64,000 nt of DNA from Pisolithus tinctorius (Eukaryota; Basidiomycota; Agaricomycetes; Boletales; Pisolithaceae). This document shows, piece by piece, positions 1 to 64,000 of the stretch (the stretch's first letter is position 1; the number at the start of each line of letters is the position of its first letter). Location of the stretch: the NCBI GenBank assembly GCA_024663395.1, contig JANFAH010000030.1, forward strand, positions 1 to 64,000, given 5' to 3'. The notes under the pieces are model-generated. The model did not search any database. It was not told where the DNA came from and worked only from the letters and a program-made list of their open reading frames with translations. The translations under genes and the position numbers were made by a program.

Positions 1-211
1 GTCAAACCTCCTGGAAATGCTGGGTAAAACGCTGGGGACTCTGGGCTCTGGAAGATCTCGTCTAACCTGAGATCTGAGTCTGACGAGTGTGGCTCTGAAA
101 TATCTCTAGGATCAGTTACTGCAATTAAGATTTCTGATGAGGAAATAGATAGTCTGCGGAAGGGCTCTAGGAGCTCTTCAAGTTCGGTTCTTTGACGAGT
201 GGGTCGTAGGG
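1..211. other. Unassigned edge sequence
   Basis: Similarity to the LTR copies at 26.5 and 29.3 kb stops near 212, so this edge belongs to something else. I see no coding signal or repeat that I can name. Confidence 0.4.
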
Positions 212-894
212 AGGAATGATCCATATGCTTCATCAAGAGGGGAGACTGAAACGACCACATAAGACCTTTCTAACCAAGTGACAGACCTGAGGCGACCAAA
301 GAACGTCCTTCTGGAAGTCATACTGACAAGGAGAACACGCTGACCAAGCTGCATGGGATGGGATGGGGCTGACAACGACAGGATGAACCAGGGGGCTTCA
401 GGACGGAAGCTGGTGGGAACACCTGGCAGATATACATAGCCATTGTCTCTGGCAAATGAGACAAGTGAGATGATCAATGAAGAGGTGGCCATGATTGATG
501 GACTTAGCAAAATGAGCGTCTGATGGATGGAGTGCTGTAGAAACGCGTAGGGTGCGAGGATCCTCTCTAAATTTGGAAGGAAGAATCGTGGGGCTGAGCA
601 CTTTAAGCGAGTGTGCGAACCAAGTTGATATCTTTGGAAATGGCGGAGATATGACGAAAACCGGAATGCTGTACATGGGCGCTAAAAACTTTTAATGTGT
701 GCTTAACTTGCTTCCTCTTTTCTCTTTAGCACTGACAACTCAATCTTGTGCGAAGGATGACTGCTCACATCCAGCAGTCTTTCTATGCATGAGGCCTTTA
801 GTCTTCATCTGCATGCATGGGCATTGCACACAACTCGTCAACGAGTTAGGCAGAGTCAGCTGTAACCATGTCCACAACACCTTTGGTGTGTGAC
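212..894 (-). mobile_element. LTR fragment, family A (5' part), inserted in Gypsy pol
   Basis: Read on the minus strand from 894, this begins TGTCACACACCAAAGGTG and matches the starts of the two complete LTRs at 26467 and 29284, including the internal reading frame (minus 178-510). Homology ends near 212, so only the first third of the approximately 1.9-kb LTR is present. It sits directly after the RNase H-tether codons of the Gypsy pol gene, whose frame runs from 1040 down to 895, so the insertion is nested. The flanking tetramer is ctgc. The matching duplication would lie beyond the left window edge or has been lost. Confidence 0.8.
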
Positions 895-2484
895 AGCAGA
901 GGAAAGCAGAGTGGCACTCCTCGGAAAAGTTCCAAGGAGCACCCTTTCGCATGAGGCAAGTGAGCAGAACAACAATGTCAGAGTAGTTATTAATGAATCA
1001 TCTATAGAAATTCGCAAAACCAAGGAAGGACTGGATGTCTCACACCTTCCGTGGCTCAGGCCAGTCATGGACTGCCTGAACCTTCTCAGCAGACATGGTG
1101 AGACCGGATGGAGAGAGAATGTAGCCGAAGTACTCAACAGAGTCAGAGTGAAACTCGCACTTCTCTGGCTTGGCATAGAGACCATGCTTTTGAAGGTGGC
1201 AGAGTACCTCTTTTATGTGTTCACAATGCAACTCCATATCCTGCGAATAGATTAAGATGTCATCAAGGTATACCATGATGCAGACATCGAGCATGTCCAC
1301 AAAGATGCTATTAACAAACTGCTGGAAGGCTGCAGGCGCATTAGTCAGACCAAATGGCATTACCCACCACTCGTAAGAACCATAACGAGTGCGGAATGCC
1401 ATTTTCCATTCATCGCCGTCTGCGATGTGGATGAGATGATAGGCATGGCGGAGGTCGATCTTGGTGTAGACTTTAGTGTGGCTTGGAGAGTCGAGTAGGT
1501 CAGAGATGAGTGGCAGTGGATAGCAGTCTTTTTTTGTGATTTTGTTGAGTCCTCGATAGTCTACACAGAGGCAGAGTGAACCATCCTTCTTCTTTACAAA
1601 GAGAACAGGGGCACCATGAGCGGAGGTGGACTGTTTGATGAAACCATAGCCAAGATGCTCATCAATGAAGGTGCAGAGAGCTTCAAGCTCTGGTGGAGAA
1701 AGAGAGTAGATTGTACCAATGGGCGGAGAAGCTCCTTCCACGAGGTCAATCTTGAGATCGAACGAGTGGTGTGGCAGAAGTTCTGTAGCCTTGTCTTTGC
1801 TAAAGATGTCGGCAAACTCACGATACTCAGGAGGGACTGAAGAGAGGTCAGGAGGCGGAGAGGAAGCAGAGGATGCATGAAGCTTCACATCATCAGTGGA
1901 GAGCTGCAAGCAGAACTGTCGAGAGCCAGGGAGAGCACAGGCTCTGACATATGTGGCAGCATTGATAAGTGAGACAAGTGGAGCAGAGTGCAGCAAGTCA
2001 CTCAGAGTTGCAGTTGGAACTGCAGACGGAGCGGAGGGTGTCGGATCCGGAGTGGAGGACGCAGCGGAAGGTGACGAAGGTGCCTGGGGCATTGGCATTC
2101 CCTGTAATGATGGTTTGAACGATACACTGCCCAATACCCAGTCAATCGACAGATTGAAGCGGGTGAGCCAGTTGTGTCCCAATACCAGCGAACATGAAGA
2201 ATCCAACAGAGTAACATAAAATGAAATGGAGTTGACATTGCCAGAAGGAAAGCAGAGGGAAAGATCTACTTCTTGGGAAATGACAGCATTTGTACTACCA
2301 TCAAACAAGCAGAGCAGAATTGGTGGAGAAATGGAGGAAACAGGAATGGCATATTTTTGATTACAGACAGGTCTACGAAACAATGAGAAGAGCCAGAATC
2401 AATCAATGCAGAAACAGTATCAACAGAATAATCAAGAAGAGTTACAGACGGAAGTAAAGAATTGGGACTAGAAAGAGCAGACAC
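895..2484 (-). pseudogene. Gypsy pol remnant: protease, reverse transcriptase, start of RNase H
   Basis: The frame from 2484 carries the retropepsin motif ALIDSGSSHCFVD (about 2412-2373). A frameshift near 2383 passes reading to a second frame that runs to 1040. That frame has the rest of the protease (GHNWLTRF), a proline/serine-rich linker, and a reverse transcriptase with the motifs VDYRGLNKIT, YPLPLI, KIDLRHAYH, MPFGLTNAPAAFQ and the catalytic box VYLDD near 1270-1256. TGA codons at 1042-1040 and 1000-998 interrupt the connection to RNase H, but the frame stays recognisable to CHSAF next to 895, where an LTR interrupts it. The gene cannot make a functional enzyme. Confidence 0.88.
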
Positions 2485-2559
2485 ATTGAGTCAGATGTCC
2501 AGTTGCACACAGTTGGGATCAATGCTTCCTCCAGGCTGTGCGAGCTCCCTGGAGGAGCA

Positions 2560-3710
2560 GACTAATTTTTTGGCTCTGCCTGCTCTGCAGGTGGAGTAGG
2601 CAGAGTTCCAGCCATAGCTGCACAGGCTTTGGCTGTGCAGGAGGTGGACTTGGGACAGTCCTTAGCGGAGTGGCCAGCCTTGCCACAGAAGAGGCAGAGG
2701 TTGTTCTTCATCCTGCACTGGCATTCAGCAGAGGTGAGTTTGCCATCTTTACCCAGGAGGTGGGCAATATCAGACTTGGGTGGATCTTTCTGTTTGCCCT
2801 TGCCCTTGGCATCAGACTTTGGAGCGGAGGCAGAGGATGACGATTTAGTCTTGTTGTCGGAGTTGGAAGACTGTGACTTGTCAGAGGCAGACTTGGTGGT
2901 GTGTGAGATCTCTGCTTTGTGCTCCCAGTAGCGTGCATCGATGGTCTGGGTGAGTTTGCGGAGTTGTGCGAGGGTAGAAGGCTTTCTGACATGAGCGATC
3001 TTGTCTTTGATGCAGTCTGGAAGTCTGCTATAGAAGCGGTGGTGGAGTGCACCGACACCATAGTCCTTGACTTGTGAAGCCCAGTGATTGAACTCCAGGA
3101 CGTATTTGGTAATTCAAGAACCATCCTTCACAGTGAGGTTCTTGAGTTGTTGGACGGCATCCACTATGGCATCATGTGGACCGAAATTAGCTGTGAGCTC
3201 TTGTAAGAACTCATGGTAGTCGTCCATCCAGAGCAGGTGGTCATAGTTGTCAGGGTTTAGTAAATCTGGCTCAAACCAAGCCAGAGCCATACCCTTAAGG
3301 TAAGACTGAGCGAAGGTAACCTTGGCTCTGTTGGAGTGGAATGTGTGGGGGCGGTCTTGAAAGTTCAACTCGCACTGCATGAGGAACTCATGGAGTTTCT
3401 TTGGATCGGAGCCATCAAAGGTGTCAGGCTTGCGGACTTTGGTTTTTGGGGCAGAGTCCCCAGTGCGCGAACTAGACTGCGCAAGTGCATGGACAGCTCT
3501 AGCAAGAGCTACAAGGGGATCCTCTGGCAGCTCAGCCGGGTCTTTGGGGATATCCCTGTCACTGCTGCCCCCACTGTCAGGATCACCATCAGGATAGTCA
3601 GGGTCAGGATCAGGTCCATCATCTCAGTTATGAGGAGACAGAGTGTGGAAGGCTGTTGGGTGGAGGTCGGAGTGACCAGCTTGTGAAGTGCTTTCACCTT
3701 CAGCATGAGA
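2560..3710 (-). pseudogene. Gypsy gag remnant with CCHC zinc knuckle
   Basis: This codes for the capsid/nucleocapsid polyprotein of the retrotransposon. The N-terminal part is acidic and Asp/Pro-rich. It is followed by KVRKPDTFDGSDPKKL and the capsid stretch with SYLKGMALAWFEPDLL (3380-3114), typical of the Retrotrans_gag domain. A TGA at 3116-3114, where the family has arginine, interrupts the frame, which then continues as ITKYVLEFNHWASQVKDYG. A Ser/Lys-rich linker leads to the zinc knuckle CLFCGKAGHSAKDC at about 2698-2654 (CX2CX4HX4C). The start codon is not obvious and the ends are approximate. Confidence 0.8.
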
Positions 3711-3891
3711 GCAGCATCGAGTGGAGAAGGATTGGAACTGTTCGACGATGGAAGGGAGTCAACACGGATTAGCTAGCACTGCAGCGAGGTTCTCAGTAAC
3801 CTCTCTTTGAGATTGAGCTCAAGTTCTCATAATGGTGTAAATTTTTTGGAGGACAGGAAGTGAGATCGTACAAGTGTGAGTACAAATATAC
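3711..3891 (-). other. Gypsy leader between LTR and gag
   Basis: This is the untranslated leader of the element. The primer-binding site should begin at 3891 on the minus strand (reading GTATATTTGTACTC), but I cannot match it to a particular tRNA by eye. Confidence 0.5.
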
Positions 3892-4606
3892 TGTCAAGTC
3901 CAGGCCTACTCCGACCAACTCCGATGCTAGACAAGGCCTAGAGAAGGGTTTGGAAGCAAGTCTGACAGGGAAGAACAGAACTCTGACTAGCGGAGTAGTG
4001 GCAGGAACAAAGTCTGCTGAAGCAAAGGCAGAGCAGAGTGAGGGCATCAGGTTTAGCTCATGTGCTACCCTCTTGCACAATCTCAGCCCTCTTATTTCAG
4101 AGGGAGAGTACAGACAGAGAGTTGGAGGTAACTCTGACAGACAGAGGACAGAGACAGAAGGAGTAGGAACTAAGTTGATATTTGTACTGAGGAATGGCGG
4201 AGTATGATACATGCTTATATACTACTATGGAGGTACAGTAATCAGAATCAGAACTGACATACAGAGACTCATAAATTTTCAAGTAAAATTTCCTGGATGA
4301 TGAATGAAGGGTAGATGGAGGACATACAAACAGGTAACACAGAACATCCAGAAAAGGAAACAGTCCAGGTGCTGGACCATGCGGTGCACATGCTGCAGAG
4401 TACCTGAACTGCAAAGGTAGTCACATGACCCCTCAGAGAACGGTCTGCCTGGTCCAGTAGGAGAGCAACACAAGTCTGACAGCAGTCAGAGCAGAGATGG
4501 TTTGTAACCAACAGAAGTTGGGTGGAGTTGGTGTGGAGTGAGTGGATGACCAGCAGAAAAGGTTGCAGAGTGAGTAAGGACTTATGATGAATGCACAGTT
4601 ATGACA
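3892..4606 (-). mobile_element. 5' LTR of the Gypsy element (LTR family B, 715 bp)
   Basis: The ends are TGTCAAG and ATGACA, and the sequence is closely similar along its whole length to the solo LTR at 23080-23793, which defines both ends. In the minus orientation a TATA-like box (TATATAAG) lies near 4215, upstream of gag, as expected for the U3 promoter. The + side flank is acaca (4607-4611). Its partner duplication is not in the window. Confidence 0.85.
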
Positions 4607-5608
4607 ACACACCCCGATGTCAACAGGCAACTTCGCCAATGGTTCCCACAGGTCTTCGACTATTTTGACAAGAATCCAAGCCAGAAAGGTAATAGATCAG
4701 CCTCACTATCTGTGACCCCAGATTGGCAACTCCTTACTATCAACCACTGCTCATTCTCAATCATCAAAGTCACTCAACCTAATGGATCCACCCTTTATGA
4801 GAATAAGGGTTGTGGAAAGGCATGCATTGAAGAATGTGCATTGTGGTTTGGTACAGTCACCAAAATAATTTATCCATCATTAGACTTACAATAACCACAG
4901 CAAGCCAAAGGACCATTCCAGACAACATTTATGAGTTATGGAATACTGAGCTGCTTGTCCTTGGCTCTGATAGTGAAGTAGACTCAGACATGTCTGGAGA
5001 CTCCTTCCATGGCACAGAGATTATCTGTCTGTCCAATCACAACCATGATGGCAGCAGCAGCAACATTGATGTGAAGCTCTCAAGCTTGATGATTGAGCTC
5101 AACCTGCATTGTGGAGATGATTGCATCATTGCTAAGGTCATGGATAAAGGCAAGGGCATTGAAAAGCACCATCTCGTCCTGAAGACACCCCCCTGACAAT
5201 CTGGTCAGTCCTTTTATATTTTTATGCTCATAACTACTACTGTACTGACATTTCTCCCACCAACTGTCAGGAAAGCAGTCTTGCATTTTATGCTCACCAA
5301 TACAGTCTCCCCCTGCAGTCAAGAAGCTCAAGAATGGTATGTCTTCCATAATGTAATCCTCATGTTTCTAACAACTCAGTGTTCACAGCTTCATCAAAGC
5401 CAGTACCATTATTCCTCCCATCAGTATCCCCCAGTGCAATTCACCTCAGGCTCAAATCTTGTCTGTGCCAGAACATGTCAGCATCAGTGAAGATGATGTC
5501 TTGTTATGGAGACACCATTGCCCTGATTCACTGAATGCTGGTCCCATTGTCAACCCTTGGATTTCTGACTCTGAAACTTATACCATTCTCTCCTTGAAAG
5601 ATTTTTAA
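4607..5608 (+). pseudogene. 3' part of an unrecognised multi-exon gene, cut by the LTR
   Basis: Open frames at 4601-4894 and 4834-5196, and a terminal frame ending in SETYTILSLKDF at TAA 5606-5608, look like successive exons of one protein. It has an acidic Ser/Asp-rich middle (GSDSEVDSDMSGDS). The apparent ATG at 4601 lies in the last six bases of the Gypsy LTR, so the real 5' end was lost or displaced by that insertion. I recognise no domain. The CpG-poor composition resembles the transposons nearby, so it may itself be element-derived. Confidence 0.4.
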
Positions 5609-5761
5609 TCATTTCTTTAGTGCAAGTTTAGTGACTTTGTTTACACACAGTTTATACTTGGATTAAATACACTGTGTCGCATTCTCCAACTTGCTAAGTC
5701 TGAAAGTGAACTAAGTACAAAAGCAATGCGGTAGAGCACAAAATACGCTACAATGCAACTA

Positions 5762-8700
5762 CAGTCAGGGACAAGCAAAGCCCACCAATTTGGTAATGGC
5801 AGAAGGAGAAATTTTTACACCAAACTAATGGCAGATTTGGATCCAGTGAGCCAAAATACGTCCAAAAACATACTTACGAAGTTCCTCCCATGATATTTTT
5901 TGGATTTTTGAACGAAAATATCTATATGCCTAGGGGCCAGGTTGATATACACTACAGATTAAGGACTGCCTCAATGGCCATCATTGCTCGTTGTGATACC
6001 TGGCGATGCTGTTTCTGCTTTCATACTGCCCATTCTGCAGCATGTCCTGTAAGCCCCAGTCTATAAGCACTCAAAAATCGGTGTGAACGGTTGATAAAGC
6101 GCTGGATGACTTCAACAGGACATGAATTGAGGATGTCTGTTGCTGCTTCCTTCGCTGCAGCGAAGTTTGGTTTTGTTGCCTGCCGGTAGCGGTACTTAGA
6201 CCACCCCCAATACTAACAACAACATATCAACCATAAGTATTAATGAGAATATTCAAAACTCACCATTTCAATTGGATTGAGTTCGCAGTGGAATTTTGGC
6301 AAGAATAAGCAAATGTGCCCAGCATCTTCTATCAGCTTCTCGAGCATTGATGTCTGGTTGCAGAAGTCATCTTGCTGACTCAGCAAGCGCGCCATGCAGC
6401 ACTGCTGGCTTTCGAATGGGCACACAGGTGAACACTTACTCCGCAACCCTGTAAGGTCAAAGCCCCGCTCTTCGAGTACTGCCTGAAGACCCTTTGGTTC
6501 TCCTGTGGGTGTTGTCATCCTTTGGAGAAGTCCCCATTTTGTAGGATCAGGGTTTGAGTGAGGAATAGTGGTATCTTGTTGTTTTCTCTGCTTTCCACCA
6601 TTCGATTTGTTCATGTCGAATGCACGCAATGCATCTGGAGGCAGTGTTGCATGTGCTGACGAGTTGTCGAAGATGAATAATGCCTGGACACCTGGTCCAC
6701 AGACCTCTTCATGTATCTGAATAGCATACTGCATCTGTGTGAGCAAGTTATCATGTGTCCACCATGCATCTCCATTGGCACCAGGGTATATAATCTTTCG
6801 TGCATCTTTGATGATCCTTCCTTCAGCGTTGCACAAGGTAAGCCGGCCATCTTCCTCATTGATAAAATCTGACACATGGATAATCTGACCTCTTCCCTTC
6901 TTCTGCAGAATGTGTTCATCACGACGAAGCCTGCCACAAATGTGTGAGTCCAAACAGTGCCCTGCAGAAACAGTACAACATACCAAGCACTGTTTGTGTT
7001 ATCGTTTGCATGGAAGGAGCACTCATTGTGATAGTAGACTTTGAGTCGACGTTCACAAGGCCTGAGGTCTGGCTCAATCTTCGTGAGCTCTGGTCCATCA
7101 AACTGGACCATGCGGTATTCAAATTCCTGCATTTTGCGCAGGTAAACTTCATTGCGGTACTTTACCACATCTTCACGCTCATGCCCATCCATGTAGACAC
7201 CTTTGCGCACAGCCGTGTGTCACCAACCAAGTTTGATCAGCCAACGACGTACAGTCCGCTTGCTGACTGGTTGCTTTGGAACAATTCCAAGCTCGGGAAA
7301 TATTTTGGAGTTGATAGCATTTTGGAATGCACAGGATGTGACCTGCCCAGTGGGAAGGCTTGATAACCATGCCCGACAATGAGTCTGCACTGATTTGTCA
7401 TTGAGGAATGATGGTGAATTTTGCTTCCCACCCTGTTTCTCCTCTGGAAGCTGCTTGAACAGCTGATAATGATGTGCAAGTGCATGGACATGACGGCTGA
7501 ACCATGCACCAGAGCCTTTTCCAGGATCATGCCACAGTCATGCAATCTCCAAACTGGCTGCAATTCGAGAGACACCCCTGATTCGAAGTGTTGCAAAGTG
7601 CGATAAGATCATGAGCTGATTGATTTGAGAGAGCGCTAAATGCTTGTGTTTCTTCAGATCTTGTTGTATTTGCTCTCGGAGGACACTCCAGTCATGAATT
7701 GTATCATGGCTCATGAATGTCATCATAAGTTCATCTTCCCATGCTTCATTCTCCATCTCTGACATGCTGCTATCCTCAGTGATGAGGTTGCTGTCCAGGT
7801 CACCCATGCCTTCCATGCCTGTCTCACTGCCATGTAAGTCATCACTATCCAAAGATTCCGACTCATTGGATGTGTCAGAGATTGAGACCATGGAGATGCT
7901 GCAGACTTGTGGCACCACTGGTGCATGAGGTGTCAAAGATGACTGCAGATCACAATTATCAGCTTATGTACTTTGATGGTGCCTCCGTGAAAATATTGAC
8001 TCACTGGTTTATCCACATGTGGAGTTGCAAGTGGAGGTATGGCATTCTTCGTGAATCCAAAGGAGTCCAATAAAGACTGACCCTTCCAGTATGCTCTGTA
8101 CTGTTGCTGTGTCCAGACAGATTTACTCATGACATCTGGACCTTTTTTGTAGGTCTTCGGGTGTGCTGTATTGTAAAAGGTGAGCCTTCCATTAACCCAG
8201 ATGCCCTATGGAACCATGTGCTCACATTTACATGCCTTTTTCCTCTTTCGCTGCAGCCAATCCAGAATCCAGTCCAGGTCACCCTCCTCTTCTTGCTGAA
8301 CCATTTCTGCCAGCTTCTGACTAAACTCCTCATCCACCAGGATGCTCCACTCGGCTTCTTCATCTGCATCCGATTCTGAGTCACTTAGCACATTATTTCC
8401 CTCCTCAATACCAAAGTTCAAGCTTGGAGCAATATAGGTGGGTTCTTCATTTGTCATGTCATTGATATCATCAGATGTGGCATCTGAATTAACAGACAGT
8501 GCATGATGCTGGCCACGGAGTCCAGAGATGTTCTGAGTCCTGGGCCGCTTTTTTGGGCGTCCACATGGCATCTTGGGGTATAGTTTGGAGTTCAACATCT
8601 TTTTTTTACAGTCGCACCATGACCCATGACAGCTCTCCATTCCAGGAACATTTTTGGTTCAGTAAAAGGAGTCAAATGCATATTTTTTCGTATTTTTAGC

Positions 8701-8892
8701 TATTTTTCTTTCGGCGTGCCAATTTTTGGACACTAGTTGACTTTAAGGGTACATTTTTAAGAGAATTGGCTCGTGCAAAAATGATAAACTAAGCCTAAAT
8801 AAACTATTTATGTGATTTAGGGATGCCTCCATTGCATGTGTAATCCAGCAAAAATCAGACAAATTTTTGATGTGTTTGCTTGTCCCCGACTG
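5762..8892 (-). mobile_element. Tc1/mariner-class DNA transposon, complete but decayed
   Basis: The left end CAGTCAGGGACAAGCAAA (5762-5779) and the right end (8875-8892, read inverted) match over 18 bp with one difference. Both ends are flanked by TA (5760-5761 and 8893-8894), the target duplication typical of the Tc1/mariner/pogo superfamily. The 3131-bp element encloses a single minus-strand DDE transposase gene. Spaces of about 190 bp (left) and 230 bp (right) between the gene and the termini carry no other genes. Terminal repeats, TA duplication and transposase type all agree. Confidence 0.88.
5952..8640 (-). pseudogene. DDE transposase of the Tc1/mariner-like element
   Basis: The N-terminal basic segment GRPKKRPRTQNISG (from 8640) is followed by an acidic region, then a helix-turn-helix-like part (7600-7240), then MDGHEREDVVKYRNEV and the catalytic core. 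The first catalytic region reads YHNECSFHAND (7033-7000), where I believe this family has HDE, so the first aspartate (codon 7027-7025) appears changed to asparagine. The second acid is in LFIFDNSSAHA and the third in FHCELNPIEM. An intron (6263-6213, GTGAGT to TTAG) separates NPIEM from YWGWSKYRYR. The C-terminal exon ends at TAG 5954-5952 and contains a TGA within AVxKQKQHR. A frameshift lies near 6950. This is not a working enzyme. Confidence 0.8.
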
Positions 8893-8894
8893 TA

Positions 8895-9103
8895 AGGCAA
8901 AATGCGGCGAGGGTACAAAATGTGCAGCACAGGCATTATGTCAGCGTGGCCAGCTGGGGAAAAAAGCGCGGTGGCGCTACAAAACGCGCAGGAATAAATG
9001 TGCAGATGCAACATGCGTGGGAATAAAGGTGCAGATCTAACGCCATAGTGATGTGGCGATGCGACGGCGAAAAATAAATGTGCAGATTTTATGCCATACC
9101 CAT
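8895..9103. other. Intergenic, degenerate GC-rich short repeats
   Basis: Variants of a motif such as ATAAATGTGCAGAT recur four or five times between 8905 and 9090, with no coding potential. It lies just outside the duplicated NLR unit. Confidence 0.4.
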
Positions 9104-9273
9104 AAGAGTGGAGGTGCCCCACCAGGGAGTGAAATTGATAACCTGGAGCGGGTCGTCCAATTGTGTCGCTGCTGCCACGTGTCAGCTGTGCTAGCCCTCA
9201 CCCTTTCCTCAACGAGCTTGACACTCACCATCGAAACGAACTCGCAAAACTTCATACGAAACATACATTCTCA

Positions 9274-12200
9274 ATGGGCAACTGTCAGTCAACGAGACAT
9301 CATTTCAGGGCTGCGAATCCATTCAGCTCGGTAGGGCATCCATTCATGTCTGTCGATGGCATCTGTCGAATTACTCATTTCATCGCAATGACCAGCAAGC
9401 AGTCAAAGAACCGTCGCACTAGCGTTACGAACCGATCCAACCTCGACCCTTCTCCGGTGTGTAGAATACTGCTTCCTTGCGACGGTATACGTCAATTGGC
9501 CAAAAATTATTCACAGGGGCCGTCCCAGATTACTGCTGAGCACTTACCCTCTGACACTCAAGTGTCGGGTAGCGTCTCTCAAGGGCCAACGTCGTCACTC
9601 TCTCATCCATCCGAGCCAAGTTATGCAGCTTCCGCCACCGGAGAGAGCGCCGACACACATATTGGTCAGGTGACTTGCGAACAAAGAGAGCAAGAGCAAC
9701 TTCAGGCTGCTGCAACCTATGAAGTATGCAATCTATTCCCTTTTAATGTTCCAAAGATTCTGAATGAGCTCGCTGACAGACTCAGAGGTCAGCCATTGAG
9801 CCGACTTTCAGGATGGGTTCCACGTCGAATGCCGATGGAGATGCTATTCACCTTCCCGGTGTTGCAAATGCAACATTCGCTGAGGTTCAGAGCCCTCCCG
9901 ATACGTATCTAAAACCGTTCAAAGATTTCAATCAAGTCGTTGCCACCATTGCTAAGGTAGGCACTCATGTTTCTATATACATCTTCTGACTGCACGTCTG
10001 CGCCAGATCCATCTGTACGCCCGGATGTCGCTGGAATGTTAGCAGCCGTTGCGCAGGTACGTTCTCAATCTCGGACATGTTCCTCGTCTTACGTAGTCGT
10101 ACGTAGATGTTCGTAGTTCAAGAGATCCGAAACGAGCGGCTGTCGCGCCTGTTGGATACGATCAAAAAGGTTTACGAATTTCTCACGGAAGAGACTACCC
10201 CCAAGGACATGTCTGGGATGCGGGAAACCTTCGCGAAGATCGCACTGATGACCAGTAGTGCAGTGCAGTTCGTCAAGAATTATTCCGCGTCAGAGGAGTT
10301 CTGTACATCCATCACACTTGCTCACCACCCAAGCCTAATGAAACGTGGCATCAGGGAAGAGATCAGGGAAAGACGTAGAATATCAGATGGAGGACATTTC
10401 CATTGTGTACACTCAGGCACTAGACGACCTGATGGAACAGTACCGGCACCACAAAGATCGGGGCGTCCGGGTTGATGCATTCCGCGTACTTGAAGACCTG
10501 GACTTGGACAGTTTGGTCCGTGCCAGAGGTGCAGGTCCCAACTGGACCAAGAAATGCCTCGACGGGACTAGAACTGAGATCCTTACGGAGATTATCGACT
10601 GGATCTATGACACCGATGAAAATGTTCCGCGCATTCTCTGGCTCCATGGGCAGGCTGGCAAAGGGAAGTCTGCTATTGCACATATGATCACGCTGTGGTT
10701 TGAGAATGTTGGAGGGGTAGGGTCCTGTTTTTGCTTTTCCCATGACTGGCAGGCCGAGCATCTTGAAGAAAAGATATTCAGAACCATTGCGTGCGATTTG
10801 GCAGGACGTGATCCCGCATTCCAGCGAGCCTTAGCGGGTGCACTTGCGACGGATGGTTCTCTGAAGACCACTTCTGACGTCGCCCTCCAGTGGCAGAAGC
10901 TTATTTTGGAACCGTTGTACAAGGTCTCTGGTCATGTGGTTGGCAATGTGGTTATCATTGTCGATGCATTGGATGAAAGTGGTCTGGAACAATTGCAGAG
11001 GGAGCTGTTGTCGGTGCTTGCGTCTGTGCAGGATGCTGGCCTACCTCGCAATGTTTGCATCCTCGTAACATCCCATCCATTTCCTGATATCAAGTATGCA
11101 CTCAGTGCCACTCGGCATGTGAGGGCAGCCTCGTTGGATGACATCCATGAGGCATCAGAGGAAGGTGATATCTGTCTATATATTATGAAAAGATTGGGCC
11201 CACTTCGGGATATTGGACCCACCGAAGTCTATAGGGCTGCCCAGAAGGCGGAAGGTCTATTTGAATGGGCGCTTCTGGCTTGCGAGTTCGTAAACCCGGC
11301 TCGTACGGTCAAGAACGGATCAGTCAAGGAACGCTTCAACAATATCATGCTTCTTCCGTCAGGTGGACTACTGGATGCCATGTACCAAGCGATCCTCAAA
11401 AATGCCATCCCCAATGACCAGACTGCACTCATGCAATTCCGCTCTGTCATGCAGCAGATCATTTCGACACTCAAACCTTTGCATATAGATGCACTCGGCA
11501 AGATGCACAGTCGCTTCCCTGCTAACGAGGACCGTCATGACATGGTTGCCATTCTTGAATCCATGTCCCTGCTATTGAGTGGTGTTACAGACCGGGCTTC
11601 TCCTGTCTGACCACTACATGCGTCGTTCTATGACTTCCTCATTGACCCTGCATGGAGTCAGATATACTTTGTTGGTGAACCCAAGATGTACAACCTTGCG
11701 TTCGCCTCATTGCGGATTCTTTCGAATGACCTGCGTTTCAATATATGTGGACTCGAAAGTTCATACTTCAGTAACTCCGAGGTTGCTGATTTGGAAAAGA
11801 GAATCAAGGAAAACATTCCACCCCATCTATCTTACTCATTCAGGTTCTGGGCCCAACATCTGGAGATGACAGTATTTGACTTGGCACTTGTGAAATTGGT
11901 GGAGGGGGTGGTTAGAAGTGAAAAGCTACTCTTCTGGATAGAGGCTCTAAGCCTTCTTGGTGTGTTGGGAGTTGCTACAGATGCTCTTGGGTGCACTGTG
12001 AGGTGGCTGCTTGTGAGTATTGAGTTTTCACATCTGATATCAACTAATGTGAAGTCAAAGACACAAAGTGGTTTTGAAGAGACCATAGCATTGGCACAAG
12101 ATGAGATCAAGTTCATTCACAACTTTAGCAGTGCAATCTCACACAGTGCTCCACACCTTTACATCTCTGCACTGCCATTTACCCCTTTGAATACCATGGT

Positions 12201-14408
12201 AGCAAAAATGCTCATGCCAAAATTCTCAAACCTTGTTCAAGTTGCTCATGGAGGACCTGAAGATTGGCCAGCTGTCCAGCTTTACTTACAGGGGCACAAT
12301 GCTGGAGTCAACTCAGTTGCATTCTCCCCTGATGGAAGAAGATTGTCTCAGGCTCAGGGGACAACACTGTGAGGGTCTGGGATGCTGAGAGAGGTGTCCA
12401 AATTGGCAGCCCTCTTGAGGGGCATACTTGGTTAGTCAGCTCTGTTGCATTCTCCACTGATGGGAAGAGGATTGTCTCAGGCTCAAGGGACATGACTGTG
12501 AGGGTCTGGGATGCTGAGAGAGGTGTTTAAATTGGCAGCCCTCTTCAGGGGCATACAGAGTCAGTCTACTCAGTTGCATTCTCCCCTGATGGGAAAAGGA
12601 TTGTCTCAGGCTCAGGGGACAGGACTATGAGGGTCTGGGATGCTGAGAGAGGTGTGCAATTGGCAGCCCTCTTGAGGGGTATACTTCATCAGTCTACTCA
12701 GTTGCATTCTCCCCTGATGGGAAGAGGATTGTCTCAGGTTCATATGACAACACTGTGAGGATCTGGGATGCTGAGAGGTGTCCAAATTGGCAGCCCTCTT
12801 GAGGGTCATACTTGGACAGTCTACTCAGTTGCATTCTCCCCTGATGGGAAGAGGATTGTCTCAGGCTCTTGGGACAACACTGTGAGGGTCTGGGATACTG
12901 AGAGAGGTGTCCAAATTGGCAGCCCTCTTCAGGGGCATACAGAGTCAGTCTACTCAGTTGCATTCTCCCCTGATGGGAAAAGGATTGTCTCAGGCTCAGG
13001 GGACAGGACTATGAGGGTCTGGGATGCTGAGAGAGGTGTGCAAATTGGCAGCCCTCTTGAGGGATATACTTCATCAGTCTACTCAGTTGCATTCTCCCCT
13101 GATGGGAAGAGGATTGTCTCAGGCTCTTGGGACAACACTGTGAGGGTCTGGGATGCTGAGAGAGGTGTCCAAATTGGCAGCCCTCTTGAGGGACATACAG
13201 AGTCAGTCAACTCAGTTGCATTCTCCCCTGATGGGAAGAGGATTGTCTCAGGCTCAGAGGACAACATTGTGAGGGTCTGGGATGCTGAGAAAGGTGTTCA
13301 AATTGGCAGCCCTCTTGAGGAGCATGCAGAGTCAGTCAACTCAGTTGCATTCTCCCCTGATGGGAAGAGGATTGTCTCAGGCTCAAAGGACAACACTGTG
13401 AGGGTCTGGGATGGTGAGAGAGGTGTTCAAATTGGCAGCCCTCTTGAGGGGCATACAAACACAGTCTACTCAGTTGCATTCTCCCCTGATGGGAAGAGGA
13501 TTGTCTCAGGCTCAAGGGACATGACTGTGAGGGTCTGGGATGCTGAGAGAGGTGTCCAAATTGGCAGCCCTCTCGAGGGGCATACTTGGTCAGTCAGCTC
13601 AGTTGCATTCTCCACTGATGGGAAAAGGATTGTCTCAGGCTCTTGGGACAACACTGTGAGCGTCTGGGATGCTGAGAGAGGTGTTCAAATTGGCAGCCCT
13701 CTTCAGGGGCATACAATGACAGCCTACTCAGTTGCATTCTCCCCTGATAGGAAGAGGATTGTCTCAGGCTCTTGGGACAAGACTGTGAGGGTCTGGGATG
13801 CTGAGAGAGGTGTGCAAATTGGCAGCCCTCTTGAGGGGCATACTTTGTTTGTCACCTCAGTTTCATTCTCCCCTGATGGGAAGAGGATTGTCTCAGGCTC
13901 TTGGGACAAGACTGTGAGGGTCTGGGATGCTGAGAGAGGTGTCCAAGTTGGGTGCCCTCTTGAGGGACATACAGAGTCAGTCACCTGAGTTGCATTCTCC
14001 CCTGATGGGAAGAGGATTGTCTCAGGCTCTTGGGACAAGACTGTGAGGGTCTGGGATGCTGAGAGAGGTGTACAAATTGGCTATCCTCTGGAGGGGCATG
14101 GGGTTGTAGCATGCCTTGTTTGTTTCTCATCAAACCCTTCACATGCAATTCATGACACTGCACAACTTCTTGATGGATTTCAATATGAGGATGCAGTTAT
14201 GAGGAATGAACCAGTCAAGTTGCATGGTGATGGCTGGCTCAGAGGCCCAAAAGGTAGACTGTTACTTTGGATACCCCCATCCTTCTGGGGGCAGTGGTAC
14301 TCAACATGGACCAGGGTAGTCATTCCTCGAGGTTCTTGCATAGAGCTGGACTTGAGTCAGACAGCTCATGGCAATAGATGGCATGAATGTTTCAAGCTAC
14401 CTGCCTAG
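9274..14408 (+). pseudogene. NACHT-WD40 NLR-like protein gene, copy A (broken)
   Basis: Fungal NLR-type STAND proteins are signalling ATPases that link an N-terminal effector to a repeat sensor. I chose ATG 9274 because it gives MGNCQS, an N-myristoylation/palmitoylation-type start, and is conserved in copy B. Exons by comparison with B: 9274-9456, 9517-9956, 10007-10057, 10107-10302, then from 10355. The NACHT part has Walker A GQAGKGKSAIAH (about 10648-10683), Walker B VVIIVDALDES and sensor-like LVTSHPFPDI. Fourteen WD40 repeats (12292-14092) and a terminal segment ending CFKLPA follow. Breaks: single-base losses near 9774, 10040 and 12340, TGA 11608-11610 (CGA in copy B), TAA 12528-12530, small losses near 12655 and 12772, and TGA 13986-13988. 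Confidence 0.88.
12292..14092 (+). repeat. WD40 repeat array A, 14 repeats of 129 bp
   Basis: Fourteen 43-codon units share the scaffold [19 protein letters not shown], then [18 protein letters not shown]. Differences cluster at a few codons after GHT and around the D of SGSxDxT, while the scaffold is nearly identical at the DNA level. Units 3-4 and 6-7 repeat the same pair of variants, and units 2 and 10-11 share SGSRDMT and the rare AFSTDG, so whole units have been copied or shuffled within the array. Confidence 0.92.
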
Positions 14409-14911
14409 CCTTTACATTACAGCACATGAGTTTGTATCTCTTAGCATGTAAACAATAGTGGTAATACCTGTGATTTGTAAGGATTGACCAATGTCATATC
14501 ATGATTGCCAACTCAATAGGTTCAGATTTAGATGAAAATTGTCTTGATGGTGGAAAAAGCATCCCCTCTAGTTAGTTTCACCACATGGCCAACAACATTT
14601 AAGACAGGAAAACTTGTCAGAAATCCACAGCTTAAATTCTAAAATTACAATTACAAAAATTCTGAGAGGGACAAAGTTGAAAGCCTTCTCTGTTGTCTGT
14701 AGTGCACTGATGACTTGGGGTTCACATAATTGTGCAGTCAGTTACAAAATGTCTGACCAAATTTGCATGCTTTATATAGTCTAGGTGCAGAAACTCCACA
14801 GTTTACGAAAGGTATTATAGATCAATTTACATAAGGCAGGAATTCAGGATTGTGTACACACCAGATGCAAGGTATAAGAAAACCAGTGAACATTGGGAAA
14901 GTAAGTTACAC
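14409..14911. other. Intergenic between convergent genes, unit A
   Basis: This is the common 3' region of the NLR and palmitoyltransferase copies. It keeps the uninterrupted ccctctagttagtttcacc site (around 14561-14580), which is the empty version of the LTR insertion at 24310 in unit B. I see no gene. Confidence 0.7.
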
Positions 14912-17190
14912 TTAGCTGAGTGGTTCATAACCTCTCCAGCTCGAACTGGTTGTCATCCTCAAACCAAGTTTTGCAAGAAGGCTCTTACTTCTACTTCCGC
15001 CATCATGGTCGCACTTGAATTCACCCCATTCGGCATCTCTCTTCCTTTCCCCCTCCTCAAATCCTTCAGGAGGTACATCGTATACCTGTCCATAATCCAC
15101 CCCCACTTCCTTCCCCATTGTCCAGAAGTCTCAACAATTGCGGACCAAGCCAAGGTCGAATGGATTCGGGGCACAAGCAGAAGAAGACCCAGGGCTAGAC
15201 CGTGAGCAGCATGACTGCAGGTAAAATGATCGAGTCCAACAAGGTTGAGGAGAAATGCTCCACAAGTTCCTGGAGCTGAAAGTGCTTTACATAACCCCAC
15301 ATGATGGTGTCGATGTTTGGGTTCCCCCTCGCCTTCACTCTCTTCGTCCCCTCGGTCATTGTTCACCACATGGTGATGACAGTGACCCATTTGAATGCCA
15401 GTGGCTCCGCTGCCAGCCACAAGACCACTGCAACCACCCATGGATCCATAGCGACCAAGGTTGGACACTTCGGGAGTTGTAAGCTGGCGAGCAACTTGCC
15501 AGAATTGGGTGAGCAAAAGAACCAAAGTCCAGGTCAATTGCAAAGTGGACCACAGCGACATTGAGAGAAGGAAGGAATCGATTGCTGCAGGTACACAGAA
15601 AATAGGAGAGCAATCAGCCATGATATTGTCTGGAGCAGTGGCAGATGCATAGACTGTATGAGAGGGAGGAAGCAGGGCGGTGAGATTTCATTGGTTCGGT
15701 GGACTTACACTCATAGGTCAAATAGTCGAAAAGGATAATGCCTGTGACTAACATAGTGATGAACATGAGGAATTGTCAGTGATTGTTAGAGCCAACTGAA
15801 AGTAAATGTGAGAAGTTGAGTGATTGAAGTCATAGTAGGTACACACCACAATTCCATATCCAGGGACAATGGCTGTGGATGGTATGTAAAATGGTAAAAA
15901 CAGCTACAACTCCAGAAACTTACTGATCACTTCTAGCCACACATCGATCGCACATACGACAATGCTTTGAGCAAAGAGGTTTCTTTGCCCAGAGGAAATA
16001 ACTGAGGAATCCTGAAGTGGCGGCAGCAACACCTACGACATACCATGCATTGTATGCAGAATGTTTGACCATTAAGTTGCCCTTCCGAAGCGAGGTCCTC
16101 AATGATCTGTGACAATACCAAGCTCATGATATAATCATAGGTTTAAGAAACGGGTCAACTTACAGCCTTGAGCTCTCCATGATTGACTGGATGAGGACAT
16201 GTGCCAGGATCGAGCATATGAACTGGCAATGATACCCACGAAATATGGACTTTGGTTAACAGTCTCCACATACGAATCTTTGTTAAAGAGTACACGCATA
16301 ATGATCTGCTCAGAAAAACATTAAACCATATCTCATAGCAAAGAAATAACTCACATGATGAAGAGCAAAAAATTCTGCCATAGCCAGTACCATTCCAGTA
16401 TACCACGGTGATATTGACAAGGTGGTAAATATGATATAGAGGAATAGTGCAGGTAAGACAAAAATTGCAATGCGAGTATTTCTCTAGGGCCGGCATCAGA
16501 GGAGACTTTGCACAAATAAACAAGACCTACCTCATTCAAGGGCTTTACCTTCTTGACACTGAATTCATTCATACCACCCTCCTCCATGGAATGCTTCCAG
16601 GCACCGAAGCTTTTCAGTTCAACAGCCAATTCTAGGAGTGTGACCCTCAGCATCTTTTGCATGAATATTGGCTCCAATCTCTACAAGTTGGCGAAGAATA
16701 GCTCTGTTCCCCCTAACCACAGCCCAGTGTAGCAGCAACAGGCTGACATTGTCCTTAAGATTCAGGTTTGCACTGTGCTTCAGCAGTAAGTCGACGGACA
16801 ATGCATCACCCTGGTAAGCTGCCCACATCAAAGATGTTAATCCCTGCATATCACGAGAATCAACGTTAACGAGTTGGTGAAGAAGGTATAGCAGCAGCAT
16901 GACGGAAGATGAATGGGTAACAAGGTGGAGAGCATTGTACCCTTGGGTGTCAGTGAAATTTGGATCTGCATTATGGGAAATCAGGAGATGGATCATGTAG
17001 AGGTGCCCATTTCGTGCAGCCCACTACAAAGGGGTAGCTTGTAAACCACCTCCAACCGCATCTACTTCTGCACCTGGCTCTATGAGGTAACAACAAGTAG
17101 CCAGCTGCGCGTTGATCGCTGCCCAATGGAGAGGCGTACTAGGGGATGTGTGTAAATGATGATGGTGTAATTGAACGTTGAACACATTCA
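14912..17190 (-). pseudogene. akr1: Ankyrin-DHHC palmitoyltransferase (Akr1 type), copy A, truncated
   Basis: Akr1-type enzymes are multipass membrane S-acyltransferases with N-terminal ankyrin repeats. The ankyrin part is at about 17120-16620 (for example [20 protein letters not shown] and [14 protein letters not shown]). The Cys-rich domain has KPLCSKHCRMCDRCVARSD, and the DHHC core is split by an intron: the GATCA end of one exon joins C-CAT-TGT-CCC to give DHHCPW. The C-terminus reads VPPEGFEE then YEPLS. Defects: the first exon is missing (homology ends in the intron near 17190), TAG at 17026-17024 in the ankyrin part, about 180 bp deleted near 16215 with part of a membrane exon, and a stop two codons early. 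It is a pseudogene. Confidence 0.85.
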
Positions 17191-18117
17191 CCTCTCAGAA
17201 AGAGACCCTGCTGCTGACACACATGTTCGCACTGTGCCTGCGTGCTGATGATTACACAACGAATACTGAAATAATAGCCAAAGATCTGAGTCAGTCCACA
17301 GTCGTAAGTCAAATGTAACTTGTGCCAGACATTCCCTAATCTTGCCTCTTGGATAGCATTAATACACTCTTCAAGTCAATGGGTATGTTCTTACAGGCTT
17401 TTCCAGCGGACATTAGCCTCCCTCAAAGTTGCTAGAGGTTCAGCTAATTCCTTGGGTGTTTGTCAGGTGTTTGTGGTGAGTTTTCAGTTGAGAATATCAG
17501 TATTCAAACTCTGACTGCTCTTGTCTAATCAGAATATTGATCATCATTTAGTATGCATCCCCATTCCCCCCCCCTAGCTGTATTCTTGTCTCCCCCCTCC
17601 CCCCATGTATACATCTGCTTTGTATTCACACTACAATACTTGCTAGATCTCTCTGTTGGTAAGCATGCACGCTTTTCGGCGGAGTTTGAATCCCAGTCGG
17701 AGCTTAAATATTCGCCCACAAACTCACATTTGTCACGCTGTCGAAGTAGTACATGTCCTTCGTATACCATCAAAGCTCCTCGCAAGAGAACTCACTGGAG
17801 ATTGATATCCATGAGTGGTCTGTTCACTGGCACGGTCACCGTCTTCTTTTCCTGCCTCGCACTGATCACATATTTATGCGCCTTGTTGCATATGGTAAAG
17901 GTCATAAATGCTCGTTGACACTATTCAGCATGTAGATGAGGGTCGGCCGATCGCGCCTGTGAGGGGTTTACTGGACGTCAATGGTAATTACACCTAACAA
18001 TTGCTGTCTTACGAGGTCGTTTCGAGAGTGGGGGAGGCTATAAGACGTGAAATATTGATATTTCGTTGACCTGAGATACTCTCGAGATAGTTCAAGATGC
18101 TTCGACTAGTGCTCCCG
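17191..18117. other. Spacer between duplication units, possible upstream region of NLR copy B
   Basis: About 0.9 kb has no recognisable gene. It includes a strongly pyrimidine-rich stretch (17551-17606). Open frames here, such as 17553-17918, show no domain and have no counterpart upstream of copy A. Confidence 0.5.
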
Positions 18118-21100
18118 TAAGAGTGGAGGTGCCCCACCAGGGAGTGAAATTGATAACCTGGAGCGGGTCGTCCAATTGCGTCGCTGCTGCCACGTGTCAG
18201 CTGTGCTAGCCCTCACCCTTTCCTCGTCGAGCTTGACACTCACCCATCGAAACGAACTCGCAAAACTTCATACGAAACATACATTCTCAATGGGCAACTG
18301 TCAGTCAACGAGACGTCGTTTCAGGGCTGCGAATCCATTCAGCTCGGTAGGGCATCCATTCATGTCTGTCGATGGCATCTGTCGAATTACTCATTTCATC
18401 GCAATGACCAGCAAGCAGTCAAAGAACCGTCGCACTAGCGTTACGAACCGATCCAACCTCGACCCTTCTCCGGTATGTAGAAATACTGCTTCTTTGCGAT
18501 GGTATGTGTCAATTGACCAAAAATTATTCACAGGGGCCGTCCCAGAATGCTGTTGGGCATCTGCCCCTGACAATCGAGCTTCGAGCAGTGTCTCTCAGGG
18601 GCCAATGTCGGCCTTCTCTCATCCATCCGAGCCAAGTTACCCAGCTTCCATCACCGAAGACAGCACCCACACACATATTGGTCGGGTGACTTGCGAACAA
18701 AAAGAACAAGAGCAACTTCAGGCTGCTGCAACCCATGAAGTATGTAATCTACTCCCTTTTAATATTCCAAAGATTCTGAATGAGCTCGCTGAACAGACTC
18801 AGAGGTCAGCCATTGAGCCGACCTTCAGGATGGGTTCCATGTCGAATGCCGATGAAGACGCTATTCACCTTCCCGGTATTACAAGTGCAACATTCTCTGA
18901 GACTCAAAGCCCTTCCGATACGCATCTAAAACTGTTCAAAGATTTCAACCAAGTCGTTACCACTATTACTAAGGTAGGCGCTCATTTCTTCAAATAATCC
19001 GCTGACTGCACGCCAGCCCTAGATCCATCCCTATGCTCGAATGGCGCTGGGAATGTTAGCAGCCATTTCTCAGGTACGTTATCATTCTTGGATGCACTCC
19101 TCGTCTTACGTAGTCGTCCATAGATGTTTGTAGTTCAAGATATCCGAGACGAGTGGCTGTCCCACCTTCTGAGTACGATCAAAAAGGTTTACGAATTTCT
19201 CACGGAAGAAACTACCCCCAAGGACATGTCTGGGATGCGGGAAACCTTCGCGAAGATTGCACTGATGACCAGTGGTGTGGTGCAGTTCATCAAGAATTAT
19301 TCCACGACAGAGGAGTTCTGTATGTCCATCCACTTGCTCACCGCCCAAGCCTAATGAAACTTGGCATCAGGGAAGATATCCAGGAAAGACGTAGAATATG
19401 AGACACAGGACGTTTCCATTGTGTACACTCAGGCACTAGACGACCTGATGGAACAGTACCGGCACCGCAAAGATCGGGGCGTCCGGGTTGATGCGTTCTG
19501 CGTACTTGAAGACCTGGACTTGGACAGTTTGGTCCGTGCTAGAGGTGCAGGTCCCAACTGGACCAAGAAATGCCTCGACGGGACTAGAACTGAGATCCTT
19601 ACAGAGATTATCGACTGGATCTATGACACCGATGAAAATGTTCCGCACATTCTCTGGCTCCATGGGCAGGCTGGCAAAGGGAAGTCTGCTATTGCGCATA
19701 CAATCGCGCTGTGGTTTGAGAACGTTGGAGGGGTCGGGTCCTGTTTTTGCTTTTCCCGTGACTGGCAGGCCGAGCATCTTGAAGGAAAGATATTCAGAAC
19801 CATCGCGTGCGATTTGGCAGGACGTGATCCCGCATTCCAGCGAGCCTTAGCGGGTGCACTTGCGACGGATGGTTCTCTGAAGACCACTTCTGACGTCGCC
19901 CTCCAGTGGCAGAAGCTTATTTTGGAACCGTTGTACAAGGTCTCTGGTCATGTGGTTGGCAATGTGGTTATCGTTGTTGATGCATTGGACGAAAGCAGTC
20001 TGGAACAATCGCGGAGGGAGCTGTTGTCGGTGCTTGCGTCTGCGCAGGATGCTGGCCTACCTCGCAATGTTCGCATCCTCGTAACATCCCGTCCATTTCC
20101 TGATATCAAGTATGCACTCAGTGCCGCTCGGCATGTGAGGGCAGCCTCGTTGGACGACATCCATGAGGCATCAGAGGAAGATGATATCCATCTATATATT
20201 ATGAAAAGGTTGGGCCCTCTTCGGGATTTTGGACCCACCGAAGTCTATAGGATCGCCCAGAAGGCAGGAGGTCTATTTGAATGGGCGCATCTGGCTTGCG
20301 AGTTCGTAAACCTGGGTTGTACGGTCAAAAGTGGATCAGTCAAGGAACGCTTCGACAGTATCATGCTTCTTCCGTCAGGTGGACTACTGGATGCCATGTA
20401 CCAAGCGATCCTCAAAATGCCATCCCCAATGACCAGACCGCGCTCACGCAATTCCGCTCTGTCATGCAGCAGATCATTTCGACGCTCAAACCTTTGCATA
20501 TAGATGCACTTGGCAAGATGCGCAGTCGCTTCCCTGCTAATGAGGACCGTCATGACATGGTTGCCATTCTTGAATCCATGTCCCTGCTATTGAGTGGTGT
20601 TACAGACCGGTCTTCTCCTGTCCGACCACTACATGCGTCGTTCTATGACTTCCTCATTGACCCTGCACGGAGTCAGACATACTTTGTTGGGGAACCCAAG
20701 ATGTACAACCTTGCGTTCGCCTCATTGCGGATTCTTTCAAATGACCTGCGTTTCAATATATGTGGACTCGAAAGTTCATACTTCAGTAACTCCGAGGTTG
20801 CTGATTTGGAAAAGAGAATCAAGGAAAACATTCCACCCCATCTATCTTACTCATGCAGGTTCTGGGCCCAACATTTGGAGAGGACAGCATTTGACTTGGC
20901 ACTTGTGAAATTGGTGGAGGGGGTGCTTGGAAGTGAAAAGCTACTCTTCTGGCTAGAGGCTCTAAGCATTCTTGGTGTGTTGGGAGTTGCTACGGATGCT
21001 CTTGGGTGCACTGTGATGTGGTTGCTTATGAGTATTGAGTTTTCACATCTGATATCAACCAATGGGAAGTCAAAGACACAAAGTGGTTTTGATATGACCA

Positions 21101-21306
21101 TAGCATTGGCACAAGATGGGATAAAGTTCATTCACAATTTTAGCAGTGCAATCTCACACAGTGCACCACACCTTTACATCTCTGCACTGCCATTTACCCC
21201 TTTGAATACCATGGTAGCAAAAATGCTCATGCCAAAATTCTCATCCCTTGTTCAAGTTGCTCATGGAGGACTTGAAGATTGGCCAGCTGTCCAGCTTTCC
21301 TTACAG

Positions 21307-23831
21307 GGGCACAATGCTGAAGTCAGCTCAGTTGCATTCTCCCCTGATGGGAGGAGGATTCTCTTAGGCTCAACAGACAACACTGTGAGGGTGTGGGATG
21401 CTGAGAGAGGTGTTCAAATTGGCAGCCCTCTTGAGGGGCATACACAGTCAGTCACCTCAGTTGCATTCTCCCCTGATGGCAAGAGTATTGTCTCAGGCTC
21501 AAGGGACAAGACTGTGAGGGTCTGGGATGCTGAGGGAGGTGTCCAAATTGGCAGCCCTCTTGAGGGGCATGCAGAGTCAGTCTACTCAGCTGCATTCTCC
21601 CCTGATGGGAAGAGGATTGTCTCAGGCTCTTTGGACAGGACTATGAGGGTCTGGGATGCTAAGAGAGGTGTCCAAATTGGCAGCCCTCTTGAGGGGCATA
21701 CACAGTCAGTCACCTCAGTTGCATTCTCCCCTGATGGGAAGAGGATTGTCTCATGCTCAGGGGACAAGACTGTGAGGGTCTGGGATGCTGAGAGAGGTGC
21801 CCAAATTGGCAGCCCTCTTGAGGGGCATACAAAGTCAGTCTACTCAGTTGCATTCTCCCCTGATGGCAAGAGATTTGTCTCAGGCTCAAGGGACAAGACT
21901 GTGAGGGTCTGGGATGCTGAGAGAGGTGTGGAAATTGGCAGCCCTCTTGAGGGGCATACACAGTCAGTCAGCTCTGTTGTATTCTCCCCTGATGGGAAGA
22001 GGATTGTCTCAGGCTCACAGGACAAGACTGTGAGGGTCTGGGATGCTGAGAGAGGTGTCCAAATTGGTAGCCCTCTTGAGGGGCATACAGAGAAAGTCCA
22101 CTCAGTTGCATTCTCCCCTGATGGGAAGAGGATTCTCTTGGGCTCTTTGGACAACACTGTGAGGGTCTGGGATGCTGAGAGACATGCCCAAATTGGCAGC
22201 CCTCTTGAGGGGCATACAGCAGAAGTCTACTCAGTTGCATTCTCCCCTGATGGGAAGAAGATTGTCTCAGGCTCAAGGGACAAGACTGTGAGGGTCTGGG
22301 ATGCTGAAGAGGTGCCCAAATTGGCAGCCCTCTTGAGGGGCATACAGAGCCAGTCAACTCAGTTACATTCTCCCCTGATGGGCAGAGGATTGTCTCAGGC
22401 TCTTGGGACTACACTGTGAGGGTCTGGGATGCTGAGAGAGGTGTCCAAATTGGCAGCCCTCTTGAGGGGCATACAGAGCCAGTCAACTCAGTTGTGTTCT
22501 CCCCTGATGGGAAGAGGTTTGTCTCAGGCTCTTGGGACAACACTGTGAGGGTCTGGGATGCTGAGAGAGGTGTCCAAATTGGTAGCCCTCTTGAGGGGCA
22601 TCTACAGGAAGTCTACTCAGTTACATTCTCCCCTGATGGGAAGAGGATTGTCTCAGGCTCAGGGGACAAGACTGTGAGGGTCTGGGATGCTGAGAGAGGC
22701 ATCCAAATTGGCAGCCCTCTTGAGGGTCATACAAAGTCAGTCACCTCAGTTACATTCTCCCCTGATAGGAAGAAGATTGTCTCAGGCTCAACAGACTACA
22801 CTGTGAGGGTGTGGGATGCTGAGAGAGGTGTTCAAATTGGCAGCCCCCTTGAGGGGCATACTTGGTCAGTCAACTCAGTTGCATTCTCCCCTGATGGGAA
22901 GAGGATTGTCTCAGGCTCTTGGGACTACACTGTGAGGGTCTGGGATGCTGAGAGAGGTGTGAAAATTTGCAGCCCTCTTAAAGGGCATACAAAGGTAGTC
23001 TACTCAGTTGCATTCTCCCCTGATGGGAAGAGGATTGTCTCAGGCTCTTGGGACAACACTGTGAGGGTCTGGGATGCTGTGTCAAGTCCGGGCCTACTCC
23101 GACCAACTCTGATGCTATACAAGGTCTAGAGAGTGGTTCGGAAGCAAGTCTGACAGGGAAGAATGGAACTCCGACTGGCAGAGTGTTGGCAGAGACGAAG
23201 TCCACTGAAGACCAGGCGGAGCAGAGTGAGGGCATCGGGTTTAGCTCATGCACTACCCCCTTGCATGATCTCAGCCCTCGTATTTCAGAGGGAGAGTATG
23301 GACAGAAGGTCAGAGGTAACTCCAACAGATGGAAGACAGAATCAGAAGGAGTAGGAACTAAGTTGATATTCGTACTGAAGAACAGTGGAGTACAGTACAT
23401 GCTTTTATACTGCTATGGAGGTACAGTAATCGGAATCGGAACTGACATACAGAGACTCATAAATTTTCAAGTAAAATTTCCTGGATGATGAATGAAGGGT
23501 AGACGGAGGACATACAAATGGGTAACACAGAACATCCAGAAAAGGAAACAGTCCAGGCACTGGACCATGCAGTGAGCACGCTGCGGAGTACCTGACTGCG
23601 AAGGTAGTCACATGACCCCTCAGAGGACGGACTGCTTGGTCTGGTAGGAGAGCAACACAAGTCCGACAGCAGTCAGAGCAGAGATGGTTCACAACCAACA
23701 GAAGATGGGCGGAGTTGGTGCAGAGTGAGTGGATGACCGGTGGAAAAGGTTGCGGAGTGAGCAAAGACCTATGATGAATGCATGGTTGTGACATGCTGAG
23801 AGAGATGTGCAAATTGGCTGTCCTCTGGAGG
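21307..23831 (+). repeat. WD40 repeat array B, 14 repeats of 129 bp, split by an LTR
   Basis: After subtracting the 719-bp LTR and its target copy, the array is 1805 bp, which is exactly 14 times 129 minus the one lost base near 22308. The variable residues differ from array A at almost every repeat (for example [24 protein letters not shown]), while the scaffold codons are shared. The last repeat resumes after the LTR at 23799. Confidence 0.92.
23080..23793 (-). mobile_element. Solo LTR, family B, inside NLR copy B
   Basis: Begins TGTCAAG and ends TTGTGACA, 714 bp, and is closely similar to the Gypsy LTR at 3892-4606. It is flanked by a perfect 5-bp duplication TGCTG (23075-23079 and 23794-23798). 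Orientation follows the Gypsy element, so it is antisense to the NLR gene, and its TATA-like box (TATAAAAG on minus) lies near 23405. It interrupts WD40 repeat 14 between WDA and ER. Confidence 0.93.
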
Positions 23832-24309
23832 CACATGGAGTTGCAGCATACCTTGTTTGTTTCTCAGCAAACCCTTCACATGCAATTCATGACACTGCAC
23901 AACTTCTTGATGGACTTCAATATGAGGATGCAGTTATGAGCAATGAACCAGTCAAGTTGCACAGTGATGGCTGGGTCAGAGGCCCAAAGGGTAGATTGTT
24001 ACTTTGGATACCCCCATCCTTCTGGGGGCAGTGGTACTCAATGTGGACCAGGGTAGTCATTCCTCAAGGTTCTCGCATAGAGCTGGACTTGAGTCAGACA
24101 GCTCATGGCAATAGATGGCATGAATGTTTCAAGCTACCTGCCTAGCCTTTACATTACAGCACATGAGTTTGTATCTCTTAGCATGTAAACAATAGTGGTA
24201 ATACCTGTGATTTGTAAGGATTGACCAATGTCATATCATGATTGCCAACTCAACAGATTCAGATTTAGATGAAAATTGTCTTGATGGTGGAAACAGCATC
24301 CCCTCTAGT

Positions 24310-24760
24310 TGTTATGCTTGACTGAAGTCAAGATGTAAGGAGAACTCAAATGCAGTCTGTTGGTTTCTACTGAGCAATGGCTGCAGTAACCTTTGTAAAC
24401 AACAAAGGATTTAGTCAATGCTGGTAAGAGTGGTCCTGGTTAGGGACAGTGAGGGTGAAGTTCTGAGAGAATGCTGTGTATGATTGAGCAGCTCAAGTCT
24501 GGGTTTCCAGGACTTGAGCTGGCAGGCTAAATACTACAAAGAAACAGACCATGAGGCATCTGCATGTAATGAGGTAACTATGCTATTGGTTGAACAATAG
24601 TGACACATGTCTTAGGCATGTAATGAGCCAGTAATGCTAGTGGTGGAAATAGTAAGCTGTTGGTTCAGAGAGAAGATGGCTTTAAAAGGAAAGCTAGTCC
24701 AATGGATCAAACACAAGGTAAATGTACAGTGAAAAGAGAAAATAGGGGTGAAACATAACA
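24310..24760 (+). mobile_element. Solo LTR, family C (451 bp), in intergenic of unit B
   Basis: Starts TGTTATG and ends CATAACA, with inverted terminal bases. It is flanked by the 5-bp duplication CTAGT (24305-24309, 24761-24765). Unit A has the empty site with a single CTAGT. A TATA-like TTTAAAAGG at about 24682 suggests plus orientation, but that is tentative. Confidence 0.88.
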
Positions 24761-26466
24761 CTAGTTAGTTTCACCACAGGGCCAACAATATTTAAGATGG
24801 GAAAACTTGTAGTAGAAAATCCACAGCTTAAATTCTGAAATTATAATCACAACCATTCTGAGAGAGACAAAGTTCAAAGTCCATTGTCTGTCATGCACTG
24901 ATGACTTGAGGTTTGCATATTTGTGCAGTCAGGTACAGAATGTCAACCTGAATTTGCATGCTTTACATAGTCTAGGTGCACAAACTCCATGGTTTACAAA
25001 AAGTATTATAGATCAATTTACATAAGACAGGAATTCAGGATAATGTACACATCATATGTAAGGCTTAAGAAAACCAGTGAACATTGGGAAAGTAAGTTAC
25101 ACTTGGCTGAGTGGTTCATAACATCTCCGGCTTGAACTGGTTGTCATCCTCAAACCAAGTTTTGCAAGAAGGCTCTTACTTCTACTTCCACTGTGGTGGC
25201 CATGTTCAAATTCACCCCCTTCGGCATCTCTCTTCCTTTTCCTCTCCTCGAATCCTTCAGGAGGTACATTGTATACTTGTCCATAATCCAACCCCACCTC
25301 CTTGCCCATTGTCCAGAAGTCTCAACAATTGTGGACCAACCCAAGGTCGAACGGATTCCAGGCACGAGCAGAAGAAGACCTGAGCACCAGACCGTGAGCA
25401 GCACAACCGTGGGTAAAACGATTGAGTCCAACAAGGTTAAGGAGAAATGCACCACAAGTTCCAGGAACTAAAAGCACTTTACATAACCCCACATGATGGT
25501 GGCGATGTTTGGGTCCTCCATTGCCTTCACTCTCTTCATCTCCTCGGTCATTGTTCACTGCGTGGTGATGACCATGGCCCATTTGAATGCCAGTGGCTCT
25601 GCTGCCAGCCACAAGACCACCACAACCACCCATGGATCCATAGCGACCATGACACCTTGAGAGTTGCAAGCTGGTGAGCAACTTCCCAGAATTGTGTGAC
25701 CAAAAGAACTGAAGTCCAGGTCAATTGCAAAGTGGACCACAGTGACACTGAGTGAAGGAAGGAATCAATCGCTGCAGGTACACAGAAAATAGGAGAGCAG
25801 TCAGCCGAGATATTGTCAGGAGCAGTGGCAGATGCATAGACTGTATGAGAGGTAGTGAGGATGGCAAGCATTTGCTGGTTCAATGGACTTACACTCATAG
25901 GTCAAATAGTCGAAAAGGATAATGCCCGCAACTAACGTAGTGACAAACATAAGGAAGGGTCGGTGATTGTTAGAGCTGACTGAAAGCAAATGTGAGAAAT
26001 TGAATGATGAAGTCTTAGCAGGTACACACCACAGTTTCATATCCATGGACAATGGCTGTGGATGGTATGTAAATTGGTAAGAATCGCTGCAACTCCAGAA
26101 ACTTACCAATCACTTCTAGCCACACACTGATCACACATATGACAATGTTTTGAGCAGAGAGGTTTCTTTGCCTGGAGGAAATAACTAATGAATCTTGAAG
26201 TGGCAGCAGCAACACCTATGACGTACCATGCATTGTATGCAGAATGTTTGACCATTAAGTTGCCCTTCTGAAGCAAGGTCCTCAATGATCTGCGACAATG
26301 CCAAGCTAATGATATAATCATAGGTTTAAGAAACAGGTCAACTTACAGCCTTGAGTTCTCCATCATTGACTGGACGAGGACATGTACTGGGATCGAGCAT
26401 AATAGCTCGGAAGAAATTATACACACAAAGTCCCATATTCAGTGCAAATGCCAGATGAATGAACGG

Positions 26467-28327
26467 TGTCACACACCAAAGGTGTTGTGGACATGGTTAC
26501 AGCTGACTCTGCCTAACTCGTTGACGAGTTGCACGTAATGCCCATGCATGCAGATGAAGACTAAAGGCCTCATGCATAGAAAGACTGCTGGACGTGAGCA
26601 GTCATCCTTTGCACAAGACGAGTTTCAGTGCTAAAGAGAAAAGAGGAAGCAAGTTAAGCGTACATTAAAGGTTCTTAGCACCCGTGTACGGCATTCCAGT
26701 TTTCATCATATCTCCACCATTTCCAAAGATATCAACTCGGTTCGCATGCTCGCTTAAAGTGCTCAGCCCCACGATTCTTCCTTCCAAATTTGGAGAGGAT
26801 CCTCGCACCCTACGTGTTTCTACAGCACTCCATCCATCAGATGCTCATTTCACTAGGTCCATCAATCATGGCCGCCTCTTCGTCAATCATCTCGCTCGTC
26901 TCATTTTCCAGAGACAATGGCTACATATATCTGCCAGGCATTCCCACCAGCTTCCATCCTGAAGCCCCCTGGTTCATCCCATCGTTGTTGGCCCTGTTCC
27001 ATCCCATGCAGCTTGGTCAGCATGTTCTCCTTGTCAGTATGACTTCCAGAAGGATGTTCTTTGGTCGCCTCAGGTCTGTCACTCGGTTAGAAAGGTCTTA
27101 TGTGGTTGTTTCAGTCTCCCCTCTTGATGAAGCATATGGATCGTTCCTCCCTGCTCCCTGCACCGTCTTTATTCCAATCTTGTCCATCATTCTTCCTGCA
27201 TTGCGACAGCTGCAGTATGGCCTACTGTCCTCCAGCCTCCCTGATCGCATTCATGATGAGTATGACATGCATCTTGCCTTCTTACTGCAAGATCCAGCAG
27301 AAGACGTCCCCCCTTCTCCTCCTCCTCCATCAGAACCCCATTCATGAAGTCTTTGTTAACTTCGCTGAGAGGATGGAAGAGTGGGAGATGTGATCGCCTA
27401 TGCTCCCATTGCCCCACAGACCCCCAACACCCTAGCCCCCTTTGACGCCTGACTCATGCCCTTCAATTCTGGAATTAATACTTCCTTGTGTGGAAACACC
27501 ATCCATCTGTCATGCCATCTTTGGATCTAGAGATGTCTCTGCTGAGATCTAACTTGCATCGCCACCCCCTAATGTGATATCAGTGCGCTTACTCAGTTTC
27601 TGACTCCATTTGACTCATTTTGTGATATTTTGACTATCCTTGACTCATTCATTGCCAATACTTACCAATCCTCTTTGCTTGCTTACTTTTCATTTCTCGC
27701 TTACTCATCATGATTACTCAGTCCTTACTCATTACTTACCAAGTGTTGTGCCTTGTTTGTCACAAGCTGTGCTCCCCCCACAGTATATAAACCCCCATGT
27801 ACTTAGCTACCCACAATCAATCAAGAAGCAATCAAGAAGTCACTCAGAAGTCAGCTCAGCTCAGCATATCTCGTCGTCAACAGTTGAGGCTCATTCGGAA
27901 GAGTCTATCTGTCTTCCTTCATATCATTGGTAGTTGAGGCTCCATCAAGGGTCTATCTACCTCTATTCATCTTCAGCAGTATCATCTGTGCTTAGTCAGC
28001 AACCTCTTGTCTAGTCATTCTTCCACTCCTGCGTAACTCGTCATCAACTTGTGCCAGGAGCATATTCTATTGAAAGTCCATTACTCCCAAGTCCTTTCGG
28101 CTGAACACCCCTGCTCTGTTCAGCATCCCCTTCTCAATCAGTGTTCATTCATCCTCTCCTGCGTAACTCGTCCTCGACTTGCACCAGGAGCACCTCCACT
28201 TGAAGTCTTCCCCACTTTAGGTTTCTCTGCCCTCCAGGTTCCGCGGAGGTAAACCACCACTCGCACATATTTGTCTTTTGTGTTGGATTTGTTTGGTTTA
28301 TACCAGCTTTCCACACTTCAACTCACA
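26467..28327 (+). mobile_element. Solo LTR, family A (1.86 kb), in Akr1 copy B
   Basis: Runs from TGTCACACACCAAAGG to ...AACTCACA. A TATA box (AGTATATAAACCCCC) lies near 27780, about 540 bp before the 3' end. Flanks acgg (26463-26466) and atgg (28328-28331) fit a 4-bp target duplication with one C-to-T change. Akr1 coding sequence resumes on both sides. The LTR holds a 185-codon open frame (26790-27347) that is partly conserved in the other copies. Confidence 0.88.
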
Positions 28328-29283
28328 ATGGGTGGTTTGGAGGCTCTGATCGCATAAATAAGTCACACACCCTAGCACTTAACAGTAAGTAAGCTTATGT
28401 GTAACTAATCTTGTGACCCAAGCATAGCCAACCCATGTCATTGAACTGACGATGATACCCACAAAATATGGACTTTGGTTACAGTTTTCACGTATGAACC
28501 TTTGGTCAAGAGTACATGGGTAAGGATCTGCTTGGAAAAACATTAAACCATATCTCATAGCAAAGATGTAACTCACATGATGAAGAGCAAAAAATTCTGC
28601 CATAGCCAGTACCATTCCAGTATACCATGGCAAGATTGACAGGGTGGTAAATATGATATAGAGGAATAGCGCAGGCAAGACAAAAATTGCAATACGAGTA
28701 TTTCTCTAGGGCCAGCGTCAGAGGAGACTTTGCACTAATAAACAGGACCTACCTCACTCAAAGGCTTTGCCTTCTTGACACCGAATTCATTCATACCACC
28801 CTCCTCCATGGAACGCTTCCAGGCACCGAAGCTTTTGAGTTCGACAGCCATGTCTCTAGGAGTGCGACCCTCGGCGTCTTTTGCATGGATATCGGCTCCT
28901 ATCTCTACAAGTCGGCGAAGAATAGCTCTGTTGCCTCTAACAACAGCCCAGTGCAATGGCGATAGGCCGACATCGTCTTTAAGATTCGGGTTTGCGCCGT
29001 GCTTCAGCAGTAAGTCGACGGACAATGCATCACCCTGGTAAGCGGCCCACATCAAAGGCATGTGTCCCTGCATATCACGAGAATCAACATTAATGGGTTG
29101 GTGAAGAAGGTATAGCAGCGGCATGATGGAGGATGAATGGGTAACAAGGTGGAGGGCATTGTACCCTTGGGTGTCAGTGAAATTTGGATCTGCATTACGG
29201 GATATCAGGAGATGAATCACATAGAGGTACCCATTTCATGCAGCCCACTGCAAAGGGGTAGCTTGTAAATTGCCTCTAACCGC

Positions 29284-31175
29284 TGTCACACACCAAAGGT
29301 GTTGTGGACATGGTTACAGCTGACTCTGCCTAACTCATCGACAAGTTGTGCACAATGCCCATGCATGCAGATGAAGACTAAAGGCCTCATGTGTAGAAAG
29401 ACTGCCAGACATTAACAGTCATCCTTCGCACAAGAACGAGTCATCGGTGCTAGAGAGAAAAGAGGAAGCGAGTTAAGTGCACATTAAAGTTTTTAGCACC
29501 CATGTATGGCATTCCGGTTTTCATCGTATCTCTGCCGTTTCCAAAGATATCAACTCAGTTCTCACATTTGCTTAAAGTGCTCAGCCCCATGATTCTTCCT
29601 TCCAAATTTGGAGAGGATCCTCACACCCTATGCATTTCTACAGCACTCCATCCATCAGACACTCATTTCGCTAAGTCCATCAATCATGGCCACCTCTTCA
29701 TCAGTCATCTTGCTTGTCTCATTTGCCAGAGACAATGGCTATGTATATCTGCCAGGTGTTCCCACCAGCTTCTGTCCTGAAGCCCCCTGGTTCATCCCGT
29801 CATTGTCAGCCCTGTCCCATCCCATGCAGCTTGGTCAGCATGTTCTCCTTGTCAGTATGACTTCCAGAAGGACATTCTTTGGTCGCCTCAGGTCTGTCAC
29901 TTGGTTAGCAAGGTCTTATGTGGTTGTTTCGGTCTCCCCAGTTGATGAAGCATATGGATCGTTCCTCCCTGCTCCCTGCACCGTCTTTATTCCAATCTCA
30001 TCCATCATTCTCCCTGCATTGTGACAGCTGCAGCATAGTCTACTGTTCTCCAGCCTCCCTGATTGCACCCATGATGAGTATGATGTGCATCTTGCCTTCT
30101 TACTGCAAGATCCAGCAGAAGATGTCCCCCCTTCTCCTCCTCCTCCATCAGAACCCCATTCATGAAGTTTTTTTAACTTTGCTGAGAGGATGGAAGGGTG
30201 GGAGATGTGATCATGTATGCTCCCATTGCCCCACAGACCCCCAATGCCCTAGCCCCCTTCAACACCTGACTCATGCCCTTCAATTCTGGAATTAATACTT
30301 CCCTATTTGGAAACACTGTCCATCTGTCATGCCATCTTTGGATCTAGAGATGTCTCCGCCGAGATCTGACTTGCATCGCCACCCCCTAATGTGATATCAG
30401 TGCGCTTACTCAGTTTCTGACTCCATTTGACTCATTCTGTGATATTTTGACTATCCTTGACTCGTTCATTGCCAATACTTACCAATCCTCCTTGCTTGCT
30501 TACTTTTCCTTTCTTGCTTACTCATCATGATTACTCAGTCCTTACTCATTACTTACCAAGTGTTTGTGCCTTGTTTGTCACAAGCTGTGCTCCCCCACAG
30601 TATATAAACCCCCATGTACTTAGCTACCCAGAAGCAATCAGAATCAGTCCAGAAGTCAGTTCAGTGCATATCTCATCATCGACAGTTGAGGCTCCACAAA
30701 GGGGTCTATCTGTCATCATTCATATCATTGACAGTTGAGGCTCGTTTGGAAGAGTCTGTCTGTCACCATCCATCATCCTTGGTAGTTGAGACTCCATCAA
30801 GGGTCTATCTACCTTCATTCATTATCTGAAGTATCATCTGTGCTTTGTCAGCACACCTGCTTAGTCATCCTCCCACTCCTGCATAACTTGTCATTGACTT
30901 GTGCAAGGAGCATGTCTTATCAAAGTCTGTCATCCCAAGTCCTTTCAGCTGAACACCTTCACTCTGTTCAGCATCCCCCATCCAATCATCACTTGCTTGT
31001 CTTCTCCTGTGTAACTCGTCGTCAACTTGCACTAGGAGCACCTGCCATTGAAATTTTCCCCTCTTGGATTTTTCTGCTGTCCAGGTTCCACAGAGGCACA
31101 CCACCACTCGCACATCATTTGTCTTTTGTGTTGGTTTTGGTTGGTTTTCACCACCTTTCCACACTTTGACTCACA
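29284..31175 (+). mobile_element. Solo LTR, family A (1.89 kb), second insertion in Akr1 copy B
   Basis: Closely similar to 26467-28327, with a TATA box near 30600. Flanks ccgc (29280-29283) and ctgc (31176-31179) are a 4-bp duplication with one CpG-to-TpG change. The uninterrupted site ccaaccgcatctacttctg survives in unit A at about 17051-17070. The long frame here stops at TGA 30022-30024, where the first copy has CGA. Confidence 0.9.
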
Positions 31176-31420
31176 CTGCATCTACTTCTGCACCCTGCAC
31201 TATGAGGTAATGACAAGTAGCCAGCTGCTTGTTGATTGGTGCCCAATGGAGAGGCGTACTAGGGGGGAGTGTATAAATGATGATGGTGTAATTGAACATT
31301 GAAGACTTACACATTTTGACTGTCTCTATCATTGATGGTTGCTTTTCCAGATTCAACCAGTTCTCGGATGGCAGCAAGGTCACCTCTGCACTGCCGCAAT
31401 AACCTCAGTCTGAAAACATC

Positions 31421-32640
31421 ATGAGTGTGTACGAACTCTCAATGCAGAAAGGTTGTTCTGCACTGCTACTGGCTGCGTCAGGCGGATAAATGAGAGGTTC
31501 ATTGCTGACACCTGTTCGGTGTCTACCTTCGCAGTGGGTTTTCCCTTCTGGCCTTATCCTTATTCATTATCATCATGCATTGTTGTCTGCATTGTGGCAG
31601 CTTCAGCACTGGTCGATGACTGTCTGCCAATAACAGGCCTGGAAACATGTGACTAACCCAATTTCTGTTCAGCTAACCCTGTTGTTGGTCTTTGCACTGA
31701 GGTTGGTCTCCTGTGCTCACGAGCAGGGTGTCAAGTTTGCTGAGCATGTGCATTTCTGCAGACGCAGCTGTACAGCGGCCTGCCACCTCAACTCCAGGAT
31801 CCCAGTAGTGGCCTCCCACAATCCAACAACACACATCCGATGCTATTACACTTGATGCCCATTCTGCTCACATGCTTCCTAGTCTGCAATAAACCTCCTA
31901 TCTCTGCCTTACTCAACTGTTGGTTCATCCTCCTATGGGGATGTAATTGCACATGTTCTCACATACCTCATCTCACCCCTACCTTCGGATGGCGCACACC
32001 AAACACCTGGAATAGATATACTGTCTTTCTCGAGAAAAATCAGTCTGGCACTCGTTGGAGTGTTCCTCGGCAGCATATGCATGGTGCTGATGGGAGTAAC
32101 AAGAGTAAGCAACTTCATACAGTAACAATGTTCCATTCCATGGAATGGGCCATCTTCTGTCCCTGTCAGGTCTTCCGAATTACCTCCCATAGCATGTCAG
32201 CCTCACTAATGCTACTTGTCATCACTCAGCCAATGGTGTGTTCTTCCATTTGGTCAGTGAAAGCATCTTACCCCATCTTTTCATCACAAGGGCATATACC
32301 TCCTTTCAACAGTGGTTCAACTGCGCACCATGTTTCCTCCATCAGCAGCCGCTGACACCTCCACAAGCGCATCTCCTAATGCCATCGAAATTAATCTCCC
32401 TTCTGCTCTTCTAGAATACACACTGAATAAGGGACTTTTCATCTGGTCATTCCTTGCCGGTGCAGAGAGATGCACACTGGATCGCTGGGCAGGGGCATTC
32501 TTTGGTGAAAATGAAGTTTTCCAGCTTGAGAGCAGTAGCTGACAAATGGCCCTAACTCTGAGACCGAGATTTTGACATGGTGGCAGAAGGGGAAAAAATG
32601 AGCAAGCAACACATGATTCAGTCACTTGTAAGCCTAAAAG
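31421..32640. other. Unassigned region downstream of unit B
   Basis: Several open frames (for example + 31840-32355) show no domain I recognise and no obvious splice-linked continuation. It may hold remnants of a gene upstream of Akr1 copy B, but I cannot support a call. Confidence 0.3.
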
Positions 32641-32649
32641 TGGGTCATC

Positions 32650-32890
32650 TGACATGTACATTTTGTCCTGAAACTGGGACTAACCAACATTGGCCAGTGG
32701 TCCCTAGGAGTGGGTAGGCCAGACTGTGAAGGTGGGGTCAGCTGACCTGGCTGGAGGGGGGACCCACTGCCTGAAAGTGGGGTCAGCCAACCTGGCTGGA
32801 GGGTGGACCCACCTCCTGGAAGTGGGGTCGGCCAACATGATTGGAGGATGGACCCACCTCCTGGAAGTGGGGTCTGACATGATTTTGTCA
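32650..32890 (-). repeat. Tandem repeat, roughly 45-50 bp, same family as 59.3-60.2 kb
   Basis: About five copies of a unit containing AAGTGGGGTCAGCCAAC and GGACCCACCTCCTGG. The reverse complement of the unit resembles the repeats at 59280-60190, so the two arrays lie in opposite orientation on either side of the 22-kb element. Confidence 0.7.
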
Positions 32891-33860
32891 TGACATCATT
32901 GTGGCTGTGTACCCCATGCCATCACTTTCCCACCATCAAAGCGGAGTTTGAATTTCTCATTGATGTGACTGTGTTTATTATGTACACAGCTGTATTCAGC
33001 CCAACAAATGGCCCCTGATGGTATTAATATCAATATGCTTACCTAATTAGATGTAGCGGAGTTTCAATCTGATTCTGTCATGACATCATTGTGGCTGTGT
33101 ACCCCTTACCATCACTATCCCACCCTCGAAGTAGAGTTTGAATTTCTCATTGATGTGGCTGTGTTTATTATGTACACAGCTGTATTCAGCCCAACAAACA
33201 GCCCCTGATGGTATTAATATCAATATGCTTACCTAATTAGATGTAGCGGAGTTTCAATCTGATTCTGTCATGACATCATTGTGGCTGTGTACCCTTACCA
33301 TCACTATCCCACCCTCGAAGTAGAGTTTGAATTTCTCATTGATGTGGCTGTGTTTATTATGTACACAGCTGTATTCAGCCCAACAAACAGCCCCTGATGG
33401 TATTAATATCAATATGCTTACCTAATTAGATGTAGCAGAGTTTCAATTGGATTTTGTCATGACATCATTGTGGCTGTGTACCCCTTACCATCACTATCCC
33501 ACCCTCAATGTGGAGTTTGAATTTCTCATTGATGTGGCTGTGTTTATTATGTACACAGCTGTATTCAGCCCAACAAATGGCCCCTGATGGTATTAATATC
33601 AGTATGCTTATGTAATCACTTGGGGCAGAGTTTCAATCTAATTTTGTCATGACATCATTGTGGCTGTGTACCCCTTACTATCACTATCCCACCCTCAAAG
33701 CGGAGTTTGAATTTCTCATTGATGTGGCTGTGTCGACATATGCACAGCTGTATTCAGCTTCACAAATGGCCCCTGATGGTATTATTATCAGTATGCTTAT
33801 GTAATTAGTTGTGGCAGGGTTTCATTACAAAGTTGACATGACATCATTGTAGCTGTGTTT
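32885..33860 (+). repeat. Tandem repeat of about 190 bp, five copies
   Basis: The segment GACATCATTGTGGCTGTGTA recurs near 32892, 33084, 33273, 33463 and 33650, with a degraded sixth copy near 33840. Units contain a long AT-rich part with TTTATTATGTACACAGCTG and are nearly identical in the middle copies. No coding potential. Confidence 0.9.
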
Positions 33861-34017
33861 TCATTACCAATTAACTACTGGTCCACTTTTGTGATTACAT
33901 AAAAGTAATGTTGTGCTGTGCAGTGTGCCATCAGCATGTCATGTGATGTCATGTGACATGCTTCACTGCACATGCTGCAACCAGTGGCTGATGACTAAAC
34001 AGCAGCAAACAGAAAAT

Positions 34018-34035
34018 TTTATATAAGACACACTT
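34018..34035 (+). promoter_or_regulatory. Possible TATA promoter
   Basis: TTTTATATAAGACACACT is followed by a pyrimidine-rich leader (34045-34090). It resembles a fungal or retroelement TATA-type start region. The transcript it would drive is not identified. Confidence 0.3.
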
Positions 34036-34159
34036 TGACACACCACTCTTCATCTTTCTCTCTCCCATGTTCCTCTTACCACTCCCTTGATGCCAGACTT
34101 CACCTATGTAGACTGCAGCTGCATGGGTTTAAGGTATGTCTTGTAGTATCCTGTTGTTG

Positions 34160-34440
34160 TCCTGCAGCCCACTGTGTGCCTGGCCAGCACACTATGGGTG
34201 TGTAGGTTACTGATACTATCTTCCTGTGGGTTCTGGGGGTTTAGTCTGTGCCTGCTTTTGCAGGCCAGCTGGGGTTCTGGGGGGTTACATAGTCTGTACC
34301 TGCTAGTGCAGGCCAGCTTAGGACTTTTTCATTGTGGGACCTGGGGGCTTAGTCTGTGCCTGCTAATGCAGGCCAGCTTTGTGGGTTCTGGGGGATTTAT
34401 AGTCTGTGCCTGCCAGTGCAGGCCAGCTTCTGACTGACAT
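34160..34440 (+). repeat. Tandem repeats with conserved 6-bp hairpin stem
   Basis: Four to five units of about 65 bp contain GGTTCTGGGGG...TAGTCTGTGCCTGC-NNNN-GCAGGCCAGCT. The stem GCCTGC/GCAGGC is kept in nearly all copies while the four loop bases vary (TTTT, TAGT, TAAT, CAGT). Confidence 0.8.
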
Positions 34441-34602
34441 CTGTATTATCTTTGTACTAGTCTTTTAAATACCTTATTTTCTCTAGAGATCTCAGTGTCT
34501 TTCTGGGGAGGGGCCCCTCCAGGATGCCTGAGGTCTCAGTTCCACTTGGAACATTTGCTCTGTAACTTAGTCCTGTATTTTGCTTGGCTGTGTATTCACT
34601 TC

Positions 34603-37600
34603 AGGTAACCAATTTTCATAAGCATTTAGGCTGAAGTTTTTCTACAAATCATCCAAGCTAAAAGCCACTCAGACCAGGTCATCCCAGGGACATCTGGCCA
34701 TGTCCCAGGGCTATTTGCAGTGTGCAGGAGCTGGGATATCCCATAATCCCAGCCCTTTGGTAATATATTTTGGGCTGTCCCATGGCTGCCTTAGGTGTCA
34801 GGGGTCCTCAACTGCAAAAGTGCAGCTCACACCCACATTGGAATGTCAGCTTTCAATCACAAACACATTGCTGTTATGATCATCATCCAGACAATGAGCA
34901 TACCTATCAAACTGGGGGATGGATGAAAACATTACCCTCCCAAAAAACACTTATTATACATATTAAGTGATATATGAAGACTACTGGGCAATGAGTGTGT
35001 TTGTGTGATGCCATCTGCAGAATTGTACAATGTGGATGAAGGTGAACCTGTCAATTACTAAAGGCTAATGGATTCAGAATCCCCCCAATAGTACTGTAAG
35101 TTTGTGTTTGTTACAACAGTCACTCCTCACTAAGATCAGTACTTTTGTTTCCAACTTACAGTTGAGGTACATACATACATAGTATCAAAATGATGCTCTT
35201 GTGGGGGATGAGCATGTGAGTGCCCCACTGGCATAGGATGCTATATGATCTGATTGGCATGGGGCCCCATGCCCAGGACAGTGGGATGCCCCTTGATAGC
35301 TTTGGAGGCCACTGTGGGACATCCCACCCCCCCCCTTCCATAGGCCAGTGGGATGTCCCATGATAGCTTCAGAGGCTATGGTGGGACATCCCATCCCCCT
35401 TCCATAGGCCATTGGGATGTCCCATGGTAGCTTTGGAAGCTACTGTGGGACATCCCACCCCCCTTCCAGAGGTCAGTGGGATGTCCCATGATAGCTTCAG
35501 AGGCTACTATGGGACATCCCATCCCTCTTCCATAGGCCAATGGGATGTCCCATGGTAGCTTTGGAAGCTACTGTGGGATGTCCCACCCCCCCTTCCAGAG
35601 GTCAGTGGGATGTCCCATGATAGCTTCAGAGGCTACTGTGGGACATCCCATCCCCCTTCCATAGGTCAGTGGGATGTCCCATGATAGCTTCAGAGGCTAT
35701 GGTGGGACATCCCATCCCCCTTCCATAGGCCATTGGGATGTCCCATGGTAGCTTTGGAAGCTACTGTGGGACATCCCACCCCCCTTCCAGAGGTCAGTGG
35801 GATGTCCCATGATAGCTTCAGAGGCTACTGTGGGACATCCCATCCCCCTTCCATAGGTCAGTGGGATGTCGAATGATAGCTTCAGAGGCTATGGTGGGAC
35901 ATCCCATCCCCCTTCCATAGGCCATTGGGATGTCCCATGGTAGCTTTGGAAGCTACTGTGGGACATCCCACCCCCCTTCCAGAGGTCAGTGGGATGTCCC
36001 ATGATAGCTTCAGAGGCTACTATGGGACATCCCATCCCTCTTCCATAGGCCAATGGGATGTCCCATGGTAGCTTTGGAAGCTACTGTGGGATGTCCCACC
36101 CCCCTTCCAGAGGTCAGTGGGATGTCCCATGATAGCTTCAGAGGCTACTGTGGGACATCCCATCCCCCTTCCATAGGTCAGTGGGATGTCCCATGATAGC
36201 TTCAGAGGCTATGGTGGGACATCCCATCCCCCTTCCATAGGCCATTGGGATGTCCCATGGTAGCTTTGGAAGCTACTGTGGGACATCCCACCCCCCCCTT
36301 CCAGAGGTCAGTGGGATGTCCCATCATAGCTTCAGAGGCTACTGTGGGACATCCCATCCCCCTTCCATAGGCCAATGGGATGTCCCATGGTAGCTTTGGA
36401 AGCTACTGTGGGATGTCCCACCCCCCCTTCCAGAGGCCAGTGGGATGTCCCATGATAGCTCCAGAGGCTACTGTGGGACATCCCACCCCTCCTTCCATAG
36501 GTCAATGGGATGTCCCATGGTAGGTTTGGAAGCTACTGTGGGACATCCCACCCCCCCTTCCAGAGGCCAGTGTGATGTCCCATGATAGCTTCAGAGGCTA
36601 CTGTGGGACATCCCACCCCCCTTCCATAGGCCATTGGGATGTCCCATGGTAGCTTTGGAAGCTACTGTGGGACATCCCACCCCCTTCCAGAGGTCAGTGG
36701 GATGTCCCATGATAGCTTCAGAGGCTACTATGGGACATCCCATCCCTCTTCCATAGGCCAATGGGATGTCCCATGGTAGCTTTGGAAGCTACTGTGGGAT
36801 GTCCCACCCCCCCTTCCAGAGGTCAGTGGGATGTCCCATGATAGCTTCAGAGGCTACTGTGGGACATCCCATCCCCCTTCCATAGGTCAGTGGGATGTCC
36901 CATGATAGCTTCAGAGGCTATGGTGGGACATCCCATCCCCCTTCCATAGGCCATTGGGATGTCCCATGGTAGCTTTGGAAGCTACTGTGGGACATCCCAC
37001 CCCCCCCTTCCAGAGGTCAGTGGGATGTCCCATCATAGCTTCAGAGGCTACTGTGGGACATCCCATCCCCCTTCCATAGGCCAATGGGATGTCCCATGGT
37101 AGCTTTGGAAGCTACTGTGGGATGTCCCACCCCCCTTCCAGAGGCCAGTGGGATGTCCCATGATAGCTCCAGAGGCTACTGTGGGACATCCCACCCCTCC
37201 TTCCATAGGTCAATGGGATGTCCCATGGTAGGTTTGGAAGCTACTGTGGGACATCCCACCCCCCTTCCAGAGGCCAGTGTGATGTCCCATGATAGCTTCA
37301 GAGGCTACTGTGGGACATCCCACCCCCCCTTCCATAGGCCAATGGGATGTCCCATGGTAGCTTTGGAAGCTACTGTGGGACATCCCATCCCCCCTTCCAG
37401 AGGTCAATGGGATGTCCCATGATAGCTTCAGAGGCTACTGTGGGACATCCCATCCCCCTTTCATAGGCCATTGGGATGTCCCATGGTAGCTTTGGAAGCT
37501 ACTGTGGGACATCCCATCCCCCCTTTCATAGGCCAATGGGATGCCCCATGATAGCTTTGGAAGCTACTGTGGGACATCCCATCCCCCCTTCCAGAGGTCA

Positions 37601-37800
37601 ATGGGATGTCCCATGATAGCTTTGGAAGCTACTGTGGGATGTTCCACCCCCCCCTTCCAGTGGCCAGCGGGATGTCCAATGATAGCTTCAGAGGCCACTG
37701 TGGGACATCCCACCCCCTTTCTTGAGGCCAGTAGCATCTTTCATCATAGCTTTGGAGGTTACTGGGGGCCATCCCCCCAATTCTGCACACTCCTGGTATA
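34603..37800 (+). repeat. Left inverted arm of the 22-kb element
   Basis: Outer unique part 34603-35270, then the satellite array. The outer part matches the reverse complement of 55860-56580. It is interrupted by short indels but clear at GCTGGGATATCCCATAATCCC and ATATATTTTGGGCTGTCCCA. Confidence 0.85.
35272..37770 (+). repeat. Hairpin satellite array, left arm (about 40 monomers)
   Basis: Monomers of about 62 bp each contain a fold-back: GGGATGTCCCA pairs with TGGGACATCCC around a centre that in many copies is itself palindromic (GTAGCTT-TGG-AAGCTAC). An example is 35414-35456. Linkers alternate between CCCCCTTCCAGAGGTCAGT and CCCCTTCCATAGGCCATT types, giving higher-order blocks. One block variant recurs near 35518, 36020 and 36730. 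Copies are highly homogeneous and lack CpG. Confidence 0.93.
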
Positions 37801-37868
37801 TTAAAATATTTCAGATGCCATGGGCACTCATCTAATGAATTTTTCAGAGACATACAAGACTAGCTTCA

Positions 37869-40800
37869 CTATCTACGTGGTCTTTTACTTGGAGATGATG
37901 GGGGATCCATATCCAATACATCTAATTCCCAGTCATCTGCCCATGAGAACTCTGTCAATGACATCTCACTGAACTGTTGGTGATATTCATCTGCAAGAGC
38001 AAATTCCTCAGCAACACACAGCAAGTCATCATCAAGCATTTCATCATCCCCATCATCATTCTCAGATTCCAAGTCCTCCCATCCCACCTCTTCATTTCTG
38101 TCCATGTCCATGGTGAGTGGTGCACAATCCATATTCCTCCATTCTTCAACCCTTGCCTCCCATCTCTCATCAGCACCTCCTGGAAAGTCCCTCATTTTTT
38201 CCTGCCACAAGAGACTCAGACTTGCTAGTGCTGAAGCCCTGTGGTCCAGTTCATATGCAAGATCTGCACCTGATTTTCATTCAATTATCTTAATATATTC
38301 AATGACACAACAGCTCTCTTACCTGCATCCACTCTGCATTTCTCCAGCCGTCTCCATTCCTCTGAGTGCCATTCCATCAAGGTTTTTCTTTCATACAGGA
38401 GCCTCCTTTCCTCCTCCTCACACCTCTTCAGCTCAAGGAGTGACCTGATCCCCAAGCGCACCCTTTCATCAGCTAACCAAGCTGGTGGCAATCCCACAGA
38501 ATCATCCTCAAGACCAATATCCTGCCAGATATCATCATCCACATCTAGTTTGAACAAGCCATCCCTTTGGATCAGTATAGGTGCTATGGCCCCTTGAGGG
38601 GCTTTCCCCTGGCGGATGAGAGCTACCAACTGCAAACACAAATTATTGTAGGAGGTAGAAAGCTTGACAATTCCTGGTTCTCGTCGCCGGACAGATCCTT
38701 CCACATGGATTTGAAGTTTTTTTTCTTCAAAGCAGTCAACCACAAGAGGCAAATGCTTGAGAGCACCACTTACCACTAACTGTCTGTCGGTAAGACCGTT
38801 CTAGTCTCTCTAATTCAAACTTTCGTTGACACAGACGGTCTCGGATACGCTTCTTGATTGCCAATGCATGCATACGCAGCTGAATGCTTTGAATTCAATC
38901 AACTTATAAATCTAGAAGAGGAAGAACCACCAGCCTGAAGAAAGGAACTATTCTGGAGCCTGGAAAGCTCTGCAAGCCCATCTATTCCAAGGCTTGCCCT
39001 CTGTCTTTGTGAAGCTTGCTTGAAATGTATAATCTTTTTGTGACACTCTGCTAACTGTATATTTAAATTTGTCATATCAGCCCCTCCTCGGAGAAGACCC
39101 TTCTCCAGTTCATCTAGTCTAGCTTCATAAGTTTCCAGTGATTTCTGAGTTGCCATCATTTGCATTATAAAATTTTCTGTGGCTTTTGCAGAGTGCCCTT
39201 AAATTACTGTCAGCTCACAGCAAGAGGAATCACTTATACAGGAGGCTTACGAGATGCTGGCTTGGTTTGTACTGAAACCTGAGCCTCCCATTCAGCTTGA
39301 AGTGTCTGAATATTGATTCCAGATTTTCTTAGACCCTTTTTTGCAGAAGTCTTTTTTTCTTGACAGTGGTTCCAGCGCCGCAAAAGCCACTGGCCAACAC
39401 CAGTAAGACTCTTCATGTCAAGATAGCGCACCTGGGAGTCAATAACAAAGAGGCGTTGATGATACTGAATAAAATATTAGCCTGCATTTTGTGACACAAC
39501 TAATTGCATACCCCAGAAACTCGCAGAGATGGTATTAGTGGCTTAATTGAACTCCAAAATCGCTCACAACCCTCTCCATCAGAAAGCCCAAACCCTTCTC
39601 GTTTCCGAGGGTGATAGATGAGCTGGCAAGCCCATTGATGACCAAAGGCATGAAAGACTGATATAGCAAAAGAAATTCGGGGTAGAAATGGCCCAAGGTA
39701 GCCCCACTTTCTGCAGCTCTGTTCAAGCTGACAGCCTATGTCATATAACAGCCCAATGTGAAAATCATCAGGGAGGTGACTGAATAATGATTTGATGAGG
39801 GCAAGTGCATAGTGTTGCTTCTCCCCTGCTGAAGTCATGTTGGCAAGGTGAATAACACGATCATGACGACAGAGTAGGGCCATAACTCCAGTATCTGAAA
39901 AGAATTGGGTACTTGCCTATACCACCATCAGAATATTGCAGACAGGTTAAATGACTAAGCTCACTTTCTGACGTCTCTCATCAGCTGCAGTGAAGGATTC
40001 ATTACAACCCTTGAGGACTGATGGTGGTATCCTCATACCCTGCTCAAACCTATCCTCATCTCCACAATTCTTCTTAGAAGACTGACCACTCCTCTTTTGC
40101 ATTGATGCCTTTGTCCTTCTCAAACCTTCAACCTCACATTCCATAGTATCAATGTCTTCTTGTGACAGAAAAACTGAACCTGTAGGGTTTACTGGGTCAT
40201 CCTGTTGACTTCTTCTACGTTTCTGGGTAAAGCAAGCATCAATGCAAACAATTGCATCAGGATCAGAGGAGCTAGGACCCAAGACTATTTAGTAACATAG
40301 GATTATGTATATGCACCAAGAAACATACCTATTATTATTTTTCCAGTTGCGACTACCAAAGCATAATGGACAACGCTTTCGTAGGTATTCCGAAGGCCAT
40401 GTCCTTGAGCTTGAGACATCTGGAGGGTGGTGAGAGGATGATGGAACTGCAGGGAGGATGTCTGCTGGTGGGGTTGCAGCACTTTCCAAGTGTTGTTGAA
40501 CATATTCATCAACTGAGATTTCCAGGATGCAATACCAGTGGTATGCATTACTAAACCTTCGACGTATACCTTCCTGTAAGTATCATTAGCAAACATCATT
40601 AATAGATATGGATGGAAATAGTTAAAGGCATGCATTGACTTGATAAACACAACACAAGATCAGATCTACAGACATGTGCACATTCATACAACCACAGTGC
40701 AATCATTCATTAGACACAAACAACAAAGTCCCAATAGGTTAGACATACACAAAACCTAGTCTCATAATCACAACATAAACGAAACAGTGGATACAGATAA

Positions 40801-41713
40801 TATAATCAATGGGACAGAATTCAGACACAAACCTTTGTGTCTACCTTGTAGCCCATGCTAGCAAGATGTGCTTCAAGGGACTCGCACCATGCAGAAATGT
40901 TTGGGGGCATGCGCATAAAGACCTGCCTGACCAGACTCAGAAGCTGTAAACTGACAGCAAGGGTTGGCCCCAGTGGCGCAGATGGAAAGTACCCCATCTG
41001 CAGGAGCTGAAGTGCTGCCGGCGCACATGGACAGACGGCGAGATCAACCACTTGCAAACCTGGCACAAGCCATATGTCTAAGTAGAGAGGAAAACATGCA
41101 ATAAAATCTTACCATTGAAACTAACACAGAGAACCTTCAATCGTCGAGAGACGCAACTACACTCTGGGCGCTCATAGTCAACGCGGTGCCGGAAGTTTCT
41201 AGAGAGCCGTCGATATGCAAGATAGGGCTCGATAAGTGAGGGGATGGTTTCAGACGACCACCGCTGCCACTGTCTCATTTTCTTGTGAGCATTGCGGGAC
41301 GGCGAGGATGGCGGGGCAAAAAAGTCATCGTGACTGACATGTAGCCCCTCCGTTAGACAATCCAAATGGGCAGGGGCGAGCTCGTCCTCAGATGGGAGGC
41401 AAGCTCCCGTGAGGGGAGGGGAGTTCGTAGCAGAAGCAGTGCGGGGGGCTGAAGTCCCCTGAGGCGGCTGCGTGAAACTGCGACGCCCAGGCAAAGTGAC
41501 CAGACGTTCAATGGGAAGGTAAAAATTGGCTGTGCCCGGCGCGCGGCGCGGCGGCTCAACCCGGTCATGGTCAACAAGTACTGCTTGACCTCCAGGGGAA
41601 TGCAAGTCGGAGACTGGTACGGGAGGAGGATGACTCCCAGAGGAACGCGAGTCGGAGGTCACGGGAATCGAGGAACGGTGATTCAAAAACTTCCTTGGGC
41701 GACGAAATGACAT
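37869..41713 (-). CDS. KDZ-family transposase (Kyakuja-Dileera-Zisupton), multi-exon
   Basis: KDZ enzymes are RNase H-fold transposases abundant in basidiomycetes. ATG 41713 starts MSFRRPRKFLNHRSS. The N-terminal region has KMRQWQRWSSETIPSLIEPYL and a Cys-rich part (CSCVSRRLKVLCVSF). It is followed across an intron by CPCAPAALQLLQMGYFPSAP (about 41030), typical of the CxC cluster, then KRCPLCFG (about 40370). Catalytic acids fit CIDACFTQKR (about 40240), LLYDIGCQLE (about 39750) and SDGEGCERFW (about 39580). Later exons include PPAWLADERVRLGIRSLLEL (38500) and the acidic tail ending KRPRR at 37869. I see no in-frame stop in the recognisable exons, so it may be intact. Exon joins were not all resolved. 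Confidence 0.85.
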
Positions 41714-41963
41714 CTGGAATGTTGATCAGTTCTCTAGCCAGGGAGAGACGACAATCCAGCAACACCAAGTTGGAGGACTGTGACCAGAACACCTAATTCT
41801 AGTCCGCTGGTCGTCAACACCAAGTCACCACGAGCACGTCCGGTTAGCTGGCAGTGATAGATGAAAGCTGACCTTTTGATACACGATAGGCGAGAACAAT
41901 GACACAGACGAGGGGTGAAATGGATGCAGATTTTACGGTAACTACAAGTACATAGCCACGTAA

Positions 41964-44264
41964 TTATGCTTGTGGGGGACGGGGGGGAAGTGCGGACGAC
42001 GATGCAGATGATAATGCGGATGATGATGGGATTAAGCGGTTATCGCCCAAGCCGTAAATACTGCGAGGATTTTTCGGAATAAGACGGAGGACGATAGGCA
42101 AACGACCGAAGTTATCGAAGAATGACTGCACGTAAAATAACGCAAGCCGTTTTTCCACTGCCCAAACACGCGCCGGTGAGGCTGACGATGGAAGTGAGGT
42201 TCCCAAATCCGGCGGAAACCCTGGCCACGAAGCGAGCAGCATCCGGAACCTCTCGACATATTCCAGCTTCGTTTGGGGTTCTAGTGAGGCCAGACCTTGA
42301 TCCTTAACCGGGAAGGGTTCGGCGAACATGGTAAGCTCCGAATCTCCCGGGAAGATCTGCATAAAAATTTAGTAAATGGATTCTTTTGAGGTGCAAGGCA
42401 AAAACTTACCTGACGGACTTGGTCCAGCCGCTCAGATTCCACATTCGACCAGAGGGCGGGCACCAGCAGACGGTCCAAGGCAACCAGCTCGAAGCGGAAA
42501 TTATGCTCGTACAGGTCCCAGAGAATCTTGCCCTTTGTTGCCGAGTCGATGGTAGCGAGGTCTGCGAGACCAATTGTAATGTCGCGGAACTGCACATGAC
42601 TCGGTACATCATGCTGAACCTTCACGAACTCCGGACCAAAGATATCAGCAGCTTCACGTATTTGGTTCCCAGAAAAACTGATCGAAATGCGGTCAGGAAT
42701 CGTGTTAAGATAATCGCGCCACAAACGGGGAATGACGGGGGACGCATCCGAAGCAGCGAGTCGCGTGATCCAACCTGCTCGGGCCACCAACCAATTCCGG
42801 AGGTACCTCTGCCTCCGCTCCGAGGACTCGCCTCTCATAAATAGCGCGGGGTGAGGGAAAAAATACGCGATTTTGGGCACACTGGCACGAATTCTCTTGG
42901 GGTCCTTGTTGACGTCAGTAAGCGCAGTGTGCCACGAGTAAATGTGAGCGGGGAAGGCAGGATCATCAAAATCCTGCGGCAAGTCGACGTTCGGAGCGGT
43001 GGAAGTCTTGGCCTTCTTCGAACCTGCAGAATTATCTGAGCAGATAGTTGTAAGCGTAAAGATCTCGATCAGTAACGAAACACCCACAAGGACCGCTGCG
43101 ATGTTTAGCCCTATCCGTTCTGACAACTCCCGAGGCGGAGCCGGGCGTGCTGGAACTCGCGGTATTCAAGGCCATTGAGCCGGAGGTTGTGGGAGTCGAC
43201 GCCGCGGGACTTGGTTCTGGCCAGGGCGCCGCAAATTGCTCAAGGCCCACTACTGGAGCTTCGCGGGTGTGGACATGCATAGGATCGCCAGGGTAATACC
43301 ACCTAGCGTTCCACTTGAGCATTTGGCCGACCTCGAATTCATCTGGGGTAGTGATAATGCCTTCCGGGCGTGTAATGTCGACCTCGCGATGTATCTTCAT
43401 ATCCTTTGGCACTAACTCCGGCTTCCAGACTAGCCATACGGGGATGTGTGCTTCAAAAAGTCGCTCGCAGACATCAGGATCCGTGGTAAATGCACCCATC
43501 CAACGCTGTTTTGCATTAAAAAATGGGCCAGAAGGGGGGTAATTTTTATCTCAAGGGAGTCTACCATAGCGTAAATATCCAGACAAAGACATTGGAAGAG
43601 CGCGACTAGGACCACTGTATCACGGAAGGTGAATGGGAGTTGCTATGGAATTGTCAACTATTGAAATATCAGACAACGAGATATCATACCTTCAGACGCA
43701 TGAGAGACCTTCGACATTGCCTAATCCATATGTGCACCCGGAGAGGTCCCTCGTCGTCAGGGTTCTTTGGTGGCCAGTTCTTCGCCCGTTCTTCTAGTCG
43801 TTTATACAAGATCTCTAGATGCTTCCACTTGTCCGGATGAACCCTACCAACCCTGAACGCCGATCCTCTCTCCAAGGCGAAGTCTTCCAGCACATTCCTG
43901 ATGTTCCACCACATCCAAGACCACGTCGGGTCGTCCCGATAGACTGCATGTCGAGGGATACATCCGCCCACATATAACACTCGGCATATAGTTGAGGCCA
44001 CTGGAAACAGTCGATGTGGCCGAATCGGCCGTCGCGGCAGAGCGTGATTGTCTTCCCCTCGAAGAGAAACGGTTCGGGAACGAAGTCGGCATTAGGAGAG
44101 GTGATCCAGTGGTCGTTATATTTCGCGAGAACGCGTGCGTCGAAGGCACCATAATTCCCTGAAAGAGAATGCATTGGTTATGAGCCACATTAGGTTAAAT
44201 AATAGAGCGCACCATCGCCCGGTTGGGTTGCTGCTATGACCTGTTGAGCGCGTTCTTGAGGCAT
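41964..44264 (-). CDS. Unrecognised transposon-associated protein, multi-exon, with a likely frameshift
   Basis: ATG 44264 gives MPQERAQQVIAATQPGD, and an intron (to 44161) joins it to GNYGAFDARVLAKYNDHW. Then come FGHIDCFQWPQLYAECYMWAD, DDPTWSWMWWNIRNVLEDF, PLRVHIWIRQCRRSLMRL (43700), MGAFTTDPDVCERLFEAHIP (43499), further exons to 42281, and the C-terminus PPRPPQA at 41964. I know this as a high-copy family in mushroom-forming fungi but know no function. Between ADVS and YRDDP the frame shifts by one base (about 43950), so this copy may be broken. Upstream exons up to about 44510 (GGTLDDVTPCRGL) are possible. The region is CpG-rich. Confidence 0.6.
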
Positions 44265-44597
44265 ATCGATCCTATAAATGAAATAAGAACTGAAATATGT
44301 AGCGTCTTAGTACGGATTCCACCACAGGGTCAATAAAACGTACCCAGGAGATAAGAGGCATTCGAAGGGGGGAGGAGTTAAATAAAGCAATACGGCTATA
44401 GTAGAATTGTTGAAGCGCGCCCTGGCACCGAGTCGGAGTACCAGCCCACGACATGGAGTCACATCATCCAACGTTCCTCCGACAACACTAGCGTTGCTGA
44501 TATCTGTGAGACCGTCAAGGGGGAGATAAATGAGAAAAAAAGTGGATCACGCACCTACACGGTATATAGAACCTTGTGAAGATTTCATGCACAGATG

Positions 44598-44800
44598 CCG
44601 GGCACACAGTCTTCAACGCCCCGAGTTGCGCTATGCAAGGTAGCGCCTCCACGAAATGGAGTCTCGTCCGCGCGACTGGTACCACGAGCACGCCAAGTTT
44701 ACTGAGATAGGCACCAAACCTATCTCAGCGCTCGAAGGGCACCAAACCCTTCGAATCCTGGCGGAGGAACGCGCCAAACGTTCCTCTCCGCGACACGAAT
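44598..44800 (-). repeat. Multi-hairpin repeat, copy 1 (inverted)
   Basis: Three consecutive stem-loops: CTGAGATAGG / CCTATCTCAG (44702-44728), TCGAAGGG / CCCTTCGA (44732-44754), GAGGAACG / CGTTCCTC (44764-44786). The loops are CACCAAA, CACCAAA and CGCCAAA. The left flank (AACGCCCCGAGTTGCGCTAT and GGAGTCTCGTCCGCGCGAC) is the reverse complement of the flank of copy 2. Confidence 0.85.
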
Positions 44801-45261
44801 TGATAAAAAGAAAGAGGAATAAAGAAGAAACTTACCTGAGGCAATAGCGTGAAGGCGGTCGTGGATTAAGACGCGTGGATCGTTTGAAGGGCTTGCAAAA
44901 GAAGTGCGACAAGTGCAGTGAGCACGTGATCATTACCGCATTAAGTCAGAGCTGACTTAGCACGAGAAATTTGCTGGCGGTGCGCGCGGACTATTTGGTG
45001 GTGGCGGTGCCGTGGGCAACGTTGCGATGCCGCCGGTATGCAGTCAGGTGACGCATGCGGGGCGGGCTAATTGGTGCCTTAACCTAATATATAACATATG
45101 TTGTAATGCCCCCGCGTTCAATTCAAACCAGAGTCCCGGAGGAAATACCGACAAATTAATTGTCATAGGTGTGTACTTAGTAACCAAACATACACAATGT
45201 TGACACGTTCGCACACTTGTTTCCCTTCTCCACTTTCCACTCTCCACTCTCCACTCTCGTC

Positions 45262-45460
45262 GTTAATCCTTCGCCAGGGGAACGCTTGGTGCGTCCCCTA
45301 CCAAGCGTCAGGGGCTTGGTGCCCTTGACGGCTCTCGAAGGCTTGGAGCCTTCGAGAGTCGTCTTGGTATGGATTGGCTGTCGGTCGCGCGGACGAGACT
45401 CCATCTCATGGAGGCAATACTTCGTATAGCGCAACTCGGGGCGTTGAAGACTGCCAGCTT
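45262..45460 (+). repeat. Multi-hairpin repeat, copy 2
   Basis: Stem-loops: ACGCTTGGT / ACCAAGCGT (45282-45308), overlapping an alternative AGGGGaACG / CGTCCCCT; CGTCAGGGGC / GCCCTTGACG around TTGGT (45306-45330); CTCTCGAAGGC / GCCTTCGAGAG around TTGGA (45332-45358). Further on, CTCCAT / ATGGAG forms a fourth small stem near 45400. Confidence 0.85.
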
Positions 45461-45514
45461 TCCTTGGCCACCCTGGAGTCCATCTTTTACTTCCCAAAGG
45501 AGACTCAGCTGTTC

Positions 45515-46295
45515 ACGTTACCCGCTGGTGAGTTCGAGGCTTGCGTCTCCCCTAGACGTTAATCAAGTTTCTCTTCGCTTTCTCAAACTTCCTGATCAAC
45601 GCTACATTCTCTCCGTCACCTGTTAAGGCCGACATTTCTCCTTGGCTGCCTCCATCTCCGCCTTCTTCTGAGACAAGACTTCGTTCACTTTGCCCGCTGG
45701 TGAGTTCAAGGTTTGCGTCTCCCTTCCTTAGCTGATCTCCAATCGTCTTTGTATAGGGACGCTAATCGGGTTTCTCTTGCTCACTTTCTTACTTTCCTGG
45801 TTAAGGCAGTGTTCTCTCCGTTATCTATCAAGGCCGATGGTTTTCCGTGGCTACCCCCAGCTCCCTTGTCCATCTGAGACAGACTCTTTTTTCCTCAATT
45901 TGCCCCCGGTGAGTTCGAGGCTTGCGTCTCCCTTCCTTCGCTGATCTCCAACCGCCTTTGTGTGGAGACGCTAATCAGGTTTATCTTGTTCGCTTTCTTA
46001 CTTTCATGGTCAACGGTACGTTCTCTTCGACATCTATTACGCCAGGGGAACGTTTGGTGCGTCCCCTACCAAGGGCCAGGGGCTTGGTGCCCTTCGCAGC
46101 TCTCAAAGGCTTGGAGCCTTCGAAAGTCATCTTGGTATGGATATACCCTAAACTCTACCTTTTCGTTTCCCGAGGATATTCCGTTCATTTTACAAGCTGG
46201 TGAGTTTGAGGCTCGCTTGTTTCCTCAGTTCCTGATCCCCGATTACTCCTGTGTAGGGATGCTAATTAAGTCTTCCCGTCCTTCCTAGTGTTGTC
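45515..46295 (+). repeat. Irregular tandem repeat with donor-like GGTGAGTTCGAGGCTTGCG
   Basis: The core GCTGGTGAGTTCGAGGCTTG recurs near 45523, 45697, 45906 and 46196. It is usually followed by CGTCTCCC, a GATCTCCAA segment, a GGGACGCTAATC segment and a C/T-rich tract. Units are 170-290 bp, and copy 3 of the hairpin repeat sits between two of them. Confidence 0.75.
46033..46150 (+). repeat. Multi-hairpin repeat, copy 3 (shortened)
   Basis: The same order as copy 2: GGGGAACG-TTTGGTG-CGTCCCC, then AGGGGC-TTGGT-GCCCTT, then AAGGC-TTGGA-GCCTT. It ends after TCTTGGTATGGAT near 46142. Outer stem bases have changed compared with copy 2. Confidence 0.8.
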
Positions 46296-47282
46296 TCCGC
46301 TTCCGTCATGGTGAGCCGCGAACGAGTAAGTGTTTAGCCTTTGCATCTATTCCGTTAGTTATATTCTTTACCTGGGGCGTACAATGATCCGTTTAACGAG
46401 AGTGCAATTACAACATTCCTACAGACCGTGCATGCAGGATTCACCGAGGCGGATCCTACATGTTATTCCATGGCTGCTAACAAATGGGGAAGAAGAACCT
46501 TCTGTTGGAGATCCGCCTATCGACTTACAATATTGTCTGTGTTTCTTTCCCTCTCCCTTCCATTCCTCGTCTCACTATGTGCCAGCCACCCTCACTCGAT
46601 AATGGGCGAAGCATAAGCGCCATCAACCTAAGTGCGTGATTTTCTAACCACTGTCTGATAGCTAACGTTCAAGGGTTATGCAGGCGCTCTAATCACTATT
46701 GTTTCGCATCTCGAATTGAGCGCAGTCGATGCTGCCACCCTTGCTGACATCTTACTTTCGAGATCCCAGCGTGAAGGTGGGCGCTTTTCCAAGACTTTTG
46801 TTCCTTGACAGTAATCATCTCCCATAGCACCATCATTTCCGTCGAGTTCGGCTCCCTCAACGTCGTCATCCTGTCAGGAGGGCACCGCTGCGGTCCCTTT
46901 CCTCCCCTTTTCCCCCATCGGCGTGGAGGTCCCACTCCCCCCGTATCAATACATCTGACGTCCGCCGACACCCCTGACTCCGCCACTGTTCTCGTCCGCG
47001 GACATCCGGATGTGGAACCAAGTGATCCGTCCCTGGCGGACGAGTGTTGGCATACTTCGACCAGAGTATTTTTCAGGTGACCCTGTAAACATACCTGTTT
47101 TGTATAAAGCTTTGCTTTTTTATTTTTTATTTGGCTCAAGTGTAACCAACAACACGACTACTAACGGATTTTCTACCTGGTGCAGGTAAGTGGAGATATC
47201 GCAAATACAAAGGTTTCAAGATCGGGACCCTTTCATCATGTACGTGTTGTTACTGACCTGCATCCGTTCTCGCCCCTACCGT

Positions 47283-47410
47283 TTGGCGCGGTTGTCCACA
47301 AGAGTTGAGGGCTTGGCGCCCTTGGGGGTTTGGAGCCTTCGAAGGTTCTCGTCGATTGCGTCTACGAGACCCTCGGGAACAGAGTCATGGCATCGTCCGA
47401 GCCTTTCCGT
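47283..47410 (+). repeat. Multi-hairpin repeat, copy 4 (degenerate)
   Basis: Contains AGGGC-TTGGC-GCCCT (about 47308-47322) and a weak GGTTTGGAGCC. It is less well paired than the other copies. Confidence 0.55.
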
Positions 47411-47905
47411 TCACCGTCGTCGCACGTGTATCATATTACTAAGTGGTACGTATTCCTTCTGTCTTGGTTATTGCTTCTTCCTTACTGTTCTCTTGCTGTT
47501 CCGGCATTTACCGATGTTTCGATGTCGATCGCACGCATGAAACCCACACGAACAGAGCTCATCTTCCGAGGCTCTCCGTTTACCACCGTTGCACACGTAT
47601 TCCATTACCAAGTGGTACGTGTTCCCTCCGTTTTGGGCCTTCAGGGGTTCGAGTCTCCGCTTATTAGCGATGTATTTCCTCCGTTTTCGTTATTACATCT
47701 TCCATTCAGCTCCTTCCCCTGTCTCGGCATTCACCACGGTTCGTTCTTGGGGGGGGGTTTGGTCCTTCAAGGGTTTGTTGTGCAGGTTCGTTTTCGATCG
47801 CATGCACGAGACCCGCGAACAGAGTCCGAATTGTTCAAGTCTCTGTTCACTACCATTGCATGCGTATGTTTTACGAAGTGGTACGTACTCTCTCTGTATT
47901 GATTA
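47375..47905 (+). repeat. Irregular tandem repeat, three units, around AAGTGGTACGT
   Basis: Three units of roughly 180-260 bp share ATCGC...GAGACCC...GAACAGAG, then a C/T-rich piece with TTCACCGTCG-like sequence and ATTACNAAGTGGTACGT (near 47440, 47607 and 47870). No coding potential is evident. Confidence 0.7.
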
Positions 47906-48152
47906 TTGCATATTCCTTATGGTTCGTTCCACCTGGTACTTATCACGATACGGCATGACACCAATCTTCTTTTCTGATATTTTCCTTTTGTTCCACTCGC
48001 TACTCATGTAATAACCGCAAGCGTCATTATTCCATCGCAACAAGCCGCCATTTTACCGAATAACTCCATGGGTTTTTTTATATCAGGTAAGGCATGGCTT
48101 TACTTAAATACCTCATCTGACCGCTTTTCCCCTCCTCCCCATCGTTCTTGAC

Positions 48153-51100
48153 ATGCCTCGCGCGCCGAAAAGTGTTGACCAAGTCGCGGACGACTCTACG
48201 GATTTGCACACCCGGGTTCTTCGAAACCGCAAAATCCCCACCACCAAGATGGCTCCTCCACCAGAGGTAAGTTATCTTGTCACCGTCGATCCCATCTGAC
48301 CCCTGCCTTCACAGATCAAAAAAGACAAGCCCAAGCCCCGGCACGCGTGCAACCGCCTGAAGGATGGGAAGAACATATGTTCGGTCTCCGTGACAGGAGG
48401 AGATCACTCACTCCTAGTGTTTCTGTGTCCTCCCAAAATTCTACTACCCCGATCTTGCAGGAAGACCAGGTCGAGGGCGCTCCGATGGAGGAGGATACTG
48501 GTGAGGCTGAGGCTGAGGCTGAGGCTGAGGCTGAGGTTGAGGTCAACGTTCCTGCTGACGAGGGCAGTCAACGTCCTGATGATGGGGCTAGTCAACTTCC
48601 AGACGATGAAGGTTCGTTTTTTTTTGAATATTTTTCTCGTTCTCTCACAGTTCTGTAGATGTTGCATTGTTATATCCTTGACTCCGGGGTTTGGTGCCCC
48701 CCCCTTCTCTCATCTGACTGTGGGTTCGGTGCCCAATGGTCTAAAGCTAGGCGCTTTGGATCCTCATGAGAGTCGCCAAGTGTCCTGTGTCATTTTCACT
48801 TCTTTTCTAGACACTTTGTTATCCTTTGATGTGTCTTTTGTCGCACTGCAATGCATTCTCTTCCATATTGACATGTTCATAGTAGATCAGGATGATTCTG
48901 AATCATCACTTCCTCCATCTTCGCCACCAGCTGAAGACTCCAGTTCCGACGCCGAGGATGAGTTTCCCCCACGTCGTCCTGGTCGCCGTGTGGAACACAA
49001 ACCTAAAAGCAAGGGCAAAAGTAGGGCTATGGATGTTGACGACAGTGATATAGTGAGTCAGGATGATCATGAACACGCCGGAATGCGAAATTTAGGAAGA
49101 CTGGGAACTTGTCCCATGCCGCTCTCGATGAGATACGTGACTTCGCGACCGAAGTCAAGGCAAAAGCAGAAGAACTTGGACGTCGACACGGCAAGTCTCC
49201 TCGTGACATCCTTGTCGCTGCTGGGCTCAGTGTCAAACCATCTCACACGAAGCTCAACGAGGCCAACCTCTTCCGCTCGTGGTATTGGGCCACCCAACCG
49301 AAACCTGATGGCGGTATGCATGCCCTTGTCACATACTCTTTTATAACATTCTTCCCAGCCGACCGAAACATGGTCAACAATATCATTACGGCGGAGTACA
49401 ATCAACTCATGAAAGATATCCCCAAAGACGACACCGCGGCAAGAAAGGAGAAGTTGAAGGCCGTTTATGAATGGAGCGAGAGCTCCTCAGCAGTGCCCGC
49501 TAACAAATCAGTCAAGTCCATCGCAGTCAGAGTCCACAACGCGAAGACGCAGTTCTCCGATTGGTAAGTGGTTGTAAGTGGGTGGGTGGGTGGCAGATCT
49601 TACCGTCGAGCAGGCTGAAGCGTGGTCGACTCTTGAAGACATCGAAATTGCTGGAGTTGTGATGTATGTTGGACAAGACCCTGCAGGACGCCAGACCTCT
49701 GGCATATTTGGTGGTTCCGATATCATACGAAAGTACATCAATGATCGTGCCATTGATGTTCGGGACTTATGGACAAGTACACCGCAATATTTAAGTAAGT
49801 GATGTTACACATATCTTACTCGGACTCATTGCAATTAGGTGTCTCAGGGATGGTAATGGTACTGAGGCTGGGTTATTAAGGACGAGTGCTTCTGCCAGTT
49901 CAGCTCCGGCATTGGAGTTGCATTGTCGAATGAAGGAGATACCAAGAGATCGCAACCGCCGGGTATTTGGATCTATGATGAAGGAGAAGTTGATAACGGC
50001 GCTCCAAGATCTACGCAGTACGTATTTCTGGTATTCCGTATATTCTCTTCTAAGTGTCTTCCCATAAGCGACCCGTGGGGTCGAAGTTGGTGATCCCCAG
50101 AAAATCATTTGGCAGCGGCTTCTTGAGTTCGTTAGGAGGAACTCTCTCGTCATAATCAACTGGCCGCTTGGGGTGCCTCCACCGGCCCTGGTTTTGAGTA
50201 CAAGAAACTCAAAGCTGATGCTCTCCGCCAACTTGTGGTACCTTATCTGCGGAGAAAGCTAGGCTCGATGTACGATGGACAATCTGATGACGACGATGAC
50301 GAGAAAAATGATCGTCTGGATGGTGTGCCAGAGGTCGAAATCAAACCCTGGAATGAAGGTATTGCATACATTTTTTGTCTAACTCATCGCTGACCGTTTT
50401 TGCAGATGTCATCAGCATAAGGGATGTACACCCATTAAAGGGAGAGATCGCACTGGTCAAGGCTCCTGATGGCACGGTTTTGCGCAAGGTGTCTGACGAT
50501 CCTGAGTGGCAGAAGTCCCGCGAAGAAGAGGATCCAGGTATGGCGGCACATCATGCACAGAGCGGAATCCCATTTCCATCGCAAGCGGCCTCGTGTGGAG
50601 GTGACGGATAATGACACAGTTCCTCGTGAGGTGAGTCAATCCACTCAACCTCTGGTGTCCACTAATGCTCCCCAAGGCTTCACGCTCTGACCGCCAAATG
50701 CCCCTGCATGACGAAGGCAGGGATGCATGCCCCATTGCTGGCGACCGCGGTGTAGTGATTTACCCTGCTGCATTTTGGTCGAAACTAACAGGCGACATGC
50801 ACAGGATGCACTTCGTGACCCACCAGCACACACAAGCCACGAGAACACTCGAGAGTCCGGTCGATCTGAGCCCCCTTGCCGGCTCGCGCTATGGGGTGAG
50901 GTCCGGACATACCAGTTGATTAAAAGACTAATGGAGGACTGCACAGGATCTGCATCGTGATGCTGTCCCAAGCCGTTCGCACCTGCGGACCCTGGCCCTT
51001 CTCAGCAGTTTCCACCATCTCGGCGTTATGAGGTGAGTAACCCAGGCATTCTGCTTCTTGAAGGAGACCAATAGGATGTCCCGCAGGACCCTCGTTATGA

Positions 51101-51409
51101 CCGCGCCAACTATCATGTTCCTGGCCCCTCCGATATTCCCTACAATGTTCGTGGCTTGATCCTTCATTGTCACATTTTGTTTAGCTTCTCTATAGGTATT
51201 ACCACCCTGCCCGCCACGGTTCGGGGCGTTTCCCTCCGTCCCGTCAGACGTATCGCATACCATCTCGCCCTGACCATCATGTTTACCATGATGCTCCATA
51301 TATCTCTGACTACTACCCCCCAGCCCAGCCTACAGCACAGCAATGGGTTGACAGAGGTAGTGCTGCACAGTATGAGGACGAATTTCCTGAGGATTACTTA
51401 GATTATTAG
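48153..51409 (+). CDS. Unrecognised multi-exon protein in the 22-kb element, acidic and Tyr/Pro-rich C-terminus
   Basis: ATG 48153 starts MPRAPKSVDQVADDSTDLH. Exon 1 ends at 48266 (GTAAGT) and exon 2 begins at 48315. An acidic stretch with repeated Glu-Ala (48506-48545) and PPSSPPAEDSSSDAEDEF (from 48900) follow. The best conserved-looking part is GNLSHAALDEIRDFATEVK ... RRHGKSPRDILVAAGLSVK (49100-49240), then YEWSESSSAVP. Later come AGVVMYVGQDPAGRQTSGIF (49650) and the final exon 51196-51409, ending YEDEFPEDYLDY at TAG 51407-51409. I recall this as a repeated family in mushroom genomes, function unknown. Frame continuity near 48360-48420 and 49060-49100 is unresolved, so it may be broken. 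Confidence 0.58.
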
Positions 51410-52589
51410 TCTCCTCAGTATTTTCTTTAGAAATACATGTTTGTTTTTCCGTGATAGGGTGAGCAGTGAGTGAATCAAATCTCTCAGTTCTCCGTCATTT
51501 TGAATGCAAGAGCATTTGTCTGCTTGACTGTTATTTTGTTACCTCCTGTGGCCACACTGCCATATTGCTGCTCACTTGATCTACCAATGAATTTTCTACT
51601 GATTGACATTCTACAGGGAAGATGCATCTACTCAAAATACTGTATGCTTGTTTGAAGAGTTTGGGCTGCAGAGAGTTAGGTCAAAGGACATTTGAGGTGA
51701 AGCTTAGAGGCCACACCTACAGATAAAGGAGCCTCCAGCAATGAGGAGGGATATGGTGACATTAAGCAAGTGTTGATGTGGTGATCACTGACTGACAACT
51801 CTCCTAGTGTCACTGTGTCCAATGGCCAGGGGCTCTGGTGAGTTCTGCTGCCTGGTCTCCTGTGTACCTTATCTATATTTGATTACTGTGATCAAGTGAT
51901 TGTTTTTCCCTGGTGAGTTGAGGGAACTCAATGGAATTCAAATGGAATTGAAATGATTATCTCAAAATAATGGGTAAATAGCCTGAATTTTGAGAGGACT
52001 AAAAACACTCAAAAGTCAATTTCCTTCAAGTTTTGACAGATAGGGTTTTTCCACATGGTGAGGGGGGTGGCAAGGTTGGAAAGCAAGGATTGAAAGTGGT
52101 GTTGAGGCAAGGTTAGCAGTACCTCAGATTAAAGGGACTTGGGCAACATCTCTTGCTTACTAATCAGGTGTTGTTATCATCATCAGGATACTACAGTTCT
52201 ATGTTACATGCAAGCAGTGTAGAGCTGCAGAGGTTGACTTCTGGATTTATTTTGGTCTTGTCTGGGTTCTCTCATTGACTTTTCCCTATAAACATTGTTG
52301 TTCAATGCTTTTTCTAAGAGCCTATTTTTGTGTTGAGAATTAATCTACCTGCATTGCTACTAAAACAGGTCTATCTTTTATCAGACCCATCATGTTGTTA
52401 TCATTTGCAGCTGCACAATTTGCCCCCATTTAATCTGCTACATTGGCCCTTCACTGTGCTCTGTGAGTTAGTATAAAAATTAGATAACATTACCTGTGCA
52501 ATATGTCAATACAGCCCTGCATGGTGGATCTGGTTGACTTGAAGCTGCCACAAAATTGATTTGAGAGCATTTTGGTGTTCTGACATATA
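51410..52589. other. Non-coding CpG-poor region next to the right arm
   Basis: From about 51,420 the sequence turns AT-rich and almost CpG-free, up to the satellite array. I see no gene, repeat or RNA here. It may be part of the mobile element's backbone. Confidence 0.5.
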
Positions 52590-52599
52590 GTACATGGAC

Positions 52600-55545
52600 A
52601 TCCTACTGGCCTCTATGGAGAGGGGTGGAATGTCCAACTGGCCTTCAGAGGGGGGAGTGGGATGTCCCACAGTAGCTTCCAAAGCTACCATGGGACATCC
52701 CATTGGCCTATGGAAGGGGGGGGGACATCCCACAGTATCCTCCAAAGCTATCATGGGACATCCCACTGGCCTCCAGAGAGGGGGGTGGGATGTCCCACAG
52801 TAGCCTCCAAAGCTATCATGGGACATCCCACTGTCTATAGAAAGGGGGTTGGGATGTCCCATAGTGCCTCCAAAGCTAGCATGGGACATCCCACTGGCCT
52901 CCAGAGAGGAGGGTGGGATGTCCCACAGTAGCCACTGAAGCTATCATGGGACATCCCACTGGCATCTGGAAGGGGGATGGGATGTCCCACAGTAGCCTCT
53001 GAAGCTATCATGGGACATCCCACTGGCATCTGGAAGGGGGGTGGGATGTCCCACAGTAGCCTCCAAAGCTATCATGGGACATCCCACTGCTATGGAAGGG
53101 GGGTTGGGATGTCCCACAGTAGCCTCCAAAGCTATCATGGGACATCCCACTGTCTATGAAAGGGGGTTGGGATGTCCCATGTAGCCTCCAAAGCTAGCAT
53201 GGGACATCCCACTGGCCTCCAGAGAGGAGGGTGGGATGTCCCACAGTAGTCTCTGAAGCTATCAAGGGACATCCCACTGACCTCTGGAAAGGGGGGTTGG
53301 ATGTCCCACAGTAGCCTCCAAAGCTATCATGGAATCCCACTGTCCCTGGAATGGGGGTTGGGATGTTTCACAGTAGCATCAGAAGCTATCATGGGACATC
53401 CCACTTGCCTCCAGAGATGGGGGTGGGATGTCCCAGTAGCATCTGAAGCTATCATGGGACATCCCACTGACCTCTGGAAGGGGGTTGGATGTCCCAGTAG
53501 CCTCCAAAGCTATCATGGGACATCCACTGTCCCCTGAGGGGGTTGGGATGTCCCAGTAGCCTCCAAAGCTATCATGGGACATCCCACTGGCCTCCAGAGA
53601 GGGGGTGGGATGTCCCATGTAGCCTCTGAAGCTATCATGGGACATCCCACTGCCTCCTAGAGGGGGTGGGATGTCCCACAGTAGCCTCTGAAGCTATCAT
53701 GGGACATCCCTTGGCTCCAGAGAGGGGTGGGATGTCCCACAGTAGCCTGAAGCTATCATGGGACATCCCACTGGCCTCCAGAGAGGGGGGTGGGATGTCC
53801 CACAGTAGCCTCTGAAGCTATCATGGGACATCCCATTGTCCTATGGAAAGGGGCTGGGATGTCCCACAGTAGCTTCTAGCTATCATGGGACATCCCACTG
53901 GCCTCCAGAGAGGGGGTGGGATGTCCCACAGTAGCTCTGAAGCTATCATGGGACATCCCACTGTCCTCCAGAGAAGGGGGTGGGATGTCCCACAGTAGCC
54001 TCCAAAGCTATCATGGGACATCCCACTGGTCTCCAGAGAGGGGGTGGGATGTCCCACAGTAGCTCTGAAGCTATCATGGGACATCCCACTGTCCTAGGAA
54101 AGGGGGTGGATGTCCCACAGTAGCTCTGAAGCTATCATGGGACATCCCACTGTCTCCAGAGAGGGGGTGGGATGTCCCACAGTAGCCTCCAAAGCTATCA
54201 TGGGACATCCCACTGGCCTCCAGAGAGGAGGGTGGGATGTCCCACAGTAGTTCTGAAGCTATGGGACATCCCACTGACCTCTGAAGGGGGTGGGATGTCC
54301 CAGTAGCCTCCAAAGCTATCATGGGACATCCCACTGTCCAGAGAGGGGGTGGGATGTCACAGTAGCTCTGAAGCTATCATGGGACATCCCACTTGCCTCC
54401 AGAGAAGGGGGTGGGATGTCCCACAGTAGCTCTGAAGCTATCATGGGACATCCCATTGTCCTATGGAGGGGGTGGGATGTCCCACAGTAGCTTCTGAAGC
54501 TATCATGGGACATCCCACTGGCTCCAGAGAGGGGTGGGATGTCCCACAGTAGCCTCCAAGCTATCATGGGACATCCCACTGGCCTCCAGAGAGGGGGGTG
54601 GGATGTCCCACAGTAGCTCTGAAGCTATCATGGGACATCCCACTGGTCTCCAGAGAGGGGGTGGGATGTCCCACAGTAGCTCCAAGCTATCATGGGACAT
54701 CCCACTGTCCTATGGAAAGGGGGCTGGGATGTCCCACAGTAGCTCTGAAGCTATCATGGGACATCCCATGTCCTATGAAAGGGGGTGGGATGTCCCACAG
54801 TAGCTCTGAAGCTATCATGGGACATCCCACTGGCTCCAGAGAGGGGTGGGATGTCCCACAATAGCCTCCAAAGCTATCATGGGACATCCCACTGGCCTCC
54901 AGAGAGGAGGGTGGGATGTCCCACAGTAGCCTCTGAAGCTATCATGGGACATCCCATGTCCTATGGAAAGGGGGGGGATGTCCCCAGTAGCCTGAAGCAT
55001 CATGGGACATCCCACTGCCTCCAGAGAGGGGGTGGGATGTCCCATGTAGCATCTGAAGCTATCATGGGACATCTCATGACCTCCATAAGGGGGTGGGATG
55101 TCCCAAGTAGCCTGAAGCTATCATGGGATCCCACTGGCTCCAGAGAGGGGATGGGATGTCCCATAGCCTCCAAAGCTATCATGGGACATCCCACTGGCCT
55201 CCAGAGAGGGGTGGGATGTCCCACAGTAGCCTCTGAAGCTATCATGGGACATCCCATTGTCCTATGGAAAGGGGCTGGGATGTCCCACAGTAGCTTCTGA
55301 AGCTATCATGGGACATCCCCTGGTCTCCAGAGCAGGGGTGGGATGTCCCACAATAGCCTCCAAAGCTATCATGGGACATCCCACTGTCTATAGAAAGGGG
55401 GCTGGGATGTCCCACAGTAGCCTCTGAAGCTATCATGGGACATCCCACTGGCCTCCAGAGAGGGGGGTGGGATGTCCCACAGTAGCCTCCAAAGCTATCA
55501 TGGGACCTCCCACTGGCCTCCAAAAATGGGTGGTGGGATGTCCCA
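52600..55545 (-). repeat. Hairpin satellite array, right arm (just under 50 monomers)
   Basis: The same monomer as the left arm in inverted orientation, for example GGGATGTCCCA-CA-GTAGCTT-CCA-AAGCTAC-CA-TGGGACATCCC at 52659-52701. Unlike the left array, many copies carry 1-4 base deletions in the linker or centre, while the GGGATGTCCC and GGGACATCCC boxes are mostly kept. Confidence 0.92.
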
Positions 55546-55555
55546 TCATTGGCTC

Positions 55556-55672
55556 TTGGTTGTTCTACATAGATGACCTTGATGAACATGTGACTAAAGG
55601 TGGGATTGAACCAGCAGTCTCCTGGAGTTGACCTTGTGGTTTAATCACTGAGCTATATGGTTTGAGTACTAA
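55556..55672 (-). mobile_element. tRNA-derived SINE-like insertion
   Basis: On the minus strand an A-box-like TAGCTCAGTGATTAA and a B-box-like GGTTCAATCCC are spaced as in a tRNA (about 55660 and 55605). The acceptor arms do not pair, so it is not a working tRNA. It has no partner in the left arm, so it was inserted after the arms formed. Confidence 0.6.
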
Positions 55673-56589
55673 TGTCAGTTGCTTGGGGGTTAGATCAGAA
55701 CTTTGGGAATAATTATCCATGAAGAGTAATACACAGAATGCACCATCTCCAACAGACTTCAGTGGTCTTTAGCAACACAAGTCCACCCTTCCTTTGAGAA
55801 TCAACAACGTTCAGTCTTCTGCCCATCCTGGCTGGATTGGTATTTGAAGCACATGGTGGTCCACTGGAGGGCCTTACAGCCCAGGGTCATAATGGGACAT
55901 TGGGCACCACAGCAATCAGATTACATAACCCCTTTGGACAGTGGGGTTCTCACATGCTTGTGCCCCACAATAGTGTCATGTATTGTGCTACAATCTATTC
56001 CTTGGCTTGGAAGGTCTTCCACTCATCCTCATTGAATGCATTTAGTATGATCTTATTAATGTGTACTCCTTCTATAAGCAATGGAACTTACTCATGGGAC
56101 AGTGCTGAATCCATTAAAATTTATCACAATGATGCAAGGCTCACTTCCAGAAGTATTGTATGATTCTGGAGATGACACCTCACAATCACACTGATTTCCC
56201 ACTTCAAATTTGTGCATAATAAGTGTACCAAATGGTTTTGGAAAGTCAGTGGCTGCCACATACATAGGCCCCTACTTTGCCAGGTATTCTCATCATCCTG
56301 GATAATTGTGACTGCTTTGGTTTCTTGGTCAGAAGTGGGATTTCAGTGTGAATATGAGCTGCACTTTTGCAGCTGAGGACCCCTGACACCTAAGGCAGCC
56401 ATGGGACAGCCCAAAATATATTACCAAAGGGCTGGGATTATGGGACATCCCAGCTCCTGCACACTGCAAATAGCCCTGGGACATGGCCAGATGTCCCTGG
56501 GATGACCTGGTCTGAGTGGCTTTTAGCTTGGATGATTTGTAGAAAACTTCAGCCTAAATGCTTATGAAAATTGGTCACCTAGCTTCGTT

Positions 56590-57310
56590 ATGATTAGCAC
56601 CACTTTCCCACATCCCCCTTGCCCACCTTGCCCCCAGAAAAAAAATTGGTATGTCATTTTCTCTTTGTCTCATTTCATTGTGCTTAGGGCCATCTTCCCA
56701 CATCCCCCTTGGCCCCCTTGCCCTCAGAAAAAAAATGATGTGACTTTCAGGCTTGTCTCCCCCCCTCCACTAATCAATTTTTCCTTTTGTCTAGCTTCAT
56801 TGTGCTTAGTGCTACATTCCCACATCCCCCTTGCCTGCCTTTCCCCCAGAAAAAAAATTGGTATGTCATTTCCTCTTCATCTTGCTTCATCATGCTTAGG
56901 GCCACATTCCCACATCCCCCTTGCCCCCCTTGCCCAAAGAAACAAAATGGTATGTGAGTTTCAGGATCATATCCCCCCCTCCACTAATGACTTTTTCCTT
57001 TCATCTAGCTTTGTCATCCTTGGGCCATCTTCCCACATCCCCCTCCTTTTGTCTAGCTTTGCCCTACTTAGTGCCAAATTCCTGCATCCCCCTTCCCCCC
57101 TTGCCCCCAGAAACACAATCAGTATGTCATTTTCTTTTTGTTGAGCTTTGTCATGCTTAGGGCCATCTTCCCACATCCCCCTCCCACCCTTGCCCCAAGA
57201 AAAAAAATGGTATGTGATTTTTCAGGCTCATCTCCCTGTGTCCACTAATGAATTTTTCCTTTCATCTAGCTTCATCATTCTTAAGGCCATCTTCCCACAT
57301 TACTCTATAC
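56590..57310 (+). repeat. Tandem repeat of about 100-130 bp, around six to seven copies
   Basis: Units contain TTCCCACATCCCCCTTGCCC, an A-run (CAGAAAAAAAA), GGTATGTCATTTTC and a C/T-rich piece with CTAGCTTCATTGTGCTTAGGG. Long open frames (for example + 56590-57144) come from the repeat and are not taken as genes. Confidence 0.85.
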
Positions 57311-57480
57311 ACATGTATGTATCCATATAATATGTATGTAACTATGTAACATGCATATCTACATTCATAATTCCATTATATTCCAAGTCAGCTGGGGTTT
57401 ACCCACATGCTGTCATTTTCTCTCCTAAGTATTCTGATTGCATGGCAGCCTTACTGATCTTGTACCACTAGACTACCACA

Positions 57481-59083
57481 GCAAGGACAAAGCAAACTGC
57501 CAAGAAGAATGGTGGTCACAAGGCTTCCAGAGTCTCTCTGGTCACTCTACAGGCCAAGGAGCAACAAGCTGCCCAGGCTGCCACTGCCAATGCCATCAGG
57601 ACTCCCCTTCAAGTCAAGAAAAGAAGGTTAAGGAATTCTGTGAGTCTGCTCTCTCATCTCATCATCATCCTCACTTCTTCTTCCAGTTCTGTCTCATGTG
57701 TAGGGATGGGGGCACTTTATGGGAGTGTGATGTCATGGGCTGCTGGAGGGTTGTCTGCAACAAGTGTCTGGTGGTCCCTGAGGATTCTCTTCAACAGCTC
57801 ACTCAGCCTGGTGTCACCTTTAGGTATGTCTCACCCACCACTCTATTTCATCACCTCAAGTCCTTTTGTTTCTCCTCAGGTGTGTCAGTTGTCATTGGAA
57901 GAGGACCAGACATGGAACACCTCAGCCCTACTATGTAAGTCCATCCAATCTTCCACCATCCATCCTAACTCCAAATACAGGGCTTCTATCTGGGTGACAA
58001 GCATGTCCTCAGCAAGCCCCCTGCTGTCATAGGCACATTCCAGCATGCCACCACCTCTGAAATGGCTACCCTCTCCACAGCCATCATCCACCTTCACCTG
58101 GATGGCTTGACCCTTGACCCTGACCCTGTCCATATCATCCAATCCATGATACAAGGGTATTTCAAACAACAGGGCACTTACCATTTTGCATAGTTGTCTT
58201 ACAACTTGTGCACTCAGGAGTCTGGGGCTGCCTATGAAACTGCAGCTCAACAGCTCTCTTCCTTCCTGGCCCCTTATGCAAGGGTGGTTGTCTTCTTGAC
58301 TACCCATAGTGAAGAACAAAGGGGGGATCTCTTTGCTGGAAGTAGGGATGGGCAGGTAATTGCCTCAAAGGTCTCTGAGGTGAGTCACCACTTTCTCAAT
58401 CTTTACTCTCACCTCACCATCTCCAGGTGTTAGAGGCTCTCCTCACACCCCTCTCCAAGGTTGTTGAGGGAGGTGACCTCATCTTCCTGGTGTGTGGATA
58501 TCTGGTCAAGCATCAGGAGAGTTTCCAAGACCTCAAGTCAGCCATGAGCCAGTAAGTGTCCTCTCAATCTGAGCACATATTTATTGCTCATCACCATTCT
58601 AGCTTCAAGCCAAGGTCAATGCTCCTCTTTGATGCAGACAAGTTACTCCCTGTCAACACCATTCCATTCCTCATGAGTGTTTTGGACCTTACCATCATCC
58701 AATGCTTTCAACAGATGGATAAGACAGTTAAGGTTGCCTTCAAGGACTGTGGAGTGCTGGGCAGACACTCAAATATCATCCTCATGTATTGGGGGTCTTC
58801 AGGAGGGAGGATATTGGTGGAAAGGTACATTTGGACTGACAAGTTCATCAAACCTTGGGGTAGGACTTGCCTGATCAATGCCCTCAGTGTGGGATCATAC
58901 AGCAATGGCTGGCTGCTAGTGCTGATTCAACTTATTCCTATCAGTGCCAGTATCCTGATTGTGGGAAGGACTTGGAGGGGATTGCATTGCCACCCAAAAT
59001 ATATACCATCTCTATGCCTCAAGGAGCCGAAAAAATTGCCAGATGGAAAAAAGTCATCTGCATGTTTGGTAGAAAATTTGTAA
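57481..59083 (+). pseudogene. Histone-H3-tail mimic fused to PHD-like zinc cluster protein (decayed)
   Basis: Exon 57481-57639 begins ARTKQTAKKNGGHKASR, almost the N-terminal tail of histone H3 (ARTKQTARKSTGGKAPR). A GTGAGT intron leads to exon 57687-57823 with FCLMCRDGGTLWECDV, GCWRVVCNKCLVVPEDS, and via a split codon to exon 57880 with RCVSCHWKRTRHG. The Cys/His spacing resembles a PHD finger. Later parts include VVFLTTHSEEQRGDLFAG (58290) and a zinc-ribbon-like CPQCG ... CQYPDCGKDLEG (58880-58980). A TAG at 58189-58191 (HFA-stop-LSYN) and uncertain joins suggest a pseudogene. The start codon is not found, and the 5' exon probably lies upstream. The function is unknown. Confidence 0.62.
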
Positions 59084-59279
59084 GATACATATACCTCCAA
59101 ATTACATACACAATGGACATTTTAAAAAGAATGAATGCAATGATATGGCCCACCCTGTGAGAATGTCACATCTATCCTAAGAAATTATATTGAAAAGTAT
59201 ATAAGAGGGAGGTCCTCAGTTATCCTGTGGGTTTCACAGCTGATATGCAAATGTAATTTTTTTGATTTCAGTTGCATGC

Positions 59280-60190
59280 TTTGCTGAGGTTGGGTTGGGT
59301 TTAGACGAGGTCCACCAACACCACTACTGGGGGATGGGCCATGCTTTGGCCATCCTCAGGGGAGGATGACCAATACAACTTTCAAAGGCCCTGTCACCAC
59401 TTTGAGGGAGCTCACTCATGGTTAGCTGGGGTTGGCTGATACCACTTCCAGGGGCTGGGAACCACTTCCAGGGAGAGGGACCATGCTGGGGCTAGGTGAG
59501 CCAACACCACTTCCAGGGAGCCCAGCCATGGTTAGGTGAGGTTGGCTGACATCACATTCAGGGTACTGGCCCATGCTGAGGCTAGGTCAGCCAACATTGA
59601 TTTCAGGGAGCTCCCTCATGGTTAAGTGAGGTTGGCTGAAACCACTTCCAGGGCAAGGGCTCATGCTGATGCTAGGTCAGCTGACACCACTTCCAGGGAG
59701 CTCAGCCATGGTTAGGTGAGGTTAGCTGACATCACTTTCAGGGTACTGGCCCATGCTGAGGCTAGGTCAGCCAACATCACTTTCAGGGAGCTCCCTCATG
59801 GTTAGGTGAGGTCCACTGAAACCACTTCCAGGGAGAGGGCTCATGTTGATGCTATGTTGGCTGAAACCACTTCCAGGGAGAGGGCTCATGTGGAGGCCAG
59901 GTTGGCTGACACCACTTCCAGGGAGAGGGCTCATGCAATGGCTAGGTTGGCCAGCATCACTTTCAGGGAGCCCCCTCATGGTTAGGTGAGGTTGGCCAAA
60001 ACCACTTCCAGGGAGAGGGCTCATGTGGAGGCTAGGTCAGCTGACACCACTTCCTGGGAGAGGGCTCATGTGAAGGCTAGGTCAGCTAACATCACTTTCA
60101 GGAAGCTCCCTCATGGTTATGTGAGGTCAGCTGAACCCACTTCCTGGGAGAGGGCTCATGCTGATGCTATGTTGGCTGAAACTGCTTCCC
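59280..60190 (+). repeat. Tandem repeat of about 60 bp, roughly 15 copies
   Basis: The unit resembles GCTAGGTCAGCTGACACCAC then TTCCAGGGAGAGGGCTCATG, with alternating sub-types (AGCTCCCTCATGGTTAGGTG). It is the same family as 32650-32890 but inverted. Open frames on both strands here are products of the repeat. Confidence 0.88.
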
Positions 60191-60695
60191 AGGAGAGGGC
60201 TCATGTCCTGAAGGCTATGACAATAGCCTTCAGGGATGCAGAATTGAGCACACTGCAAACAGTTTGGGAAGTGGCAGGAGAGGAAAGGGCCACACTGATT
60301 ATATCAGTGGCCTGGACAGCATTTTCAGCCCTTCCAGAGGTCATACTAGAGACTACTCTCCTTCTTCCAGTAGAAGAAAGCTGGTAAGGATGTCCTACTT
60401 TGAGCCTTTCCTTAATCTAGCTGGAGCTCTTTGATGACCCTGGCCACAGTAGAGCTCCCCAGACCAGTTGTAGAGGAGATTTGATGAGTAGAAATGCCAG
60501 ATTCAGAAAGAAGATGGATATTTACTCTAGCAGAGGCAAAAATGCATTTTATGGTGAAATAGAGCTAGCTGAGTGGGACCCAAGCCATTTTTATGGCTCA
60601 GGATTATGTAAATTACATAATCAGGCATGGTTGAAGCACATAATCCTTCAGAAGTTGTCAAATCCTTATGTTATTTACTAAATAATGACTGACAA
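60191..60695. other. Unassigned region
   Basis: A short open frame (60481-60681) has no recognisable domain. I see nothing else to annotate. Confidence 0.3.
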
Positions 60696-60913
60696 CATCA
60701 TGCTCAAAAAAGTGTCCCAATGACATATCATTTTAAAATGTTTATATCTCAGTGCCATGACAACCAAATTACATGAGAAAACCCCTGTTTTCAAGGAAGC
60801 AGTTAGTGCTATCTTTGGTCCTGCAGGGTTTTGAACTAATTCCCATTGGCTCTCTCATAAATCTCAAATCTTTCCAAAATCACCCAACATTGGGACACTT
60901 TTTTGAGCCACTG
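60696..60913. mobile_element. MITE of Tc1/mariner type
   Basis: The inverted ends GCTCAAAAAAGTGTCCCAAT (from 60702) and ATTGGGACACTTTTTTGAGC (ending 60907) match over 21 bp. The right end continues to CACTG followed by TA (60914-60915), typical of mariner ends. The left extremity is degenerate. The element is about 220 bp and has no coding capacity. Confidence 0.75.
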
Positions 60914-61069
60914 TATGAGATGGAAGGAGGAGACAATGCCTCCAACAAGGACATTGGAATGCTCCTTGACTCCACTCCACCTGGCACCCTGACTAGGACC
61001 CTGAAAAAACTTCTCAGGACTTGTCACACCAGCTAGGAGAAGTAAAAAGTAGAGCCCATCACAGACAAA

Positions 61070-63038
61070 GTGATGAAAAACAAACAAACCCCCCAATCCC
61101 CAGAATCACAACCCAGTACAATAACCATGCCCAACACCCCTGACACCTCATGTTCCCTGCTACATGACCTCAGTAGGACAAACATCCTTGAGGTCAAATT
61201 CACACACCATGCCAGGACCCCTGCAAGCACCTCATATATCAGGCCCTGGCTTTGCCAGCAAGTCCACTAGAAGTAGTGGCTTCTTGTTAGACAAAATTGT
61301 CAATAACCCAGAAGCTGAGATAAAAAATGCTGACTTGGCCAGAGCATACCCAGACCAGTTATACATGGTCCAAGGTGAACCAGCCATGCCCAAACATATC
61401 TCACACATGCTATTCCACATATCACAAACTAAAGGAGTAAATAACATGCTAAGATCAGCCATCAGAGCCACAGCATACTTGGTCAGGGAATTAGCAGCAT
61501 TGGCAATGGCCAAAACCATCATCAAGACAGTATCAAGCAACATAGAAAACTCAGTAGTCACCACCATCTCCCCCCAGATTGCCAAGATACTATCAAATGC
61601 CAAAAAACTAGAAAAAGTAAATGAGAATGCAACCTCACTGAATGACAATTACTCTCAAAGAATAGATTCAATTTCCAACATGACCAATAGTGTGGACACT
61701 AATTGACTTGAAGGGGAAGTCCAGAACATAATCACAGACATAAGTATGATGAAGATGACAATGGAAGACATAAAAAACCTGCTAAAAAACTACACACTGC
61801 CCACCATAACCCATATGCCTTACAGAGACACTCTAGTAATAACAGCAACCAACTCCAATCAGATCCTGCTGGGCAAGCACCTATCACTGGAATATGCTAA
61901 GGCCCATGCTACAATAAAAGAAAGACAATTACTGATTGACCCCAACAGTAACCACCCCACCCTCAATGACTCATTGTCAAGGGAGTCCATCATAGAAGCA
62001 ATAAAACTGGCCCTGGAGGCAGTGGAAGAAGCTGACAGCCCCAATCTACAGCTCAAGTCAATCATGCAACTACACAACAATGGAATACTTTTAGAGCTAA
62101 ACACCCACAACGCTGTAGCATGGATCAAGGAGCCCATCAACAAAGCAGCTTTCCTTGCAAAACTAGGTGGCAAGGTCATGATCAAAAACCATCACTACAA
62201 CATAGTTATCCTGTTTCTCCCTATCTCAACCAACACAGAACTCCCAGACACCCTCCATGATATGGAAAGTGAGAACAACATCCTGTATGAGTCAATCACA
62301 CAAATCAAGTGGATCAAAGACCTGGCCAAATGCTCCCCAATCAATGAGTAGTGCATGTGCTAGTCTCCCTCACCTCCCCCAAAATCACTAACCAGTTACT
62401 CAGAGATGGCCTCTATTGGGGCCTCAACAGACTACAACCACACAAGGACAGGAAGGAACCAGTCAGATGCCTCAGATGCCAATGCATCAGACACCTCACC
62501 AGAGATTGCCAGCAATCTGCTGACACATGTGGCATTTGTGCTCAGGCCCATTGCATGCAAGAATGCAATTCCATCCACAAACTACTGCATCAACTGCCAG
62601 AATGACTCCCACACCAGCACTGACAGAAACTGCCCTGACCTCACTAGGAGACACAGTGCCATGGATGAAAGAACTCCAGAAAACTGAATGCCATACTGCC
62701 CCACCTTGGAAGAATGGACCCACATTGAGCTACCCCTGTGCCCAACAAACCCCATAGTGCCAACAAGACCCCACCCCCCACAGAATGCAGCCCAAAGCCA
62801 ATTCAGACAAACAACACTAGGGGAAGCAGCAAACTTCCACACAATACCATCCAGACACAGCCAGAACAACATCAGAGGAGGAAGAGGAGGTCCTCTCATG
62901 CATCAATACATGCAACATGACATTCCACACCCTCCAGCCCCAATCCTGACCCAACCTCTCCCTGCCCCCCCTTCTGTCCCTGTCATGAACTCTCAGCCAG
63001 GCAATGCAAACTCCACCCCTCCCATAACTAATGTCTGA
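61070..63038 (+). pseudogene. LINE ORF1 (RNA-binding, zinc knuckles)
   Basis: The frame starts MMKNKQTPQSPESQPSTITM and passes to a second frame at about 61164. It is interrupted by TGA 61704-61706 and continues through MMKMTMEDIKNLLKNY to 62351. After a frameshift come the zinc knuckles CLRCQCIRHLTRDC and CGICAQAHCMQEC (62460-62575) and, in a third frame, YCINCQNDSHTSTDRNC (62580-62630) with MDERTPEN. The C-terminus is Pro/Gln-rich, ending at 63036-63038. Gag-like ORF1 proteins bind the element RNA. This copy is broken. Confidence 0.78.
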
Positions 63039-64000
63039 ACAACATACATGCAACAATATGCTAACTAAACTATGTATTTGGCAACAAAATCTTAATACCT
63101 CTCATATAGCCCTACACTCACTAATCAATAGCCCTATAGCAGATGAATGGGACATCATATCCCTACAGGAACCACTGATTGACCAAATAGGCAACACATG
63201 TGCCAACACCCACTGGAGAGTGGCATACCCAATGACCAAGGCAACACTAAACTCCAAGCCCTGAGTGGTAACCCTAATTAATTCCTGAATAAGCACTAAC
63301 ATATGGGAACAGGTACCATTCCCATCCCCAGACATTGTCATAATTTGCATGAGAACTACAAGGGGCACTTATGTGCTCTTCAACATATACAATGACTGCA
63401 AACATGACCACACTGTGGACATGCTGAATGTGTTCCTCACCTCTGAAATCAGAAACATATGCCCAACTGAGAACAATCAAATGCTGTGGCTAGGAGACTT
63501 CAACAGACACCACCCACTATGGGATGAAGACCACAACCATCATCTGTTTACAGCTGCAGCCCTCGCATCAGCTCAGAAGCTGCTTGAATTAACTGTGGAC
63601 TATGGTATGATACAAGCTCTACCTAAAGGGATACCTATGCTCCAGTCTTCATCCTTGGGTAACTGGACATGCCCAGACAATGTCTTTTGCACCAAATCAG
63701 CAATGGAAAGACTCGTCAGCTGTGACATGAGACCAGGGGAATGAGGACCCAACAGTGACCACCTACTGATACTAACATGCATCGAAACCACATTAACATT
63801 GTCCTTGTCTCCTTCTGCTTACAATTACTGCAAAGTAGATTGGAAGGGCTTCAACAAGACTCTAAAAACTGAACTTTCCAAAATCAGCCCCCCAGTGGAG
63901 ATAACCAGCAAGGAAGAATTCCAAAGGAATGCAAGAGGAATTGAGACAGCTCTACAGATGACACTAGAGAAGGAGGTACCAAGGTCTCACCCCCACCCAC
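63031..64000 (+). pseudogene. LINE ORF2, endonuclease domain (partial, window edge)
   Basis: The ATG at 63031 overlaps the end of ORF1. The endonuclease/exonuclease/phosphatase fold is shown by CIWQQNLNTSHIALHSL, DIISLQEPLIDQIG (63150-63190) and LWLGDFNRHHPLWDED (63485-63530, containing the GDFN catalytic motif). TGA codons at 63262-63264, 63286-63288 and 63742-63744 stand where the family commonly has arginine. The frame otherwise stays the same to the window edge. Confidence 0.82.

Follow-up and report, generated by a model that had tools for sequence, protein, structure and literature searches.

In Pisolithus tinctorius we find a multicopy gene family whose proteins begin with a histone H3-like tail and continue into a PHD-type zinc finger and a predicted CHAT/caspase-like domain. 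Most P. tinctorius genes of this family sit in KDZ transposons that are Kyakuja-type by their ends and gene content. On sequence and gene context, we lean towards the view that the mimic is a cargo protein of TET/JBP-bearing Kyakuja (KDZ) transposons and probably helps the transposon by disturbing the host's chromatin silencing.

A decayed copy in the window and its intact relatives

The window is a 64,000-nucleotide stretch of P. tinctorius DNA (contig JANFAH010000030.1, positions 1 to 64,000, assembly GCA_024663395.1). An H3-like frame, ARTKQTAKKNGGHKASRVSL, lies at 57481-57540 (+), and 13 of its 20 residues equal H3 residues 1-20 in register, including the K4-, K9- and K14-like lysines reported in an earlier note on this DNA. 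Exons at 57687-57823 and 57880-57934 (+) encode CLMCRDGGTLWECDVMGCWRVVCNKC...CVSCHW, with eight Cys in all. The earlier note ended the feature at 57985 (57481..57985), which is too short: the gene runs on to ~59083. Its parts and flanking repeats are as follows:

56782..57300, unstranded: 5' tandem repeats, ~89-90 and 261 bp units with GTATGT motifs (repeat analysis of the window)
57478..57639, +: exon 1, with the would-be start codon (57478-57480), the H3 1-20-like tail (57481-57540) and a basic linker (homologous exon ATG-started in 18/19 main-type loci)
57687..57823, +: exon 2, the bulk of the PHD-type zinc finger, with 6/8 Cys (Cys invariant in a 13-sequence alignment; PDB profile matches)
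57880..57934, +: exon 3, the last two Cys of the finger (CVSCHW) and a PQPYY motif (window reading frame)
57981..58379, +: exon 4, which codes for the CHAT/caspase-like domain's first half and holds the His motif FLTTHSEEQRGDLF as well as an in-frame TAG at 58191-58193 (predicted fold of a relative)
58427..58551, +: exon 5, a strand of the CHAT/caspase-like domain together with its Cys motif IFLVCG (conservation in the family alignment)
58603..59083, +: exon 6, remainder of the CHAT/caspase-like domain and a C-terminal CPQC...C..C zinc-ribbon-like cluster, with a frame shift near 58865 (window reading frame)
59460..60206, unstranded: 3' minisatellite of 45-bp units, ~66-74% identical to the 45-bp array of the main-type transposon (repeat comparison)

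This six-exon model is based on open frames and conservation, and its introns measure 45-60 bases, the first with GC-AG borders. Main-type elements have a different minisatellite at the position that matches the 5' tandem repeats of the window.

The window copy (~57478-59083, +) is a decayed pseudogene of the multicopy family, because its start codon is lost (codon 57478-57480 is ACA where related copies have ATG), the TAG interrupts exon 4 and the last exon is shifted out of frame. A DNA search of the 92.5-Mb P. tinctorius genome with this copy gave 46 candidate places; the best 40 comprise the window, the C27 place (100% identical to the window copy) and 38 more at 68-70% identity. The assembly may contain both haplotypes, so that some copies may be alleles.

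In intact copies the H3-like segment is the protein N-terminus (MVKTKQTAKKTTGGRAPRVSL; MARTKQTARKVTGDKAPRV or MARTKQTARKSNGGSAPK in relatives). Among the 19 main-type loci (L010-L028), the first coding exon is ATG-started and reads MVKTKQTAKK in 18, and in ten every splice site and an open 447-codon frame are intact, unlike in the other nine. The possibility that the segment is intronic is rejected, the tail lying within the first coding exon of homologues. A third P. tinctorius subfamily (L039 and L040) has the tail MARTKQTAKKVTGGHAPRLNL. Upstream of the gene, locus L023 contains a 5' minisatellite at ~1800-2820, with ~76-bp units and AAAAGGTATGT-like motifs. Annotated P. orientalis models seem to translate such 5' repeats as an N-terminal extension ahead of the tail, and the start can thus be masked in public annotation. 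A search for KDZ or TET domains in ten long or odd gene models found none and gave one sub-threshold CDC45 match (P0120).

Conservation of the H3-like tail

Three protein searches collected 163 different family proteins. Boletales members come from Pisolithus species, many Suillus, Rhizopogon vesiculosus and Leucogyrophana mollusca, Agaricales members from Mycena species, and some rows are metagenomic. A tail was called where an ungapped 18-mer reached a BLOSUM62 score of 35 or more with H3 1-18 (self-score 90), and is present in 129/163 proteins. The expectation that homologues keep the segment thus holds for most relatives; the 34 below the score include shortened or changed tails (e.g. MVKTKQTAKTTGGRAPRV and MTAKKSNGG), some proteins labelled partial and some long or short models showing no tail. 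In Mycena vitilis and M. polygramma (P0153, P0155 and P0156) the tail is modified (e.g. MARTKNTARGGAAGGGGKGRVGKVSAQKSTGGKAPRVDL), with a Gly/Lys-rich insert recalling the H4 tail that splits the H3-like start from the later tail part.

Met stands directly ahead of the tail in 116 of the 129 proteins, in agreement with the N-terminal position anticipated for intact homologues, and the next residue is always A, V, T or P. The family thus has an H3-like N-terminus on a non-histone protein in 129/163 members, and we infer that it is exposed. Counts over the 129 tails, which include closely related copies, are highest for G12 (128), K4 (125) and K9 (125), followed by T6 (115), L20 (115), T3 (114), A15 (114), P16 (111), G13 (108), A7 (107), R17 (107), T11 (97) and Q5 (94). 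The start is variable, with R2 in 78 (K in 28) and A1 in 73 (V in 36). Departures from strict H3 concentrate at R8, mostly K (81), at S10, which is S in only 51, at K14, kept in only 31, and at the K18 position, which is V or I in 115. Restricting the count to the 92 unique 20-mers changes little (K4 88, K9 90). In these sequences lysine thus persists at the positions that are methylated in H3 and is mostly lost at the acetylated ones, K14 and K18.

We also compared regions in a 62-member alignment, picked from 147 proteins for length and diversity. The 893 distant pairs (<30% identity across the CHAT region) have a mean identity of 61% in tail positions 2-18 (795 pairs with data), 5% in the linker 22-45 (652), 37% in the finger (496), 28% in 105-146 (764), 25% in the CHAT region (859) and 35% at the C-terminus (457). 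Between the main and the third P. tinctorius subfamily, pN/pS is 0.26 for the tail (19 codons) and 0.42 and 0.37 for two other exons, values that are rough because synonymous differences are near saturation. At the sequence level this pattern shows strong constraint on the tail, which is conserved across genera.

Likeness to histone H3 extends over the first ~45 residues only. When the protein of a clean relative was searched against PDB, the best 60 of 133 matches (E up to 10) were all histone H3 or H3-derived, the best with E 0.0024, and the 62-member profile matches H3 at 2.3e-8. A chance match is rejected on three grounds: the H3-only PDB matches among those listed, the profile match to H3 and the conservation of the tail across genera. 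The protein is not a true histone H3: behind the tail there is no histone fold, and a zinc finger and a CHAT-like fold stand in its place. The tail may have been captured from an H3 gene or have arisen by convergence. A P. tinctorius histone H3 gene (L041, C39) reads MARTKQTARKTTGGK, with Thr at position 10 and an apparent intron after codon 13; Thr10 also occurs in the main-type mimic, and the codon-13 intron is absent from it.

The zinc finger and the CHAT/caspase-like domain

Behind the tail and linker lies an eight-Cys finger, all eight Cys being invariant and in PHD spacing in 13 diverse sequences. Its best PDB profile matches are the PHD fingers of SP140, AIRE, PHF21A and ATRX, which supports the PHD-like cluster first proposed from the window; RNF4 RING fingers also match weakly (E 0.011). 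Pfam PHD models match 5/62 members at E up to 0.1 (best 0.0049), and one member reaches 15.3 bits against a cut-off of 24. The mimic finger has in common with the SP140, AIRE, PHF21A and ATRX-ADD fingers a C..C-DGG-L..C motif. Its fifth ligand is Cys, not His; ADD fingers likewise have Cys as the fifth ligand. We assign the finger, from its sequence, to the PHD type, closest to H3-reading fingers; binding of the H3 tail is putative.

AlphaFold predicts a CHAT/caspase-like fold behind the finger of a relative; a first prediction, from a 22-row alignment, had pLDDT 63. Foldseek rows with sweet-taste receptors and other Rossmann-like proteins were judged unspecific because most have rmsd >=14 A, the exception being 9nov (6.1 A over 167 columns). 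H226 occurs in 58/58 and C276 in 59/59 members with a letter there, and the two residues follow successive strands. His and Cys after successive strands and the predicted fold are common to CHAT/caspase (clan CD) peptidases and the mimic domain, whereas sequence comparison matches no PDB chain (CHAT region, E up to 10), and the 18 Pfam families listed for the 62 members include neither CHAT nor caspase; peptidase activity is putative. H226 and C276 may be equivalent to the catalytic residues, a correspondence drawn from topology, with no residue alignment. A Pfam search with the clean relative's protein gave only one sub-threshold DUF. A zinc-ribbon-like cluster, C-terminal of the CHAT/caspase-like domain, closes the protein.

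The transposon vehicle

Two elements carrying the gene were delimited: a 17,130-bp element in C11 with the 7-bp target duplication GATCATA and a 16,393-bp element in C17 with TGGAGGT. Both have CA..TG ends and ~104-bp inverted ends that are 84-85% identical. The minus strand of the main-type element encodes a KDZ transposase (PF18758, 4.1e-28) with CxC2 (PF18803, 5.9e-15), matches obtained by joining two frame pieces of the C11 copy into one query. The same strand also encodes a TET/JBP domain (PF12851), which scores 36.7 bits where the cut-off is 34.9 (E 3.2e-9) and covers positions 64-163 of the 164-position profile. A CxC2-looking frame of this element matched no Pfam family. The mimic gene lies on the plus strand, opposite to KDZ and TET/JBP. 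In the whole genome, PF12851 gives 150 scored TET/JBP matches of 186 candidates, nearly all above the curated cut-off.

Among the 40 scored of 53 candidate KDZ places, TET/JBP lies beside all 40 (two via a short 77% match) and the mimic follows downstream, in fixed order, at 38, including a diverged C42 element (85% in KDZ DNA). The spacing from KDZ to mimic is within 10 kb at 30 places and within 20 kb at 37, with one at 29.7 kb. A search for linkage to KDZ or LINE elements had been proposed from the window; in P. tinctorius linkage to KDZ is supported, and no LINE was found beyond the window piece described below. In a hand-compiled list of 52 P. tinctorius mimic places, 14, the window copy among them, have no listed KDZ within 30 kb upstream. 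At the 19 main-type loci 17 different right flanks occur, which indicates that the element has moved. The main-type right-end sequence occurs in the genome at least 45 times exactly and at least 4 times with one mismatch, repeat-copy counts here being lower bounds. A variant end, GGCTTACAAG, is present at 36 genome sites and apparently belongs to a separate element family; comparison of positions by eye found no pairing of these sites with main-type ends.

The window itself contains several other repeats and elements. A KDZ transposase of a different family lies at 38288-40288 (-), with PF18758 (3.7e-46) at 39503-39916. That the window copy is cargo of this element is rejected: the family has 44 genome matches (40 of 98 candidates scored), and one of the 52 mimic places lies within 50 kb at only four of the 44: in the window, at 19.7 kb; in C28, at 6.4 kb on the opposite strand; and in C52 and C11, at 44-45 kb. 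The main-type right end has a single match in the window, at 32610, and the right end of the mimic's own element was not found there. This match belongs to a Kyakuja-type end with 45-bp repeats at 32610-32874 (-), which over 130 bp is 92% identical to the right end of the main element and whose variant is the GGCTTACAAG found at the 36 genome sites. A LINE-type endonuclease occupies 63289-63741 (+; PF14529, 9.5e-10); both it and the KDZ transposase at 39503-39916 appear to belong to elements other than the mimic's. Two large inverted blocks (34603-37778 and 52633-56580) contain 63-64-bp minisatellite units and an arm of ~430 bp, 82% identical. A 5-kb direct duplication (9099-14061 and 18114-23079; 92%) holds ~14 near-identical 129-bp units in each copy, whose consensus, by eye, resembles WD40 repeats. 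Pfam searches with ten other window frames gave no match.

Possible roles of the mimic

The earlier note's observation is confirmed and its interpretation partly supported; it had overlooked that the window copy is a pseudogene, that the protein has a CHAT/caspase-like domain and that a TET/JBP gene partners the mimic gene. Modification by H3 methyltransferases and diversion of chromatin factors, which it also proposed, are hypothetical roles. In the role that we favour, removal of Met would leave a free H3-like tail, a free N-terminus being plausible in all 116 Met-preceded proteins, and host factors that bind H3 residues 1-20 would take the tail for H3. The H3K9 methyltransferase and its readers are the likeliest targets because K9, G12 and A15-R17 are kept; H3K4 enzymes are also candidates. 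The decoy would then titrate the captured factors or hold them beside the caspase-like domain, and the finger may anchor the mimic to unmodified H3 or to the mimic's own tail. An anti-silencing role comes naturally with a TET/JBP neighbour: this enzyme would take methylation off the DNA, and the mimic would dampen the histone arm. A more specific form of this proposal, which we put forward tentatively, is a bait protease: the tail would capture host readers or writers of H3 K4/K9, and the caspase-like domain would cleave them or clip H3 at the transposon, with the TET/JBP partner erasing DNA methylation.

The main rival is autoinhibition, which may coexist with the decoy role and which, as an explanation of the tail, we consider rather unlikely. 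Here the tail would be a pseudo-ligand of the protein's own finger, holding the caspase-like domain inactive until the tail is displaced, either by nucleosomal H3 or through methylation of the mimic's K4. The finger, closest to H3-reading PHDs, does directly follow the tail and linker; yet a PHD finger contacts mainly H3 residues 1-8, and K9, G12, A15-R17 and L20 are almost as conserved as K4, a pattern that favours H3-tail factors from outside the protein, with K9 methylation foremost. The self-binding envisaged in the earlier note did not emerge from modelling either: AlphaFold places no tail confidently in the PHD groove of the relative's protein, and residues 1-10 fall below pLDDT 50. A precedent, in the available text of PMC5663869, is BAZ2B, where intramolecular histone mimicry inhibits a PHD finger.

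The tail could instead be a lure for one enzyme, binding the active site of an H3 demethylase or methyltransferase (LSD1-like, as with SNAIL1) so as to recruit rather than titrate it. This is distinctly unlikely: the conserved 1-20 approximates the length of H3 peptide that LSD1-CoREST needs, but nothing singles out LSD1, and the conservation of K9 and G12 suits H3K9 enzymes at least equally. SNAIL1 itself binds LSD1-CoREST via H3 mimicry, according to work cited in the available text of PMC5663869.

Very unlikely, in our view, is a domesticated host gene family (e.g. incompatibility or cell-death proteins with caspase-like domains) carried by transposons by chance. The multicopy state in many species, the caspase-like fold and the 14/52 places with no listed main-type KDZ nearby would suit it, but the fixed three-gene order, the target duplications and the 17 distinct right flanks in 19 loci speak for a transposon gene. 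Least probable of all is a borrowed H3-type nuclear-import or chaperone signal with no chromatin-signalling role: H3 tails do act as nuclear localisation signals, but import signals tolerate great sequence change, and the near-exact K4, K9, G12, P16, R17 and L20 would be needless.

Relation to known systems and significance

TET/JBP genes were reportedly linked to KDZ elements by Iyer et al. in 2014. We found no report of an H3-tail mimic architecture in the open literature searched, a mention in that work being possible. Nor did we find a Pfam family with the combination of tail, PHD-type finger and CHAT/caspase-like domain.

The closest described vehicles are the TET+ Kyakuja elements of Agaricomycetes, including Boletales, which have 7-bp duplications and CA..TG ends (Kojima 2025, PMC12730594, in the part available to us). 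The P. tinctorius elements have in common with them a KDZ transposase, a TET/JBP gene, the 7-bp duplication and the 5'-CA..TG-3' ends. They differ from that description in two respects: (i) they carry an H3-tail mimic gene, whereas the available text names no histone-like gene, uses 'histone' four times on other matters, and does not mention Pisolithus or PHD in its main text; and (ii) they have ~104-bp inverted ends (84-85%), whereas the Laccaria Kyakuja families are said there to have none. The latter is a described trait of two Laccaria families and not clearly a defining one.

Histone mimics are also known as short motifs in viral and host proteins, with influenza NS1, G9a and SNAIL1 cited in the available text of PMC5663869. 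Like them, the present family has an H3-like segment in a non-histone protein. It differs in that its segment is ~20 residues long, N-terminal and transposon-borne, and shares the protein with a reader-type finger and a caspase-like domain. BAZ2B resembles it more closely in joining an H3 mimic and a PHD finger within one protein, but the BAZ2B mimic is an internal, positively charged linker for which the same text gives no ARTK, in contrast to the N-terminal tail of the family.

A mobile element thus carries a near-complete N-terminal H3 tail, kept through wide divergence across two fungal orders. The natural variants of this tail (K4/K9 kept, K14/K18 mostly lost and S10 free) amount to a mutational scan, made by evolution, of the residues that H3-tail factors require. 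Should the decoy or bait role be real, transposons counter both DNA methylation and the histone arm of silencing, and the bait protease, if real, would make a two-armed anti-silencing kit on one mobile element.
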